Below, piece by piece: positions 1 through 64,000 of a stretch of DNA of 64,000 nt; positions within the stretch are counted from its first letter, which is position 1, and each line of letters starts with the position of its first letter. The translations under genes were made by a program, and so were the position numbers. A model generated the notes under the pieces. It was not told where the DNA came from and made no database searches. It saw only the letters and a list, made by a program, of their open reading frames with translations. Origin of the DNA: Branchiostoma floridae. Taxonomy: Eukaryota; Chordata; Leptocardii; Amphioxiformes; Branchiostomatidae. The stretch covers positions 2,271,643-2,335,642 of the forward strand of contig NC_049985.1 of NCBI RefSeq assembly GCF_000003815.2, in the 5' to 3' direction.

Positions 1-29
1 CATAAAATTTTCTCTCTTTTCTGCCCTCT

Positions 30-300
30 CTCCTTAATGTTACACTCTAACTCCCCCTTTTCCTTCAGTTTCTCCTTCTCTTCCCTCCTTCTTTCTTTTT
101 CTTTCTTTCTCCTTGTCTCCATCTCTCCATTCCCCTATCTCTCCTTCAATTACCCCCCCCCCTCTCTCTCTCTCCAAGGACGATATGAGATTCCTTATTT
201 AACGTCCTTGCTCTCTCCTCTCTGCCCTATATCCCTCTCTCTATCCATCCCCTCTTAACGTTACCCCATCATTCTCTCTTTCTCTTTCTCTCCCTTTCTG
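30..300. repeat. Polypyrimidine (CT-rich) low-complexity tract
   Basis: Nearly pure C/T sequence on the plus strand with runs of CTTT, CTCC and TCTC. A short open frame lies in it, but its Ser/Phe/Leu/Pro-only composition is that of the repeat. I see no gene in 1-690 apart from the end of the leftward exon at 693. Confidence 0.8.
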
Positions 301-692
301 TTTGCCTGCCCAAAAGGACTGATGTGGAAAGCGCTACTAAAAGACATGCACAATACATCTGTTTTATATTAAGATAGGTGCTTTACCGTACTAGTATCAC
401 GCCCATCCCAGCTGTGTTGAAACCAAAGGGGCGGGAACCCTGACCATACCGTGACAACTCAACCCTCTGCGGTGTTCAAACGGCCGCTGTCAAACAAGTC
501 AAAGGTCGGCCTGGCACGAATGCCCTTGTGTTACCCTTCGAACAGAACAGAAATCCCCCTCACGCCAGCTCCTGTGATAAAAGCTATTGATCGCGCAGCT
601 GTGTGTTAGAAACAGCCCGTCCAACGCGGGGTTACAAAACGCGATGTTTGAACGGTTGATAATAAAAGAGAGCGGAAGAGACACAAACTCAC

Positions 693-884
693 CGGCCTGT
701 TCTCGGAGAAAACGGTCTCTCAGCTCTCGGATCTTCACTTTCCGGTCCTGAAAACAAAACAGACACCTTCAGACATGTGTTCGCGAACTTCTACCGCGGT
801 GTTACCGTCAGTCACAATGAAAGTATCGACAAAATCGAGGAAAAATTGGAGGTGAACCTCTTTGCCGTCTGCTACTTCCGCCAT
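693..884 (-). CDS. First two coding exons of an unidentified leftward gene (partial)
   Basis: I do not recognise this protein. Minus-strand exon 1 (884-795) starts with ATG in the context AACATGGCGGAAG and encodes 30 residues beginning MAEVADGKEVHLQFFLDF. It ends in frame at a GTAGAAG donor. Exon 2 (747-693) follows a TTTTCAG acceptor, encodes a charged helix-like stretch (KVKIRELRDRFLREQ) and ends at a GTGAGT donor. Both junctions are consistent in phase, but the intron would be only 47 bp. The rest of the gene would lie left of the window. It is head to head with fancb, about 160 bp apart between start codons, so the two probably share a promoter. Alternatively exon 1 reads through the short intron and stops at once. 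Confidence 0.4.
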
Positions 885-930
885 GTTGGTCATGCGATGT
901 TGTCGGTCAAAGGTCACCCGGAAGTCGGGT
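870..930. promoter_or_regulatory. Bidirectional promoter core (YY1- and ETS-like sites)
   Basis: Between the divergent starts there is a YY1-like CCGCCATGTTGG (878-889) overlapping the leftward ATG, an ETS-like ACTTCCG on its left edge (874-880), and a second ETS-like CCCGGAAGT at 918-926. No TATA box is visible. This combination is typical of CpG-type housekeeping bidirectional promoters. Site identity is by motif only. Confidence 0.5.
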
Positions 931-1046
931 CGTCAGTGGCGGGAAACACAAGATGTCAGCTGATGACTAGGTCGTGTGAGGATCTTGCTCCTTATTTTCC
1001 TACTTAATAGCGCAATAGTGCGACATAACCAGCTCATTTTTTCACC

Positions 1047-4000
1047 ATGGCGTCTCCAAGACACCATCTAGTTTCCTACAAAGGCTTTGTTGTAGAATTT
1101 TGCGATGAAGTTGAAAATACGACACTGGAAGGAACTGTGATCCAGGCCAGGGTTTTCAAGATGGACAGGACCACAGGCAAGTTTGTACAAGTATGTGTGG
1201 TTGACAGTCCTGAAGTTGGACAGCTTCACATCATAACAGCTAACTGTGTGTGCGAGGAGAGCACCGGATCCATCCTTCCATGCGTTCTTTTCCGTAACTG
1301 CAAAGGAGACTCTGGCTTTCCTTGTGTGTTCCAAGCAGCTTTTCTGACAATGGATGGGGACGATGCAAAACTCGTGACCGGTCCAGGAATGTCAGCATCA
1401 CACCGCATGTGTCACAGCAACGTCCTAAAGACCTTCCAGCTCCTACCGGGACCTCGGATTGCGTATCGTTACCATGGAGACCTATGCGTCGCCTGCGACA
1501 AACAGAACACAGGAACATTCCAACAGCTGAAGATCGCTACGTCGACCTTCGACCCGCTATGGTGGGGAAAGCTGGGAAGGACACTCGTTGCCATGGGAAC
1601 GGAGGCATGCTCAGCATCACCTGATCACCAGATGGAAACCGAAGAGGAGATGGTCACCGACCTTGACCTCATCTGGGGTCACAAGTGGATGTATGTTGCC
1701 ATGGAAACCAAAGATGAAGAGTGGAAGAAAAGGGACGGTAGCGTCTTCATTCCTCATCCGTATGCATGTGTGGCTAGGGCGATATGCCTGTTAGAATACA
1801 GAGTGATTAAACAGACAATAGATGGGGATAATCCAGAGCAGGAGGATGCTGATGTCCATCAATCACGTGTGCTGTTAGCGACCAATCAGGGGCAGCTGGT
1901 GGAGCTGGAGGATGGGGAGGTGAGGAGGATTTGTGAGCTGCCGTTTCAGGACCCGTCTGACGTGCGTGTGGCGTATGTCAGCGGAGGGGAGACAGTCGTT
2001 CTTGTGACGTCACCCACAGGAGGGGTGTGTGCGGTGTGGGGCAGCAGCTTCAAGGTACGGCTCAGATTTTTGCCGTAACATAAAGAAAAAAAGTATAGAA
2101 AAAGATCTGTCTGATCAGATTTAGTTCTCTGTGTATATCTGAGAGTAGATGTCAGCTCTGATACTTGCTCTATGATAACATCAGTTGGAGCAAATAAAAT
2201 CTACTTAAATGGTACCAAGGCTAATCTAAAGTTCAGCCCTAAAAATGACTAGGTATATAGGACAGTAAATTAGAACAGTAAATGTACTTTGGATGGATTA
2301 GGTGTATGATAAGATAAACAGCCTCTGGAAGTACTTTAAACTTAATGATCCAGAATTTATCTGATGTGTGATAGTTGTTCTTTTGCTCCAGCCCGCAGGC
2401 CACTGGCCATCAGCCCACATGGCCCTGACCGACTATTTCCTGTCCCGTGGGACTCAGCAGGTGCTACTGCTATCTGGGAGTGGGGGAGTCTTTGATGGTT
2501 TCCTTCTCACTGATCTAATGGGCTACAACATTACCGATCAGGTGAACTAGCCGGTGTCTACACAGCTCAACTTTATTTTTGTGATCCCAGTTCCCTTTGA
2601 TTAAAGAAATCCTGTAAAGATTGATTTTTCCATTATCATGTCTGATGTTTAATTTCTAGTCCAGTGTTTGAGTGCGGTTTATTCAGATTCTTATATTGCT
2701 ATATCTTTACCCTTCAATTTTGTTCATCAAGTTGACAGAATGGTCTTACAATATAGTTAAGTAACATTTTTTCAGTCAGAGTGATGATACACAGCAAAAT
2801 TCTATCAAATGACGGAATGACATTAGCTATCTAGAATTCTGATGTGTTGTTTGATAAGATATACAATTGTTTAAGTGTTTGTTGTAACTTTTTCCCTGGT
2901 ACCACTAACAGCAGGAGGAAGCTGAGGAGGAGACAGATGTGTCTACTAGTACAGACAGGAGTGTACCCATGCAGTCAGCTGTGCAGGCCTTACAAGCCAG
3001 GCTATATGTAAGGCTACTCCCTATTATGACAGGATATGAAATAAGTCAAACATTGCGACTGTGTATTAAAAAATGTCAATTCGGACCTCATACGGACTTC
3101 ACATACATTGTTATAGCACCTTTTCCAAGGATTTTAACCTCCTTGCCTTAAATCTTTATGAATACTTAAATCTGGAATACTTTTTTAATGTGTACCTTTT
3201 TATGTGTGTTAATCACAGGAGAGCCAGGCATCCCTGGAGGAGCTGAGGTCCCTGTCAGCTCAGAAGGACAGAGTGATCCAGCAGACCTGCACAGCTCTGA
3301 GAGCCATGGTGCTACAGAGTGGCCACGTTATGGGGCAGGCCGCTCTACCAGAGGATGTAAGCACTCCCTCCTACATGTATATCCTACCTCGCTATACTTT
3401 TGTTCTGTATGGTATAGACTCACTCACTTAATCACTCTCACTCACTCGCTGACTCACTAAGTTCCTCATGCTTGCTCACTCGCTCACTCATTCATTCACT
3501 TAGAAGTTACTCATACTTACACTCAGACACTAACTCTCTTACTCACCAACTCTCTCAGTAACTCACTTACTCACTCTTACTCTCACACTCACTCACTCTC
3601 AGTAACTCTCTCACTCACTCTCTTACTCACCCACTCTCTCAGTAACTCACACTCACTCTCAGTAACTCTCTCACTCACTCTCTTACTCACCCACTCTCTC
3701 AGTAACTCACACTCTCTCAGTAACTCTCTCACTCACTCTCTTACTCACCCACTCTCTCAGTAACTCACTCACTCATACTCTCACACCCACTCACTCTCTT
3801 ACTCTCACACTTACTCTCACTCTCTCAGTAACTCACTGACTCACTCTCTTCCTCTCACTCTCACTTACAGGTGCCATTGTCATGCTGGATAACACTGAAG
3901 GTTTAGGAGGTGAAATCTTCCATTATGCTGTATGTCCTTCTCTTGCAAGGTTGTCCCCATAGACATCATTCATAGCTTGGGAAAATGACAGCTCAGAGAC

Positions 4001-6572
4001 GACAGTATTCTACCAGTTTCGACTTTAATTTGTCTTTCTCAAGAAATCAAGGTTGTCCCCATAGGTTTCGTCCTTCCTTGTTGCTCCATTGACTAATTAC
4101 TTTCCTCTTATTTATTGTGTCCCACTTGCAGCCCTCACTGGTGTGCCTGTACAATGGAAAAGGTTTTCCCCCCAGTCCTGACTTGATGCCCCCCTCCCCA
4201 CCTATGTCGGACCCCATCACCGTTGTACGAGTCTGGCAGAGGCTGGTTCTGAACCAGTGGGTGGTCGGGCTGGAGATCAGCAACCAGTCAGACAGGTGGG
4301 GATCTTAACTTGAAAGTTCATCTGTGTTGGTAGAACTCATTATTGGACTTTAAGTCAAACTATATTGGACTCCAATAGGCAGGGATCTTATGTTCCAATG
4401 GGTCCTTCCTGGTGTGAGTAGTTCAAAACTTACAGACCTATGGCCGCACCTGGGTCAATAACTGTCACCTGAGTTAGTGTCAAATGGCAGCTGCTTTAAG
4501 ACTCTTAAGATTTAGCCCTGCCTATATTAAGCTCCTCGAAATTCAGCCTCTGGCTGCGAGGAGAGAGTAGACAGCCCACCCAATAAGAACAAGCAATGCC
4601 CCTTCATTCTGACACCCCTATGTTAGGGTTAGGGTTAGGGGTAGGGGTAGGGGTAGGGGTAGGGGTAGGGGTAGGGGGTGTGAGAACATCAAGGATTTGG
4701 AACATATGAGTGTAACTAAATAGGGATCTTGTGGTATCAGCATAGGCTATGCAAAATCTATTTAATGGAAGACATCTGCCCATGCATTGATTTTGACCTG
4801 TTTCTGAGATATTTTCTTTCAAGTGACATGCAACAAGAAATCACAGCTGCATTGACATCCATCTAACTTACCTTAAATCAAACAGTTTTCTCTACTGTTT
4901 GAAATAAACTTTCCCACATACAAATGTATTTTCCTTTTTTCCGCAGAACTTTGCAGGACGTACGCCTTGCCCTTGTTAGACACGAGGGTGCTGAAGCTGG
5001 TGCCATGAAGAGTTCAAGATGGAACAATGATAGCACATCTTCATGTAGAGTTGTTTCAACAATCCCTCCCGCAGTAAAACTAGGCTCAGAGACAAGTCAT
5101 CACTTCCAATCCAAGAAACTAAAACTGGACAAAAGTGTGCAACAAGATGTAACAAAACAGAATACTACACTAGTCTGTGTGTCCCCCATACCCAAGTTTG
5201 GTGCCCGCCCATCCTTACAATGTTCTTTACTCCTATCATGGAGAGAAAAAGAAGGGAGAGGTAAAGACAGTGAAGTGGAGTCCAGCTTTAGAGATTTCTG
5301 TCTGGATGTTGGGCATGTGAAGTTGTCCATTGATGACATTACCAACAGACATCTGACTGTGTTTGCGGGGGATGGCAGCAAGACTGGTAAGATCTCGCCT
5401 TTTTTTTTACCTCTTCAGATTCTGTAATCTTTTTCTGTAATTCAGTTTGTCTTTTGATGTTCTTCAGGACCCATCCTCCATCAATACAGAAATTTGCTGC
5501 AGTGGGAAAAATTCACCCCATTGTCAACAAAAAAATCCTAACTGCAAGACATGAAATTGATGAAAGTGTATATTATAAGCTTGAAATAGACATTTTCAAA
5601 AATGTGAATTCACACAACATAGTCTCCCAAAACAATTAGTATGACTAGAGACAGCCCTTGTGTACACATAACTATTCTGTCTGTAATGCCTGTGAAATTT
5701 ACAGAGTAGCATAGAGATGACTAGGTTGTATAAACTCTTTCAAAAACATTTTTTTCACAGCTGACTTACAGAAGACAGACCTGCTGGCCCTCGAAGCTGT
5801 GCAGTCAGAAACAAGGTTAAAGGTGAGATGTAGCCATGGCAACCTCAGGCAGCTGCCTCAGATGTTGCAGAGCAAACTGGGATTCCAGGCTATCCCAGGC
5901 GCCCCTGGACTGTTCTGTGAGCGGCAGGGACCGCTGCAGTATGTGAGAGTCACCTGTACTGTCATCAGCAGAGCAGAGGCTGAGCTATCTGTTTGTACAA
6001 GGTGGGAGGATTTTGTAATTATGATAGCATTCATCTAGGTGTATTATTGCAGCCAGTAGGTTCCCAATCTGACTCTGAGTGTTGAGGCTGTTAAAATACA
6101 GTGGAAGGAGAAGGATGGATTCTGCCTACCAACACTGTTCCCTAGACACGGTGGATAACAACCCACTGCTTTTATAGCCTCAAAAGACTTTCGGACAACC
6201 TTATCACTTGAGTCAGATATACATGTAAATGTCGAATTTTGTTCATCATTATCAGTACATATCCTATAGATGCACGTAGAGGAGCGATTTTGGTTCATTC
6301 ATTGCTTGCCTATGTAACTGCTCAGTTTAAAAGACACTGTGTGAATCACTTTTTTTTCTCTCTCCAGAGACCTGCCCCAGCTGTCTCTTCTACTCCACTC
6401 CCTGTACAGCCTCCTTCCCCGAGGAACAAAAGTCCTCCCTGATCTTCAAGACTCCAACATTAAGGAGGAGGTGGAAAAGTATGTGAAATCTGTGGACACT
6501 GAGCAGCCACACATGGGCAGCAAGCTCAGAACTTTACTACAGTGGGAGGGAGTGGAGAAGGAACAAGAGTGA
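1047..6572 (+). CDS. fancb: FANCB, Fanconi anaemia core complex subunit B
   Basis: FANCB, with FANCL and FAAP100, forms the catalytic module that lets the nuclear Fanconi core complex monoubiquitinate FANCD2/FANCI during crosslink repair. Exons: 1047-2054, 2392-2541, 2912-3007, 3219-3356, 3871-3900, 4132-4295, 4947-5386, 5761-6001, 6368-6572 (stop 6570-6572). All have GT/AG ends and compatible phases, giving about 823 residues (human about 859). Diagnostic FANCB matches are CELPFQDP followed by VCAVWGSSFK at the end of exon 1, GTQQVLLL (about 356-363), VWQRLVLNQWVVGLEIS in exon 6 and LFCERQG (about 726-732). The start ATG lies in CACCATGG. Exon 1 alone encodes 336 residues. The 30-bp exon 3871-3900 has a weak GTTTAG donor, and skipping it keeps the frame (813 residues). 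The right-most introns hold no other gene. Confidence 0.9.
3420..3870. repeat. ACTC/TCTC microsatellite-derived tandem repeat in fancb intron
   Basis: Degenerate (ACTC)n with higher-order units such as CTCTCAGTAACTCACTCACTC repeated every 40-60 bp. It fills the intron between fancb exons 4 and 5 and ends directly at the acceptor of the doubtful 30-bp micro-exon, so length changes here could affect splicing. Confidence 0.85.
4621..4680. repeat. Interstitial telomere-like repeat
   Basis: Three perfect TTAGGG units (4623-4640) are followed by about six GGGGTA variant units to 4676. It lies inside the fancb intron 4296-4946. TTAGGG is the chordate telomere repeat, so this is an interstitial telomeric tract or a simple repeat derived from one. 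Confidence 0.8.
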
Positions 6573-7137
6573 TGCTTTCATACAGATGACAGGGCCTACA
6601 AGACGTGTTGCCATCTGGCTGAATGTTTAGATTCATAGAAGTTAAAAGTTGATTTGCCGATGAGTCTGTCAGCTTGAAATGATACTTTTGTCAGTTATAT
6701 TGTCAAAGTTCTCTCAATCACCACACAATTTGACAGATCAACTGATGTGCAGAGACCCCTGAGCCCAGCACAATGTGATGGGGTAAGTATTTTTGTGAAA
6801 AATATGCTTGAGTCTCCTTGTTAATATTGGGGACAGGTACAAATGTACACCTTAAGCCCCTTAACAGGTGTCATCATAATGTAAAAATCTGTGTGGAACT
6901 GTGTCATAAGATGGTTTACTACTTGAATTTTATTGTTTCAATGTTTGTGGCATATACATGTGTAACATAGAAATTTACATTGTCATTTCCCAGAGTGTAA
7001 CATTACTGTCTAAATGTCTTCACTGACAGGTTATATTGGCAAAATATGTACAGGTGTGTTATGTTGTAGACAGTTACTTGGGTTTGGCAAAAAAACTTTT
7101 CTACATTCAGTGTGCTAGAAAAATAGTACAACTCTAC

Positions 7138-7143
7138 AATAAA
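7138..7143 (+). terminator. Candidate fancb polyadenylation signal
   Basis: AATAAA, 566 bp after the fancb stop codon, is the first canonical signal on the plus strand in the 3' flank. A shorter 3' UTR using a variant signal cannot be excluded. Confidence 0.45.
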
Positions 7144-7564
7144 TATATTTACTCTCAACAGAAGTCTAGCTTCCTACATGCATCCTCATTGGATAACTTA
7201 AGCATACAGATTTGAGGATCCTTAACTGAGTGCTCTTAATTCCACTCATTAGTGCTTATATTCACAAAAATATAGCATCTACATGTACTACATCATGCTT
7301 TGCATTATACAGTGGCATGGAAATCATGTCGACTTTTGATCAAAATATGCAAGAAAGCCACATTGTTGAAAAGTTTGAAAATTCAACTCCTATTGCAAAA
7401 TATATTGTATTTATGTTTGTGCACTATTTGTACATATCATTCATTTACATATTTGTGCCCATGATAAATGTAAATTTACTATATATTTATCATGTGTAAC
7501 AAGACCTTTTCACTTCAATGTTTAGTTGTTACCTCCATGAAAAACGAAGGTATTTTCAAGTGTC

Positions 7565-7748
7565 TGTTTATGTTTCCAGATATTTGTGGTCAGCATAACT
7601 CAACAATCTCTGGATGGATTCTGATGGTATTTGGCATGTGGGTAGGTAGGTTTGTTTGTGTGTGCATTTGTGTTTCCAGATATTTGTGGTCAGCATAACT
7701 TAAGAACCCCTGAATGGATTCTGATGCTATTTGGTATGCCGGTAGGTC
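7565..7748 (+). repeat. Two tandem copies of a dispersed repeat
   Basis: Two copies about 105 bp apart (about 7572-7640 and 7675-7745) share GATATTTGTGGTCAGCATAA, a CTGGATGGATTCTGATG-like block and a WTTTGGTATG-GTAGGT end. A third diverged copy is at 36468-36545. The family occurs in many invertebrate genomes in my recollection, but I cannot name it. Confidence 0.65.
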
Positions 7749-8545
7749 TTATTTTTGTTTGCACTCTCCACTTTTGTCCCTCTTTATACTTCCACCATTG
7801 CTTTTCAGTTGAACTAGAAACACCTCAATATCAGTTCACCTCAATGAACATACATGTACAGTTTGTCCACCAGTACATCAACATTCAGCATGTAGCCAAA
7901 TGTGTCGTCAGTCCACGTATGGCAGTGTTCTTGTCTCACCCCTAACCTGCTGTGTTCAGATGCTGTACATTCCGCATATGGTCAAATTGTCAAAGATCAG
8001 CAGGTAGTCAGTTGCACGCATCTTGTCGCAAAGGAAGATGACTTAAGGACCCATAGACACCTTGAAGGACATTATGACGACTATGTATCAACAGTCAGTA
8101 GTAGACATGTAGAGCTGTCTGGTCACAAAAGACTCCTAGGACTCATAGATACCTTGGAAAATCACCAGTACCATGCATATGGGGAAGAAATTCTCGCATG
8201 CATGCATGGAAAAGACCTTAACCACCAAAAGATGTTGTTTCTCGTGAAAGTCCTGGCTTTGGGATGTCTCAGATTGTTTTTTTTCAAATCTAAGAGCTCT
8301 AGCATTGAAACTCCTGAGAGTACGATGCCATTGCTAAAGTCCAGGGTGTTCTGAAGCAGATGAGCGCCTCATACAAGGAATTTGTGCTTTTGGAATGTTC
8401 CCCTTAAAGAGTCTTCCAAGTTCTTCAAGCATGATTACAGATGTGAGAAATCAGTCCTTTAGAACCAGAACTTTCTGTTTTGTGAGGCACATTGAAGAAT
8501 CAAGTTCGTTTTAAGATGGGAAAACAGATTCCTTCATAATCATAT
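7749..8545. other. Intergenic region, no supported gene
   Basis: Lies between the 3' ends of the convergent fancb gene and the large minus-strand gene. A 150-codon open frame (7902-8354, +) has no recognisable domain and starts inside the dispersed-repeat neighbourhood. Part may be 3' UTR of the minus-strand gene. Confidence 0.5.
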
Positions 8546-8915
8546 GCAGATGTGTCGTAGCCCTGTTAACTTTTGCTGTCAATATCTTGCTGTGGCTAGA
8601 TATTGAGACCTGGAACGTCTCCAAACATGTTTGTCTTTGTGAGGTTTTTGAGAGCCCAGCAAAATGAGACTATGCTCCTCAGAAACAGATGAGTCTGCCC
8701 AACGTGTGGTAGCCCTGTTTGCTGCCTCTGCCCGTGTCCTTGAATGTCTTCAAACTTGTCTTTATCAACCTTAAGAGCCCAGCAAGAGGAGTCTATGTCT
8801 TCAGACGCACATGAGGCACCTCCTTAAATAGTCTTTTTCAAGAGATCACAGTCTTTCAGAAGCATATGAGCCTGCCCAGCGTGTGGTAGCCCTGTTTGCT
8901 GTCTGTGTCCGTGTC
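8546..8915 (-). repeat. Decayed tandem copies of the terminal coding exon end
   Basis: The last coding exon of the large minus-strand gene contains, on the plus strand, GAGCCTGCCCAGCGTGTGG followed by TAGCCCTGTTTGCTG (about 8868-8903). A clear degenerate copy lies at about 8690-8745 and a poorer one at about 8546-8580, with related GAGAGCCCAGCAA blocks between. The copies sit downstream of the stop in transcript orientation, so they would be 3' UTR sequence. Confidence 0.6.
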
Positions 8916-11900
8916 GCCGAACCTGAGCTGTGTGACAGGCAGGTGTCTCTTGTGCATGAGCCAGCCGGAGTCCTCCTGCCAGCTGGCCAGCCCAGAGTCG
9001 CACTTACAAGCTCGGCCTCCGCCACAGGTGCCTGCAAACAATGACAGTTGTACGTTTAAAGCAAACGCAGATTTGTGATCTATTTGGGGAAACCGAATTT
9101 TGCCCAATTTTTCAGACAAACTTTCATGTCGCATTGACAGTGGACCTTAAAAACATTCAATTGATTTGATTCACTCACAAGGGACAGGCTGTCAATAATT
9201 TGGTCATTCTTACTAAGGAAGGTGCTACCAAGAGTTCAGCAAGAGTTAAGATCGAAAGTTTAGACTTATTAAGTTTTATTGCATAAAGATAAATTGGTTT
9301 ATACACATTCATACACATCATTTCTGTTGTGGAAGGCATCTTCTGAAGTAAAGATAACATTTGCCGTAGATGATAAGTATGTATACGGATTCGTTGTCAA
9401 AAAAGACACCAACTACAATATATTATAAAGCTCTATTTCTGTACACAAAGCAGAGTGCTCGCCAATAATCATTCGCATTTTCGATTTTTACAATATCAAT
9501 GGCCATCAAATATGAACTTTCATTCAACATTACCTGCTTCTCCACACGCGCAGTTGTTTGTCCCGGGTTTCCCCCCTCCCCAGTAGTCCTTTCTCCGGCC
9601 GTCAGCTGACAACCACCAGGCGAACCCCGTACTGCCTCTGTGCAGGACCGAGCTCAGGCATTCATACTACAAAGATGAAATATTGCAGGGAATTACTTTG
9701 CATCACACAAAGGTTCAGTTTTGCTAGGGTGTTCTAATGTTATTAATCTCAAATGGTGAAATGTTCCAAACCAAATGCTATTACCTTAGTAGATTAAAGG
9801 CAGTACAAAGAAGAAAATACGGCTTGAAAGTGGGGTAATATTCAAAAGAGTCAGTTTGATTCTGGAAAAACTGATCTCAGTTAATGTCTTTTACAATATT
9901 ACTCGTATCACACCTTCGCCTGGGTACCATCCTAACCCTTGGCTGGGTTCCGCTTTCCGCTTTTGGGGCATGGTCGGGCCCGGGTCCATTCTAACTCGGA
10001 GATAAAATAACCCGGGATCTAATCGTAAGCACATCGACAGGTACCCCAAAGTAATCCGGCAGTCCAACGGGACAAATTTGTGGCTTCGGGGTGGGGCTAC
10101 AGTCCCAACGACCACAGGGGCAAATGTGACCGTAATATTAAGCAAGCAAAAGGGGAGAGCCAACATACAGTAACTACGGACGACGGTACCCAGACTAATC
10201 AAACCTTGCTGTTATGTAAACATTTGTGTAATCTCTTAAGCTGGAGACCAAAGGTCCATGTACGATAGAAACAGAAAACACGCCGCCACCGGTACCTTGA
10301 TGAACTGCATACATCTCTTGGACCTCCTGATGACGGCCCGGATCTGCTCCAGGGACGTCCAGTAGGTGATGTTGCGGAAGTACGACCCGGGCTCCCCGTA
10401 ACCCTCCACCACCGTGCGGGACTCGCTGTCGTGCCCGAAAGACGACGCGACTAAAAACAATCAATACATAATGTTCACATAACGTTACATGTACGAGGTT
10501 ACACCTGCGTTTGGTTCAAGTCTTCAGATAACAGTTTCCCTTGCTGGTCTTAAATACTAATATGATTAACATCGTTCGGGCCTCGTTGTCGTGCCCGAAA
10601 GACGAAGCAACTAAAAACAATCAATACATAATGTTCACATAACGTTACATGTACGAGGTTACACCTGCGTTTGGTTCAAGTCTTCAGATAACAGTTTTCC
10701 TTGCTGGTCTTAAATATGTTTAACATAGTGCGGGCATCGCTGTCGTGCCCGAACGACGACGCAACTGAAAACAAGCAATACATGATATTCACATTCATGT
10801 ACGAGATTACAGATGAGTTTGGTTCAAGTCTTCAGATGACAGGTTTTTATTTTACTCGCAGTTCGTCGACACATTTAGCTAAAATGCCCGAATGTTCAGG
10901 ACACCGGAAACATTCAATGCACAATAAACCATCATCTCATAGTTCTGAGCACAGATGTGGTCTCATATGAGCTCAATTGGCCTAGAACGGAATGAAATCG
11001 TTAGGATAATAAAATACAACGTCCGTCCCTACCTGCATCTCCGACGCGTTCACACTGCACGGGAGTCGGCGGCACGCCCTGTCCCGGGCCGTCAGGGTCT
11101 ATGGAGTAAATCTCTCCCGAACGGAACTCTTTCCCCAACGTCTCGGAAACTTCTGTGCAGCTGGCAGGAAGAACTGGAAGGGAGTAAATGATTTGATACA
11201 TCTTTGGCAGGAATAATTTTCACAATAAATAATTTTACTTTCTTCTGATATCAAATTTCAATTTTGTTAATGTTGAATTTTAATTTTTGTAATGTCGAAC
11301 GCCATTTTACTCAAATTTTAAAGTTTGAAATGCCGAATTTCAAATGATGGGCAGTGCAGTTTAAAGCATTACTTCACATGAAATGTAATAATGATCAAAG
11401 ATGTCCACATAAGCACATATTTGCTAATGTTATGTTATCTTGTTCAGCAAAGGGCGTGCCAGTCAATGTGAATAGAACTAAATCTGAATCTGCAAGTGCG
11501 TGGCTTCATAAAACTCAGAGATAGCAAGATTTAAATGAACACTACTGAAAAATGTTTTTGTCTAATACAATTACCGGTATTGACAAGCTTGTTGGAGAAA
11601 TGCATACGAATGATGAGGACAGCTTTATTGCATGTCAAGAGCTGAATATTAGCCAAAGGTGATCATAAAATGTAGGAAGGTTGGTCCGTCAAAAATGGAT
11701 GCATGAGAGTCCCCACCATGACATGACTGACAGCCTCCCGATGACGTGTTCCACCCCGGTAAGTCCCTGCCCTGCGCCGATGACGCCGGTTCCCCGAGAA
11801 TTCCCGACAGCTTCTGCTGCAGAATCCGCTGCGACCGCTCCATCTCCGAGTTCCTCAGCCTGAGCCCCTCCACCTCGTCCAGCAGCTCGTCCTGGTCGTG

Positions 11901-14900
11901 AAGCTGTCCGTAGAGTTGTTGAAGTTCCTCCCTCAGCTCGCTGGCTGACTTCCCGTCCAGGGCCAACAGGCGCTTCTCTCTGTTTGGGGTTGTGACGCCG
12001 GAATCGTCTTCGCTGTCGTCTTGGTCCTGTACGTCTCTGGGCCCTATGATGCGCGGTGTGGTCGGGCCATGGTCGGGCTTGGAGGGTTTCTTACCCTTCC
12101 GCAGGGTTTCCATTTCCTGAAAAATATAAAAGTGATCGCATATGAAGTCATTGAACAGGTGAGCTAATCTTTCATTGGTCGTGACAGAAAAAAAATAGAC
12201 GTTATGTAACGTATTTATAGATTATCTATCGGGCGAGGTTTTTCTTTCCTTCCTGAGGGTTTCGATTTCCTGTAAAAGAGTAAAAATCATCTCGGACCTG
12301 TTGATCTCAAATTAACTCAATGTTTTGAAATGAATAAATAAATAGATAATTAAGTTGTCCACGGCGTAATGTCCCGTCCTTAGGATTGCTACACTTTCCA
12401 GTAGCGTGAATGCCAGGTGAGCGACAACAGGCGGAAATCGAACTCACGACCATTGGTCCAGAGGCAGGGTCTCTAACCACTGGGCTATGCTCCCAACGTG
12501 GTAGCATGACATTTCGGCGTAAGGGCAGTTTGGCCTCTAGCCGAACAGGACGATTCGGCACTGGATCCAGGAAGACTCGGGTTATAGTTAGGATTAGGGT
12601 TGAGTTAAGGCGTCCTCTTGACAGTCCTAGGGCTGATGCCGCATCGTCCTGATCGAGTAGAGGCCGACCTGTCCACGACCCGAAAGGTCGGACAATCACG
12701 AGACGCTTATTCCTATTTTCCCCTAACTATCGCAGAGTGGAATTTGTCATCACCAAGCACAGCAAGGGCATCTTCGCTAGATAGTTTTAAAGAACGCTTG
12801 AAGATAGATGGGCAAAAGTTGCGTCTGATAGGTCGTTCAGTGCAAAACAACCAGAAGCTGGCGTGTTATTCAAAAGGTCGGTGCTAGATGACAAAACAAA
12901 GACGACAGAAAAAGGCCACGTTTATTCCTATCAACTTCTGCTTGGAGAGTAGGTTATAACAGCTATATTGATATAGATACGCGCATATGTACCTTTAGAA
13001 GCGCCTGGTTCTGCTGCTGAAGCCGCTTGACCTCGTCCCACAGCATGTTGGTGGGGCGGCTCTCCAGCGCCAGCACCCGCTGCTCCATGACGTGATGCGT
13101 GCTCTGCAGGAACTCGTTCTGCCGCCGCAGCTGCTGAACCATCTCCTGAACACCCTGCTGGTCCAAGACCTGCAGAAACAGACAAGGTTCACTTTACTCC
13201 TGAACCATCTCCCTAACACCTGCGGAAACAGACAAGGTTCCCTTTACTCCTGTCCTGAACCATCTCCTGAACACCTGCAGAAACAGACAAGCTTCACTTT
13301 ACTCCTGAACCATCTCCTGAACACCCTGCTGATCCAACACCTGTGGAAACAGACAGGGTTCACATTACTCCTGAACCGTCTCCTGAACACCCTGCTGGTC
13401 TAAAACCTGCGGAAACAGACAAGCTTCACTTTACTCCTGAACCATCTCCTGAACACCTGCTGAAACAGACAAGCTTCACTTTACTACTACTGAACCATCT
13501 CCTGAACACCTGCAGAAACAGACAAGCTTCACTTTACTCCTGAACCATCTCCTGAACACCCTGCTGGTCCAACACCTGCAGCGAAAGACAGGTTTCACTT
13601 TACTCTCAAGGGCAGACACGACTATTTCTCTTGAACCATCTCCTGTACACCCTGTCTGTCTTACATACACCTGCAACAACAGGCAAGGTTCATTTTACTC
13701 TGAATCATTTGAATAACGATATCATCTACAGCAAGATACAAGGTTTCACTTTAAGAAGAGACAAGGCTATGTTTTTATCATTGAATGAATGTGTGAATGT
13801 ATGAATAAGTGAATGAGGATAAAGTGATAAATTTTCTGTGGCATATATAAAGTTGATTTAGACTCTCGAGTGTCTGTTTGTAAGTGGCAAAACACAACAA
13901 GATTAGATGCATTTTTTATTATAACAATGGTTAGGTCTTACTAATTAAGAAAATGTTAGAATTGTGGGACTCCTTTAAAACTGTGTCTGTTTTTTCGTTT
14001 GTCTGTTGGTTGTCTGTATTGCATACACGAATCAAGGCGTAATATATACTATGTAATGTTATGTGTATGTGTACCAATGTGATGTATATGTTTTAATGTA
14101 TGACCCCAGGAAGAATAGTGGATGCACATGTGTATTCACTAATGGGTGTCATTTTAACAATAAACAATATATCAGATTTGTACAGAATAGCACAAGCTCC
14201 GGACAGCTTTATTTCATCCACTCACACCGGGATGGATCCCTATCGTTTTCGAGTGGTAGGTGTGGCTCTCCTCAAGCACGGGACCTCCATTTAATTTCCT
14301 ATTCGAGTGACATTCTTAGCCTAGGTTTGGTACTCATTTCCACCTGAGTGGAAAATTAGTATATTTCCCAAGGGCACAGCATGTCAGGAGATTGAACCCA
14401 GAACCTCTGGGTCCAGGACTAGCACTCTAATCGCTACGCCTGCAAACAATATTTAGCTGTAAGTAGCTCTGAATGATTATGTTCCAAGTTTAAATATGTT
14501 GAAAGCATTCGTGTACAATGATTCCATGAAGAGTAGAGGTGTAAGTTGCTAATCGAGATCAAAACAAAGAAATAAACAAACAAATAAGATATAAGAATGA
14601 GTTATACCTTATTACATATATCCTTTATTAACCTTAATGTGCATTCCCGTAATGTTTAAAAGTGCAGTTCTGAGCCCAGTAAGTGATTCTAAGAATTTTA
14701 AATGTATCATCCATTGTAAGCAGCAGAAGAATTCATTGTCCCTACAGGGAACCCTGCCATTTTCTTCCGTTCCATTAGAAATAAGATCCATCATTAAATA
14801 TCTAAAGCGTATGACACATCCACTATTGGATACCTAACGTGTATTACACAACGCAATCAGACATGCCTATCTTGTGGAGATGAAATTCAATGCGTAAAAT

Positions 14901-17900
14901 TGAATTGTACATTTATTTCAGCGGAACAGATGAATGAATGACATTAAATATATTGCCTTGCATTCTGTGAATACATTGATATCTGATAAGTGTGATAACA
15001 CTTACATGCAAATGAATGTTGTGGAGTCATGTTAAAAACTTTTAGATTCCGTGGAAAAATTTGATACAACCAGGATATTCAGAAACAACTAAATGTCCGT
15101 CGAGAGTCAGCGCCAGTCCCAATGGCAATGGACGGTCCAGTCCGTGTTCCTCCCGTGTCAGCACGTGCCTGATAAACGTGCCGTCCCGACTGAACACGGA
15201 AACACGAAAGTTTTTAAAGTCAGCCACGATGATGTTGTCCTCGCCGTCCGTGATGACAGACCAGGGGCTGTACAGCTGACCAGGTTCCGAGCCACGTGAC
15301 CCGCACGTGAAGAGATAACGACCGGTGGGGTCAAATATCTTCAAGTTGTTGTTGTCACAGTCATTGACGATGATTTGGTTGCTGCTGTTGACGGTCACGC
15401 GGAGATAGGAACCCAGCTGCTGCTGACCTTGACCTTTATCCCCGAACTTCAGCATGACGTCACCGCTGGGACTAAGTACGAAAACTTGGTGCTCGATAGT
15501 GACGATGACGCGTCCCAAACCGTCAACAGCAACACCACGTGTAGCGCCTCCTCTCTGTGCAGCCCCTGTCACCTGGATGACACGTGACTCCCTCCCCTGT
15601 TTGTCCAGTACGTGAATCCTGTGTCCGTCCCCTGTCACCAACAGCTCACCGTTTGTCAGTGCCGCCACATACAACGGCTTGAACCTTAGGTCGACCTTCC
15701 TCTTGAAGGAGCCATCTTTGTCTAGAAATTGCAGGCGCAAGTTGCTATAATCAGCCACAACAATGTCTCCCTCTGCGGTGACAGCGAGCGAGCTCGGAAA
15801 GGCAAACTGTCCAACTCCACAGCCCTTCTTACCAACAGTTTTCACGTGTTTTAGACTCGAGCCGCCATTCCCGATCACCACGTTTGGTCGCACTTGCGTG
15901 ATTTTTTGCGGTGAGCACAAAGGTGTTTTCACCTGGTTTATTCCACCTACAAGTCTAGCTACTTCCTGCTCCAGTTCTCCGGTTGGTGGGTCAAAGGTCA
16001 AGTTCACAAAGTTCTTGGGAAGTTCAGACTTCTCAGTGTTTTTGTACTCCGCGGTTTGATCCAACCGTCCGGTCAGTTCTCCGGCCACCGACATGAGCTC
16101 CGCCGGGCTCCCGTACTCCAACACGTTGTCCGTGAACTGGACACAGCTCCTGGCTGAGGCCAGGTCCATCTCAGCTGCCTCCATGGCGGCTTCCATCTGT
16201 TTCTCCCGAGCAGCGTTCATGGCGCGAAGCTGAACGATTCTGTCGTTTCCCACCTTCTTCGCGGCCTCGATGATCGAGTTGACTTGTTTTCTGATCTGTT
16301 CTTCTGTTCGCTGTACCTGTGCAGACCACTCGTCCTTCACTGACTGCAACTCTTCTATCCACTTCTCACGCAGGTCTGCTGTGTTCTTGACTGTCGCAAG
16401 TTTTGCCTTGACCTTTGCCCCCTCCCTCTCGGCCGCCTTCTCTATCTCCACATACTGGTGATCTTTGTGCGCCGTGACCACACAGTGCAGACAGATGACC
16501 CGGTGGCAGGTGTCACAGTAGAACTTGTTCAGTTCATGGTGATCCTCACACTTGGAGGTCTCCCTTGCCCGGAGCTCGGCGGCAGCCTTGCCGGATTGGA
16601 GGTCTTGAACTTTGTGGGACCGATTAGCTTTGAAGCGTCCGTGCATATCGTTACACGTCTGACACAGGTAGTCAGTACACTCCAAGCAGTAGAACTGAGC
16701 CTTGTTGCCTACCTCACATACCGTACAGGGGATTCCATCCTCCGGCGCCTCGGAAATTTCCCCTTTCGGCTGTTGTTGTAGAATGTCGCGCAGTTTGCCA
16801 ACGAGGAAGTTGGACTTCAGCTCTTGGACGCCATTTCTGGGCAGTGGCACGTCCTGTCGGCATGTTGGACAGTCCAGTTTCCCTACCGGCTCTGTGGCCA
16901 GGAGCTTCTCCAAACACGGCTGGCAGAAGGTGTGAAGACACGGCAGCATCTTAGGCTGCTTGAAGTCCTCCAAACACACCTGGCAGACGAGAAATTCGTC
17001 TGTTATATCGCTGATCGCGTTCGACGCCATTGTCACTAAGCACTGAATGTTGACATTGGCACGCCCACTGAAACTTTAGAAGGGGTCACAGTAAAACGCT
17101 TTGAGCGTTCGACCTTATCAATTATGTTTACCTTCTATTCACACTTTAGGTCGTTCCATTCCATAAGTTTGGAGGGGTGCAGACCCACTGTCGATACGAC
17201 GCAAAGAGATACGATAATAAGGCAAGCAACATATAGCCTATAGGGATGAAAGGGTAATCGTAAGTTGTGTCGAGTTGTCGGAAGGTTGACCAGAATTTCC
17301 CTGGGTTCAAGGGGAAAGTCCTGACGGCCTTTGGGAACACCTTGTGATATCGCGTGGCGTAATCGGCAGCGCTTTGGGCTCAGACCTAAGAGGTCTTGGG
17401 TTCGAAACCTGCCATTGTGATTTAACTAGTACGAGGAGTACTGTACGAGTTTGTCTTCTAGTGAAAAATGTGATAGCACCCCTCTATTGCATTAACTCAT
17501 TAGTTAGAATAAATTTGTGTCTATCATTGAAAAAGGTAATAGCATCCATCTATAACATTAATTCACGAAAAAGAGGGGAAAGTTGGTTCTACTAGTGAAA
17601 GAATGTGATAGCACCACTCTACCACCTTAATTCACTAGTGAGAGTAAAAGGTCTGATCTAAATTAATTCTTGAAATAATGAGATACCATTGTGACAACCA
17701 TTGTCACGTGTAAAAGTAGCTAACATGGTTTTCAACTGAAAAACTTTTTGAACTAAAATAATGAGATAAATAGACCACTACCGGGTCAGTAAATTAATGT
17801 AAGGGAAGGGTGTTATCACATTTTTCACTACTAGACACAGATTTAGACCAGATGTATACCTTTTACTAGTGAATTAGTGTGATAGCACCCATTATCACAT

Positions 17901-20900
17901 TAAGTCACTAGGTAAGTGGAAAAAACTGCATCTACTAGTGAAAAATGTGATGGCACTCCTCTATCACATTAATTCACAAGTGAGAGAGGGAAAGTGTTGC
18001 TACTAGTGACAAAAATGTGATAGCACCCCTCTATCACATTAATTCACTAGTAAGAGAAAAACTGTGTCTACTAGTGAAAAATGTGATAGCACCCCTCTAT
18101 CACATTAATTCACTAGTATACGTAAGAGAAAAACTGCATACTAGCGAAAAATGTGATAGCACCCCTCTATCACATTAATTCACTAGTAAGAGGAAAAGTG
18201 TGTCTACTAGTGAAAAATGTGATAGCACTCCTCTATCACATTAATTCACAATTAAGAGGAAAAAGTGTTGCTACTAGTGACAAAAATGTGATAGCACTCC
18301 TCGGTACATTAATTCACTAGTAAGAGAAAAAACTGTGTCTACTAGAGAAAAATTCAATAGTAAAAGGAAAACATCTGATCTCATCAAGCAGAACGTAAGA
18401 TATTGCATTAATTTAAAGACACCACAGAGCAGAGTCTAAACTATTAACATTATAAAGCCTGTCATCGTCATCTCAAGTCACCATTCTGTAATCTTTATGA
18501 ACAACCAAAAACAGAATGGTACAGAAAGGTTAAAAAAGGTATGAAACATAGTTCTACATCAAGTATAATGCATAGCGTATAAAGTCCTCATCAAATATGT
18601 GCAAGCTACTCGTGCTGCATGATAATCTGTTGTATGGGGAAGGTTCAACTTAACGGAGTGCTGGATAGCATGAAGGATTCATGTACGTGTAATCTAACAT
18701 TGCACAAGTATCTAAAATTCCATGACCTGATACCTGGTTACTGAATCCTTTATTGACCTTTTTAGTACTCTTTGCTTGATGTATTGGACTTTTTCTAATA
18801 AAATGAGACAAGAGTCCATTTGTGGTACTGCACACCACGATAAAATTGACTAAACTTTAAACGCTAATATCTCGAAAACAAAACATTAGATTTGAACGCG
18901 GTTTTAACCTAACTCATTAGTTAGGGTTAACAATGTGCCTTTTTCTAGGAGTGGGTGGGGAGGGGGTCTAGGAGAGATGGTTTCTAACGGGCTTGGCTTG
19001 CCTTCCTGGCTATTGGTGAACGTTTTTCGCAGTTTAGCAGAATTTTCGAATTGATAGGAAGTATGAATTTTTCTGTCGCATAGAACAAATACATGAAACA
19101 CAGCAATGAATGAAAGAACACTTTCGGCGTCCCTAAAACAATCATTATTGACCATCATACTGAAGCATGTTTTCTCAAACTTTAATATTAAAAGTCTTTT
19201 GGTCTTTGTTGGATATACAATATTTACAAATAAAGTGCATTGTACAGTGGTTCATAGAGAGATACTTTGTTCTTGTGGAGATTGAAGTTAAAAGGTAAAA
19301 TGTAACTGTATCATAGCGGCACACATGGATGCATGGCGTTATATATTGTCTTCGGTGCTTTAGAAAAATGTTTAACGCTTTGGATGAATTGATGTCATTA
19401 ATATCTGTTCGCTTAGATTGAAAAATTGTATTAGTGATTTGATAAGTGAAGATCAAACTGGTTATTTGAAAAACAGATTCATTGGAGAGAATATACGAAG
19501 AATTTTAGAATTAATTGAATATTATGACACTAACGAAAAACCAGGACTGATCTTTATTGCCGATTTCGAGAAGGCATTTGATAGCCTAAGATGGGATTAT
19601 ATGTTTAAAGTTTTGAACTATTTTGGCTTTGGGGAATCTCTTATTAAATGGATTTCGGTTTTATACAACAATATTTCTAGTAAAGTAATAAACAATGGAC
19701 ATATTTCTGACGCCTTTCCTCTTCTCCGTGGTGTTCGACAGGGGTGTCCCCTCTCCCCCTACTTGTTTATTTTATGTGTAGAATTATTAGCCACAAAAAT
19801 CAGGACCAACGAACACATAAAAGGACTTAAGATACACACTCTGGAAACCAAGGTCTCACAGTTTGCTGATGATTCTAATTTTCCTCTGCAACCCGAAGCA
19901 CAATCTCTAGTAGCCCTCGTTGAAGATTTAAAGAATTTTTCAATAATTTCTGGCTTAAAACCGAACTTTGACAAATGTACGATTTTAAGAATAGGCTCTT
20001 TAAAAAACACAACTTTTTCTCTCCCTTGTGATCTTCCTATCAAATGGACTAATGGCCCTGTACAACTTCTAGGGATTATGCTGGGTTTAGGCACAACTGG
20101 TTATACCGAAAAATTAGATCAGAATTACTGGACAAAACTAGCTAAGATAGACAAGATCTTGCTCCCCTGGAGAGGACATTCCTTAACACTTTTTGGTAAA
20201 ATTGCCTTGGTGAACTCTCTAATAGTATCACAATTTACATATCTATTCATGGCTTTACCTTCTCCTAGCGCCAAGTTCTTTAAGGAGTATGAGAAAAAGA
20301 TATTCAATTTCATTTGGAATGGGCGCCCAGAAAAGATTAAACGCAAGGTTATATATAACACCTATGACTGTGGTGGTCTGAAATTAATACACTTACCCAC
20401 TTTTGATCTCACTCGTAAGGCATCGTGGATACCTAGACTATGGCAAGCAAAAACACCTTTAAGTAAATACTTGACTGATTTCCCAGATCCTGTATGTAAA
20501 CTTTACCCTTTCTTGCAATTATCTAAATATCATATAGACTGTATTTTCACTAAGTTTTCTCGGTCTGTTAGTCCTTTCTTCATCAATGCCCTTAAAGCAT
20601 GGCTTTCCTTCCAATTTAAGCCACCTGAAACACACCAGGACATACAATCACAGCTTTTATGGCTCAACTCAAATATTACTATAGACAGCAAGCCTATTCA
20701 CTTTAGAAAGCAAGCTACTGGTCAAATATTATTTATAAGTGACCTTTTAGATACAAATGGAAAATTTTTGTCATATAAGGAATTATCGCTGAAATTTGGG
20801 AAAACTCTTCAAATGATGGAATATAATCAAATAATCTCCGCTATCCCAAGCACCTGGAAAAGACATCTTAAGGATAAACCACTTACTATAGGACCTAATG

Positions 20901-23900
20901 CACCCTTCATATCAAACTATTCCTGGTTGGGGGCACGTAAGATAAATAAAGATATATACATGACAACTCTTTTGACAAATAACGTAGTCCAAACCCCAGT
21001 TAAAATCCAAACATATTGGGAAGAAATACTTGACATAATAATACCATGGAAACAAGTTTATAGACTGATATACAAGACTACAATATGTCCGAGACTAAGA
21101 TTTTTCCAATTTAGGATGTTACATAAATTTCTACCTACCAGAAAAATGTTATATATTTGGAAACTCTCGGACAGCCCTATTTGCATACACTGTGGAAATG
21201 AGCAAGAAGATACACTGCATCTATTTTGGGAATGTCCAAGAGTTTCCCAATTTTGGAGAGATGTCAAGAAATGGCACGAACGAGTATCGAGTGAACCATT
21301 ACACATAGATTTAGCAAGTGTAATTTTGGGTGATCTAACAGTAAATTCCCCTAGGCTGAACAATACACTAATATTAATGGCAAAATTTTTTATTTACAAA
21401 CAGCAAGAAAAACACCTATCATTAAACCATTTTATCTCATATATTAAGACTTCTTACAAATTGGGATTTATAATAGCTTCCAGAAAGAACAAATTGGCAG
21501 TTCACTACAGTAAATGGGGAGAAATACTTCACATCATTTCTTAAACCCCTCTATTTTCTTTTTGTCTTTTGCTACTCTTGTGGTTTTGCATTATTCAATT
21601 ATTTTCACTAGTATTTGAAGCGAAATGTTGTATTGATGGTTTCTTATGTGTCTGTACTTTATTTGAGATTATTCTTGTTTAAAGTTTACCATTAATTTAC
21701 ACTGATGTTACTTTTCTTATGTAAACGATACTACCTTATACTACTGTATTAGTTTATTTGGTTGGTATTATTTTCTTCCCGCTGTAGTATTGTTATCTAT
21801 TTTTGGATCCGTGGTTTATGTTTATGTTTTGTCTCAGTTATTGTCTCCATCTCTATTGTCATTATGTATTCTTCTGTTATTTCTGTTTATTTGAAATGCA
21901 ATAAATATTAAAAAAAAAAAAATCTGTTCGGTACAATAAGCGGTACATGCAGTAGTAGAACTAGAAGGATGTTGTGAAGTTGTTCGAAAAACGTTATTTT
22001 CCGTGGAAAAATATAATAGAATGAGTACATTCAGAAACGACCAAATGTCCGTCGTGAGTCAGCGCCAGTCCCAATGGACCGCACAGTCCGTGTTCCTCCC
22101 GTGTCAGCACGTGCCTGATAAACGTGCCGTTCCGACTGAACACGGAAACACGCCAGTTGTTACAGTCAGCCACGATGATTTTGTCCTCGCTGTCCGTGAT
22201 GACACATTCGGGCTTGTTGAGCTGACCAGGTCCCGAGCCGAGTGACCCGCACGTGAAAAGATGACGACCGGCGGGGTCAAATACCTTCACGTTGTGGTTG
22301 TCATAGTCACTGACGATGATTTGGTTGCTGCTGTTGACGGTAACGCGGAGGTCGGAACTCAGCTGCTGCTGACCTTGACCTTTGTATCCGAATTTCAGCA
22401 TGACGTCACCGCCGGGACTGAGTACAAGAACTTGGTACCCGATAGTGACGATGATGCGTCCCAAACCGTCAACAGCGACACCGAGTGTAGTTTCATCTGT
22501 CTCTGCAGCCCCTGTCACCTGGATGACACGTGACTCCCTCCCCTGTTTGTCCAGTACGTGAATCTTGTGTCCGTCTCCTGTCACCAACAGTTCACCGTTT
22601 GTCAGTGCCGCCACAGACCACGGCTTGAACCCCAGATCGACCTTCTTCTTGAAAGAGCCACCTTTGTTCAGAAATTGCAGCCGTGAGTTTTCATTATCAG
22701 TTACTACAATGTCTCCCTCTGCGGTGACTGCGAGATAGTCTAACTGCCCATCCCCACTGCCCTCTTCCCCAACAGTTTTCACGTGTTTTACACTCGCACC
22801 GCCATTCCCGATCACCACGTTCGGTTGCACCTGCCTGATTTGAGGTGGACGCAAAGGTGTTCTCACCTGTTTTATCCCACTTACAAGTTTAGCTACTTCC
22901 TGCTCTAGGTCACCAGCTGGTGGGTCTAAGGTCAAGGTCACAAAGTTCTCGGTCAGTTCAGATTTCACGGTGTTCTTGTCTTCCCCGGTTTGGTCCAACC
23001 GTCCGGCCAGTTCTCCTGCCACCGACATGAGCTCCGCCGGGCTCCCGTACTCCAACACGTTGTCCGTGAACTGGACACAGCTCCTGGCTGAGGCCAGGTC
23101 CATCTCAGCTGTCTCCATGGCGGCTTCCATCTGTTTCTCCCGAGCAACGTTCATGGCGCGAAGCTGAGCGATTCTGTCGTTTCCCACCTTCTTCGCGGTA
23201 TCGATGATCGAGTTGACTTGTTTTCTGATCTGTTCTTCTGTCCGCTGTACCTCTGAAGACCACACGTTCTTCACTAACTGCAGCTGCTGTATCCACATCT
23301 CATGCAGGTCTGCTGTGTTCTTGACTGTCGCCAGTTTTGCCTTGATCTTTGCTCCCTCCCTCTCGGCCGCCTTCTCTATCTCCACATACTGGTGATCTTT
23401 GTGCGCCGTGACCACACAGTGCAGACAGATGACCCGGTGACAGGTATCACAGTGGAACTTGTTCAGTTCACGGTGATCCTCACACTTGGAGGTCTCCCTT
23501 GCTCTTAGCTCGGCGGCAGCTTGGCCGGATTGCAGGTCTTGAAGTGTTACAACTTTGTGGGACTTGGTCACTTGAAGCCGACGATGGGTGCCGTTACATG
23601 TCTGACACAAATAGTTGGTACACACCACACAGTAGAACTGAGCCGAGTTCCCGACCTCACAGGCCGTACATGGGACTCCTTCCTCCCGCGCCTTGGAAGT
23701 ACTAGTTGCCCCTTTCGGCTGTTGTTGCAGAATGTCGCGCAGTTTGCCAACGAGGAAGTTGGACTTCAGACCCTTCACGCCATTTTCTGGGAGGGGCACG
23801 TCCTGTCGGCATGTTGGACAGTCCAGTTTCCCTAAAGGCTCTGTGGCCAGGAGCTTCTCCAAACACGGCTGGCAGAAGGTGTGAAGACACGACAGCATCT

Positions 23901-26900
23901 TAGGCTGCTTGAAGTCCTCCAAACACACCTGGCAGACGAGAAATTCGTCTGTTATATCGCTGATCGTGTTCGACGCCATTTTTACCAAGTACTGTATATT
24001 GACTCTGTCACGCCCACTAAAGCTTTGCAAAGGGTCACAATGCAAAGCTTTGGTCGCTTATCATTAATATTTACCAGGTTATGAACTTTTGTCGCTTTTG
24101 GACGATCCATTTCAGGCGTTTTGAGGGGTACAGTCCGTGCAGACCCACTGCTGACACGACGCAAAGGGATACGATGCATTGATAAGGCAGGCAAGATTGA
24201 CCGAAGGCCGTCGACACCGGCTAAGCCAGGGAAATATTGACTTCGGCACACCCACTGAAACTTTGGAGAGGGTCACAGTGTGAAACTTTGAGCGCGTATC
24301 ATTGGTGTTTACTATGTTATATGGCTTCAGGACGTTCAATTACAGGCGTTTACAAGGGTTCAGGATGTTTCAAAGTACGCCGTGTACAGAATAGTACAGT
24401 CAGGTTAAGAAAGGTATGGAAAAAACATCGTTCTACATCAGGTACTATGCATAGCGTATAAGTCTTCATCAAATATGTGCAAGCTACTAGTACTGTATTA
24501 TAATCTGTGTAGGTGAAAATCCAACTTAACGGTGTGCTGCATAGCGTGAAGGATTCATGTACATGTAATCTAACATTGCACAAGTAACTAAAATTCCATA
24601 ACCTAATAACTGATTACTGAATCCTTTATTGACCTTTTAGTACTCTTTGCTAGATGTATTGGGCTATTTCTAATACAAGAAGAGAAAAGTGTCCATTTAT
24701 AATACAGCACACCACGATGAAATTGACTAAACTTTAAACACTCATATCTCGCCAACAAGGCACTAGATATGAACGCGGTTTTCACCAAATAACTTCGTAT
24801 TAGTTAGTTTTAACAATGTGCCTTTTTCTAGGAGTGGATGGGGAGGGGTATAGAAGGGGCGGTTGCTAACGGGCGTGGCTTGCCTAGTGACCATCCTCGC
24901 TACCAAGTTACTGGCTATTGGTGAACGTTGTTCCAAAGTAGAATTGATTGAAAATTATGAATTCTTCTGTCGTGTAGAACTGATATATGAAACATTACAG
25001 TATATGTAAGAACATTTCATGTGTATCTGAAACAAGCCTTTATTGAACAAAATTTTAGATTATTGTAAATGCAGAAACTTTCGCGGTGGATTAATGCTCG
25101 CGGTTTTCGCAGCGGCCGCTTCACCGTGAATTTAAAACCACTGCGAACATTTATCCATAACAGTAAGAGACTACAATGTATGGTGCTACCACGAAATTAA
25201 TACCACCGCAAAAAAGTCCATTTCCCCGCTACCGCGAACTTAAATCTCCGCGAACTTAAATGCATTTACAGTATTTTTCAATCTTGTCATCGTTAATTTT
25301 ACATGTGGAGTCAAATACAGAGGATTTAAACTAAGACGGGGTTTTAAAGTGTATTTGAAAGCAATATTGCAAATATATACGAGGGCAACCTTTTTCATCT
25401 TTATTACGATAAAGATTACAATAGGGATAATTTTTTGTCTTTGTTGGATACAGCATATGTACAAATGACGAGCATAATACAATGATTTATAGAGACATAC
25501 TTTGTTCTTTTGGAGATTGAATTTGAAGTGTAAAATTGTATCTCAGCGGCACAGAAGAATGGATTACATTGTGTATTGTCTTGCATGCTTAAGAACAAAG
25601 ATAAAAGGCCTGTGATTACATTGATTTTTGCACAATAACACATGTAATAGAAGGATGCGGAAAGCAGTTAAAAACTTTATTTTCCGCGGAAAAATTTTAT
25701 ACAACCAGGAAATTCAGAAACAACAAAATGCCCGTCGTGGGTCAGCGCCAGTCCCAATGGACGGTACAGTCCGTGTTCCTTCCGTGTCAGCACGTGCCTG
25801 ATAAACGTGCCGTCCCGACTGAACATGGAAACACGATCGTTGCCAAAGTCAGCCACGATGATGTTGTCCTCGCTGTCCGTTATGACAGTCTCGGGGTTTT
25901 CCAGCTGACCAGGTCCCCGGCCATGTGACCCGCATGTGAAGAGATGACGACCGGTGGGGTCAAATACCTTCACGTTGTGGTTGCTATAGTCACTGACGAT
26001 GATTTGGTTGCTGCTGTTGACGGTCACGCGGAGATAGGAACCCAGCTGCTGCTGACCTTGACCTTTATCCCCGAACTTCAGCATGACGTCACCGCTGGGA
26101 CTAAGTACGAAAACTCGGTGCTCGATAGTGACGATGATGCGTCCCAAACCGTCATCAGCAACACCACGTGTAGCGCCTCCTCTCTGTGCAGCCCCTGTCA
26201 CCTGGATGACACGTGACTCCCTCCCCTGTTTGTCCAGTACGTGAATCCTGTGTCCGTCTCCTGTCACCAACAGCTCACCGTTTGTCAGTGCCGCTACATA
26301 CACTGGCACGAATCGCAGATTGACCTTCTTCTTGAAGGAGCCATCTTTGTCCAGAAATTGCAGGCGTTTGTTGCAACAATCAGTCACTACAATGTCTCCC
26401 TCCGCAGTAACGGCGAGCGAGGTCGGGAAGTAAAACTGTCCAGCCCCACTGCCCTTCTTCCCAACAGTTTTCACGTGTTTTAGACTCGCGCCACCATTCC
26501 CGATCACCACGTCCAGTCGCACCTGCGTGATGTGAGGTGAGCACAAAGGTGTTCTCACCTGCCTTTTTATCCCACCCCGGAGGGCGACGGCAGCCTGGCC
26601 GGATTGCAGGTCTTGAATGGTTACAACTCGGTGGGACTTGGTCGCTTGAAGCCGACTGTGGGTGTAGTTACATTTCCGACACAGGTAGTCGGTACACTGC
26701 ACACAGTAGAACTGAGCCGAGTTCCCGACCTCACAGGCCGTACAGGGGACTCCATCCTCCCTCGCCTCGGAAGTTTTCCCTTTCGGCTGTTGTTGTGGCT
26801 TTTGTTGCAGAATGTCGCGCAGTTTGCCAACGAGGAAGTTGAACTTCAGCCCCTGAACGCCATTTCTGGGCAGTGGCACGTCCTGTCGGCATGTTGGACA

Positions 26901-29900
26901 GGCCAGTTTCCCTACCGGCTCTGTGGCCAGGAGCTTCTCCAAACACGGCTGGCAGAAGGTGTGAAGACACGACAGCATCCTAGGCTGTCTGAAGTCCTCC
27001 AAACACACCTGGCAGACGAGAAACTCGTCGGTAATGTCGCTGATCGCGTTCGACGCCATTGTGAACAAGTACTGAATATTGACTTGTCGCCTTAGGACGA
27101 TCCATTTCAGGTGTTTGGAGGGGTGCAATCCCATTTTAATACAACGCAATGGAAGACGGTGCATTGATAAGGCATGCAAGATTGGCCCAAGGTCGACGTT
27201 GACACCGGCTAAGCCAGGGAAATATTGACTTCGGCACACCCACTGAAACTTTGGAGAGGGTCAAAGTGTAAGACTTTGAGTGCTTATCATTGATGTTTAC
27301 CATGTTAGGTCGCTTCAGGGCATTCAATTAGAAGCGTTTGTAGGGGTTCAGGATGTTTTAAAATACGCCACAAAGGGATAGGATAAAAAGATAAAAGGTT
27401 GTTCGTAAGCTGTGTCAAAGTTGTCCCAAGATTGACACTGGCTTAACCAGTGTATACCAAGGATCCAGAGGAGATTCCTAACGGCCACTATGAGCACTAC
27501 AATCGCTTGGACAGTCAGTCTGCTCCGGGGAGTTTTCCTGTATGGTACAGGGTCGAACTCGCTGTACTAGTAGAAGACCTTATGAGAGTCCTTGTTCTTT
27601 TCTGTTGTGTCAATAAAGTTTACTTCTTTTTGGTAGGATCGCGGGGAAAATATTCTTGAGCGAAACAAAAGTATGAAACATGCGTTAAGGAGAACATTTA
27701 ATGCTCACTACAGCCGCCTATCCCGTCAGTCTGCCCTGGGGATTTTTCCTGTATCTCAAGTTAAGTTCTGCTTCCTTTACTTATGCCTATTTACATACCT
27801 TGTACAGGACATTATAAAAGTCCTCGTTTTGTCCTTTTGTGTCAATAATGTTTACTTCTTTTTGGTAGAATCGCAAGGAAAGTATTATTGCGAACTTCCT
27901 GTTTCCCAAGTTAAGTTCTACTTCCCTTACTTATGCCTATTTACATACCTTGTTATTGATGGTTAAATCATTGAACACGCCTTTGTGTACCTTCACTTGC
28001 AGAAGACCTTATGAAAAGTCCCTTTTCTGTTTTTTTCGTTATGTCAATAAAGTTAAGTTCTGTTTGGTAGAATCGCGAAAATTTTTGTCTCGTGCTGAAC
28101 AGAGGTATGAAACATTAAGATAAAGAACACTTAATGAGTTGTCACATACATTCTTCATTGACTATAATGTAAGTGTATTTTGATGTATTGAACCGCTTTT
28201 GACTAGAATGAAACAAAGTTCCTTTGCACTGCTTCACATGACAATGCAGTTCACAGGAAGCAAATCACATATCATCAAGTAGAACGCAAGATAACGCATA
28301 AATTTCAAGACATCGCAGAGTCTAAAACATACTGAATATCAATACAAACCATCCAGGCATTCTTGAGTTATTCTGTTCTTCTACATACATACATACGTAC
28401 AAACAAACGCTACCCAAAATATAACCTTCTCGGCGAAGGTAACAACTAACATCAGAAAGCCTGCCATCGGCATCTGAAGTCACCATTCTGTAATATTCAT
28501 GAGCAAACATAACAGAATGGTACAGAAAGGTTTAAAAAGGATGAAATAAAACATCGTTCTACGCCGAGTACAACATTGTGTAAAGTATAGAGTCCCTTTA
28601 AAATTTGCGAAAACTCCACCATCATAATCTGCTGTAGGTGGCACGTTCAACTTAACGGTGTGCTGGGTAGCATGAACTACCCATATACATGTAATCTAAC
28701 ATTGCACAAGTAACTAAAATTCCATAACCTGATAACTGGTTACTGAATCCTTTATTGACCTTTTAGTACTCTTTGCTAGATGTATTGGGCTATTTCTAAT
28801 ACAAGAAGAGAAAAGGGTCCATTTATAATACTGCACACCACGATGAAATTGACTAAACTTTAAACACTCATATCTCGCCAACAAGGCACCAGGTATGAAC
28901 GCGGTTTTCACCAAATAACTTCGTATTAGTTAGTTTTAACAATGTGCCTTTTTCTAGGAGTGGATGGGGAGGGGTATAGGAGGGACGGTTGCTAACGGGC
29001 GTGGCTTGCCTAGTGACCATCCTCGCTACCAAGTTACTGGCTATTGGTGAACGTTGTTCCAAAGTAGAATTGATTGAAAATTATGAATTCTTCTGTCGTG
29101 TAGAACTGATATATGAAACATTACAGTATATGTAAGAACATTTCATGTGTATCTGAAACAAGCCTTTATTGAACAAAATTTTAGAATTATTTTTCAATCT
29201 TGTTATCGTTAATTTTACATGTGCAGTCAAAATACAGAGGGTTAAAACTAAGAAGGGGTTTTAAAATGTATTTGAAAGCAATATTGATAATGCAAAGATT
29301 ACAATAAAGATAATCTTTTGTCTTTGTTGGATACAAAATATGTACAAATGACGAGCAAAATACAATGATCTATAGAGACATTCTGTATTCTTGTGGAGAT
29401 TGAATTTGAAGTGTAAAATTGTATCTCAGCGGTACAGAAGAATGGATTACATTATGTATTGTCTTGCATGCTTAAGAACATAGATAAAAAGCCTGTGAAT
29501 ATATTGATTTCTGTACAATAACACTTACATGTAATAGAAGGATACGGAGAGCAGTTAAAAACTTTAATTTCCGCGGAAAAATTTTATACAACCAGGAAAT
29601 TCAGAAACAACAAAATGTCCGTCGTGAGTCAGCGCCAGTCCAATTGGACAATACAGCCCGTGTTCCTCCCGTGTCAGCACGTGCCTGATAAACGTGCCGT
29701 CCCGACTGAACACGGAAACACGATGGTTGTTGCCACAGTCAGCTACGAAGATGTTGTCCTCACTGTCCGTTATGACAGTCTCTGAGTTTTCCAGCTGACC
29801 AGGTCCCCGGCCATGTGACCCGCATGTGAAGAGATGACGACCGGCGGGGTCAAATATCTTCACGTTGTGGTTGCTATAGTCACTGACGATGATTTGGTTG

Positions 29901-32900
29901 CTGCTGTTGACGGTCACGCCGAGATAGGAACCCAGGTGCTGCTGACCTTGACCTTTATCCCCGAACTTCAGCATGACGTCACCGCTGGGACTAAGTACGA
30001 AAACTTGGTGCTCGATAGTGGCGATGACGCGTCCCAAACCGTCAACAGCAACACCACGTGTAGCGCCTCCTGTCTGTGCAGCCCCTGTCACCTGGATGAC
30101 AAGTGACTCCCTCCCCTGTTTGTCCAGTACGTGAATCCTGTGTCCGTCTCCTGTCACCAACAGCTCACCGTTTGTCAGTGCCGCCACAGACCCCGGCTTG
30201 AACCCCAGATCGACCTTCCCCTTGAAGGAACCATCTTTGTCCAGAAACTGCAGGCGTGAGTTGTCATGATCAGTCACAACAATGTCTCCCTCTGCGGTGA
30301 CAGCAAGCGAGGTCGGATAGTCAAACTGTCCATCTCCACCGCCCCTCTCCCCAACAGTTTTCACGTGTTTTAGACTCGTGCCGCAATTACCGATCACCAC
30401 GTTCGGTCGCACTTGCGTGATTTGAGGTGGATACAAAGGTGTTCTCATCTGGTTTATTCCACCTACAAGTTTAGCTACTTCTTGCTCAAGTTCACCGCCT
30501 GGTGGGTCAAAGGTCAAGTTCACAAAGTTCTCGGTCAGTTTAGACTTCTCGGTGTTTTTGCTCTCCGTGGTTTGGTCCAACCGTCCGGTCAGTTCTCCGG
30601 CCACCGACATGAGCTCCGCCGGGCTCCCGTACTCCAACACGTTGTCCGTGAACTGGACACAGCTCCTGGCTGAGGCCAGGTCCATCTCAGCTGCCTCCAT
30701 GGCGGCTTCCATCTGTTTCTCACGAGCAGCGTTCATGGCGCGAAGCTGAGCGATTCTGTCGTTTCCCGCCTTCTTGGCGGCCTCGACGATCAAGTTAACT
30801 TGTTTTCTGATCTGTTCTTCTGACCGCTGGACCTCTGAAGACCATTCGTCCTTCACTGACTGCAGCTGTTGTATCCAAGTCTCATGCAGGACCGTCGCGT
30901 TCTTGACTGTCGCCAGTTTTGCCTTGATCTTTGCTCCCTCCCTCTCGGCCGCCTTCTCTATCTCTACATACCGGTGATCTTTGTGCGCCGTGACCACACA
31001 GTGCAGACAGATGACCCGGTGACAGGTGTCACAGTAGAACTTGTTCAGTTCCTGGTGATCCTCACACTTGGAGGTCTCCCTTGCCCGGAGCTCGGCGGCA
31101 GCTTTGCCGGATTGCAGGTCTTCAATTGTTACAACTTTGTGGGACTTGGTCGCTTTGAACCGACGATGGGTGTCGTTACATGTCTGGCACAAATAGTCGG
31201 TACACTCCACACAGTAAAACTGAGATGAATTTCCGACCTCACAGGCCGTACAGGGGATTCCATCCTCCATCGCCTCGGAAGTTTCCTCTTTCGGCTGTTG
31301 TTGCAGAATGTCGCGCAGTTTGCCAACGAGGAAGTTGGACTTCAGCCCCTGGACGCCATTCCGTGGGAGAGGCACGTCCTGTCGGCATGTTGGACAGTCC
31401 AGTTTCCCTACCGGCTCTGTGGCCAGGAGCTTCTCCAAACACGACTGGCAGAAGGTGTGAAGACACGGCAGCATCTTAGGCTGCTTTAAGTCCTCCAAAC
31501 AAACCTGGCAGACGAGAAACTCGTCGGTAATGTCGCTGATCGCGTTCGACGCCATTTTTACCAAGTACTGAATATTGACTTTGTCACGCCCACTGTAGCT
31601 TTGCAAATGGTCACAGTGCAAAGCTTAGGTCGCTTATCATTGATGTTTACCATGTTATGAACTTTTGTTGCCTTTGGACGATCCATTTCAGGTGTTTGGA
31701 AGGGTGCAGACCCATTGTTGATACGACGCAAACTTTGGGGATACGATACGTTGATAAGGCAAGCAAGATTAAGGAGGAAAAGCTATTCGTAAATTTTAGA
31801 AAATTATTTTCGGAAGGTTGACACCGGCATAACCATTGTTTCTCTGGGTTTGAGGAGAGCTTCCTGTGAGCACTACAGCCGCCTGGACAGTCAGTCTGCC
31901 CTGGGTATTTTCCTGTATGGGGCTGGGTCTAACCTGGTGGTTCCCCAATCAAGTTTTGTTTAGTTAACTTATGTTTATTGAAGTACCTTATCATTACTAT
32001 ATAACTATGTTAAATCATCGTATTACTTTTGTTTAGTTTACCTGTATTTATAGAGTATGCTTATGTTAAATCATTGGATCTACCTTTGTGCATCTGTTTT
32101 TGTAAGACCTTATGAAGGTCCCTTTTGTTATATTAGTAGCGGGAAAGGTTCTCTAGAGAAAAACAGATGTATCAAGAGTTGTCAGATACACTCTTCTTTG
32201 ACACCAAAAGAACACATGCTATTAAACAAACAAACACAACTGATCGCAAACGGCACCGAAAACATAACCTTCTTGGTGAAGCTCATAAACATTTTCGAAG
32301 CAAACAAATGAACATGTACCTAAATCTGCTTTTGTAATCTCAGCGCCTCCTCCCACACCAGACTGGAGGGTCCTCCTACCGTATGTGAGTAACACAATCC
32401 CCTCCAGGCCCCACATCACAAAATAACAAACACACAATATAATAAATAAATAAATAAATGAACAAACCTACCCTGCCAGCGTCTGATTCTGAAAGCTAAA
32501 CACCCCCTCCCACGGCAGACTGGAGGGTTTCCCTTCCAGTAACATCACAATCCCCTCCACATCGCAAAATAGCAAACAAACAAACAAACAAACTAGAAAG
32601 GCCGACATTTGCTTAAGAGCAAATACAGCATATTTCAGCCATACCCCTTCCCACGCAACATTGGACTGTTCCAAATCACCCCTGCGCAAAAATGGAACAT
32701 CCTCTTAACAGTACATTATCCCCCAAAGTGGACTGGTATTGTGAATTGATTCCAAGTAAAAACAGTGCTTGCTTCTATTTTTCAGAAAATGACAATAATA
32801 ACACCTTCCATTCAGAAAATTTTCATCATGACTGAAAATTGTTGAATGACTTCATGTAATGTCATTAACAATTTTCAGTACGATAACTAGGTGTAAGTTT

Positions 32901-35900
32901 AAAAAAGTATAAGCTCCTTGTGATGTGGGTACATTTATTATTGCAGTGAACTTTTTTTATTCAAGTAGGGCATACGATTTAATAATTATCAAGCAGGTGC
33001 AGGTACTGTAGGAGCGTTTGTTTTCTTCAAGCTGTAAAACTGTTAAACTGTTTTACTTTGTATGCAATCAGCCATCGAGCCTATTCTTATTTTAGTTTAA
33101 CAACTTCCTGCCAGACCCGGAAGATACGATTGAACCTTGTTCGAGGATTTATTTTCGTCTGTCTGGTCAGTCTGTTCATACCCTGCGCTGAGAGTGTTTT
33201 GTTGGGCTGAAACTCTGGCAGTTTAAAGTTACTTACAATTTAAATGTTCAAAGTTTATGTCAAAAAACAACAGCACTAAGAAATGTGGCCACTATAGACA
33301 GGTGGTCACTATAGAGAAAATGCTGATCTATTGACTAGGAGCATACGTTACACATGATTTCAGTACACTGATCATTAATCATATAAACATTGCACAGGTA
33401 AGCCAATTGTTTAGATGTACAATTAAGTTCAAATAATTCTGAAGAGAAATATTGATGAGAAAATAATCATCCTCGCCACTGTCTAACTTATAATTACGTA
33501 TCAAAACTAAACGCAGATTTTCTAACTAACGCACCTTTCGCCGACTTCATCAAAGGACCGCCGGCTATCAATCAAACACGGCTGTTGATTAGACTTAGAG
33601 TTTCAAACAGTCATGTGCTGTGTGCCAGTTGACAGCGAACTTCATGCTACGTGATGTTTTACATTGCTTGGACCTTCTTTCCTACAGCGGTGCTTCTACA
33701 AAATATTTAGACTGTAACACTGAGTCCCACATGTTTTATAGAATAGAATTTGACGCAGAACAGCGTTTTTTGCTGGGTAATTTTCTTGAAACATGTCCGT
33801 GGGAATATCAGCGAGGCGGCGACGTAGGGATATCAGACCGTCAACAAAAGTCGCACGGCGGCTAACGGCGCAGCGAAGATACTAGCGCTATAAATAAGCG
33901 CTTCAACTAAGGATGGCAACCCGTACAATATTTTTGTATACTGTTGAGCTAAGTAAAGTTTGTTGTTTATGAGGTTTTAGTTGTCTTTGAAGCTTTGACC
34001 CGAAATATTTTAAAGTCAAACTGCTGAAGAGAAGTAATTGACTGCTACGATTATCGTAGATATGGCCCTAAAAAAACTGATAAAAGAAGCCTTCTCAATA
34101 GTCTAAAATGCAAGAGCTTCCGGGGGGGCTTCGCCCACCTGGGTCCCCCCCCCCCCCCCCACAGTGGCCCTGCCCCTGGACCCCGCCAGGGACATTCGGC
34201 GGCCCCCGGACCCCTGTCCGACGCTTTGAAAAAATGTTGGCGAGAGGTCTGTACGGCCTGAGTCATCAAGTTAACGTATTGTGTGGTCCCGCTTATGAAT
34301 ATTACTTAGCCTTCGCTTTCCTCTTCGCTGATTGGCTGAACCATTAATTGAATTAACTCTTCCTGCCGGCTAGACGCAGGTGCAGATGTTGGCTCTGTGG
34401 GGTGAACGTCCGAAAGGTCATGGCATGGAGAACGAAAGAAAACCAATTTCCCATACAAAAAAGTGCTGTAATTAAGCCTTTTACAGTACTTTATGCCAAA
34501 AATTTTACTTGGATCATTTTACCGACTATCTTATGCCTATCTATACCAAATGTTACTCATACCAGGGTACAGGGGTGCAAAATATACCGTTATAAGACCG
34601 TCAACAACAGTCGCACGGAGCTAACAGCGCAGCGAAAATACCATCGCTAGCGTTTCAACTTCGGATAACAAGTTATAAGTACTGTTGAACTCAGTAACGT
34701 TAAAGTTTGTTTTTAGTTGCCTTTGACGGTTTGACCTGAAATAGTGTTACGCTAAACTCCTGAAGAGAAGTTAAGTGACTGCTGCGATTATCATAGATAT
34801 GCCCCTAAGAACTGATACAATATAAAGCCTTCTGAATAGTCTAAAATGCGAGAGCCTTAGGCGGGCTTCGCTCCCCCTGGCAAGAACACTGCTATATACG
34901 GGATCATGAGGCCCCGCTTATGAATATTAATTAGCCTTTGGCCTCCTCTTCGCTGATTGGCTAGGTCTTTGATTCAATTAACTCGCCGGCTGACGCGCAC
35001 AGGTGTGGCTCTGTGCGGGGTCACGGAAGGTCACGTCAGGAGGCCAAAAGAAAACAAATTTCCCCTCAGAAAAGTGCCAAAATTAATCATTTTAAAGTTA
35101 TTTATGTCAAAAATTTTACTTGAATCTTGTTACCAAGTATCTAATGCCTATCTATACCAAATTTCAGGTCATTTAATTGTAATACCAGGGAACAGGAGCC
35201 AAAAGTGTCCTTTTTTGGTAAAAAATTGGCCAAAAATCGCAAAAATAAGCATTTTGTTGCACTGTACACCAAAAGTGTTATTGAATTTATATGAAGGGAT
35301 TATCAAGGCACATCTGTGTCAAATTTCAGCTCATTCGGTTGCAATACCAAGGTACAGGAGCCAAAAGTGTCCTTTTTTGGTCAAAAATTGGTCAAAAAAT
35401 CGCAAAAATAAGCATTTTGTTGAACTGTACACCAAAAGTATTATTGAATTTATATGGGGGCATTATCAAGGCACATCTCTGTCAAATTTCAGCTCATTTG
35501 GTTGTAATACCAGGGTACAGGGGCCAAAAGTGTCCTTTTTTGGTCAAAAATTGGTCAAAAAATCGCAAAAATAAGCATTTTGTTGTACTGTACACCAAAA
35601 GTGTTATCGAATTTATATGGGGGCATTATCAAGGCACATCTCTGTCAAATTTCAGCTCATTTGGTTGTAATACCAGGGTACAGGGGCCAAAATATACAGT
35701 TTTGGTCTAAAATTGACCAAAAAATCTCAATAAAATCATTTTAGAGGCAGATATGAAAAAACTGAGAAAAAAGCATCAAGGTATTGGCCCATTCTACCCC
35801 TGTGCTAAATTTCAGGTCATTCGGTCCAGGAACGGCGGAGATGAATCACTTTGAAGATTTGACAGGAGAAAGAAGAAGAAAGAAAGAAGAAACATTACGA

Positions 35901-38900
35901 ATACAATATATTTCACCATACTATGTATGGCTGAAATATAACAAACAAACAGACCTGTCCCGCTAGCGCCTGGTTCTGCTTCTGTAACCGCAGCACCTCC
36001 TCACACAGAAGACTTGACGGTTTCCCTTCCAGGAATTCGAACATCACAGTCCCCTTCACATCGCAAAATAACAAATAAACAAACAAACAAACAAACAAAT
36101 AAACAAACAAACCTGTCCAGCTAGCGCCTGGTTCTGCTTCTGTAGCCTCAGCACCTCCTCCCACAGAAGACTGGACGGTTTGCCCTCCAGTAGCATCACC
36201 CTCCCCTCCACGTCGTCCGCCTGTTGCGCCAGCCGTTCCAGTTCACCCTGCATGTGCCGGACGGCGCTTTGCTGGTGCTCTACCTGTAATTGGGGCAAAA
36301 ATCATGTCCTTAACATTTGATCCTTTTGATGAATACGAGGCCAAACCACTTTTCAAAGACGCGTGAAATATCGCGAAACTGACATTCACAGCAATCCCTG
36401 TAATACAAAGACAATCATTGCCTTCACGAAAAATGGAGCGTGTGTGTGTGTGCGTCTGTGAGTTCGTTTTTCCGGATATTTGTGATTAGTGCAACTTAAG
36501 AACCTCTAAATGGATCACGATGATATTTGGTACGTGGGTAGGTCTTGGGCAAGGTCAAGGTTGATCTTGGCCCCCTAGTGTTTGGCCTTGTTTTGTATGC
36601 AAACTAACCCATTCAAACGATAACGTTCACTGAATATGCAAATCACAATTCTTTTGATGTTAAGACAACTCCCTGATACCCTTACGTTAGCCTACGTTGC
36701 AGTCTTCGAAAGGGGCTGTTTTGTGTGTGTGGGGGGGGGGGGGGGGAGGCGCTCTAGGTTCTCTTATGCCTGGAAAGTAAGTTTACCGTGGAAGGGGTTG
36801 TGCCATGGAATGAAGTTTCGCACGGCAAACCTTCTTCCACGGCATACTCCCTTCCTCGGCAGACTCCCTTTCCCGGAACCGTAGAGAACCTAGCCAACGT
36901 TGAAAATCGCGAACCAACGCCCCCCTAAAAACCAGCCCTGTTCGAAGACTGCAACGGAGGCTACCCTTACGTACCGTCTCGGTGACCTGTTGGAGCTCCT
37001 GGCGTGCGCGCAAATCGTGGCCCGAGCCGCACGTCCTGTCGTCTGACGGGGGCAGGACAAACGTGTAGGAACAGCGCCCGTCTCTGGTGAAGCGACTGCG
37101 CATGTCAGCCTGGGGAGAAACAGGTGAATGAGTCTACAGCAGTTTAAGAAATCTTATTTAAACTTTTATATTGAATGTAGTGAGAAATTTAATAGTGCGT
37201 ACAAACTAAGGACTATCTAACTTCCTCTGTGCTATATTTTAAGACCGCAAGTGTTGCCAAAAGCGAATTCCCCAGGGAATGTGTTCGACTACGAGGAATG
37301 TTAAGAAGTATTTGACAAATTAATGGCAGTACTATTCTAATGGCTCCGTTCTTAAGGCGCCGCCAAAAATGGCGATACTTTACGACCGTAGTGGTTTATG
37401 CCGCTCGGAAATCGGTAGGCCGACAATTCTGCGACCTCTAAATGACATTGTCGGTAGTAATACGCAAGGTTTAAGAGATCGACCGATGTTCAGGGGCTAC
37501 TGTACTACCTGCAGTGTGATTGAGTTAATTAAATATGCTCAAGTCTCAAGTTTAAAAGTTGAAGTAGAGATCAGAAGTCAAGAGAGTACAGTGTACATAA
37601 GGCAGGCAGCACAATGCCCCTTTGAACTACCGTTTTATTGATACATGCCTCGTGTGGTTTTGACACCTCTGTACATAGATCTGAAGAATATACTAGTAGC
37701 TATCACGAGGGGCATGGACACTTTGTCGGCAACAGTACTCTCTCACTGTATGACACCTCCCGGTCGGGGGAATGGCTAACTAGGGTCCTTGGCCTTGCCC
37801 TTGCTAAAATCTGGTTCCTAGGGTAAAGCAGCGCTGAGCAAGTTTTTCCTCAAGGTCTGGACGATACCCCCCCACAAAAGATAATGCGCCCTTTGGCTGT
37901 GCAATGCCTTGGATACTTTATTCTAAAGGTTTTAAACATTTAGTTCTGTTGAATGAAATTTTTCACTGCGAGACAAGGGGTATTCGAATTAAACCGTGCC
38001 TTTGTAGAAAAACTGAGTACAGCACTACTACTACTATATCTCCGCGACTCAACCTCTGCTTGGAGAGTAATCACAAGGGGCATGAAGTGTTTGTCGGCAA
38101 CTCTCTCACTGCATGACACCTCCGGGCCGGAGTGCCTATCTAAGGTCCTCGGGAAGAACTACCTTGGCTGCCGAACATTCTCTGCTGGCCCTGGCTAATA
38201 TCTGGTTCCCAGCCTGAAGGAGCACTGAACAAGTTTTCCCTCAAGGTCTGGATGATATCGATATCCCCACACACAAGATACCGCGCCCTTTGAATGTGGC
38301 GTGTGCCTAGGACCCATTATATTGGCTCATGATCAAACATTTGAATGAACATTTGCACTGCGAGACAAGTGGACTTGTATTCGGATTAAGTCGTACCTTT
38401 ATAGAAAAACTGAGTACATGTATTTTAGGATAGCGTAAACGATCTGACCTGGGAGAAAACCGGTTTGTGCTGAAGATAAAGGGAGTAGACACCTGCAAAA
38501 TTAGGCGTCATTTAGTACGCGCTTTGAAAGAATTTGCTCTGTGTGCCTTAGGCCTAACAATTTATACTAGTGACACAACCCGCATGTTCGACCATGAGAA
38601 AGGTCGCTTCTATCCCATTGTTTAAAAAAATCGCATAGAAACTTTTTTCCACACAAAAACAGACACACATGGCATTTGCACAGTAATCAAGATTAATACG
38701 TAGACAAAACTAATACCAAAATAGACAAATGCCCACAATAACAAAACACTGAGATGCAGAAACAGTGACAATTTCGTGCAATTTACGAAATATGCACAGA
38801 ACCACGGAGACTGTTGATTTATGATGATGGATTAACAATTCATAAACACCCGCATGCGAAATGTACATGTTGTATTTGCTGACCGCTGGAAACCATTGTT

Positions 38901-41900
38901 TTGATACCTTCCTTGGACACTTTATTCACCCCATTAGTTATCATATAATCACTAAGTAGATAGTCTATGTTCTATGTTCTAGGTCCGTTTTGAACAAGAA
39001 ATCTTCGCCTCTCCGACCGATGATGATTGCTTTAACCAACGCACATTGATAGGCATAGAGTTGCACACTTGTGAATTGCTATAATCAAGTCTTTATGGAC
39101 CTTTATGGAATAAAACCAATTTGCAGAATCAGTAAGTACCCACTTAACAAGTACTCATCCCTGGAGGGCTTGCCTTCCACTGAACAATAGAAAATTGGGC
39201 TGTACTTTTACCGAGATAAGCCACTGACTCCTCTAACAAGAAGCATTGCTGCAAAAATAGCATGTGATCAGCCGGTGTGAACATGAAGTTTTCTGGTGGG
39301 ACCGTGGGAGTATATACTAGTAACCCATACTAGAGAAATGACACTTTTCAACAACCAAACGAGAGCGAACCATCAATGATTACTTATTTTTATTTTGCTA
39401 TTTAGTACACTTGAAGAAAAGGGACATCTTATTATCATCATCATAATCATCATTATTAAGTGTCGGTTAATTGCTGGTATTTTTAATAATAATCTTCATC
39501 ATAAGTTTTTGTTGATGAATAACGCCAAAAAAGCAGACCAGCATTTCACGTAACAAAAATCTCCGCCTCGGAGGCGTCGCCAAAAGAATCTACGCAATGC
39601 AATCGGAAACGAGGCCAATAGACTATTCCATGTGAACTTTGTGTTGAGTTGTAAAAATAAATCACATTAGAAAAGAATAAGCACTCAATATGTAGTAAGG
39701 TGTTACTTATACTATTAAACATAACTTTAATAAAAGATAATTTAAACTTCAAAAGTATGATAATTGAAATATCTTGCTATGTTTATTCAAATTTTATTAC
39801 TAAACTTCCCCGTAAAAAAGTGGTTCCGTCCCATTGTTTGACACGAGCGAGGTCACAAGGGACAGTGACGTCACGTTTGGCCAGGTTACGCGTCTAAACA
39901 GACGTTCGTGCTTCGGCGGGCTGACCTGCCATTTTTGATCTGATTCAAACTGGACGTGAGCATCGCTCTTTTTGGGCCACAGACTGACACCTAATTAGTT
40001 TATCACGCTATTCAGCCATTCTGCGGGTGGATTGTTATCCTGTTTGACAAATATCACCATGGAAGAAGACGATCTAAGCGGTGATGTGGACTTCGATTTC
40101 TTTGAAGTGAACAGCACGTCCCACCGTTCCATTTCCCCAGTGCCCGGAGGAGATAGAGATGTTTCTACGCAGCAGAAAAGTGCCGATAGCAGAGGTAGGA
40201 ATGTATCGGGGGACCAGAACAGTGTGAGGAGCGGTAGCAGCGTCAAAATCACCGCGAAAATTCCGACGGGCTCCCCCCGATTGTCGGCGAGCTACAGCTC
40301 GGATGAGTTCGACTCGGAGGGGGAGGGCAGCGGCAGTGAGAGTGACACTGGTGCGGGGAAACGGAGAACCCGAGCGACGACGCCTAGCCACGGTAAACAG
40401 CCTGTGAGTAACAAAAGCATGGGCAGCGCCGCTAGCAAGCACAGTGTGACCAAAAGGGAGGTTTCACCAGAGTCAGACTCGCCCGTAGAATCCCCGAGAA
40501 GTAGATCGAGCTCTCGCAGTAGCTCCAGGGGGAGGAAGGAATCCAGGTCGCGGTCCAGATCCCGTTCAAGCTCGCGAAGCTCGGACAGTGTTACCGACGT
40601 TTCCCCGCTATCCTCCCCCAACCTCAGCCCGGAGCTGCGCAGAAAATCCCAGAAGGGCGTAGCGACCACCGAAAGTCAAAGTCAAGTGCGTCATCACCGT
40701 CACCAGACAACTTCCCCCGGCTCTCGTGACAACCACCGGCACAGGAGAAATCCAGGTGTTACAGGTAAAAGGCAGGTGAAAACAATAGGTGTCGACCGCC
40801 AGGGCCAGGAGAGGCCCATGCACAAAGATGTACGGTTTAAAGAGGGAGACGACAATGCGGTTGAGGATAAAGACGAAGCATTACTTCTCACCGATGACTC
40901 AGACACCATGGAACTTAACAGATTACTTGCAGCGGTTCTTGACATGGAGAAGAGGCCCAGATCGGCGTCTGGCACGCCAACAACGGGCCAGCGTAGCAGG
41001 AATATGACATTCAGTAACGACGAAGNNNNNNNNNNNNNNNNNNNNNNNNNNNNNNNNNNNNNNNNNNNNNNNNNNNNNNNNNNNNNNNNNNNNNNNNNNN
41101 NNNNNNNNNNNNNNNNNNNNNNNNNAGTAGGTTGAGGACTGGAGCCACCACAAGCTCCGCCGTGGACATGGGGTCCCCGCTGCACACGACCAAACCCAGG
41201 CCCCAATCCTCGGGTAGAGTTCGGCCTGCATGGGACTCAGGCTGGTAGAGACTAAGAAAGACACAGTGTTCAGAACTGAAGAATTTACTAGCAATATTCA
41301 ACCTACTCCCTGTTAGAGTAGCCTTATGGCACTACATTTGTATTGGCGTTGTCAATACAGAGAAAGACCCCCTTTCCACAAGACAATGAGCATTGAGTGG
41401 CTGTATATACAGTATAGTGACCAAAATTGCATTTGTTTGCAATTTCATTATTGAAATAGATGGTGCAGGATGTAAAATTATTATTTCAAAGGCCAAAAAA
41501 CACAAAGCGATCGGTGAGACTCCATGCAGCAACATTGCATTTGTGTGACCCTTGATTTCATTATTGGAATATAATGAAGCATTGTTCTTTATCTATAAAA
41601 GTTGTTGAGTGATCCATAAAATTTTGGTCTCATAGCAGACACAGTTTCTAGTGGATAGGGGGTTAGGTAGCAGGGAGGTCAAAGGGTAATTTTTCCTCAA
41701 ATGCAAGATTGTATATTACATGTATCACTTGGTAGTGCATATTGTAAAAAAATGTTTATCTCCAGCTTACATTTTTATTCCATGTGATGAGATTTTATGG
41801 AGATTTTAATGTTAGTACATGTATGCTTACTGTGTACAGTTTAAGGGCAGGCTTCTATTTGTACAGAATTTGCATTTGGTTTTAAAGAAGTTAACATGTG

Positions 41901-44900
41901 TTTACCCCGCTTTGTTAAGAAGTTAAAGTTTAACTTAAAAATGGTTTTATGGACACTTGAAGAAGTGATTCAGTGCTACATTATATACTAGTGTAAACAT
42001 GAGTGATAACAGTCTTGCCTCTAAAGTGATGTACAAAGGTTGTAAAGTGACATAATAGATGTAAGTTGATTATATTGAGCATAAAATGCCAGTACTGGGC
42101 CAAGGATGGTCACATTTGTCATAGCCTGGCGTAAGATTTTGAGGTTATAGAATTTTCAAGCAGGCTGTGACAGAACTAACTGCTGACAAGGATCTGACTC
42201 TGTCTTTTCCATAAAAAGACAGCTGGGTTTGGCACAGTATGTGTTTGACTATCACAAGAAAGCCCTCGTTCAACAAATATGACAAGGGCACTACATAAAC
42301 TAGAAGAGATACCTTTGTCAGAAGGCAGAACTGCAGTACATGTACTGATCTCAGAGTCAGAATGGACATTTTTGTGAAAAAAAAAGCTACTTTAAAAAAG
42401 TAATTTAAAGTTAATGTGGAAGAAATCCTTCATTTTTTAAAACTTTGATGCCTATGCATAAGCAGCATTTGCAGTCTTCTTGGCTTTTATACACAAAAAA
42501 TGTAAGAACATATCATACTCTACCTATGCGAGTTAACAATTGTTGCAGTATAGTGCATGCTAATGCCATATGCACTGTTGTGGGTCTCCTAAACTGTGTT
42601 GTTAAAACCTAGAAATGTTCGGGCTCACCTTTTCCACTATGTGTTGAACAGTTGTTTAAACAAAACATTCCTTTTTGATAGACTTTAATAATTTATTTTT
42701 TTTGGAATTAATTCTTAATGAGAATTTCTTGTGCTGAGTAGCCAGCACAAGTTTCCGTGTAATGCACTTGAACCTAGCAAGAAGACAGCATCAATATTGT
42801 ATGATGCACAAAATGAGCCATTCATTCAAGGTATGAATATAGAAGAGTAGATCTATACAGTATATAGGTGTGGCAAAAGGCTTACAAAGCTGTATTCACA
42901 GAGGGAGGCTGTTGAAAGGAGTTTATCTATTGTGCAATGATGCATACTTATCTGACTTACAGGTTTGGCAAAAGTTCTGTCTATACAAATGTAGATTGTG
43001 TATTACTTTAACCCTTTTCATGGCGAGGGAGCCTTTTTAGCCACAGTTTTGTATTGGTTATGGAGTTAGGCAACAAGAAGAAGGTTACAGTTGGTTAAAC
43101 TGGACATGAGTTAGGCGTAAGGGATTTGCCAGTTGTTACATATCAACGTTTAAACGCAATGCTACTGTCAGTTGATGAAATGCCTTGATGCCCTAGTTTA
43201 ATTTTGTTGTGTAATTCTGAAGTAGCAAAATACCTTGCCACGAGCAGCTTGTGGTAGGAAAGTTCTTGTGAAGGCTACCCTCAATCGCCCACATACAATA
43301 TCTCATGAATGTTTGATACCTTTGACTTGTGCATTGTGTTGTACAAACAGAAGGAAATGAAAGGTTGCAAAATGTCTACATATTAAAAAAGAGATTGCTG
43401 TACCCAGTGTTTGGCTTGGCTCTGCTCCATGTAATCCCTGTTTTGAACACAGTTTAGTCTTATCACGTCCAAGTATAGCTTTTCAGTGTGATTTTTATCG
43501 CTTTAGAACTCCTGTGTACTGAAACAACCAAAATAGGTAGCAATAATGTGCTTGCGTTTGGAAGAATGTTAAACGCCAGGTGTTACAATGAGTATTATGT
43601 TGGAGATAATACAGCTGTGCTTGTGTTCGCTGTACAGAAAACATACGTTGCTACTTTTTTGGTACAATGTTGTTAAAGTACTGTGTATTTTAAGCCTGTG
43701 TAACCCAAACTCTGCTAACTGTGGCTACCAGTCTTGTGCACATGGGAAAGGCACTTTATATGACTTTTCTCCTCGGAGGTGTAAAAATGGGTACTTTGGA
43801 GATGTACAGTATGTACATGTCAAAGGCAGTGGGAGAGGAGGGTTGGGCTCTGCCTCCAAGTACTGTACCCTAGACACAGCCGATAACAAGCCACTGCCCT
43901 TGGCCTCAAAAAGGCTCTGGGACTGCCTTTACCTTATTGAGCTTGTTCTGTATGTGGCACTGTTTTAAATGAGTTATTAACATGAGTGCAGCGCCTTGTC
44001 CATTTAAAAGCAAAAGAAGACGATAAGTGTGATCAGGGGGATTTGTTTGGTTATCCATGTGTCGTGTCCTCAGAAAAGAAGACCTGCACAATGATTCCCA
44101 AATCCCAGAGTTACCACAGATTGATTTTGGCTTACTTTGATGAAACAACAAAAAGGCCAATGTCAGACCAGGATACCTATGAGAGTCCTTATATAACCTC
44201 AAAACTTTCTCCTCTATTATAGCCTGAACGATCCGAATTACAGTTCACTTTGATAGAAAGATCCAAGTTCAGGATTGCTAATAGAAAACTTGTGAGTGCA
44301 GCACCTTGTCTACAAGCAAAAGAAGATAAATCTGATTAGGGAAATTTGTTTGGTTATCCATGTGTCGTGCCCTCAGAAAAATAGACCTGCACAAGGATTT
44401 CCAAATCCCGGAGTTACCACAGATTGATTTTGGCTTACTTTGATGAAACAACAAAAAGCCAAATGTCAGTCCAGGTTATCTATGAAAGTCCTGATATCAC
44501 CTCAAAAAGATAGATCTGATTGGGGACATTTTGGAAAAAAACAACAACAGAAGGTTTTAGCATGAACAATCAAAAGTGTAGTTCTTGATTACAAGTGCAA
44601 CAGTTGTGAGAAGCTTGTACAAAAGTGAAGGCATGAGAGTGCCTGTCAATTCAATATGCTGATATAGGGTGTGATAAGTGATGTGCCAATTATTTTGCTG
44701 CAGGTATTTGTTCAGTTACCAATTAATTCCACTAGTTATAATGTTACATAATAGCATGGAAAAAATAAGTACACAGATCCTGAATCTTGTATTTTTTAAT
44801 TTGCTGTATTATCATTTTATTTTATCTAGTATCTTAACCCTGCTAACCTATATATGGAAGTTGTCATATAACCTTAGAATGGGCTCCTAAAAGTTCAACA

Positions 44901-45604
44901 ATCATTGATAGCAAGATACAAAAAAGAAAACTTGTACAAAACCGCAGCTATGCCAGCGTCACTTAATTCGTGTCAATTATCTTGTTGCATAACAGTGGTA
45001 GAAAACAGCGTGGGAAAATAAGTAGAAGGTGACACCTGGACATATCTCAACCATGGTTATACCTGTATAACTATAAGTTTTCATGTAATCTTAGAATATG
45101 CCCCACAAGTCTGGACTACAGCAAAACAAGACTTGTAAGAAGGTTGTACAAGACAAAGCCATGAGCCCGCCACTCGATCAATTGTGCTAATATGTCAATT
45201 ATCTTCTTGCACGTCACAAGTTTTTGTTCAATGAACAAACATGTGTACTAGTAAGTGTTCCTGCTTGAAAGCAGTGTGCACACATAAGTGCAAATATACA
45301 TACTCCTGGATCTACCAACAGGCCAAGGGAGTAATATGAATCTTTGCCACACTTTGGAAGGTTTTTAAGCGAGATAAAAAAGAAAATTTACATGTCAAGG
45401 TAAATGTCATAGTGTCCTTGCCCAGTACAACAATGCAGGCCAGAGAATGGCTTAAAAGCACACCTGTAATGCTTACAACGTCACGGCAACACAATATAAG
45501 GGTGTAACAAGATATCCTGTACATACCTGCTCAGTTGTCTGGCCTCTGATCCCGACATAAGTGCCAGAAACCACCAGAAAAACAAACAATTGGGCGACAG
45601 ACAT
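8856..45604 (-). CDS. Secreted coiled-coil protein with contactin-associated-protein-like fibrinogen-type domain
   Basis: I assembled nine minus-strand exons with matching phases: 45604-45527, 37109-36975, 36283-36113, 13169-12993, 12116-11717, 11173-11033, 10450-10296, 9666-9534, 9031-8856. Total 1566 nt, 521 residues plus stop. Exon 1 is a signal peptide (MSVAQLFVFLVVSGTYVG). Exon 2 has GRCSYTFVLP (37-46), resembling the Cys motif before the angiopoietin coiled coil. Exons 3 and 4 are paralogous coiled-coil exons (LWxEVxRLQxQNQAL). From about residue 320 the protein matches the fibrinogen-like domain of CASPR/neurexin IV: IYSIDPDG, FAWWLSADG, YWGGGKPGTNNCACG, then LPVTQLRFGDTD near the end. 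Likely an extracellular oligomer of unknown ligand. The 23-kb intron 13170-36112 holds the TRIM cluster and intron 37110-45526 holds cfap97. Further exons in the long introns cannot be excluded. Confidence 0.72.
10419..10860 (-). repeat. Tandem triplication of an exon start with its acceptor
   Basis: Three direct copies of about 155 bp begin near 10419, 10576 and 10730. Each carries, in transcript orientation, upstream intron sequence, a TTTTAG- or TTTCAG-type acceptor and the first about 27 bp of exon 10450-10296 (reading GCGTCGTCTTTCGGGCACGA in the genuine copy). Copies 1 and 2 are nearly identical across the intron part, and copy 3 is older. Confidence 0.8.
12230..12275 (-). repeat. Truncated upstream duplicate of exon 12116-11717 start
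   Basis: In transcript orientation this reads TTTTACAG, then GAAATCGAAACCCTCAGGAA. It closely matches the genuine exon start GAAATGGAAACCCTGCGGAA after its own TTTTTCAG. The copy decays after about 40 bp. The acceptor is intact. Confidence 0.65.
12400..12505 (-). mobile_element. tRNA-derived SINE fragment
   Basis: On the minus strand a box A-like TAGCCCAGTGG (12487-12477), then GTTAGAG, is followed about 33 bp later by a box B-like AGTTCGATTTC (12444-12434). This is the internal Pol III promoter layout of a tRNA-related SINE. It lies in the intron between exons 13169-12993 and 12116-11717. Confidence 0.6.
12618..12860 (+). pseudogene. Relic of a non-LTR retrotransposon ORF2 C-terminus
   Basis: The frame reads RDAYSYFPLTIAEWNLSSP, then SLDSFKERL. 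This matches the familiar tail of CR1/RTE-type reverse transcriptase ORFs (SFFPRTIxxWNxLP...SFKxxL). No RT core is present, so it is a short dead fragment. Confidence 0.6.
13137..13745 (-). repeat. Tandem array of acceptor-mini-exon-donor-like cassettes
   Basis: Immediately upstream (in transcript sense) of coiled-coil exon 13169-12993 its first 20-35 bp and 3' splice site are repeated about eight to nine times, in two sizes (about 50 and 66 bp). Each unit reads, on the minus strand, GTCTGTTTCYGCAG, then GTGTTCAGGAGATGGTTCAG, then GAGTAAAGTGAA. The last part is donor-like (GA|GTAAAG). The long class also has the TTGGACCAGCAGG part. Reading through the junction gives an in-frame stop (TAA). 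The units are 85-95 percent alike by eye, with decay at the distal end (13632-13745). Confidence 0.85.
13746..14190. other. Intron, AT-rich, nothing recognisable
   Basis: No exon, RNA gene or named repeat seen apart from short GAATGAATG-type runs near 13785-13815. Confidence 0.5.
14195..14445 (-). mobile_element. tRNA-derived SINE
   Basis: On the minus strand a tRNA-like head (GTAGCGATTAGAGTGCTAG, then box B-like GGTTCTGGGTTCAATCTCC, about 14440-14380) is followed by a unique body to about 14195, ending near an AATAAA-like GAAATAAAG. Box layout and length fit a SINE. The family name is unknown to me. Confidence 0.6.
14446..15041. other. Intergenic/intron sequence 3' of the first TRIM gene
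   Basis: AT-rich, with no gene seen. It should include the 3' UTR of the minus-strand TRIM gene that ends at 15042. A 60-66-codon open frame on either strand at 14612-14837 has no recognisable features. Confidence 0.4.
15042..17030 (-). CDS. TRIM-NHL E3 ubiquitin ligase, cluster copy A
   Basis: Intronless, 662 residues from the ATG in GCCATTGTC context (17030-17028), the start shared by all four cluster copies (MASN-ISDITDEFLVCQVC). RING finger C16-C57 (CQVC, CLHTFCQPC, CPTC), B-box 1 from C102 (CTVCE), B-box 2 (CEDHHELNKFYC), a coiled coil to about 300, then NHL beta-propeller repeats from about 390 (GQFAFPSSLAVTAEGDIVVAD and GQLYSPWSVITDGEDNIIVAD are the clearest). RING-B-box-NHL proteins of the TRIM2/TRIM3/TRIM56/TRIM71 type are cytoplasmic ubiquitin ligases. 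Expanded sets in amphioxus are thought to serve innate immunity. It lies in an intron of the large secreted-protein gene, same strand, and is intact. Confidence 0.9.
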   Translation of the reverse strand: MASNAISDITDEFLVCQVCLEDFKQPKMLPCLHTFCQPCLEKLLATEPVGKLDCPTCRQDVPLPRNGVQELKSNFLVGKLRDILQQQPKGEISEAPEDGIPCTVCEVGNKAQFYCLECTDYLCQTCNDMHGRFKANRSHKVQDLQSGKAAAELRARETSKCEDHHELNKFYCDTCHRVICLHCVVTAHKDHQYVEIEKAAEREGAKVKAKLATVKNTADLREKWIEELQSVKDEWSAQVQRTEEQIRKQVNSIIEAAKKVGNDRIVQLRAMNAAREKQMEAAMEAAEMDLASARSCVQFTDNVLEYGSPAELMSVAGELTGRLDQTAEYKNTEKSELPKNFVNLTFDPPTGELEQEVARLVGGINQVKTPLCSPQKITQVRPNVVIGNGGSSLKHVKTVGKKGCGVGQFAFPSSLAVTAEGDIVVADYSNLRLQFLDKDGSFKRKVDLRFKPLYVAALTNGELLVTGDGHRIHVLDKQGRESRVIQVTGAAQRGGATRGVAVDGLGRVIVTIEHQVFVLSPSGDVMLKFGDKGQGQQQLGSYLRVTVNSSNQIIVNDCDNNNLKIFDPTGRYLFTCGSRGSEPGQLYSPWSVITDGEDNIIVADFKNFRVSVFSRDGTFIRHVLTREEHGLDRPLPLGLALTLDGHLVVSEYPGCIKFFHGI
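17031..17180 (-). promoter_or_regulatory. Conserved 5' flank module of TRIM copy A
   Basis: Contains CACGCCCACTGAAACTTT, GGGTCACAGT and ATGTTTACC blocks that recur in the same order upstream of copies B, C and D (24000-24130, 31560-31710) and as extra copies at 24238-24370 and 27228-27360. Conservation across paralogues suggests 5' UTR/promoter, though recent duplication alone could explain it. Confidence 0.45.
17350..17422 (+). repeat. tRNA-like sequence (SINE head or decayed tRNA)
   Basis: Box A consensus TGGCGTAATCG (17355-17365) and box B GGTTCGAAACC (17399-17409) are spaced as in a tRNA. The T arm pairs weakly and I cannot build a good acceptor stem, so I treat it as tRNA-derived, not a functional tRNA. 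It abuts the palindromic array. Confidence 0.55.
17440..18360. repeat. Tandem array of palindromic (hairpin) units
   Basis: About 12 units, the best seven at 17866-18320 with a period of 60-70 bp. Each unit reads ACTAGTGAAAAATGTGATAG, a CACCCCT loop, then CTATCACATT and AATTCACTAGT. The arms are reverse complements over about 20 bp with one small bulge. Spacers (AAGAGAAAAACTGTGTCT-like) are also similar between units. Outer units (17466-17640, 17805-17840) are diverged and the last (18338-18360) is truncated. It lies in the 5' flank of TRIM A. Confidence 0.85.
18361..19411. repeat. Duplicated TRIM 3' flank (oldest copy), left of LINE insertion
   Basis: Blocks here (CACCATTCTGTAATCTTTATG at about 18480; TTACTGAATCCTTTATTGACC at about 18738; AATGTGCCTTTTTCTAGGAGTGG at about 18932) recur in order in 24590-25660 and 28460-29560. 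So this is the 3' flank of TRIM B, split from its gene by the LINE. No gene seen. Confidence 0.7.
19403..19411 (+). repeat. LINE target-site duplication, left copy
   Basis: ATCTGTTCG, identical to 21922-21930 at the other end of the element. Continuing sequence on the far side (GTACAATAA) rejoins the paralogous uninterrupted flank at about 29515. Confidence 0.75.
19412..21544 (+). CDS. Reverse transcriptase (ORF2) fragment of the LINE
   Basis: 710 codons open from the truncation point. RT motifs in order: FIADFEKAFDSL (motif A aspartate), RGVRQGCPLSPYLF, and QFADDS (catalytic DD). The C-terminus has a CxxC...HxxxxC zinc-knuckle-like segment (CIHCGNEQEDTLHLFWEC), typical of L1-clade ORF2. No internal stop or frameshift, so the insertion is young, but with the endonuclease missing it should be immobile on its own. 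Confidence 0.88.
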   Translation, partial: LRLKNCISDLISEDQTGYLKNRFIGENIRRILELIEYYDTNEKPGLIFIADFEKAFDSLRWDYMFKVLNYFGFGESLIKWISVLYNNISSKVINNGHISDAFPLLRGVRQGCPLSPYLFILCVELLATKIRTNEHIKGLKIHTLETKVSQFADDSNFPLQPEAQSLVALVEDLKNFSIISGLKPNFDKCTILRIGSLKNTTFSLPCDLPIKWTNGPVQLLGIMLGLGTTGYTEKLDQNYWTKLAKIDKILLPWRGHSLTLFGKIALVNSLIVSQFTYLFMALPSPSAKFFKEYEKKIFNFIWNGRPEKIKRKVIYNTYDCGGLKLIHLPTFDLTRKASWIPRLWQAKTPLSKYLTDFPDPVCKLYPFLQLSKYHIDCIFTKFSRSVSPFFINALKAWLSFQFKPPETHQDIQSQLLWLNSNITIDSKPIHFRKQATGQILFISDLLDTNGKFLSYKELSLKFGKTLQMMEYNQIISAIPSTWKRHLKDKPLTIGPNAPFISNYSWLGARKINKDIYMTTLLTNNVVQTPVKIQTYWEEILDIIIPWKQVYRLIYKTTICPRLRFFQFRMLHKFLPTRKMLYIWKLSDSPICIHCGNEQEDTLHLFWECPRVSQFWRDVKKWHERVSSEPLHIDLASVILGDLTVNSPRLNNTLILMAKFFIYKQQEKHLSLNHFISYIKTSYKLGFIIASRKNKLAVHYSKWGEILHIIS
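19412..21921 (+). mobile_element. 5'-truncated non-LTR retrotransposon (L1/Tx1-like)
   Basis: 2.5-kb insertion bounded by a 9-bp direct repeat, ending in an AATAAA (21900-21905) and an A-tract of about 12. The open frame starts at the first base of the element, so the 5' end (ORF1, endonuclease, start of RT) was lost at insertion. The 3' UTR is 21545-21908. It inserted into the 3' flank of TRIM B. Confidence 0.88.
21994..23979 (-). CDS. TRIM-NHL E3 ubiquitin ligase, cluster copy B
   Basis: Intronless, 661 residues from ATG 23979-23977. An in-frame non-ATG extension upstream is unlikely to be used because it is part of the duplicated 5' flank. Same order as copy A: RING (C16-C57), B-box 1 (CTACEVGNSAQFYC), B-box 2 (CEDHRELNKFHC), coiled coil, NHL repeats. 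Relative to A and D it lacks about five residues at the first NHL repeat (DGQLDYLAVTAEGD instead of GQF-FPTSLAVTAEGD), which may weaken one blade. Otherwise intact. Its own 3' flank was split by the LINE. Confidence 0.9.
   Translation of the reverse strand: MASNTISDITDEFLVCQVCLEDFKQPKMLSCLHTFCQPCLEKLLATEPLGKLDCPTCRQDVPLPENGVKGLKSNFLVGKLRDILQQQPKGATSTSKAREEGVPCTACEVGNSAQFYCVVCTNYLCQTCNGTHRRLQVTKSHKVVTLQDLQSGQAAAELRARETSKCEDHRELNKFHCDTCHRVICLHCVVTAHKDHQYVEIEKAAEREGAKIKAKLATVKNTADLHEMWIQQLQLVKNVWSSEVQRTEEQIRKQVNSIIDTAKKVGNDRIAQLRAMNVAREKQMEAAMETAEMDLASARSCVQFTDNVLEYGSPAELMSVAGELAGRLDQTGEDKNTVKSELTENFVTLTLDPPAGDLEQEVAKLVSGIKQVRTPLRPPQIRQVQPNVVIGNGGASVKHVKTVGEEGSGDGQLDYLAVTAEGDIVVTDNENSRLQFLNKGGSFKKKVDLGFKPWSVAALTNGELLVTGDGHKIHVLDKQGRESRVIQVTGAAETDETTLGVAVDGLGRIIVTIGYQVLVLSPGGDVMLKFGYKGQGQQQLSSDLRVTVNSSNQIIVSDYDNHNVKVFDPAGRHLFTCGSLGSGPGQLNKPECVITDSEDKIIVADCNNWRVSVFSRNGTFIRHVLTREEHGLCGPLGLALTHDGHLVVSECTHSIIFFHGK
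23980..24380 (-). repeat. TRIM 5' flank module, two tandem copies
   Basis: The block CACGCCCACTRAAGCTTTG, GGGTCACAATG, TTTACCAGGTTATG occurs directly upstream of TRIM B and again at 24238-24370 (CACACCCACTGAAACTTTGG, GGGTCACAGTGTG, TTTACTATGTTATATGG). The same doubling is upstream of TRIM C (27228-27360). The distal copy has no gene attached. Confidence 0.65.
24381..25676. repeat. Duplicated 3' flank of TRIM copy C
   Basis: Nearly identical to 28540-29563 (flank of copy D) across 24590-25060 and 25272-25676, and more diverged from 18480-19411. The only large difference from the D flank is the MITE at 25063-25271. No gene seen. Confidence 0.8.
25063..25271. mobile_element. MITE with TA target duplication
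   Basis: About 209 bp with terminal inverted repeats TTGTAAATGC...GCATTTACAG, flanked by TA on both sides (25061-25062, 25272-25273). The interior is CpG-rich with CCGCGAACTT/AAGTTTCGCGG-like inverted blocks. The D-copy flank at about 29185 reads straight across the empty site. TA duplication fits a Tc1/mariner-type origin. Confidence 0.78.
25677..27059 (-). CDS. TRIM-NHL cluster copy C with internal deletion (no B-box 2 or coiled coil)
   Basis: Intronless, 460 residues from ATG 27059-27057. RING and B-box 1 are intact (CTACEVGNSAQFYC, CRKCNYTHSRLQATKSH). The protein then jumps from QDLQSGQAAVAL straight to KRQVRTPLCSPH and the NHL repeats. Compared with B and D about 600 bp is missing in frame, at plus-strand about 26575-26585. 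Without the coiled coil it should not dimerise like a normal TRIM. It could be a decoy or a non-functional copy, but the remaining frame is open to the normal C-terminus (CIKFFRGK). An in-frame upstream non-ATG extension to 27239 is flank sequence. Confidence 0.85.
   Translation of the reverse strand: MASNAISDITDEFLVCQVCLEDFRQPRMLSCLHTFCQPCLEKLLATEPVGKLACPTCRQDVPLPRNGVQGLKFNFLVGKLRDILQQKPQQQPKGKTSEAREDGVPCTACEVGNSAQFYCVQCTDYLCRKCNYTHSRLQATKSHRVVTIQDLQSGQAAVALRGGIKRQVRTPLCSPHITQVRLDVVIGNGGASLKHVKTVGKKGSGAGQFYFPTSLAVTAEGDIVVTDCCNKRLQFLDKDGSFKKKVNLRFVPVYVAALTNGELLVTGDGHRIHVLDKQGRESRVIQVTGAAQRGGATRGVADDGLGRIIVTIEHRVFVLSPSGDVMLKFGDKGQGQQQLGSYLRVTVNSSNQIIVSDYSNHNVKVFDPTGRHLFTCGSHGRGPGQLENPETVITDSEDNIIVADFGNDRVSMFSRDGTFIRHVLTRKEHGLYRPLGLALTHDGHFVVSEFPGCIKFFRGK
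27060..27469 (-). repeat. TRIM 5' flank of copy C plus extra module copy
   Basis: Immediate upstream sequence is a shortened version of the module. A second module at 27228-27360 is highly similar to 24238-24370. No gene. Confidence 0.55.
27470..28110. repeat. Three diverged tandem copies of an about 200-bp repeat
   Basis: Each copy contains TGAGCACTACARYCGCYT, a CAGTCTGCYCYGGGGA-like block, GACCTTATGARAGTCC, TGTCAATAAAGTTTACTTCTT and GGTAGAATCGCGRGGAAA in order. Another single copy is at 31862-32165. Short AATAAAG motifs recur. No coding potential. Confidence 0.65.
28111..28459. other. Intergenic sequence between repeat and TRIM D flank
   Basis: Contains a short ACAT microsatellite (about 28383-28400). 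Nothing else recognisable. Confidence 0.5.
28460..29563. repeat. Duplicated 3' flank of TRIM copy D (MITE-free copy)
   Basis: Paralogous to 24381-25676 and 18480-19411. It provides the empty site for the MITE (29180-29190) and the uninterrupted sequence for the LINE target (about 29500-29540). Confidence 0.8.
29564..31555 (-). CDS. TRIM-NHL E3 ubiquitin ligase, cluster copy D
   Basis: Intronless, 663 residues from ATG 31555-31553. Full architecture: RING (CQVCLEDLKQ, CLHTFCQSC, CPTC), B-box 1 (CTACEVGNSSQFYC), B-box 2 (CEDHQELNKFYC, CHRVICLHC), coiled coil, and NHL repeats ending CIKFFRGN. It shares with copy C the C-terminal wording and an almost identical 3' flank, so C and D are the youngest pair. 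Intact. Confidence 0.9.
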   Translation of the reverse strand: MASNAISDITDEFLVCQVCLEDLKQPKMLPCLHTFCQSCLEKLLATEPVGKLDCPTCRQDVPLPRNGVQGLKSNFLVGKLRDILQQQPKEETSEAMEDGIPCTACEVGNSSQFYCVECTDYLCQTCNDTHRRFKATKSHKVVTIEDLQSGKAAAELRARETSKCEDHQELNKFYCDTCHRVICLHCVVTAHKDHRYVEIEKAAEREGAKIKAKLATVKNATVLHETWIQQLQSVKDEWSSEVQRSEEQIRKQVNLIVEAAKKAGNDRIAQLRAMNAAREKQMEAAMEAAEMDLASARSCVQFTDNVLEYGSPAELMSVAGELTGRLDQTTESKNTEKSKLTENFVNLTFDPPGGELEQEVAKLVGGINQMRTPLYPPQITQVRPNVVIGNCGTSLKHVKTVGERGGGDGQFDYPTSLAVTAEGDIVVTDHDNSRLQFLDKDGSFKGKVDLGFKPGSVAALTNGELLVTGDGHRIHVLDKQGRESLVIQVTGAAQTGGATRGVAVDGLGRVIATIEHQVFVLSPSGDVMLKFGDKGQGQQHLGSYLGVTVNSSNQIIVSDYSNHNVKIFDPAGRHLFTCGSHGRGPGQLENSETVITDSEDNIFVADCGNNHRVSVFSRDGTFIRHVLTREEHGLYCPIGLALTHDGHFVVSEFPGCIKFFRGN
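31556..32320. repeat. TRIM D 5' flank and single copy of the 200-bp repeat
   Basis: 31560-31720 is the TRIM 5' module (CACGCCCACTGTAGCTTTG, GGACGATCCATTTCAGGTG). 31862-32165 matches the 27470-28110 repeat (TGAGCACTACAGCCGCC, CAGTCTGCCCTGGG). No gene. Confidence 0.6.
32325..32700 (-). pseudogene. Three relic copies of the coiled-coil exon's 3' half
   Basis: In minus orientation, segments at about 32340-32410, 32470-32570 and about 32640-32670 resemble exon 36283-36113 from its LEGKPSS-L-WEE part to the donor, each preceded by ACAAACAAAC-type intron sequence. The best (32570-32470) reads VEGIVMLLEGKPSSLPWEGV, then loses the frame with a stop near the donor. They are dead exon duplicates. Confidence 0.6.
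32701..33837. other. Intron, no feature recognised
   Basis: AT-rich sequence with no supported exon. An 81-codon open frame at 33620-33865 shows no domain. Confidence 0.5.
33838..35090. repeat. Tandem duplication, two diverged units of about 750 bp
   Basis: Unit 1 starts at about 33838 (CGTCAACAAAAGTCGCACGG), unit 2 at about 34597 (CGTCAACAACAGTCGCACGG). Both continue through GACTGCTRCGATTATCRTAGATATG, TAGTCTAAAATGCRAGAGC, GGGCTTCGC, then TTATGAATATTA-TTAGCC and CTCTTCGCTGATTGGCT. Unit 1 holds a C-run (34146-34160). No coding content recognised. Confidence 0.75.
35158..35715. repeat. Satellite-like array, 163-bp unit, about 3.4 copies
   Basis: Units begin with AAATTTCAGSTCATTYGGTT at 35158, 35321, 35484 and 35647, an exact 163-bp spacing. 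Each contains TACCAGGGTACAGGGGCCAAAA, a GTGTCCTTTTTTGGTCAAAAATTGG core and a TACACCAAAAGTGTTATTG-like part. Because 163 is not a multiple of three, the long open frames across it change reading frame each unit and are not a repeat protein. Confidence 0.85.
35955..36062 (-). pseudogene. Recent truncated copy of the coiled-coil exon with intact donor
   Basis: In minus orientation it reads FLEGKPSSLLCEEVLRLQKQ and on to QALAGQ, then a GTCTGTTTG donor, almost identical to the 3' half of exon 36283-36113. It has no acceptor of its own and starts inside the exon, so it should not be spliced in. It is the youngest of the relics that continue at 32325-32700. Confidence 0.7.
36468..36548 (+). repeat. 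Third copy of the dispersed repeat at 7565-7748
   Basis: GGATATTTGTGATTAGTGCA, AACTTAAGAACCTCTAAATGGAT, GATGATATTTGGTACGTGGGTAGGT. Diverged but collinear with the pair in the 7.6-kb region. Confidence 0.6.
37697..38425. repeat. Tandem duplication of about 365 bp in intron
   Basis: Unit 1 (about 37697-38033) and unit 2 (about 38066-38420) share GGGGCATG, TTTGTCGGCAAC, TCTCTCACTG, ATGACACCTCC, CTCAAGGTCTGGA, CACTGCGAGACAAG and TAGAAAAACTGAGTAC in order, with many indels. Intron of the secreted-protein gene, no gene. Confidence 0.7.
38430..39840. other. Intron sequence, no feature recognised
   Basis: AT-rich intron of the minus-strand gene, upstream of cfap97. Contains ATC/ATT-rich stretches near 39430-39500. 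No exon that fits the flanking phases was seen. Confidence 0.5.
39866..39873. promoter_or_regulatory. CRE palindrome in the cfap97 promoter
   Basis: TGACGTCA, a perfect cAMP-response element, about 190 bp upstream of the cfap97 start codon within the GC-richer 39840-40058 region. The spacing fits a proximal CREB/ATF site. Function inferred only. Confidence 0.45.
40059..41248 (+). CDS. cfap97: CFAP97, cilia- and flagella-associated protein 97 (interrupted by assembly gap)
   Basis: The start ATG is in ATCACCATGG (40059). The 5' part (40059-41025, about 322 residues) has DVDFDFFEVN near the N-terminus, Ser/Arg-rich tracts, DSVTDVSPLSSPNLSP and DTMELNRLLAAVLDMEKR, all matching vertebrate CFAP97 (KIAA1430), and stops at MTFSNDE where the conserved RE-N-RLL region should follow. 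The 3' part (41126-41248, frame 1) encodes SPLHTTKPRPQSSGRVRPAW and ends GW-stop, equivalent to the CFAP97 tail RPKPPNVRTAW. The middle is missing in the N-run, whose real size is unknown. CFAP97 is a poorly studied ciliary protein. The gene is nested, opposite strand, in the first intron of the secreted-protein gene. Confidence 0.85.
41026..41125. other. Assembly gap (100 N)
   Basis: Exactly 100 undetermined bases, a conventional placeholder. It removes the central exon(s) of cfap97. Confidence 0.99.
41249..43983. other. cfap97 3' UTR and intron, no further gene
   Basis: T/A-rich sequence downstream of the cfap97 stop. I see no clear AATAAA close to the stop, so the 3' end is undefined. No exon of the enclosing minus-strand gene recognised here. 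Confidence 0.45.
43984..44530. repeat. Tandem duplication of about 240 bp
   Basis: Units at about 43984-44226 and 44293-44525 share GAGTGCAGC-CCTTGTC, TTTGTTTGGTTATCCATGTG, AGAGTTACCACAGATTGAT-like and TTGATGAAACAACAAAAAG blocks. Looser echoes (AACCTTAGAATGGGC, TCAATTATCTTSTTGCA) recur to about 45230. Confidence 0.7.
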
Positions 45605-45900
45605 CTTGGTCGGATGGACGGTACAGTTACTCTGGTGTCCCCTAAAGGCCAGGAGAGTGAAAATTCTTGTCGGACGAGCCGTTCCAAATATAATTGTGAA
45701 AGGTCAAAAGAGATGCACAATTTGATTTAGCCTAGAGCTAATAAAGGTAGCCTTAGTTGCGCGCGAATCACACACTTGTAGTTGAGTGACTTTTCACTGC
45801 TTTGTAAGAGCAGTAAGTAGAAAATAGCAGGACTCAAGGACGTCTTAACCGCAATTACTAGCAGTCAGAATGGCTTAGAGCCAACATAGTGGCGAAAGAA
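45605..45900 (-). promoter_or_regulatory. Upstream region of the large secreted-protein gene
   Basis: Contains the 5' UTR and promoter by position, directly upstream of the signal-peptide exon start at 45604. No TATA box or other convincing site seen. Confidence 0.35.
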
Positions 45901-45901
45901 G

Positions 45902-46240
45902 TTGTGGGAAATCTGGCCTCATTATAACTTGTCTGTCTCCGCTTTAAATTCATCTGGTGGTTCAAAGGGACAAGACTACATTGAGTGGCTTCCTACCTCA
46001 TTTAGGCCTGGCCTCCTGAACCCTGATGTGGCTCGTCGCCAGCGTGCCTCCAGCCTTGTCCTGTCTCCGGCAAGACCAACCAAGATTTCTCATCAAAACT
46101 TCCTGCTGAAATACAGAGCTATCTCTGACAAGTCCCGGCTCGAACATCTGTGGTATGTTGCAAACATGCAGGAAAAGTTTGCAGCCTTTCCCTGCATATC
46201 TCAATTTGAAGCCGAGGTTAGCAATGTTCCCTCTCTATAG
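45902..46240 (+). other. Open reading frame of doubtful status (112 codons)
   Basis: Encodes a basic, transposon-like or random segment (FRPGLLNPDVARRQRASS region). No domain recognised, no splice context, non-standard start needed for full length. Could be a dead mobile-element piece or an exon of an unknown gene. Confidence 0.15.
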
Positions 46241-47950
46241 AATCCAGCTTGTGTCACTCTCAACAGTCACTGATTTATGCGCCTCATCAACAGATCGATG
46301 CGATGAGGTGACTTCACCACCAGGATCCTTCAACACAAATATTTGCAATTGTTCCCAAGGCATACTGTACACAACCAGTGTTTTGCACACCGGGACTTTG
46401 CCATATTTCAATAACACCGTCACTCTCATCGCTCCCCTCTCTCCTTTATTTTGACATCGCTGATGCTAGTTCTTCCACCTGGACATGGTCTTGTTGTCTT
46501 AGACAAACATGCACCCATAAAACTAACTAGCTAGAACAGACAGGGGGCACTAGGTCTGGCCATCAGTGTTTTTTACCCTCCAGCGCCCTTCGCTGATTTG
46601 TTGAGACCTTGCTCCAGGCTATAAAACAGTTTGGTTTTGTCGAGCCTGGTTCCACTCAAGGTAAAACCTCCCCACTTGCATCACAGACACTTCAAGCACA
46701 CAGAATTACGGTTACTGGGTTCCTTGAGCATTCGGGCATGTACGCACAAATCTTGCTGACATTCTGAGCAAGTCACATTTTTTCTTTGCCTTGTTTTGCT
46801 CTTCTTTGTATGGGTCTACTGAACACCTACTAGCCCCTTCATGCAAGCCTTTGTATATAGAAGCCCTACCTGGGCCCCTCTGCCACACACACACACAACT
46901 ACTCACACAAGTGCTGATTGTATATGAACAAAAAGAACAACCATAACACATTTTTCAACAGCGTGGGAAGTACAGCGATGTAAACATGGATGAAAGTAAG
47001 TAGGTGTCGTGGGGTAAACAGGATTTTGACACGAGGAATATTAAAAATCTCCTATCCTGCTCTTTACGAGCATTAGCACACAGCAGGAAAGGACAGACAG
47101 ATACATAATTTATGTACTTTAACAATCCTATTGACCATATCCCTTATGGTGAGCTTCTTGATTTTTCTTGTGGTTATAAAAGCGGTCATTTCACTGAAGC
47201 TTGCTGCTGCCAAGCAATTTGACGAAATCTTTTTTCCCCTTTGTGTTTTGTAGTCTTTTTAGTCGTACCTATATCTTTTGCATTATACATTGTATTCCCA
47301 CAATGAAGTGAAGGGTAACACAACTCAAATTTAGGATGTACAATGTAGGGATGACACCAAAGTGCCGCTGTGCAGTGAGATACCCAGTTTTAAGTCACAA
47401 GACTACTATTAGGCTTCTAGCCAGCTGAAAAATTGGTCATTACGCCCGTTCCCTGGAGACACAAAAAATCTGAGAGTTTTTTTCCATCATTCTGTCATTG
47501 TTCAGTTTCTAGGCTGGTGGTTGGGCATGGTTTATTCAAATTGGATATATATATAGCTTAACCATCCAATTTTTGTCTGTCAAGGTTGATGCATTGGGTT
47601 AAAATTTTTACATCATAAGCAGCAAAATTCTGTCAAATGATGAAATGACAGTAACTGCCTAGAGCCCTGGTTTGGAGAATGAAACATAATACTGTCATCT
47701 CAGTTTGTAATCTGATCCTTCTGGCATTGACATTGAGTGACATGATGGTTGGAATGAGCACTTTCCATACTTAACAACGAGATCTTATCGTCAGACCACA
47801 ACATACAAGCACTTCTCTCATAGATAAGGAAGTTGGAATTTCAATCTGTCGTCCTCACAACAGGACAACCTGTTCCACATGGGAGGAGCCTGGTTTAGGG
47901 TTACTGTTTGTGGAAAGTTGGCGGGAAAGCAGTTCACACTGTAAACTCAT
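46241..47950. other. Intergenic region, little recognisable
   Basis: A sequence at about 47606-47650 (CAGCAAAATTCTGTCAAATGATGAAATGACA) repeats one at about 2790-2830 in fancb intron 2, so it belongs to a dispersed repeat. A short CA run lies near 46885. No gene seen. Confidence 0.5.
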
Positions 47951-48221
47951 TAACGCTAGTTCACGTTTATCTGCTAGGCAACGGTTTTAAAAAACAGGGT
48001 AACGCTAGTTCACCTTTATCCACATGGCAACCTATATCCGTTGTTTACAAAAAACGAGATATTTAAGGATATGTAATCGGCAGACGTTGGTTTCAAGTTA
48101 CAATAGTTTTTACAGCATTCCAGTCTGAAACACTCGTCTGTCGACTTGATACCTCTAAATGCTCTGATTTTATATACAACGAATAAAGGTTACCCCACGA
48201 ATAAAGGTGAACTAGCGTTAT
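47951..48221. mobile_element. Palindromic-ended MITE-like element
   Basis: TAACGCTAGTTCACCTTTAT (48000-48019) is inverted at 48201-48220 (ATAAAGGTGAACTAGCGTTA), a perfect 20-bp inverted repeat. An extra slightly different left end (TAACGCTAGTTCACGTTTAT) lies at 47951-47970. An internal GAATAAAGGTTACC is adjacent to the right end. I could not settle a target duplication. Confidence 0.65.
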
Positions 48222-49295
48222 TAAGAGTCAAGTTGACGGACGATGGTTGCAAATTGCAATACACAATGGGAATTCTCAAAATATTGCAATTTGAAACAAA
48301 CATTGTCGACTTCACATCCCCAGATACTAGTAGTAGTACCCTGTTTACAAAAACAGCGAATATACAAATGTACATGTAGGTTATCCAGGAGATGAAGGTA
48401 AAACAAGCATTACACCAATATTTGGTTGTGTCAGACACTTGTTTAAATCTGAAAATGTAGAATTTTTTAGGGCTTGTTTGGTAAATGATTGTTTGATTCA
48501 CATAACCGGTAAACCACAATTTGGCATAACATATCAGGTTTATACGGTAGGTAAAATGCTGTGTGAGACCAGACTGTAAGGTCTGATCCACTCACATTGG
48601 AAGGTAGAAAAAAAGAGGAACGCATGGCAGGGCATTACATTTCTTCTGACAATAGCATCTCTGAAGGGATATGTTTGGGGTATATATATTGACAATATAT
48701 ACATGCATAGGGGGAAATAGCATGCATTTTGCACATCTTCAAACAAACCATACAACAACATAGAAGCCCTTTTATCAATGTAAATATCTTTATTCTGATA
48801 GCCAGCCCAGCCTTGCAATTTCCCACAAATTCAAGCCATACCTTGTAGCATCAGGATTACAATACACCATTTACTACAGTCAAACTGCTATCAAAAATCA
48901 TATGCGGTGCCTCTAGGTCCAAACATGGTTTACTTTTATGTTTATTTAAATCAGCAAAAATCCTTTTAGAGATGATCAAGTTTTGGCCATTGGTTTTACC
49001 AGAAGTAGCCAATTTTCTGTTCCTTCTAAGTGCCAAAAAGTTGGTCCAAATCATCATCAATTCGCAACCAAATAGATTAGCCATAGCAAATTTCTCCAAA
49101 GACTTTATCCATCTTGTAGCCTGTTATACTGAGTGTTTAGGCTTCTTTCACATACAATAAGATAAATACACTTTTTAATAGTAAAGTTTCCAAAGGAGGT
49201 ACATAAACATGTATCTAATAAATGTGCATTTTCCTCACAGGCCAGTGACAGTAACATTCAAGAACAATTTTTTTCAATTCTCTAATTGTCAATAT
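48222..49295. other. 3' flank of PFAS, no other gene
   Basis: AT-rich. Holds the PFAS 3' UTR on the minus strand. On the minus strand the complement of TTTATT at about 48786-48791 gives an AATAAA, one candidate polyadenylation signal about 500 bp after the stop. Nothing else seen. Confidence 0.4.
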
Positions 49296-52200
49296 CTATT
49301 GATTCTCCATACACCACACATAGGCATTTTGGAACATCCGTAACCATGGTGATGTCTTCATTGACTGATGCCAGTCTTGCGGCATCCACGGCCACTGCCA
49401 GGTGAGCGTGCAGCGCTCGGGGTGGGGCATCATGGCAAGATGGCGGCCGTCGGGCGAGCACAGTGCGGCCAGGCCGTTGGGCGATCCGTTGGGGTTGAGG
49501 GGGTACGCCGTGGTAGGCTTTCCGTCATCATCAACGTAGCGCAGAGGCGTGAGGTGGTTCTGCTCGACCTCTGACCTGATGGCATCAGTCTTGAACAGCA
49601 TCCGACCTGTCAATCAGTCAACCAATCATGTATCCATCCCTTTATCCATTCATCTATCCATCTATCAAGAGCTAGCTAATGGGTTAATATTTTCTATTAT
49701 GACTGCTAACTTGTCCCACCCAAATTAAGACAATCGATATAAACATTTAGACATTTTCAATTGCATTGTTACTCACTTCTTTTCAGTCCTACTAAAGCAA
49801 AGCTGAACTATAATTCTTAAGTCGGGCTTGACCAAATTTATGACTGTCCAGTCCCAGATAAGGAATGGGCTTCACAATATGCAATGGGTCTTCTGCAACA
49901 TTCTGACATCTCATAATTACCATCCACTTCTATCTGAATAACATGACTTCACAGAAGTGGCGGATTGCTCATTCCTTGACAAAGGACTGAAGTTAGATGG
50001 TAGAAACTTTGTGCAGGACCAATTTTTGTGCTGGAAATTACAGTTAAAATTTACGTTAGAATGACAATTTTACCAACTGAATACAGTTGAATTTTTAAGC
50101 TAACGAACTCCGTCCTACCTTCCCCATGCGCGACCCAGATCCCCAAGGTCGACCCCTCCATCCCCTTCAGCATCAGGGCGGGGCTCTCCTCGATTGCCAC
50201 GGTAACAAAGCGGGACTCGAAGCGCTCCGACACGTTGTAGGCCAGAAACACACCTTGCTGAGGGCTGGACTGGTCTCCTGCACAAGCCAAAGAAACACAA
50301 AAAATCAACTTCCAAGGGTCTGTACTCCATATTAGCGAAGGTGGCTCCTTGGCTTGCAAACGAATCTGCATGCTGTGATTTGGGCCCCTATGATGAGTTT
50401 CAACCAGCAAAAGGGGAATTTTCTGTTGTTTTGTAACAAAAGTTGACAAAAAATGTTGGCTTTATGTCACTAAATTTGGTCTTCAAAATGCAGGAAATTG
50501 TGTTTGTGAGCGTTATTAATTTTCCGGGGAGGATTTCCCAAGACCACCTACAATGCTCACACCTGCATCGCTTTCCACGTGGCTTTGTTGCACTAAGATG
50601 CCTCTATGCTGTGAAAAAAATCACTGCAACAAACACCCCAGCATACCTGAACCATCAGGGATGACCTGTCCGTGGTGCGGAGCCACCCAACCCAGCAGAC
50701 CCATCAGCTGACATCCATTACAGACCCCCAGGCTGAAGGTGTCGCTGCGGGCCCTGAAGGCACTGAACTGGGCTCGGACGGTTGGGTTAAACATCAGAGT
50801 GGCCGCCCAGCCTGGGACAAACAAACAAATACATAAATGAGATACTGCTGAAGGTGTTGAACTAAGCTTGGACAGTCAAGCTGAACAATAGCGTAGCCAA
50901 TAAACAAAGAATACACTAATAAGTGAAACACTGTCGCTGGAGGCCTTGAATCAGGAGGCCCTGAACTAATGACTAATTATTTAGAGAAATCCATCAAAAA
51001 GATTCAGATTTACTTCTCTTGGCTTGGCATGTGACATTTTAAAATGAAAATTAAATTTGAAAAGACTAAAAAAAATGCTCTGGGTGCCTTTAAAATGAAC
51101 ATACACCAACTCCTAACTCCTACCTTTAGCAGACCCCATGACGTCGGCGTAGCTGAACCCTCCCACGAACACAACCCCGCGGAACCCGTCCAAGGTGACC
51201 TTGCCGGAGCACAGGTCCTGCATGTTGACGTCCCACACCTATTTGGTAATTTTTTTTGTATTTATTGAAAATGACGACAAAATCATTACACTGGGCCGGC
51301 CTAGGCAGCATAAGCTGGTGACAGCTGACCCAACAAAGTTACAAACAAACATACAAACTTAAGCTAATCTAAAATGTGAACAAATAAAAGGCATAAGAAT
51401 TTACATTATAGTATTATACATAGCGTAATTGACACAGTGTAAAAATAATTGTACGAATTAATTGGTATTCAGTGTAATGCAGTGGAATAGATGGAAGGTG
51501 GTTAGTTGTGGATAATCTAAAATGAGGACAAGAGACAAGCCTGAAACTGTGGGAAGTGTGGGAGTCTAGGTAGACTGTCCCAAAGTCGGGATGTGTGCGG
51601 AATAAAACAGTTTTCACCTCGAATCCCGCCATGTGGAAAGCCGACACCATCTCACGGTCTCCGTTACTCCCCTCTTCTCTGATCACTGCAACCTTCGGGC
51701 GGGCGTCTGGATAAAGGAGGACGCAGAGGTTATTATAGATAAAAGCAACATATCATAACCTCTTAAACAACAACATATCATTGGAATGTAGGCATCAGGG
51801 TTGTCTTCAGCTTTCAATTCTTTCTGTTCCGCTCATTGTTTGCGAGCCCATGTTGTTGATTTTCCTTGTTGAATATGTAATGTAAAGCTTGTCTCTGTTA
51901 CTCTCTTCTCTGATCACCGCAACCTTCGGGCGGCGCTCTGGATACGGGAGGAAGCAGAGGTTACAGAATGTTTCCTTTTTCACAATAAAGCAGCATTGGA
52001 CAAAATTGCTTACCCTTTAGTATAGGGCAAGTATGTAAAAATCTACTGGCTGTAACCAACTTTTCATTTGCATGAAATCTAAATCTACCCATGCACCCTT
52101 GAAAAAATCACATTGTCCAAAACAGATCAGGCAAGTATGGTAAGGCATGTAGAAGACCATATAAATACTACACAATTGTGGTTTTATGGATGTCTCACTG

Positions 52201-55200
52201 AGGATGATAATGACAACTGACTTTCACAACCTAGTATGATCTTTTGATCTTCCTTCCAATTTTTACTTTTCTCTCAAAGTGTAAGAGTAAAAACTTATCA
52301 GCTGTAAATTGTCTGTTCAGCGAAGTCTTAATATATTTCATTTCTTTCCAAAGATTTGACTTGAACTGACAAGAATTCAGGAATCTTGTTCTATTTAAGC
52401 ATAAGCCTCCAGGTAAAGATCAAGTTTGTGCACCTCATGCCTCACACTAGTGACCTAATGCTTGATCAACTCAAAATCAGGTGAAGACTTGGTGAAAGCC
52501 TCATCAATTGTGAACATGTCAGAATTAAAACCAAAGCCTGCACTATCATTTAAAGTCTGAAGGAATCACTGATTGATTGAACGACCTTGTGATGAGTCGG
52601 CTGACCCGTTGACGGAAACCTGCGGCTGGGGCGTGTCTGATGGGTCAAAGGTCAGCTTGTAGGGCGGAGCCTTCCTAGCCCGGAGCCCAGCCTCCTCCTC
52701 GGCCACACACTGGGGGTTGGTCTGCAGCCTCTCCAGCTGGAAGCTAGTCTCCTCCCAGACGTCACGGAGGGCCGCCATTTTGTCGCTCAGAACTTCTGTG
52801 CCATTCACAGAGATTTTCACCTGCATGAAGGAAGGAAGATTTTAGAACTGTTTTAAGACCTGTATGAGGCATGCTTTGGCTAACTTATCTGGTGGTTGCC
52901 AATTTACTTTTCAGCACTTCTGCATCATTCAGAGACTTTCACCTGCATCAAGGAAGGGATACATTACAACTGTTTTAAGACCTAAATGTATTCACCTTCA
53001 GGAAGTAAGGTTTTATAGAACTGTCTTAAGACCTGTATGAAGCATGCCTTGGTTAACTTATCTGGTGGTGAACAATCTTGCTTCTATAGCTCAATGTTGC
53101 AGCTTTCAACCCAGGCCTGGTTAACAGTGTTTTGAACTTTACCCTGAATGCTCCTGTCAGGGGTTGAGGTCCGGAGGAAGACATATTTTAAAAGAGGTTT
53201 GCTCAGTGCACTTCAGGGCACTAAACCAAAACTCACTGGAACAGCATCTCTTCTCCCTAACTCAGAAACATTATGATTGAGCTCAACTAAATGACCCAAT
53301 CTGAGGCAAGGTTTACAAAGCCATCAGTCCACCATCTTATCTCAGTCACACCTTCAGTATCTTGAAGACCCTGTTCTAATTTCTCCCTGTCATTTATCTG
53401 TCTTCCATCCTTCAGACAGAAAGTAAGCAGTTGAGGGCTGAATGACAGATGTACATATGATGTCACTAGGTATACCTGTGATAAGTCAAAGGATATACAC
53501 AATGTACATGTACCGGTATACAAACTAGTATCTTAATAAAACAAACAAACTAGTATCTTAATAAAACAAACAAACAAAAAAACTACCCATACCTGAGCCT
53601 CTGTGCCTTCCCCTAGCGAGTGTCCGATGCGCTGGCAGGAGACGCCCGCCTGTGTGTACCTGGCCGCCACAGCGTCAGCCTGCTCCACAGTTGTCTCCAA
53701 CACCAACCCTAGCTCCTCTGCAAACAGCACGTCCACTGGGCTGGCTGGAGGGGACAGAGAGTTTTGTTTTACACTTAAAATCACTTCTCATAATTATACC
53801 AAGTGCCATATATCATACCGACACACACTGGAAGGGGCGGAAAGTTCTCTTTTACATCTCCAACACCAACCCCAGCTCCTCCGAAAACAGCACGTCCACT
53901 GGACTGGCTACAGGGGACAGAGAGTTCTGTTTTACACTAAAAATCAACTCTCATAATTATACGAGGTGTTATATATAATACCGACACACACTGGAAGGGA
54001 CAGAAAGTTCTCTTTTGCGTCTCCAACACCAACCCCTCCGCAAACAGCACGTCCACTGGGCTGGCTGCAGGGGACAGAAACTTCAGTTTAGAAAGGATCT
54101 GGTTCTACTGGATCAATGAATGAATTAATCAATGAAATCCTTCATGATCAGTGAATCAATCGATCAATTGACTAGTTGGTCAATCAGTCCATCAATCAGT
54201 TAACCAATCAATTGATCAATCACTCAACCAGTTAACCAATAAATCAGTTACCTAACCAATTAACAAGCCAAACAACCAACCAGTCCATCAATCAACTGAT
54301 CAATCAATCAATCTTATGAAATATCTACACCATTTCACACCAATCAACCAATCAATCACTCAATAAATGAATGAATAAATCAACCAACCTGTAACCATTT
54401 AATAAATCAATAAATCAGTAAGTCAATTGGTTGACCAATGAAAGAATGAATCAGTCAATATATCTATCAAGCTATCTATCAGCTAGTCATATTTGAATTA
54501 CCACATACATGTACATGTTCATTGCTTTCACAGCCTTAAGTTGCATCATGATTGATAAGAATGGGGTAGGGTTGTCTCCAGGAACTGTCCCATCCATCCA
54601 GGATGGAAATTTGCTTGTTTGGAGAAAAAGTATTAACCTATCTGTCCCCCAAATCTGAATTTCATGACATAAAGCTGTTGAAAATCTTTTTTTCTGAACT
54701 TAAAATGACACAATTAACATGGAAAAACAGAAACAATTGCCTCCCAAACAATGAAAAAATTTAAAGCTGGTGACAACCCTTTATTGGGGACACAGTTCGT
54801 AAAGTGATGACTTAAAGTTACCACTTATAAGGCAGTTAACCACTCAAGAAATACAGATACTATAGAGCCGTTTCCCTACCTTTGTTGTCTGCAGTGATGT
54901 TGACGTCCATCCCATAGTTCCCAGCGAAGGCCATCTCCAGCAGACATGTGACCAGGCCCCCGTCACTCACATCATGGCCTGCCGTCAGGAGACCCTCTGA
55001 AGGGACACGGGGAAATAAACTTTAACTCGACTTGAAAAAGGCAATACTACTTTTATGTCATACCTGGGCCACGATAACATTTGATACGGTTATTCCAGGC
55101 TGGATGTTAATTTTCCGTATCACACAGGCTTCCATCGATTAAATAGATATATTTACTTATTTGGTTAATTTCAAAGCAGACTAATAAAATGTACATACTA

Positions 55201-58200
55201 ATAGCTGAGCCTTCCTGAATTGTGTATAGTCTGTTAACAATGATCAAATAAACCACCATACTAGAAACAGCTGTGTTTAAGATCATGGCACAACCTGCAT
55301 CCAGTTTAAGTTGCAACAATTGGGGCATGTGCACATTTGTTCATCCAAAATTGGAGTTGTGCACCTAATTCTTGACTGTGGCTGCACCTGTGCACCTTGA
55401 TACTTTTGCATGCTATAGGGTTAAGATAGTATTGTACACCAATACACAGAATGCTTTTGAAATCTGCGCATCAGAAAAAGCAATTTTTATTGTACTTTGT
55501 TGATTGTATTACTGTTACAGTTTCAAGTTCTGAAGAGAGGCAGTAAGGTTTGTAATGATGCTCTGCCAAAATTCTACTTCTATTACATTCTATAATTGTT
55601 GTGTACCCAAATCTTAAGGTTAGGTGTACCAGTGCGCCTATTCCATTCACAAAAAGAAATTTTGAGCCCTGATTTTTCTTCTAATGTCTCAAGTAGTATA
55701 AAATCCAAGACTTCCCAACCTTCTATGAGTTTCTGCGTGATGTTAAATCCCTGCACCAGACGTTGAGGCTTGTCCAGATCGGGTGACTGGTCCCCCAGCT
55801 GGTTGTAGCACTGCGCCAGGGCTGTACCGCCTAGGCGGTGTCTCCCTCCGCTCAGGTCGACATAAAGCAGCGCACCTGAGGTACAGGACAGGTGAGAACA
55901 GGAGGAAACTCAGAGTTCCAACAGCTGGAACTGCTGTATTTCAGTTAAACTTATCACTGACTTGGGAAAGTACTAATTGTACAAATTAAAGTAATTTGAT
56001 GTAGCTTGTGTAATCCAGTGTTTATTGACCCTGCCTCTGGACGAAGAGTTTAATTCTCTGTTTTTGCTTTGACTTGCATGCTACTGAAAAGGATCCTTGG
56101 GATGGTATTTTAAGTCGTGGTCCACTTTGCATGTAAATACTGTACATATCGTCTGTCTTCTCTCATGATCAATGAAAGAGTAGCTCTTCAGCAAGCTAAG
56201 CTGGATAAAGGTCTTTTTCACGATTTACTATGCGTAAGACTCTTATTTCATCTACTTATAAGTAAAGTATCAAGTAATATACATGATGAAGAGAAGAAAG
56301 TGACTTCAGAACTAGAAATATTTGGCCCATGACGGATGACAACTTGACCTCTTACCTTTGCCCCCAGGGCATTTGAGGTCAGGGGTGACTGTTGCAGTGA
56401 TGTCGGGACAGGCAGCGTACACAGAGACAACCAGGGTGCCTGGATATAACACAGACATGAAGTTAGACAGGCACCCGGTCCAACAACATTTTATGATTTT
56501 GGGATGAAGGGATTGTCACTAGCAAAAAAAAAATTAAAATCACTAGATATTCTTGTTAGCAAACGACTTGTAGCAACTGAAATTTTGGGGCATGAGTATG
56601 GAACCTTTTATGGATATGTACCAAAAGTTGCCTTTTTGTGGTCAATACTTTTCAGGTGATGTCCTTTTGAAATTCAGAGGAGAAGAGGTGAAAAAAGCAA
56701 TGATTCAAATTAGTTTTGATGGCTTCATACCTACCAAATTTCTAACCCTGCCGTGTGCCAGATAAGCACAAGTGCTCGTCAGCTGGCCTGCCTAACAAAT
56801 CTCCTCCACTCGTGACGGTTCGAGAAAAGAGTCCATCTAGATCTGCCCATTTGAGGCAGGTCATGGATTTCTTTTACACCACAGGGTGGAAACTTAGCAA
56901 CTATACCCCAGGATTTGAGTCGTACCCCTTGTGTCTGTGTGAGAGAACTTTATTGAACCCCCCTTGTAACTTACCTGGAGACTTGACAGTTTCCTGGCCC
57001 ACCTTAGCAGCCATACTGAGGGAGTCCTTCCCCCCGTCCACGGCCACACCCAGCTCCTGCATGACATCACACATGGCACGGCAGGCGTGGAACAGGGCAG
57101 CACCTTCTCCCGGCAGCTTTGCAGGCCACATCCAGTTCCCACTGCACTTCACATCCTGGAGGAATGAAGGAGTGAAAGAGTGAGTAATAGAAAACAATGC
57201 ATGGCTGCCCTCTGGAGGAACGAAGGAAGGAAAAAGTGGTTTATAGGACATCACATGGCCCAGCAAGCGTGGAACAGGGCAGACCCCTCACCCAGCAGCT
57301 GGGCTGGCCACATCCTGTTCCCACTACACTTCACATCCTGGAGGAATGAAGGAAGGAAAGAGTGGGTTATAGAAAACATTGCATGGCTGCACTCAGGAGG
57401 AATGAAGGAATGAAAGAGTGGTCATAGAAAACATCACACATGGAAAAGAGCGGCACTCTCACCCGGCAGCTTGGCTGGCCACATCCAGTTCCCACTGCAC
57501 TTAACATCCTGTGTTAACAAAGAGTGATTTACAGAAATATCACACATGGCTCGGAAGGCACAGAGTAAGGTTGACATTCTGGAGGAACGAAGGAAGGAAA
57601 AAGTGGTTTATAGGACATCACATGGCCCGGCAAGCGTGGAACAGGGCAGCACCCTCTCCAGGCAACTTAGCTGGCCACATCCAGCTCCCACTGCACTTTA
57701 CATCCTGGAGGAATGAAGGAGTGAAAGAGTGAGTAATAGAAAATATTGCATGGCTGCATCCTGGAGGACTGAAGGAATGAAACAGTGGTTCCTACAAAAC
57801 TGGAACAGAGTTTCTGTTGCACCAGGCAGCTTTGAAGGCCACATCCAGTTTCCATTGCACTTCACATCCTGGTGGAACGAAGGAGTGAAAGAGTGGGCTA
57901 CAGAAAACATCATATGGAACAGGGCAGCCCCCTCTCCAGGAAGCTTTGCAGGCCACATCCAGTTCCCACTGCAGTTCACATCCTGGAGGAATGACGCGAA
58001 GGAAAGAGAGATTCATAGAAAACATTGCAAGGTTGACCCCTGGAGGAAGTATGGAATGAAAGAGTGGTTAATAGAAAACATCATATGGAAGAGCTACAAC
58101 ATCTGCGGGAAGACTGTTCCAGGTGTAGATTGCCCTGATGCTAAAGGAGGGGCTAGGGATAGGGGTTTGACAATCTTGTAGGGGTGGCCTCGATCTGGTG

Positions 58201-59728
58201 CGTCCATCAACATTGAAATCGAACAGGCGACTTGGGACGATATGGTCCATCATAGACACAAAATGTTGCAGTCAAACATAGGGTTGTAGTCAGCACCCAT
58301 CCTTCTGTCCTTTGATGGAATTTTGCAGCTGGGGACGGAATTTTTTTTGCCCATTCCGTCCTCTGTGAACAAAATTTAACCCTCAAAATGCAGGAAATAG
58401 GGTTTCAGAGGGTCTAGATTTCAAAGTTTTCCTTGGGAGCATGCCCCCGGACCCACTAGGAACGCTGCACCAAAGCCATTCAAAATCAAGGGGACAGAAA
58501 ATGCTTTCAGGCTGGCTACAACCCTGGTCAAACATACATACTGTGGATACGTACCTTGAGGTCAGTGACCCTGGCGAACACCAGATTTGTGAGCGCCTCT
58601 CCGACGGACATCCTGGCCCCCGCGGCCGGATCCAGCAGCCCTTTGATTGGCTGTTCCCCTATCGCTGTTGCCGAGCCGACCGTGCCGAAGTGCGAGAGTG
58701 CGGTGACGGCGACGTCAGCCAGCGGAGTGTGGAGGGGGCCGACGCACTGTTGCTGGGCGACCAGGCCTGTCACAGACCTGTCAACCTGGGGAGGGAAAAA
58801 CATATAATTGAGAGCTCATCTATGGTTCAAATGTGTGCTGGTGTAACATCGACCGGAGAAATTTGCATTAACAACTGAAACATCATGCTTTTCTTTGGAT
58901 GTGTGCACCTTCTAGTGATTCACAGGAATACTGCACAAGGTAATGCCCGAACAAGGTTGAATTAATGAGGTATACATGATTTACAGTATGGTTAAAGACC
59001 TTTCTTTTTAATTTTGGAAAATGCCAAAAATTGATGCGTGCGGAATGTCATCCATATTATGAAATCAATATGGCCATATTGGCTGAAATGATAAAAATAT
59101 GAACATTGAATAGTACAACAATGCAAAACTGTTATGCATCAGATCACTAGCATTCTAAAAATCAAATTGTAATCATACATTGTGCACAAGTACATGTAAT
59201 ACTATATGAATAAACTGAACAAAAGTACAATGTCAGGTCAAAGATTTCATATCCCTTGCTAGTGGTCACCAAAACGTCAGCTAGGTTGTACCTTGGTTAA
59301 TTAGTGTTAACTTATTGCTTGATGAATTGTAACAAACTGGCTGCACACTGGAGGACTATTCTACTATTAAAATAGGGGGAGTTTGAGTGTTAGTGATCGC
59401 ATGGTTCACAGATGGTTCATAACAATCAGTGATCTCCAAACTTGATAAAACTATTCACTGATTGACAGAAGTTTGATTGTTTGATTGTTTTGTAATTTGC
59501 CGACTGTAACAAAGTTACCCAATTCAGGAAGCCTGGAAGGCACTTCCTGCGCATGTAATTTTGCTTTGGTGAAATAGATAAATAAAAGTTACTTACCTTG
59601 TTTGTGAGGTACCTCTTGCTGGCCACAGACGGCAGACGGAGCACACGCTCCAACGCTGCTCGCACGCTCAGCCCATCAGGCAGGGTCAGGGGCGTCAGGT
59701 TTGGGGTGATGGTGTCAAAGTTGAATGT
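49296..59728 (-). CDS. pfas: PFAS, phosphoribosylformylglycinamidine synthase (C-terminal 708 residues)
   Basis: Catalyses the ATP- and glutamine-dependent conversion of FGAR to FGAM in cytosolic purine synthesis. Thirteen exons: 59728-59597, 58785-58555, 57155-56975, 56439-56356, 55875-55720, 54996-54880, 53744-53593, 52820-52586, 51706-51618, 51238-51124, 50811-50647, 50277-50119, 49606-49296 (stop 49298-49296). Phases all agree (2127 nt). Synthetase part: ASKRYLTNKVDRSV, VAVDGGKDSLSM, SGGRHRLGGTALAQC, TAGHDVSDGGLVTC. The glutaminase part begins at KVAVIREEGSNGDREM and FVGGFSYADV, with nucleophile Cys in SLGVCNGCQ and the His/Glu pair in MPHPER near the end. The N-terminal about 630 residues lie right of the window. 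No break found in the visible exons. Confidence 0.93.
51892..51966 (-). repeat. Duplicate of PFAS exon 51706-51618 start
   Basis: In transcript sense it has CCAG, then AGCGCCGCCCGAAGGTTGCG, matching the exon start ACGCCCGCCCGAAGGTTGCA with its acceptor. About 75 bp matches, then it stops. The acceptor AG is kept. Confidence 0.75.
52905..53080 (-). repeat. Two further copies of PFAS exon 52820-52586 start and acceptor
   Basis: Copy 2 (about 52905-52985) keeps TTGATGCAG, then GTGAAAGTCTCTGAATG. Copy 3 (about 52990-53075) keeps mainly the intron part (TTTTAAGACCTGTATGARGCATGC, AACTTATCTGGTGG). Confidence 0.78.
53800..54090 (-). repeat. Two further copies of PFAS exon 53744-53593 start and acceptor
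   Basis: Plus-strand blocks CACGTCCACTGGRCTGGCT with adjacent CAGGGGACAGA occur at about 53890-53930 and 54047-54078, with ACACACACTGGAAGGG between. In transcript sense each has a CCTGTAG or CCTGCAG acceptor and about 50-60 bp of exon. In the first copy the exon frame meets TAA just after similarity ends. Confidence 0.8.
54110..54485. repeat. AATC/ATCA low-complexity tract in PFAS intron
   Basis: Degenerate CAATCAATCA, AATGAATGAA and GTTAACCAAT runs. Simple repeat, no other content. The rest of this intron, to 54879, is unremarkable. Confidence 0.75.
57250..57990 (-). repeat. Five to six tandem partial copies of PFAS exon 57155-56975
   Basis: Exon-like segments at about 57252-57340, 57436-57510, 57538-57575 (fragment), 57617-57707, 57797-57873 and 57910-57986 contain plus-strand GGCCACATCCAGTTCCCACTGCACTTCACATCCTGG or close variants, then GAGGAATGAAGG-GTGAAAGAGT. 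In transcript sense each has a CCAG acceptor, GATGTGAAGTGCAGTGGGAA, and up to about 85 bp of exon. Frames are variously intact or shifted. Confidence 0.88.
58081..58262 (-). pseudogene. LINE ORF2 C-terminal relic
   Basis: In minus orientation it reads MMDHIVPSRLFDFNVDGRTR, then SFSIRAIYTWNSLPADV. This is the typical end of a non-LTR reverse transcriptase ORF (W-N-x-L-P). It lies beside the PFAS exon-copy array, no RT core. Confidence 0.55.
58860..59590. other. PFAS intron, nothing recognised
   Basis: AT-rich intron between exons 59728-59597 and 58785-58555. No repeat or exon identified. Confidence 0.5.
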
Positions 59729-60344
59729 CTGCAAAGGGAGGAGGAAATGAGAGAAGTCTGTATACTAGTGGTGGGTACCGCTATGAAACTTTTACCTGCA
59801 CCACTCCGAATTTAGGAAGTATAGAATAGATCATACTAAAATTGTTCAGGAACCATTGCTATTTACTATTTTGTACTTTATTGGTGGTAACAGTCAATGC
59901 AGCTAATAACAAATATCACAAACCTACATCATAGGACATTTATGTATAAAACCCAGTACATGGACCAGTGCAGGTAGACACCAGAAATACCTGCACAGCT
60001 CCAATTTTACCTGCACTATTATAACCTGCATATGCAGGTGGTATTTTGAGCCCTCACTAGTGAGCCACCAGTGGTATTTGTTACATCTCAATTCTTATCT
60101 AAAGTTTTACTGATGTTGCTCAATGGAACATTTTTCACACAGCTGGTAACTCGTTAATGTTTCTACATTTTGCATTTTGTACAAGACACTTGAGTACAAA
60201 GACCACTGCCAGTGGAGTGGCTCCTTGCTGTAGCGATGGCAAACACGTACAATGTACGTAAATAACTTCATCAGGTTGGCAGTTATTCAGATAGTAAGGT
60301 TCTTTTGGCACAACCAGTGTGTACTAACTTCCAACGTTTCGATA

Positions 60345-60572
60345 TCTATCAGACACCACCATCAGGGGTAGAATGACAGGAAACTACTTCTTGCTGCTAC
60401 TTATAGCCGATGTAGGTGGCGCTGCAGCTGCATGCAAGAATGCCGTCCCAAACGTATCAACTTGTATCCCCCCTTGCCTCGTCTTGTATACCCCAGCGCC
60501 ACCTACATCGGCTATAAGTAGCAGCAAGAAGTAGTTTCCAGTCATTCTACCCTGATGATGGTGTCTGATAGA
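60345..60572. repeat. Foldback element: 80-bp inverted repeat
   Basis: Left arm 60345-60424 (TCTATCAGACACCACCATCA ... GATGTAGGTGGCGCTG) and right arm 60494-60572 (CAGCGCCACCTACATCGGCT ... GGTGTCTGATAGA) are reverse complements with only a few mismatches. The spacer is 69 bp. A hairpin of this length is typical of a foldback or MITE insertion, or of an inverted duplication. Confidence 0.88.
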
Positions 60573-61338
60573 CAATGTACAATGTAGTTGTGTGGCCCAA
60601 AAGCTTCAGAAACGGAAATAGGTGCCTAATGCACCATTTGGTGCTGGAGGGATCTTAACTTTTACATTAAAAACATTTCTGTTCGTTTCATGGAGCTTCG
60701 AGATTTATAGTAAAACTCTGGCGCTGAGGCACTATAAATTTTTGTACATGTTGATGCCAGATGGCTGTACTGAGGCGTGCATTCATTGACATCTATGAAT
60801 TGGAAGAATTTTGTAATAACTGCTGTTGCTGGAAAACTTTATATAGATGATACCTCTCCAATTTCCTGCATTCTTTGAACCAAGAAATTAAATTGGTGAA
60901 TTGGCCTTATAGAGAAAAGAATCTAATACATGAAAATAACATACACGTAGGCGGTATCAAGTAATTAGCCTGTCCTTGATGGAACAAAAACACTTACACG
61001 AAGCAGTTACCAGAAAATTCTTGCTATGTGTTAGACTGGGATGATGGACATCCAAATCGACAGGTACAAAGGTTGCTCCTTACAACAGCTATTAAAAACT
61101 TAATTGAAAGATCAGCCGCTGAATACCTTTTGACGTCAGAGGCGACTTTCGTGCACAAAAAGTCACCAACAACATTTTTTCTAAGTAGGACATCACATTA
61201 AGCGCAATATGCATAAATTGGCTATCTTTAGCCAGTACTTGCCACTGCGTATATTGCTGGATCAGTAGTCTGTTCAGCCATCGAGAAAACGGTACGCTAT
61301 TCCTAAGAGTCCTGTTTTTGTGCTATTTGGCTATCAAG

Positions 61339-62637
61339 ATGGAAGAAGAAAGTGACGGTCCATCAGAAGATGACGACATCAACCGTGTTCTATCCCTCGG
61401 CGCAACATCCCAGACTCTCCAGGTAACATACCTCATCATCAGCCTGGTACTGTCGGTAGGATGCGGCCTGCTACTCATTTTCGTGGTCTGGAAGAAACGG
61501 TACCTGCACAAGCCGAGCCATTACCTTCGTTGCAATTTAGCCGTGGACGACATCATCTTCACAAGTTGCCTGATTCCGATCCGTATCCACGCCCTTTTGC
61601 AGCAAGATGTTGGCGGGGAACATCTGTGGTGCACGGCTAGATTACTGGTAGCGCCTCCATGTCTGACATCTATGGCTGGTACATACCTCATGATGGCGGT
61701 AGATCTGTACCACTTCGTGTGCAACCCACTACACTACCACGACAAGGTCACCACGAAACGGGTGGTCGCTGGCATCTTGGCGATCAGAGCATACTCCTTG
61801 TTCATCGGAATAGTGTCTGTGGCTTTTGGACTGCCCAAATACAACGTGTCATGTGAGTTGGAATTATCTGTCTCCTTCACTGACATTTTCAGAACCATCA
61901 ACTTCTTTGTCATGATACTCGCCACTCTCTTCATCCAAGTGCTCTACTACCTCGTCTTCAAGGAAGCCAGGAGACAACAGGAGAGGGATGAGAACCACAA
62001 CCTGTGGGTCTTCCAGACCAAGGCATTCAAACTGATGCTGCCGCATCTTATTGTTTGGACTGTATCCGCAGTCACTGTCTGTTTCATGGCAGCCATGGCA
62101 CAAGCTTTCATCAGTAAAGATCACATGTCGCAAAATGCCCTGATCATCGCACATCAAGTGTCCATCCTGCTGTATCTGACCGTATCGTCCATAGCCAACC
62201 CCATCCTCTACAGCTTCCGGTTGCCCGAGTTTCGTCGAGCCTTTAAGCAGCTGTGTGGTTTGCCAACCAACACGCCACCTGCGGTACCGGCACGGCGGCA
62301 TCGAGACATGGAGATGCCCGCCATCACGGGTCCTGGGCAAGATGCTCCGGCCTCAGAACTGATGCCAGCTCAAACCCCTGTAGAGAGCCTGATGCCACCA
62401 CCAAAGGACGCATCTTTCGACCAAGCTCAGAAGCAGACAACAACGGCAGACATGAGCCCAGGACTAGCGCCTCGTACAGGAAGCCATGGACATAAGACCT
62501 GTTCAGGGCGACCATTCCAGCTGACAGTCCGGGCAGAGGTGCATGCTGAACCAACACCACGTTCCAGTGAGGCCAACTCGGAAGCCCTTCCCGGACAAGT
62601 GGACTTGGATGAAGAATCATCAGATGTCCCCTATTGA
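61339..62637 (+). CDS. Class A (rhodopsin-like) GPCR, olfactory-receptor-like, divergent
   Basis: Single exon, 432 residues from the ATG at 61339 (AAGATGG). Seven hydrophobic segments: about 28-50, 62-84, 98-124, 141-163, 183-207, 231-255, 269-291. Class A marks present: NLAVD in TM2 (D70), C98 and C172 for the extracellular disulphide, NPILY (287-291) in TM7, and CNPLHY after TM3 as in odorant receptors. Missing marks: DRY is DLY (122-124), and no typical tryptophan in TM4 or CWxP in TM6. One glycosylation site N169. The C-terminal tail of about 130 residues is Pro/Ser/Thr-rich. Likely chemosensory by its single exon and OR-like motif, ligand unknown. Opposite strand to PFAS, probably inside its next intron. 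Confidence 0.82.
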   Translation: MEEESDGPSEDDDINRVLSLGATSQTLQVTYLIISLVLSVGCGLLLIFVVWKKRYLHKPSHYLRCNLAVDDIIFTSCLIPIRIHALLQQDVGGEHLWCTARLLVAPPCLTSMAGTYLMMAVDLYHFVCNPLHYHDKVTTKRVVAGILAIRAYSLFIGIVSVAFGLPKYNVSCELELSVSFTDIFRTINFFVMILATLFIQVLYYLVFKEARRQQERDENHNLWVFQTKAFKLMLPHLIVWTVSAVTVCFMAAMAQAFISKDHMSQNALIIAHQVSILLYLTVSSIANPILYSFRLPEFRRAFKQLCGLPTNTPPAVPARRHRDMEMPAITGPGQDAPASELMPAQTPVESLMPPPKDASFDQAQKQTTTADMSPGLAPRTGSHGHKTCSGRPFQLTVRAEVHAEPTPRSSEANSEALPGQVDLDEESSDVPY

Positions 62638-62672
62638 GGGCCAAGTGTCGCAAAATTAAACATATACATAGA

Positions 62673-62880
62673 ACGATTTTTCTCTCACACAGAAGAGTTG
62701 AAAAAGGTCTCACACACAGACAGATTTTTCTCTCTCACACATCAGTGGAAAAAATTCGCACACATTGACAGATTTTTCTCTCTCACACAACAGTTGAAAA
62801 AGGTCGCACACATTGACAGATTTTTCTCTCTCACACAAGAGTTGAAAAAGGTCCCACACATAGACAGATTTTTAAAAGGT
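62673..62880 (+). repeat. 48-bp minisatellite downstream of the GPCR
   Basis: Units start at 62697, 62745, 62793 and 62841, exactly 48 bp apart, with GTTGAAAAAGGTCNCACACA, then GACAGATTTTTCTCTCTCAC. A partial unit precedes. The period is a multiple of three, so one frame reads a 16-residue repeat (LKKVAHIDRFFSLTQ), but there is no start context linking it to a gene. Confidence 0.88.
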
Positions 62881-64000
62881 GACTTTTTACCCTGTGTCGT
62901 CCTATACAATTCTTCACAAATGTTATAAATGCAAGCATGTACACACGGTTTCTCAGTTCAACATGTACTCTGCTCTTCAATATAGAGGCTATAACATTCC
63001 TGACACAACAACGATTTTGGTGTTTCCGCCTCTTATTCTTACTCAGCGCTTATGTTTATGCTCACGGAACTGTATATGCAGACAAAACAATATAACGTTA
63101 TGCCATCGTTGTATCAATGCATTAGTTTATGATGATAAGAGACTTGCTAATTCAAATACGTCACTTCAAAGCATCATATTATTTAAGTGAATACAGTGGC
63201 CGCTATTCAAATCCATTTCTATTTCAGCATTCAAGATACAATGGCCAGCATGACTTTGACTTTTGATCTGTTATATAGCTTATATGATTTGCTTTTTCCC
63301 AAATTGAGACACTGTCTCACTGTCCCAATGTCTCTGGAGTCATAGAATGTACGCACATATGTCATATAAGTTGTCCTTCAAAGACTCAAACTTGCACGCT
63401 CGATATCTTTCTTAGATACTCTTTCAGATCGTTCTTGCAGTCACACATAATATCTGTCAAAACAAATATCACCCCAAAACTGAGGCTGAATTTTTTCACA
63501 TACACATCCAAGTCACTCACCCATGATAAGAGAGCTTAAAATGAAAAAAAAAACTGATTAAAAGATCCTTGTTCGGATGTATAAGTACGACGACTTTAAA
63601 GTTTTGGGGGTTGATTGCATTCTTCACATTGTACAGACACCAGAATATGGTGCGTAAACAAATGTGCATTTTTTTGTCTCAAATATACGCACATATCAAC
63701 TCTCAAACACAAACTCAAAATATTCTTTCCCAAAGACATCATATTCTTTGATACAGCAGACATCTATTATTCTGACACACAACACTAGAATTCACTCTCA
63801 CACACAGAACACAAAATTCTTTCACTTCGAAACGCTTTCCCTGCCAACCCGGCTGGAGGAGTGAGCGATTTTTTCTTCGATATGAGAGCGTAGTAGTAGA
63901 AAAATAAATTCCTTCGGAGTAGTAGAAGAATATCTTTCTTGAGCTTTTTTAACTTCCAAAGGGCAATGAACAGTGTCATTTAGCGGCTTCATCTTCGTGG
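62881..64000. other. Right end of window, nothing recognised
   Basis: AT-rich sequence with CACA/TCTCAAACACA-like runs (63680-63830). No PFAS exon or other gene seen on either strand. Confidence 0.5.

Follow-up and report, generated by a model that had tools for sequence, protein, structure and literature searches.

Nine tandem copies of a splice acceptor boundary upstream of an amphioxus coiled-coil exon: a probable minisatellite of the mirage type

Within a window of 64,000 nucleotides of Branchiostoma floridae DNA (contig NC_049985.1), one exon of a coiled-coil gene is preceded by nine tandem copies of its own acceptor boundary. The array is real, lies well above chance and belongs to a kind of repeat already described in lancelets. 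It is very probably a minisatellite of the amphioxus mirage type, formed as one intron/exon boundary was duplicated in tandem again and again, and largely neutral. With about nine acceptor copies ahead of a single exon, and most of them scoring as well as the real acceptor, the array is a natural test of splice-site choice among near-equals. The array and the exons that bear on its reading are as follows.

Positions 13170 to 13755, minus strand: mirage array of nine tandem copies, each an acceptor with 20-40 exon-like bases, at spacings of 50-95 bases and with a decayed outer end.
Positions 13371 to 13605, minus strand: four units forming a higher-order block, of which the following block, ending in the real exon, is a duplicate.
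Positions 12993 to 13169, minus strand: the coiled-coil exon CC1, probably real, of 177 nt and 59 codons, in phase 0 at both ends.
Positions 36113 to 36283, minus strand: the paralogous upstream coiled-coil exon CC0, in the same phase as CC1.

Exon CC1 has an open frame, an acceptor TTGTCTGTTTCTGCAG|G and a donor AAG|GTACAT, and is probably a real exon. Comparison of CC0 with CC1 gave 24 identities and a score of 88, against a best score of 28 in 2000 shuffles, and this paralogy is evidence that the real acceptor is the one at 13170/13169. Both the acceptor AG (13171-13170) and the exon end (12993) lie where a preliminary description of the region had placed them. The intron between CC0 and CC1 would be about 23 kb long if no exon has been missed between them, and several long frames lie in it.

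Positions 15045-17075, 21997-24057, 25680-27260 and 29567-31624, minus strand: four long frames that resemble one another, all inside the presumed 23-kb intron; Pfam identifies the first as TRIM-NHL, and the three others were assigned by eye.
Positions 19388-21541: a reverse-transcriptase-like frame in the same presumed intron, named by eye.

Searches with the coiled-coil gene gave no Pfam family above the cut-off and no convincing PDB match; its first exon is, we presume, reminiscent of angiopoietins.

The repetition of acceptor and exon start upstream of exon 13169-12993, which the preliminary description had noticed, is confirmed. A 20-base core, GTGTTCAGGAGATGGTTCAG, has nine matches with up to three mismatches on the minus strand between 13134 and 13650, representing the real exon and eight copies, compared with 0.01 expected, and none of 100 shuffles reached nine. 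Nine upstream copies of the boundary are placed on the minus strand from 13725 to 13219, with exon-like starts at 13725, 13670, 13575, 13509, 13456, 13406, 13340, 13274 and 13219 (a 132-base piece being divided at 13340 in this list), followed by the real exon at 13169. They are spaced by 50, 53, 55, 66 or 95 bases. Each unit consists of a polypyrimidine tract and AG, exon-like bases, and a GAGTAAAGTGAA-like joint that connects it to the following copy; the copied span amounts to about 30 intron and 20-40 exon-like bases, and most copies have AG|GT at the boundary. There are 36 exon bases in units 13575, 13406 and 13340, and 20 after a 16-base deletion in units 13509, 13456, 13274 and 13219, while the diverged units 13725 and 13670 have 26 and 40 exon-like bases, respectively. 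The preliminary description gave 20-35 exon bp per unit, and to this it should be added that four units are without 16 of the exon bases; the donor-like sequence said to end each unit takes the exact form GAGTAAAGTG in five of nine.

The outer end of the array has decayed. Over intron and exon parts combined, the two outermost units, 13725 and 13670, are the poorest matches to the real boundary, and the intron part of unit 13575 (22 of 27 matching) is no better than theirs. Unit 13725 is the weakest, recognized by its acceptor and by alignment only, with no match either in the GTGTTCAGGAGATGGTTCAG search at up to three mismatches or in the score-limited copy search; a first count of eight to nine units becomes nine, the outermost poorly recognizable. 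The decayed end runs slightly past the limit first given as 13745, to about 13755 as set by eye. A single 9-base microhomology, between ATGATTCAG of the intron and ATGGTTCAG of the exon, was considered as the origin of the array and dropped, because the surrounding stretch, 13725-13700, is itself a decayed unit.

Tandem Repeats Finder (TRF) gave periods of 50 and 66 within the array and a higher-order period of 235 (13134-13605, 90% matches). The duplication of the four-unit block is seen in a gapped BLAST alignment with 90% identity over 240 positions; an ungapped comparison of the two blocks agrees at only 135 of 235, because a small indel separates them. A change in copy number of the array is plausible, given this block duplication and the variation of published mirages from one haplotype to another.

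The preliminary description saw acceptor, mini-exon and donor combined in every unit, so that each could be used as a cassette adding short peptides or stops to the protein. Its observation was right and its interpretation is doubtful. The acceptors score well: with a matrix built from 16 acceptors of this window, eight of the nine copies score 6.4-9.3 and the ninth (13725) below 4, compared with 9.3 for the real acceptor and a range of -13.6 to 12.4 for 17 real acceptors of the window (leave-one-out). A splice signal in many units, here eight of nine acceptors, is also a feature of amphioxus mirages. Usable donors are another matter. On a donor matrix derived from 15 known exons of the window, the GAGTAAAG (GTAA) sites are poor in all nine units (-0.4 to -3.6), whereas 14 of the 15 known donors score at least 3.2 and one scores -0.6 (leave-one-out). 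A human-type donor matrix gave 1.2-1.9 for the nine GTAA sites versus 1.9-12.5 for the 15 known donors. The GTGAA site, five bases downstream of GTAA, is also weak (-0.3 to 1.5). Judged by score only, neither type provides a usable donor after each mini-exon, both lying below 14 of the 15 known donors of the window. The motif CAG|GTGT at the copied acceptors scores 2.6-4.7, above GAGTAAAG and within reach of weak known donors.

Spacing also speaks against cassettes: a mini-intron that began at a GTAA site would reach the following acceptor after 28 bases in nine of nine cases, or after 23 with GTGAA. The evidence from frame is mixed. Counts covering single units and acceptor-GTAA pairs show that GTAA donors leave one single-unit cassette in nine (13274 to 13248, 27 nt) and three of 45 acceptor-donor pairs open and in frame; the same holds for four of seven single units when GTGAA is the donor (13670, 13509, 13456 and 13219), so that the frame argument against cassettes is weaker than the donor argument. 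The 16-base deletion in four units shifts the frame, so that units differ in it and no sign of a preserved peptide is seen. Reading in phase 0 from the decoy acceptors reaches a stop after 6-74 codons in all nine cases; stops would thus follow if the acceptors were used and translation continued. Given the poor donor scores and the spacing, cassettes appear unlikely, and we allow them a very small chance; nothing in the sequence indicates that the copies are used as exons.

Copied splice boundaries are found elsewhere in the window, notably in the PFAS gene. Its exon starting at 57155 matches phosphoribosylformylglycinamidine synthase 9n9w_A with an E of 9.6e-26, and its frame 49299-49613 was tested against GATase_5 (Pfam); the remaining exons, assigned by eye, presumably belong to the same gene. 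The other boundary-spanning copies are listed here.

Positions 57156 to 58088, minus strand: mirage preceding the PFAS exon that begins at 57155, with nine copies found, seven of them spanning the boundary.
Positions 53745 to 54089, minus strand: mirage before the PFAS exon starting at 53744, with two copies.
Positions 10451 to 10846, minus strand: mirage before the coiled-coil gene exon starting at 10450, with two copies of a 160-base unit.
Positions 52821 to 53069, minus strand: acceptor boundary copied ahead of the PFAS exon that begins at 52820.
Positions 51891 to 51963, minus strand: a copied acceptor boundary, that of the PFAS exon beginning at 51706.
Positions 12241 to 12291, minus strand: copy of the acceptor boundary of the coiled-coil gene exon starting at 12116, the weakest case (81% over 52).
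Positions about 36002 to 35940, minus strand: donor-side copy of the end of CC0 and its donor, 92% identical, spanning the boundary, about 158 bases downstream.

These cases bear on the suggestion that the repeats were produced by the assembly, through collapsed or wrongly joined haplotypes. One globin mirage was apparently misassembled in a genome draft, as the legend of Additional file 4 of PMC3087553 has it. Against such an origin here, the units differ by substitutions and by 3, 5 and 16 bases in length, and the outer ones have decayed, which is not expected from a joining error, and copies are also present at seven other boundaries. An artefact is thus barely conceivable.

Boundaries were set by hand, without transcripts, in three genes. 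For each, 100 bases were used, and a copy within 3 kb that spanned the boundary was required. The set comprised 13 acceptors and 12 donors of PFAS, six and five of the coiled-coil gene, and seven and seven of a plus-strand gene at 1029-6570, the first frame of which gave no Pfam match; excluded from the outset, as uncertain, were the donor of exon 12116, possible exons near 3873 and 5468, and the open frame at 53394. Spanning copies were found at seven of 17 acceptors and none of 15 donors in the first set (p 0.008). The plus-strand gene added none at its seven acceptors or seven donors, bringing the totals to 7/24 versus 0/22 (p 0.010), and two further coiled-coil exons added 0/2 acceptors and 1/2 donors. 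The final totals are seven of 26 acceptors, the 13169 array included, versus one of 24 donors (p 0.05). All seven acceptor cases are confined to two genes, and four of the 13 tested PFAS acceptors have tandem copies of their own boundary.

As controls, copies were found at 57 of 399 random positions of the window, 42 of 350 positions in intron interiors and none of 13 exon midpoints, and comparison of acceptor windows with unrelated regions gave no copies in 174; these results show that the copies are real and local. Acceptors differed from the intron interior, where control positions may fall inside the same arrays, with p values of 0.003 (n=17), 0.026 (n=24) and 0.06 (n=26). The 26 acceptors compared with random window positions gave p 0.09, donors showed no difference from random or intron positions (p 0.24 and p 0.34), and all boundaries together (8/50) compared with the intron interior (42/350) gave p 0.49. 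A hot spot at acceptors, or a polarity confined to acceptors, is not established, significance having faded as boundaries were added (final p 0.05-0.09).

In the seven acceptor cases, the copied stretches reach into the exon and stop there, at +30 to +93. Of 22 spanning copies, 21 retain the acceptor AG: 18 as aligned and three corrected by eye, their AG having been misplaced in the alignments because of the 16-base deletion. It is truly lost in one copy, at 57394. For the other base pairs nearby, retention is 41-100%, in most cases about three quarters of the copies. Retention of the AG may be a faint hint of constraint, in a test that is weak because the copies are related and not independent.

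The window contains several further features of note. On the plus strand, a long simple array of CTCTCAGTAACTC-like sequence occupies 3418-3870 and runs up to CTTACAG, which resembles an acceptor and precedes a possible exon. At 7567-7747, also on the plus strand, nearly two copies of a 100-base unit have TTTCCAG at one end and GGTAGG at the other, and the unit resembles a duplicated small exon with both splice sites. A 66-base tandem unit with about seven copies and inverted ACTAGTGAA/TTCACTAGT motifs occupies 17864-18353, where there is no exon of the tested set, and tandem arrays of 163 and 48 bases at 35158-35742 and 62666-62873 are likewise tied to none. On the strand opposite to the neighbouring PFAS gene, 61189-62634 (plus) encodes a rhodopsin-type GPCR in a single open frame (Pfam 7tm_1, E 7.1e-23).

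The quality of the copied acceptors raises the question of whether they could act as decoys. Copies might compete with the real acceptor, the stop-bearing RNA would be degraded, and copy number would tune the output of the gene. Consistent with this are the scores of eight of the nine decoys, close to that of the real acceptor, the stops that follow all nine, and the retention of most AGs; use of a decoy acceptor in the absence of a donor would waste transcripts. Set against it, AG retention is a weak test in related copies, and the available text of PMC3087553 and PMC3902484 has splicing reported, or thought, to be undisturbed by mirages. Such a brake has, in our view, a small chance of being right. 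That intact decoys renewed from the exon form a splicing brake of variable copy number, and that acceptors are also a favoured target of duplication in this genome, would be very unlikely.

A minisatellite grown from one splice boundary remains the best explanation. New copies may arise at the exon, with slippage or unequal exchange as the mechanism. Selection would keep the template intact there, and the copies would be pushed up the intron and decay. The real acceptor would be chosen because it alone is directly joined to a full exon with its donor. Array copies, being intronic, would be removed together with the intron, and a copy used as an acceptor would lead to a stop codon and most likely to decayed mRNA, so that the array would be largely neutral and need no function. 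Tandem copies are about equally common in introns (42/350) and at boundaries (8/50), which fits a process blind to splicing. The CAG|GTGT scores of 2.6-4.7, the four of seven in-frame GTGAA cassettes and the AG retention in 21 of 22 copies are counterpoints to this explanation.

What stands out is the number of copied boundaries in one 64-kb window. Were the density of 8/50 representative of the whole genome, mirages would be frequent in this lineage and would steadily supply raw material for new introns. This would go well beyond the single-gene cases in the available text of PMC3087553 and PMC3902484; the part of PMC5703972 available does not mention mirages.

The present array has the anatomy of published amphioxus mirages: its tandem units are of minisatellite size and span an intron/exon boundary of a gene, the exon being backed by a paralogous one. 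In the available text of PMC3087553, the BflGb6 globin mirage copies the 3' end of an intron and the 5' part of an exon in units of 150-160 bp, a donor-side mirage is described for BflGb9, globin haplotypes have six and three units, and RT-PCR suggests undisturbed splicing; data for Adh also suggest normal splicing with mirages (PMC3087553, PMC3902484). The globin cases resemble the present one in their minisatellite-like duplication of a boundary, splice signals in many units, and cluster ends outside homogenization, and differ in the gene and in unit length, here 50-95 bases. The Adh3 mirages of Canestro et al. (2002) have units of 10-72 bp, as cited in PMC3087553, and show somatic and length variation, as cited there and in PMC3902484; they also span boundaries, and their size range covers most of the present units. 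Unlike the globin genes, with their haplotype variation and RT-PCR, and unlike Adh3, the present array is read from one haplotype's sequence alone. PGBD5 and TnC were added as lancelet cases in PMC3902484, which in its available part describes tandem repeats of 60 and 108 bp over the 5' and 3' splice sites of lancelet PGBD5. These likewise lie over splice sites, the 108 bp repeat being a triplication compared with about nine copies here. Finally, the model of Rogers, as discussed in the available text of PMC3087553, holds that introns can be gained by tandem duplication of AG/GT. The present array differs in giving no sign that a copy became a used splice site, and is similar in that most of its copies carry AG|GT and would offer raw material for new introns.
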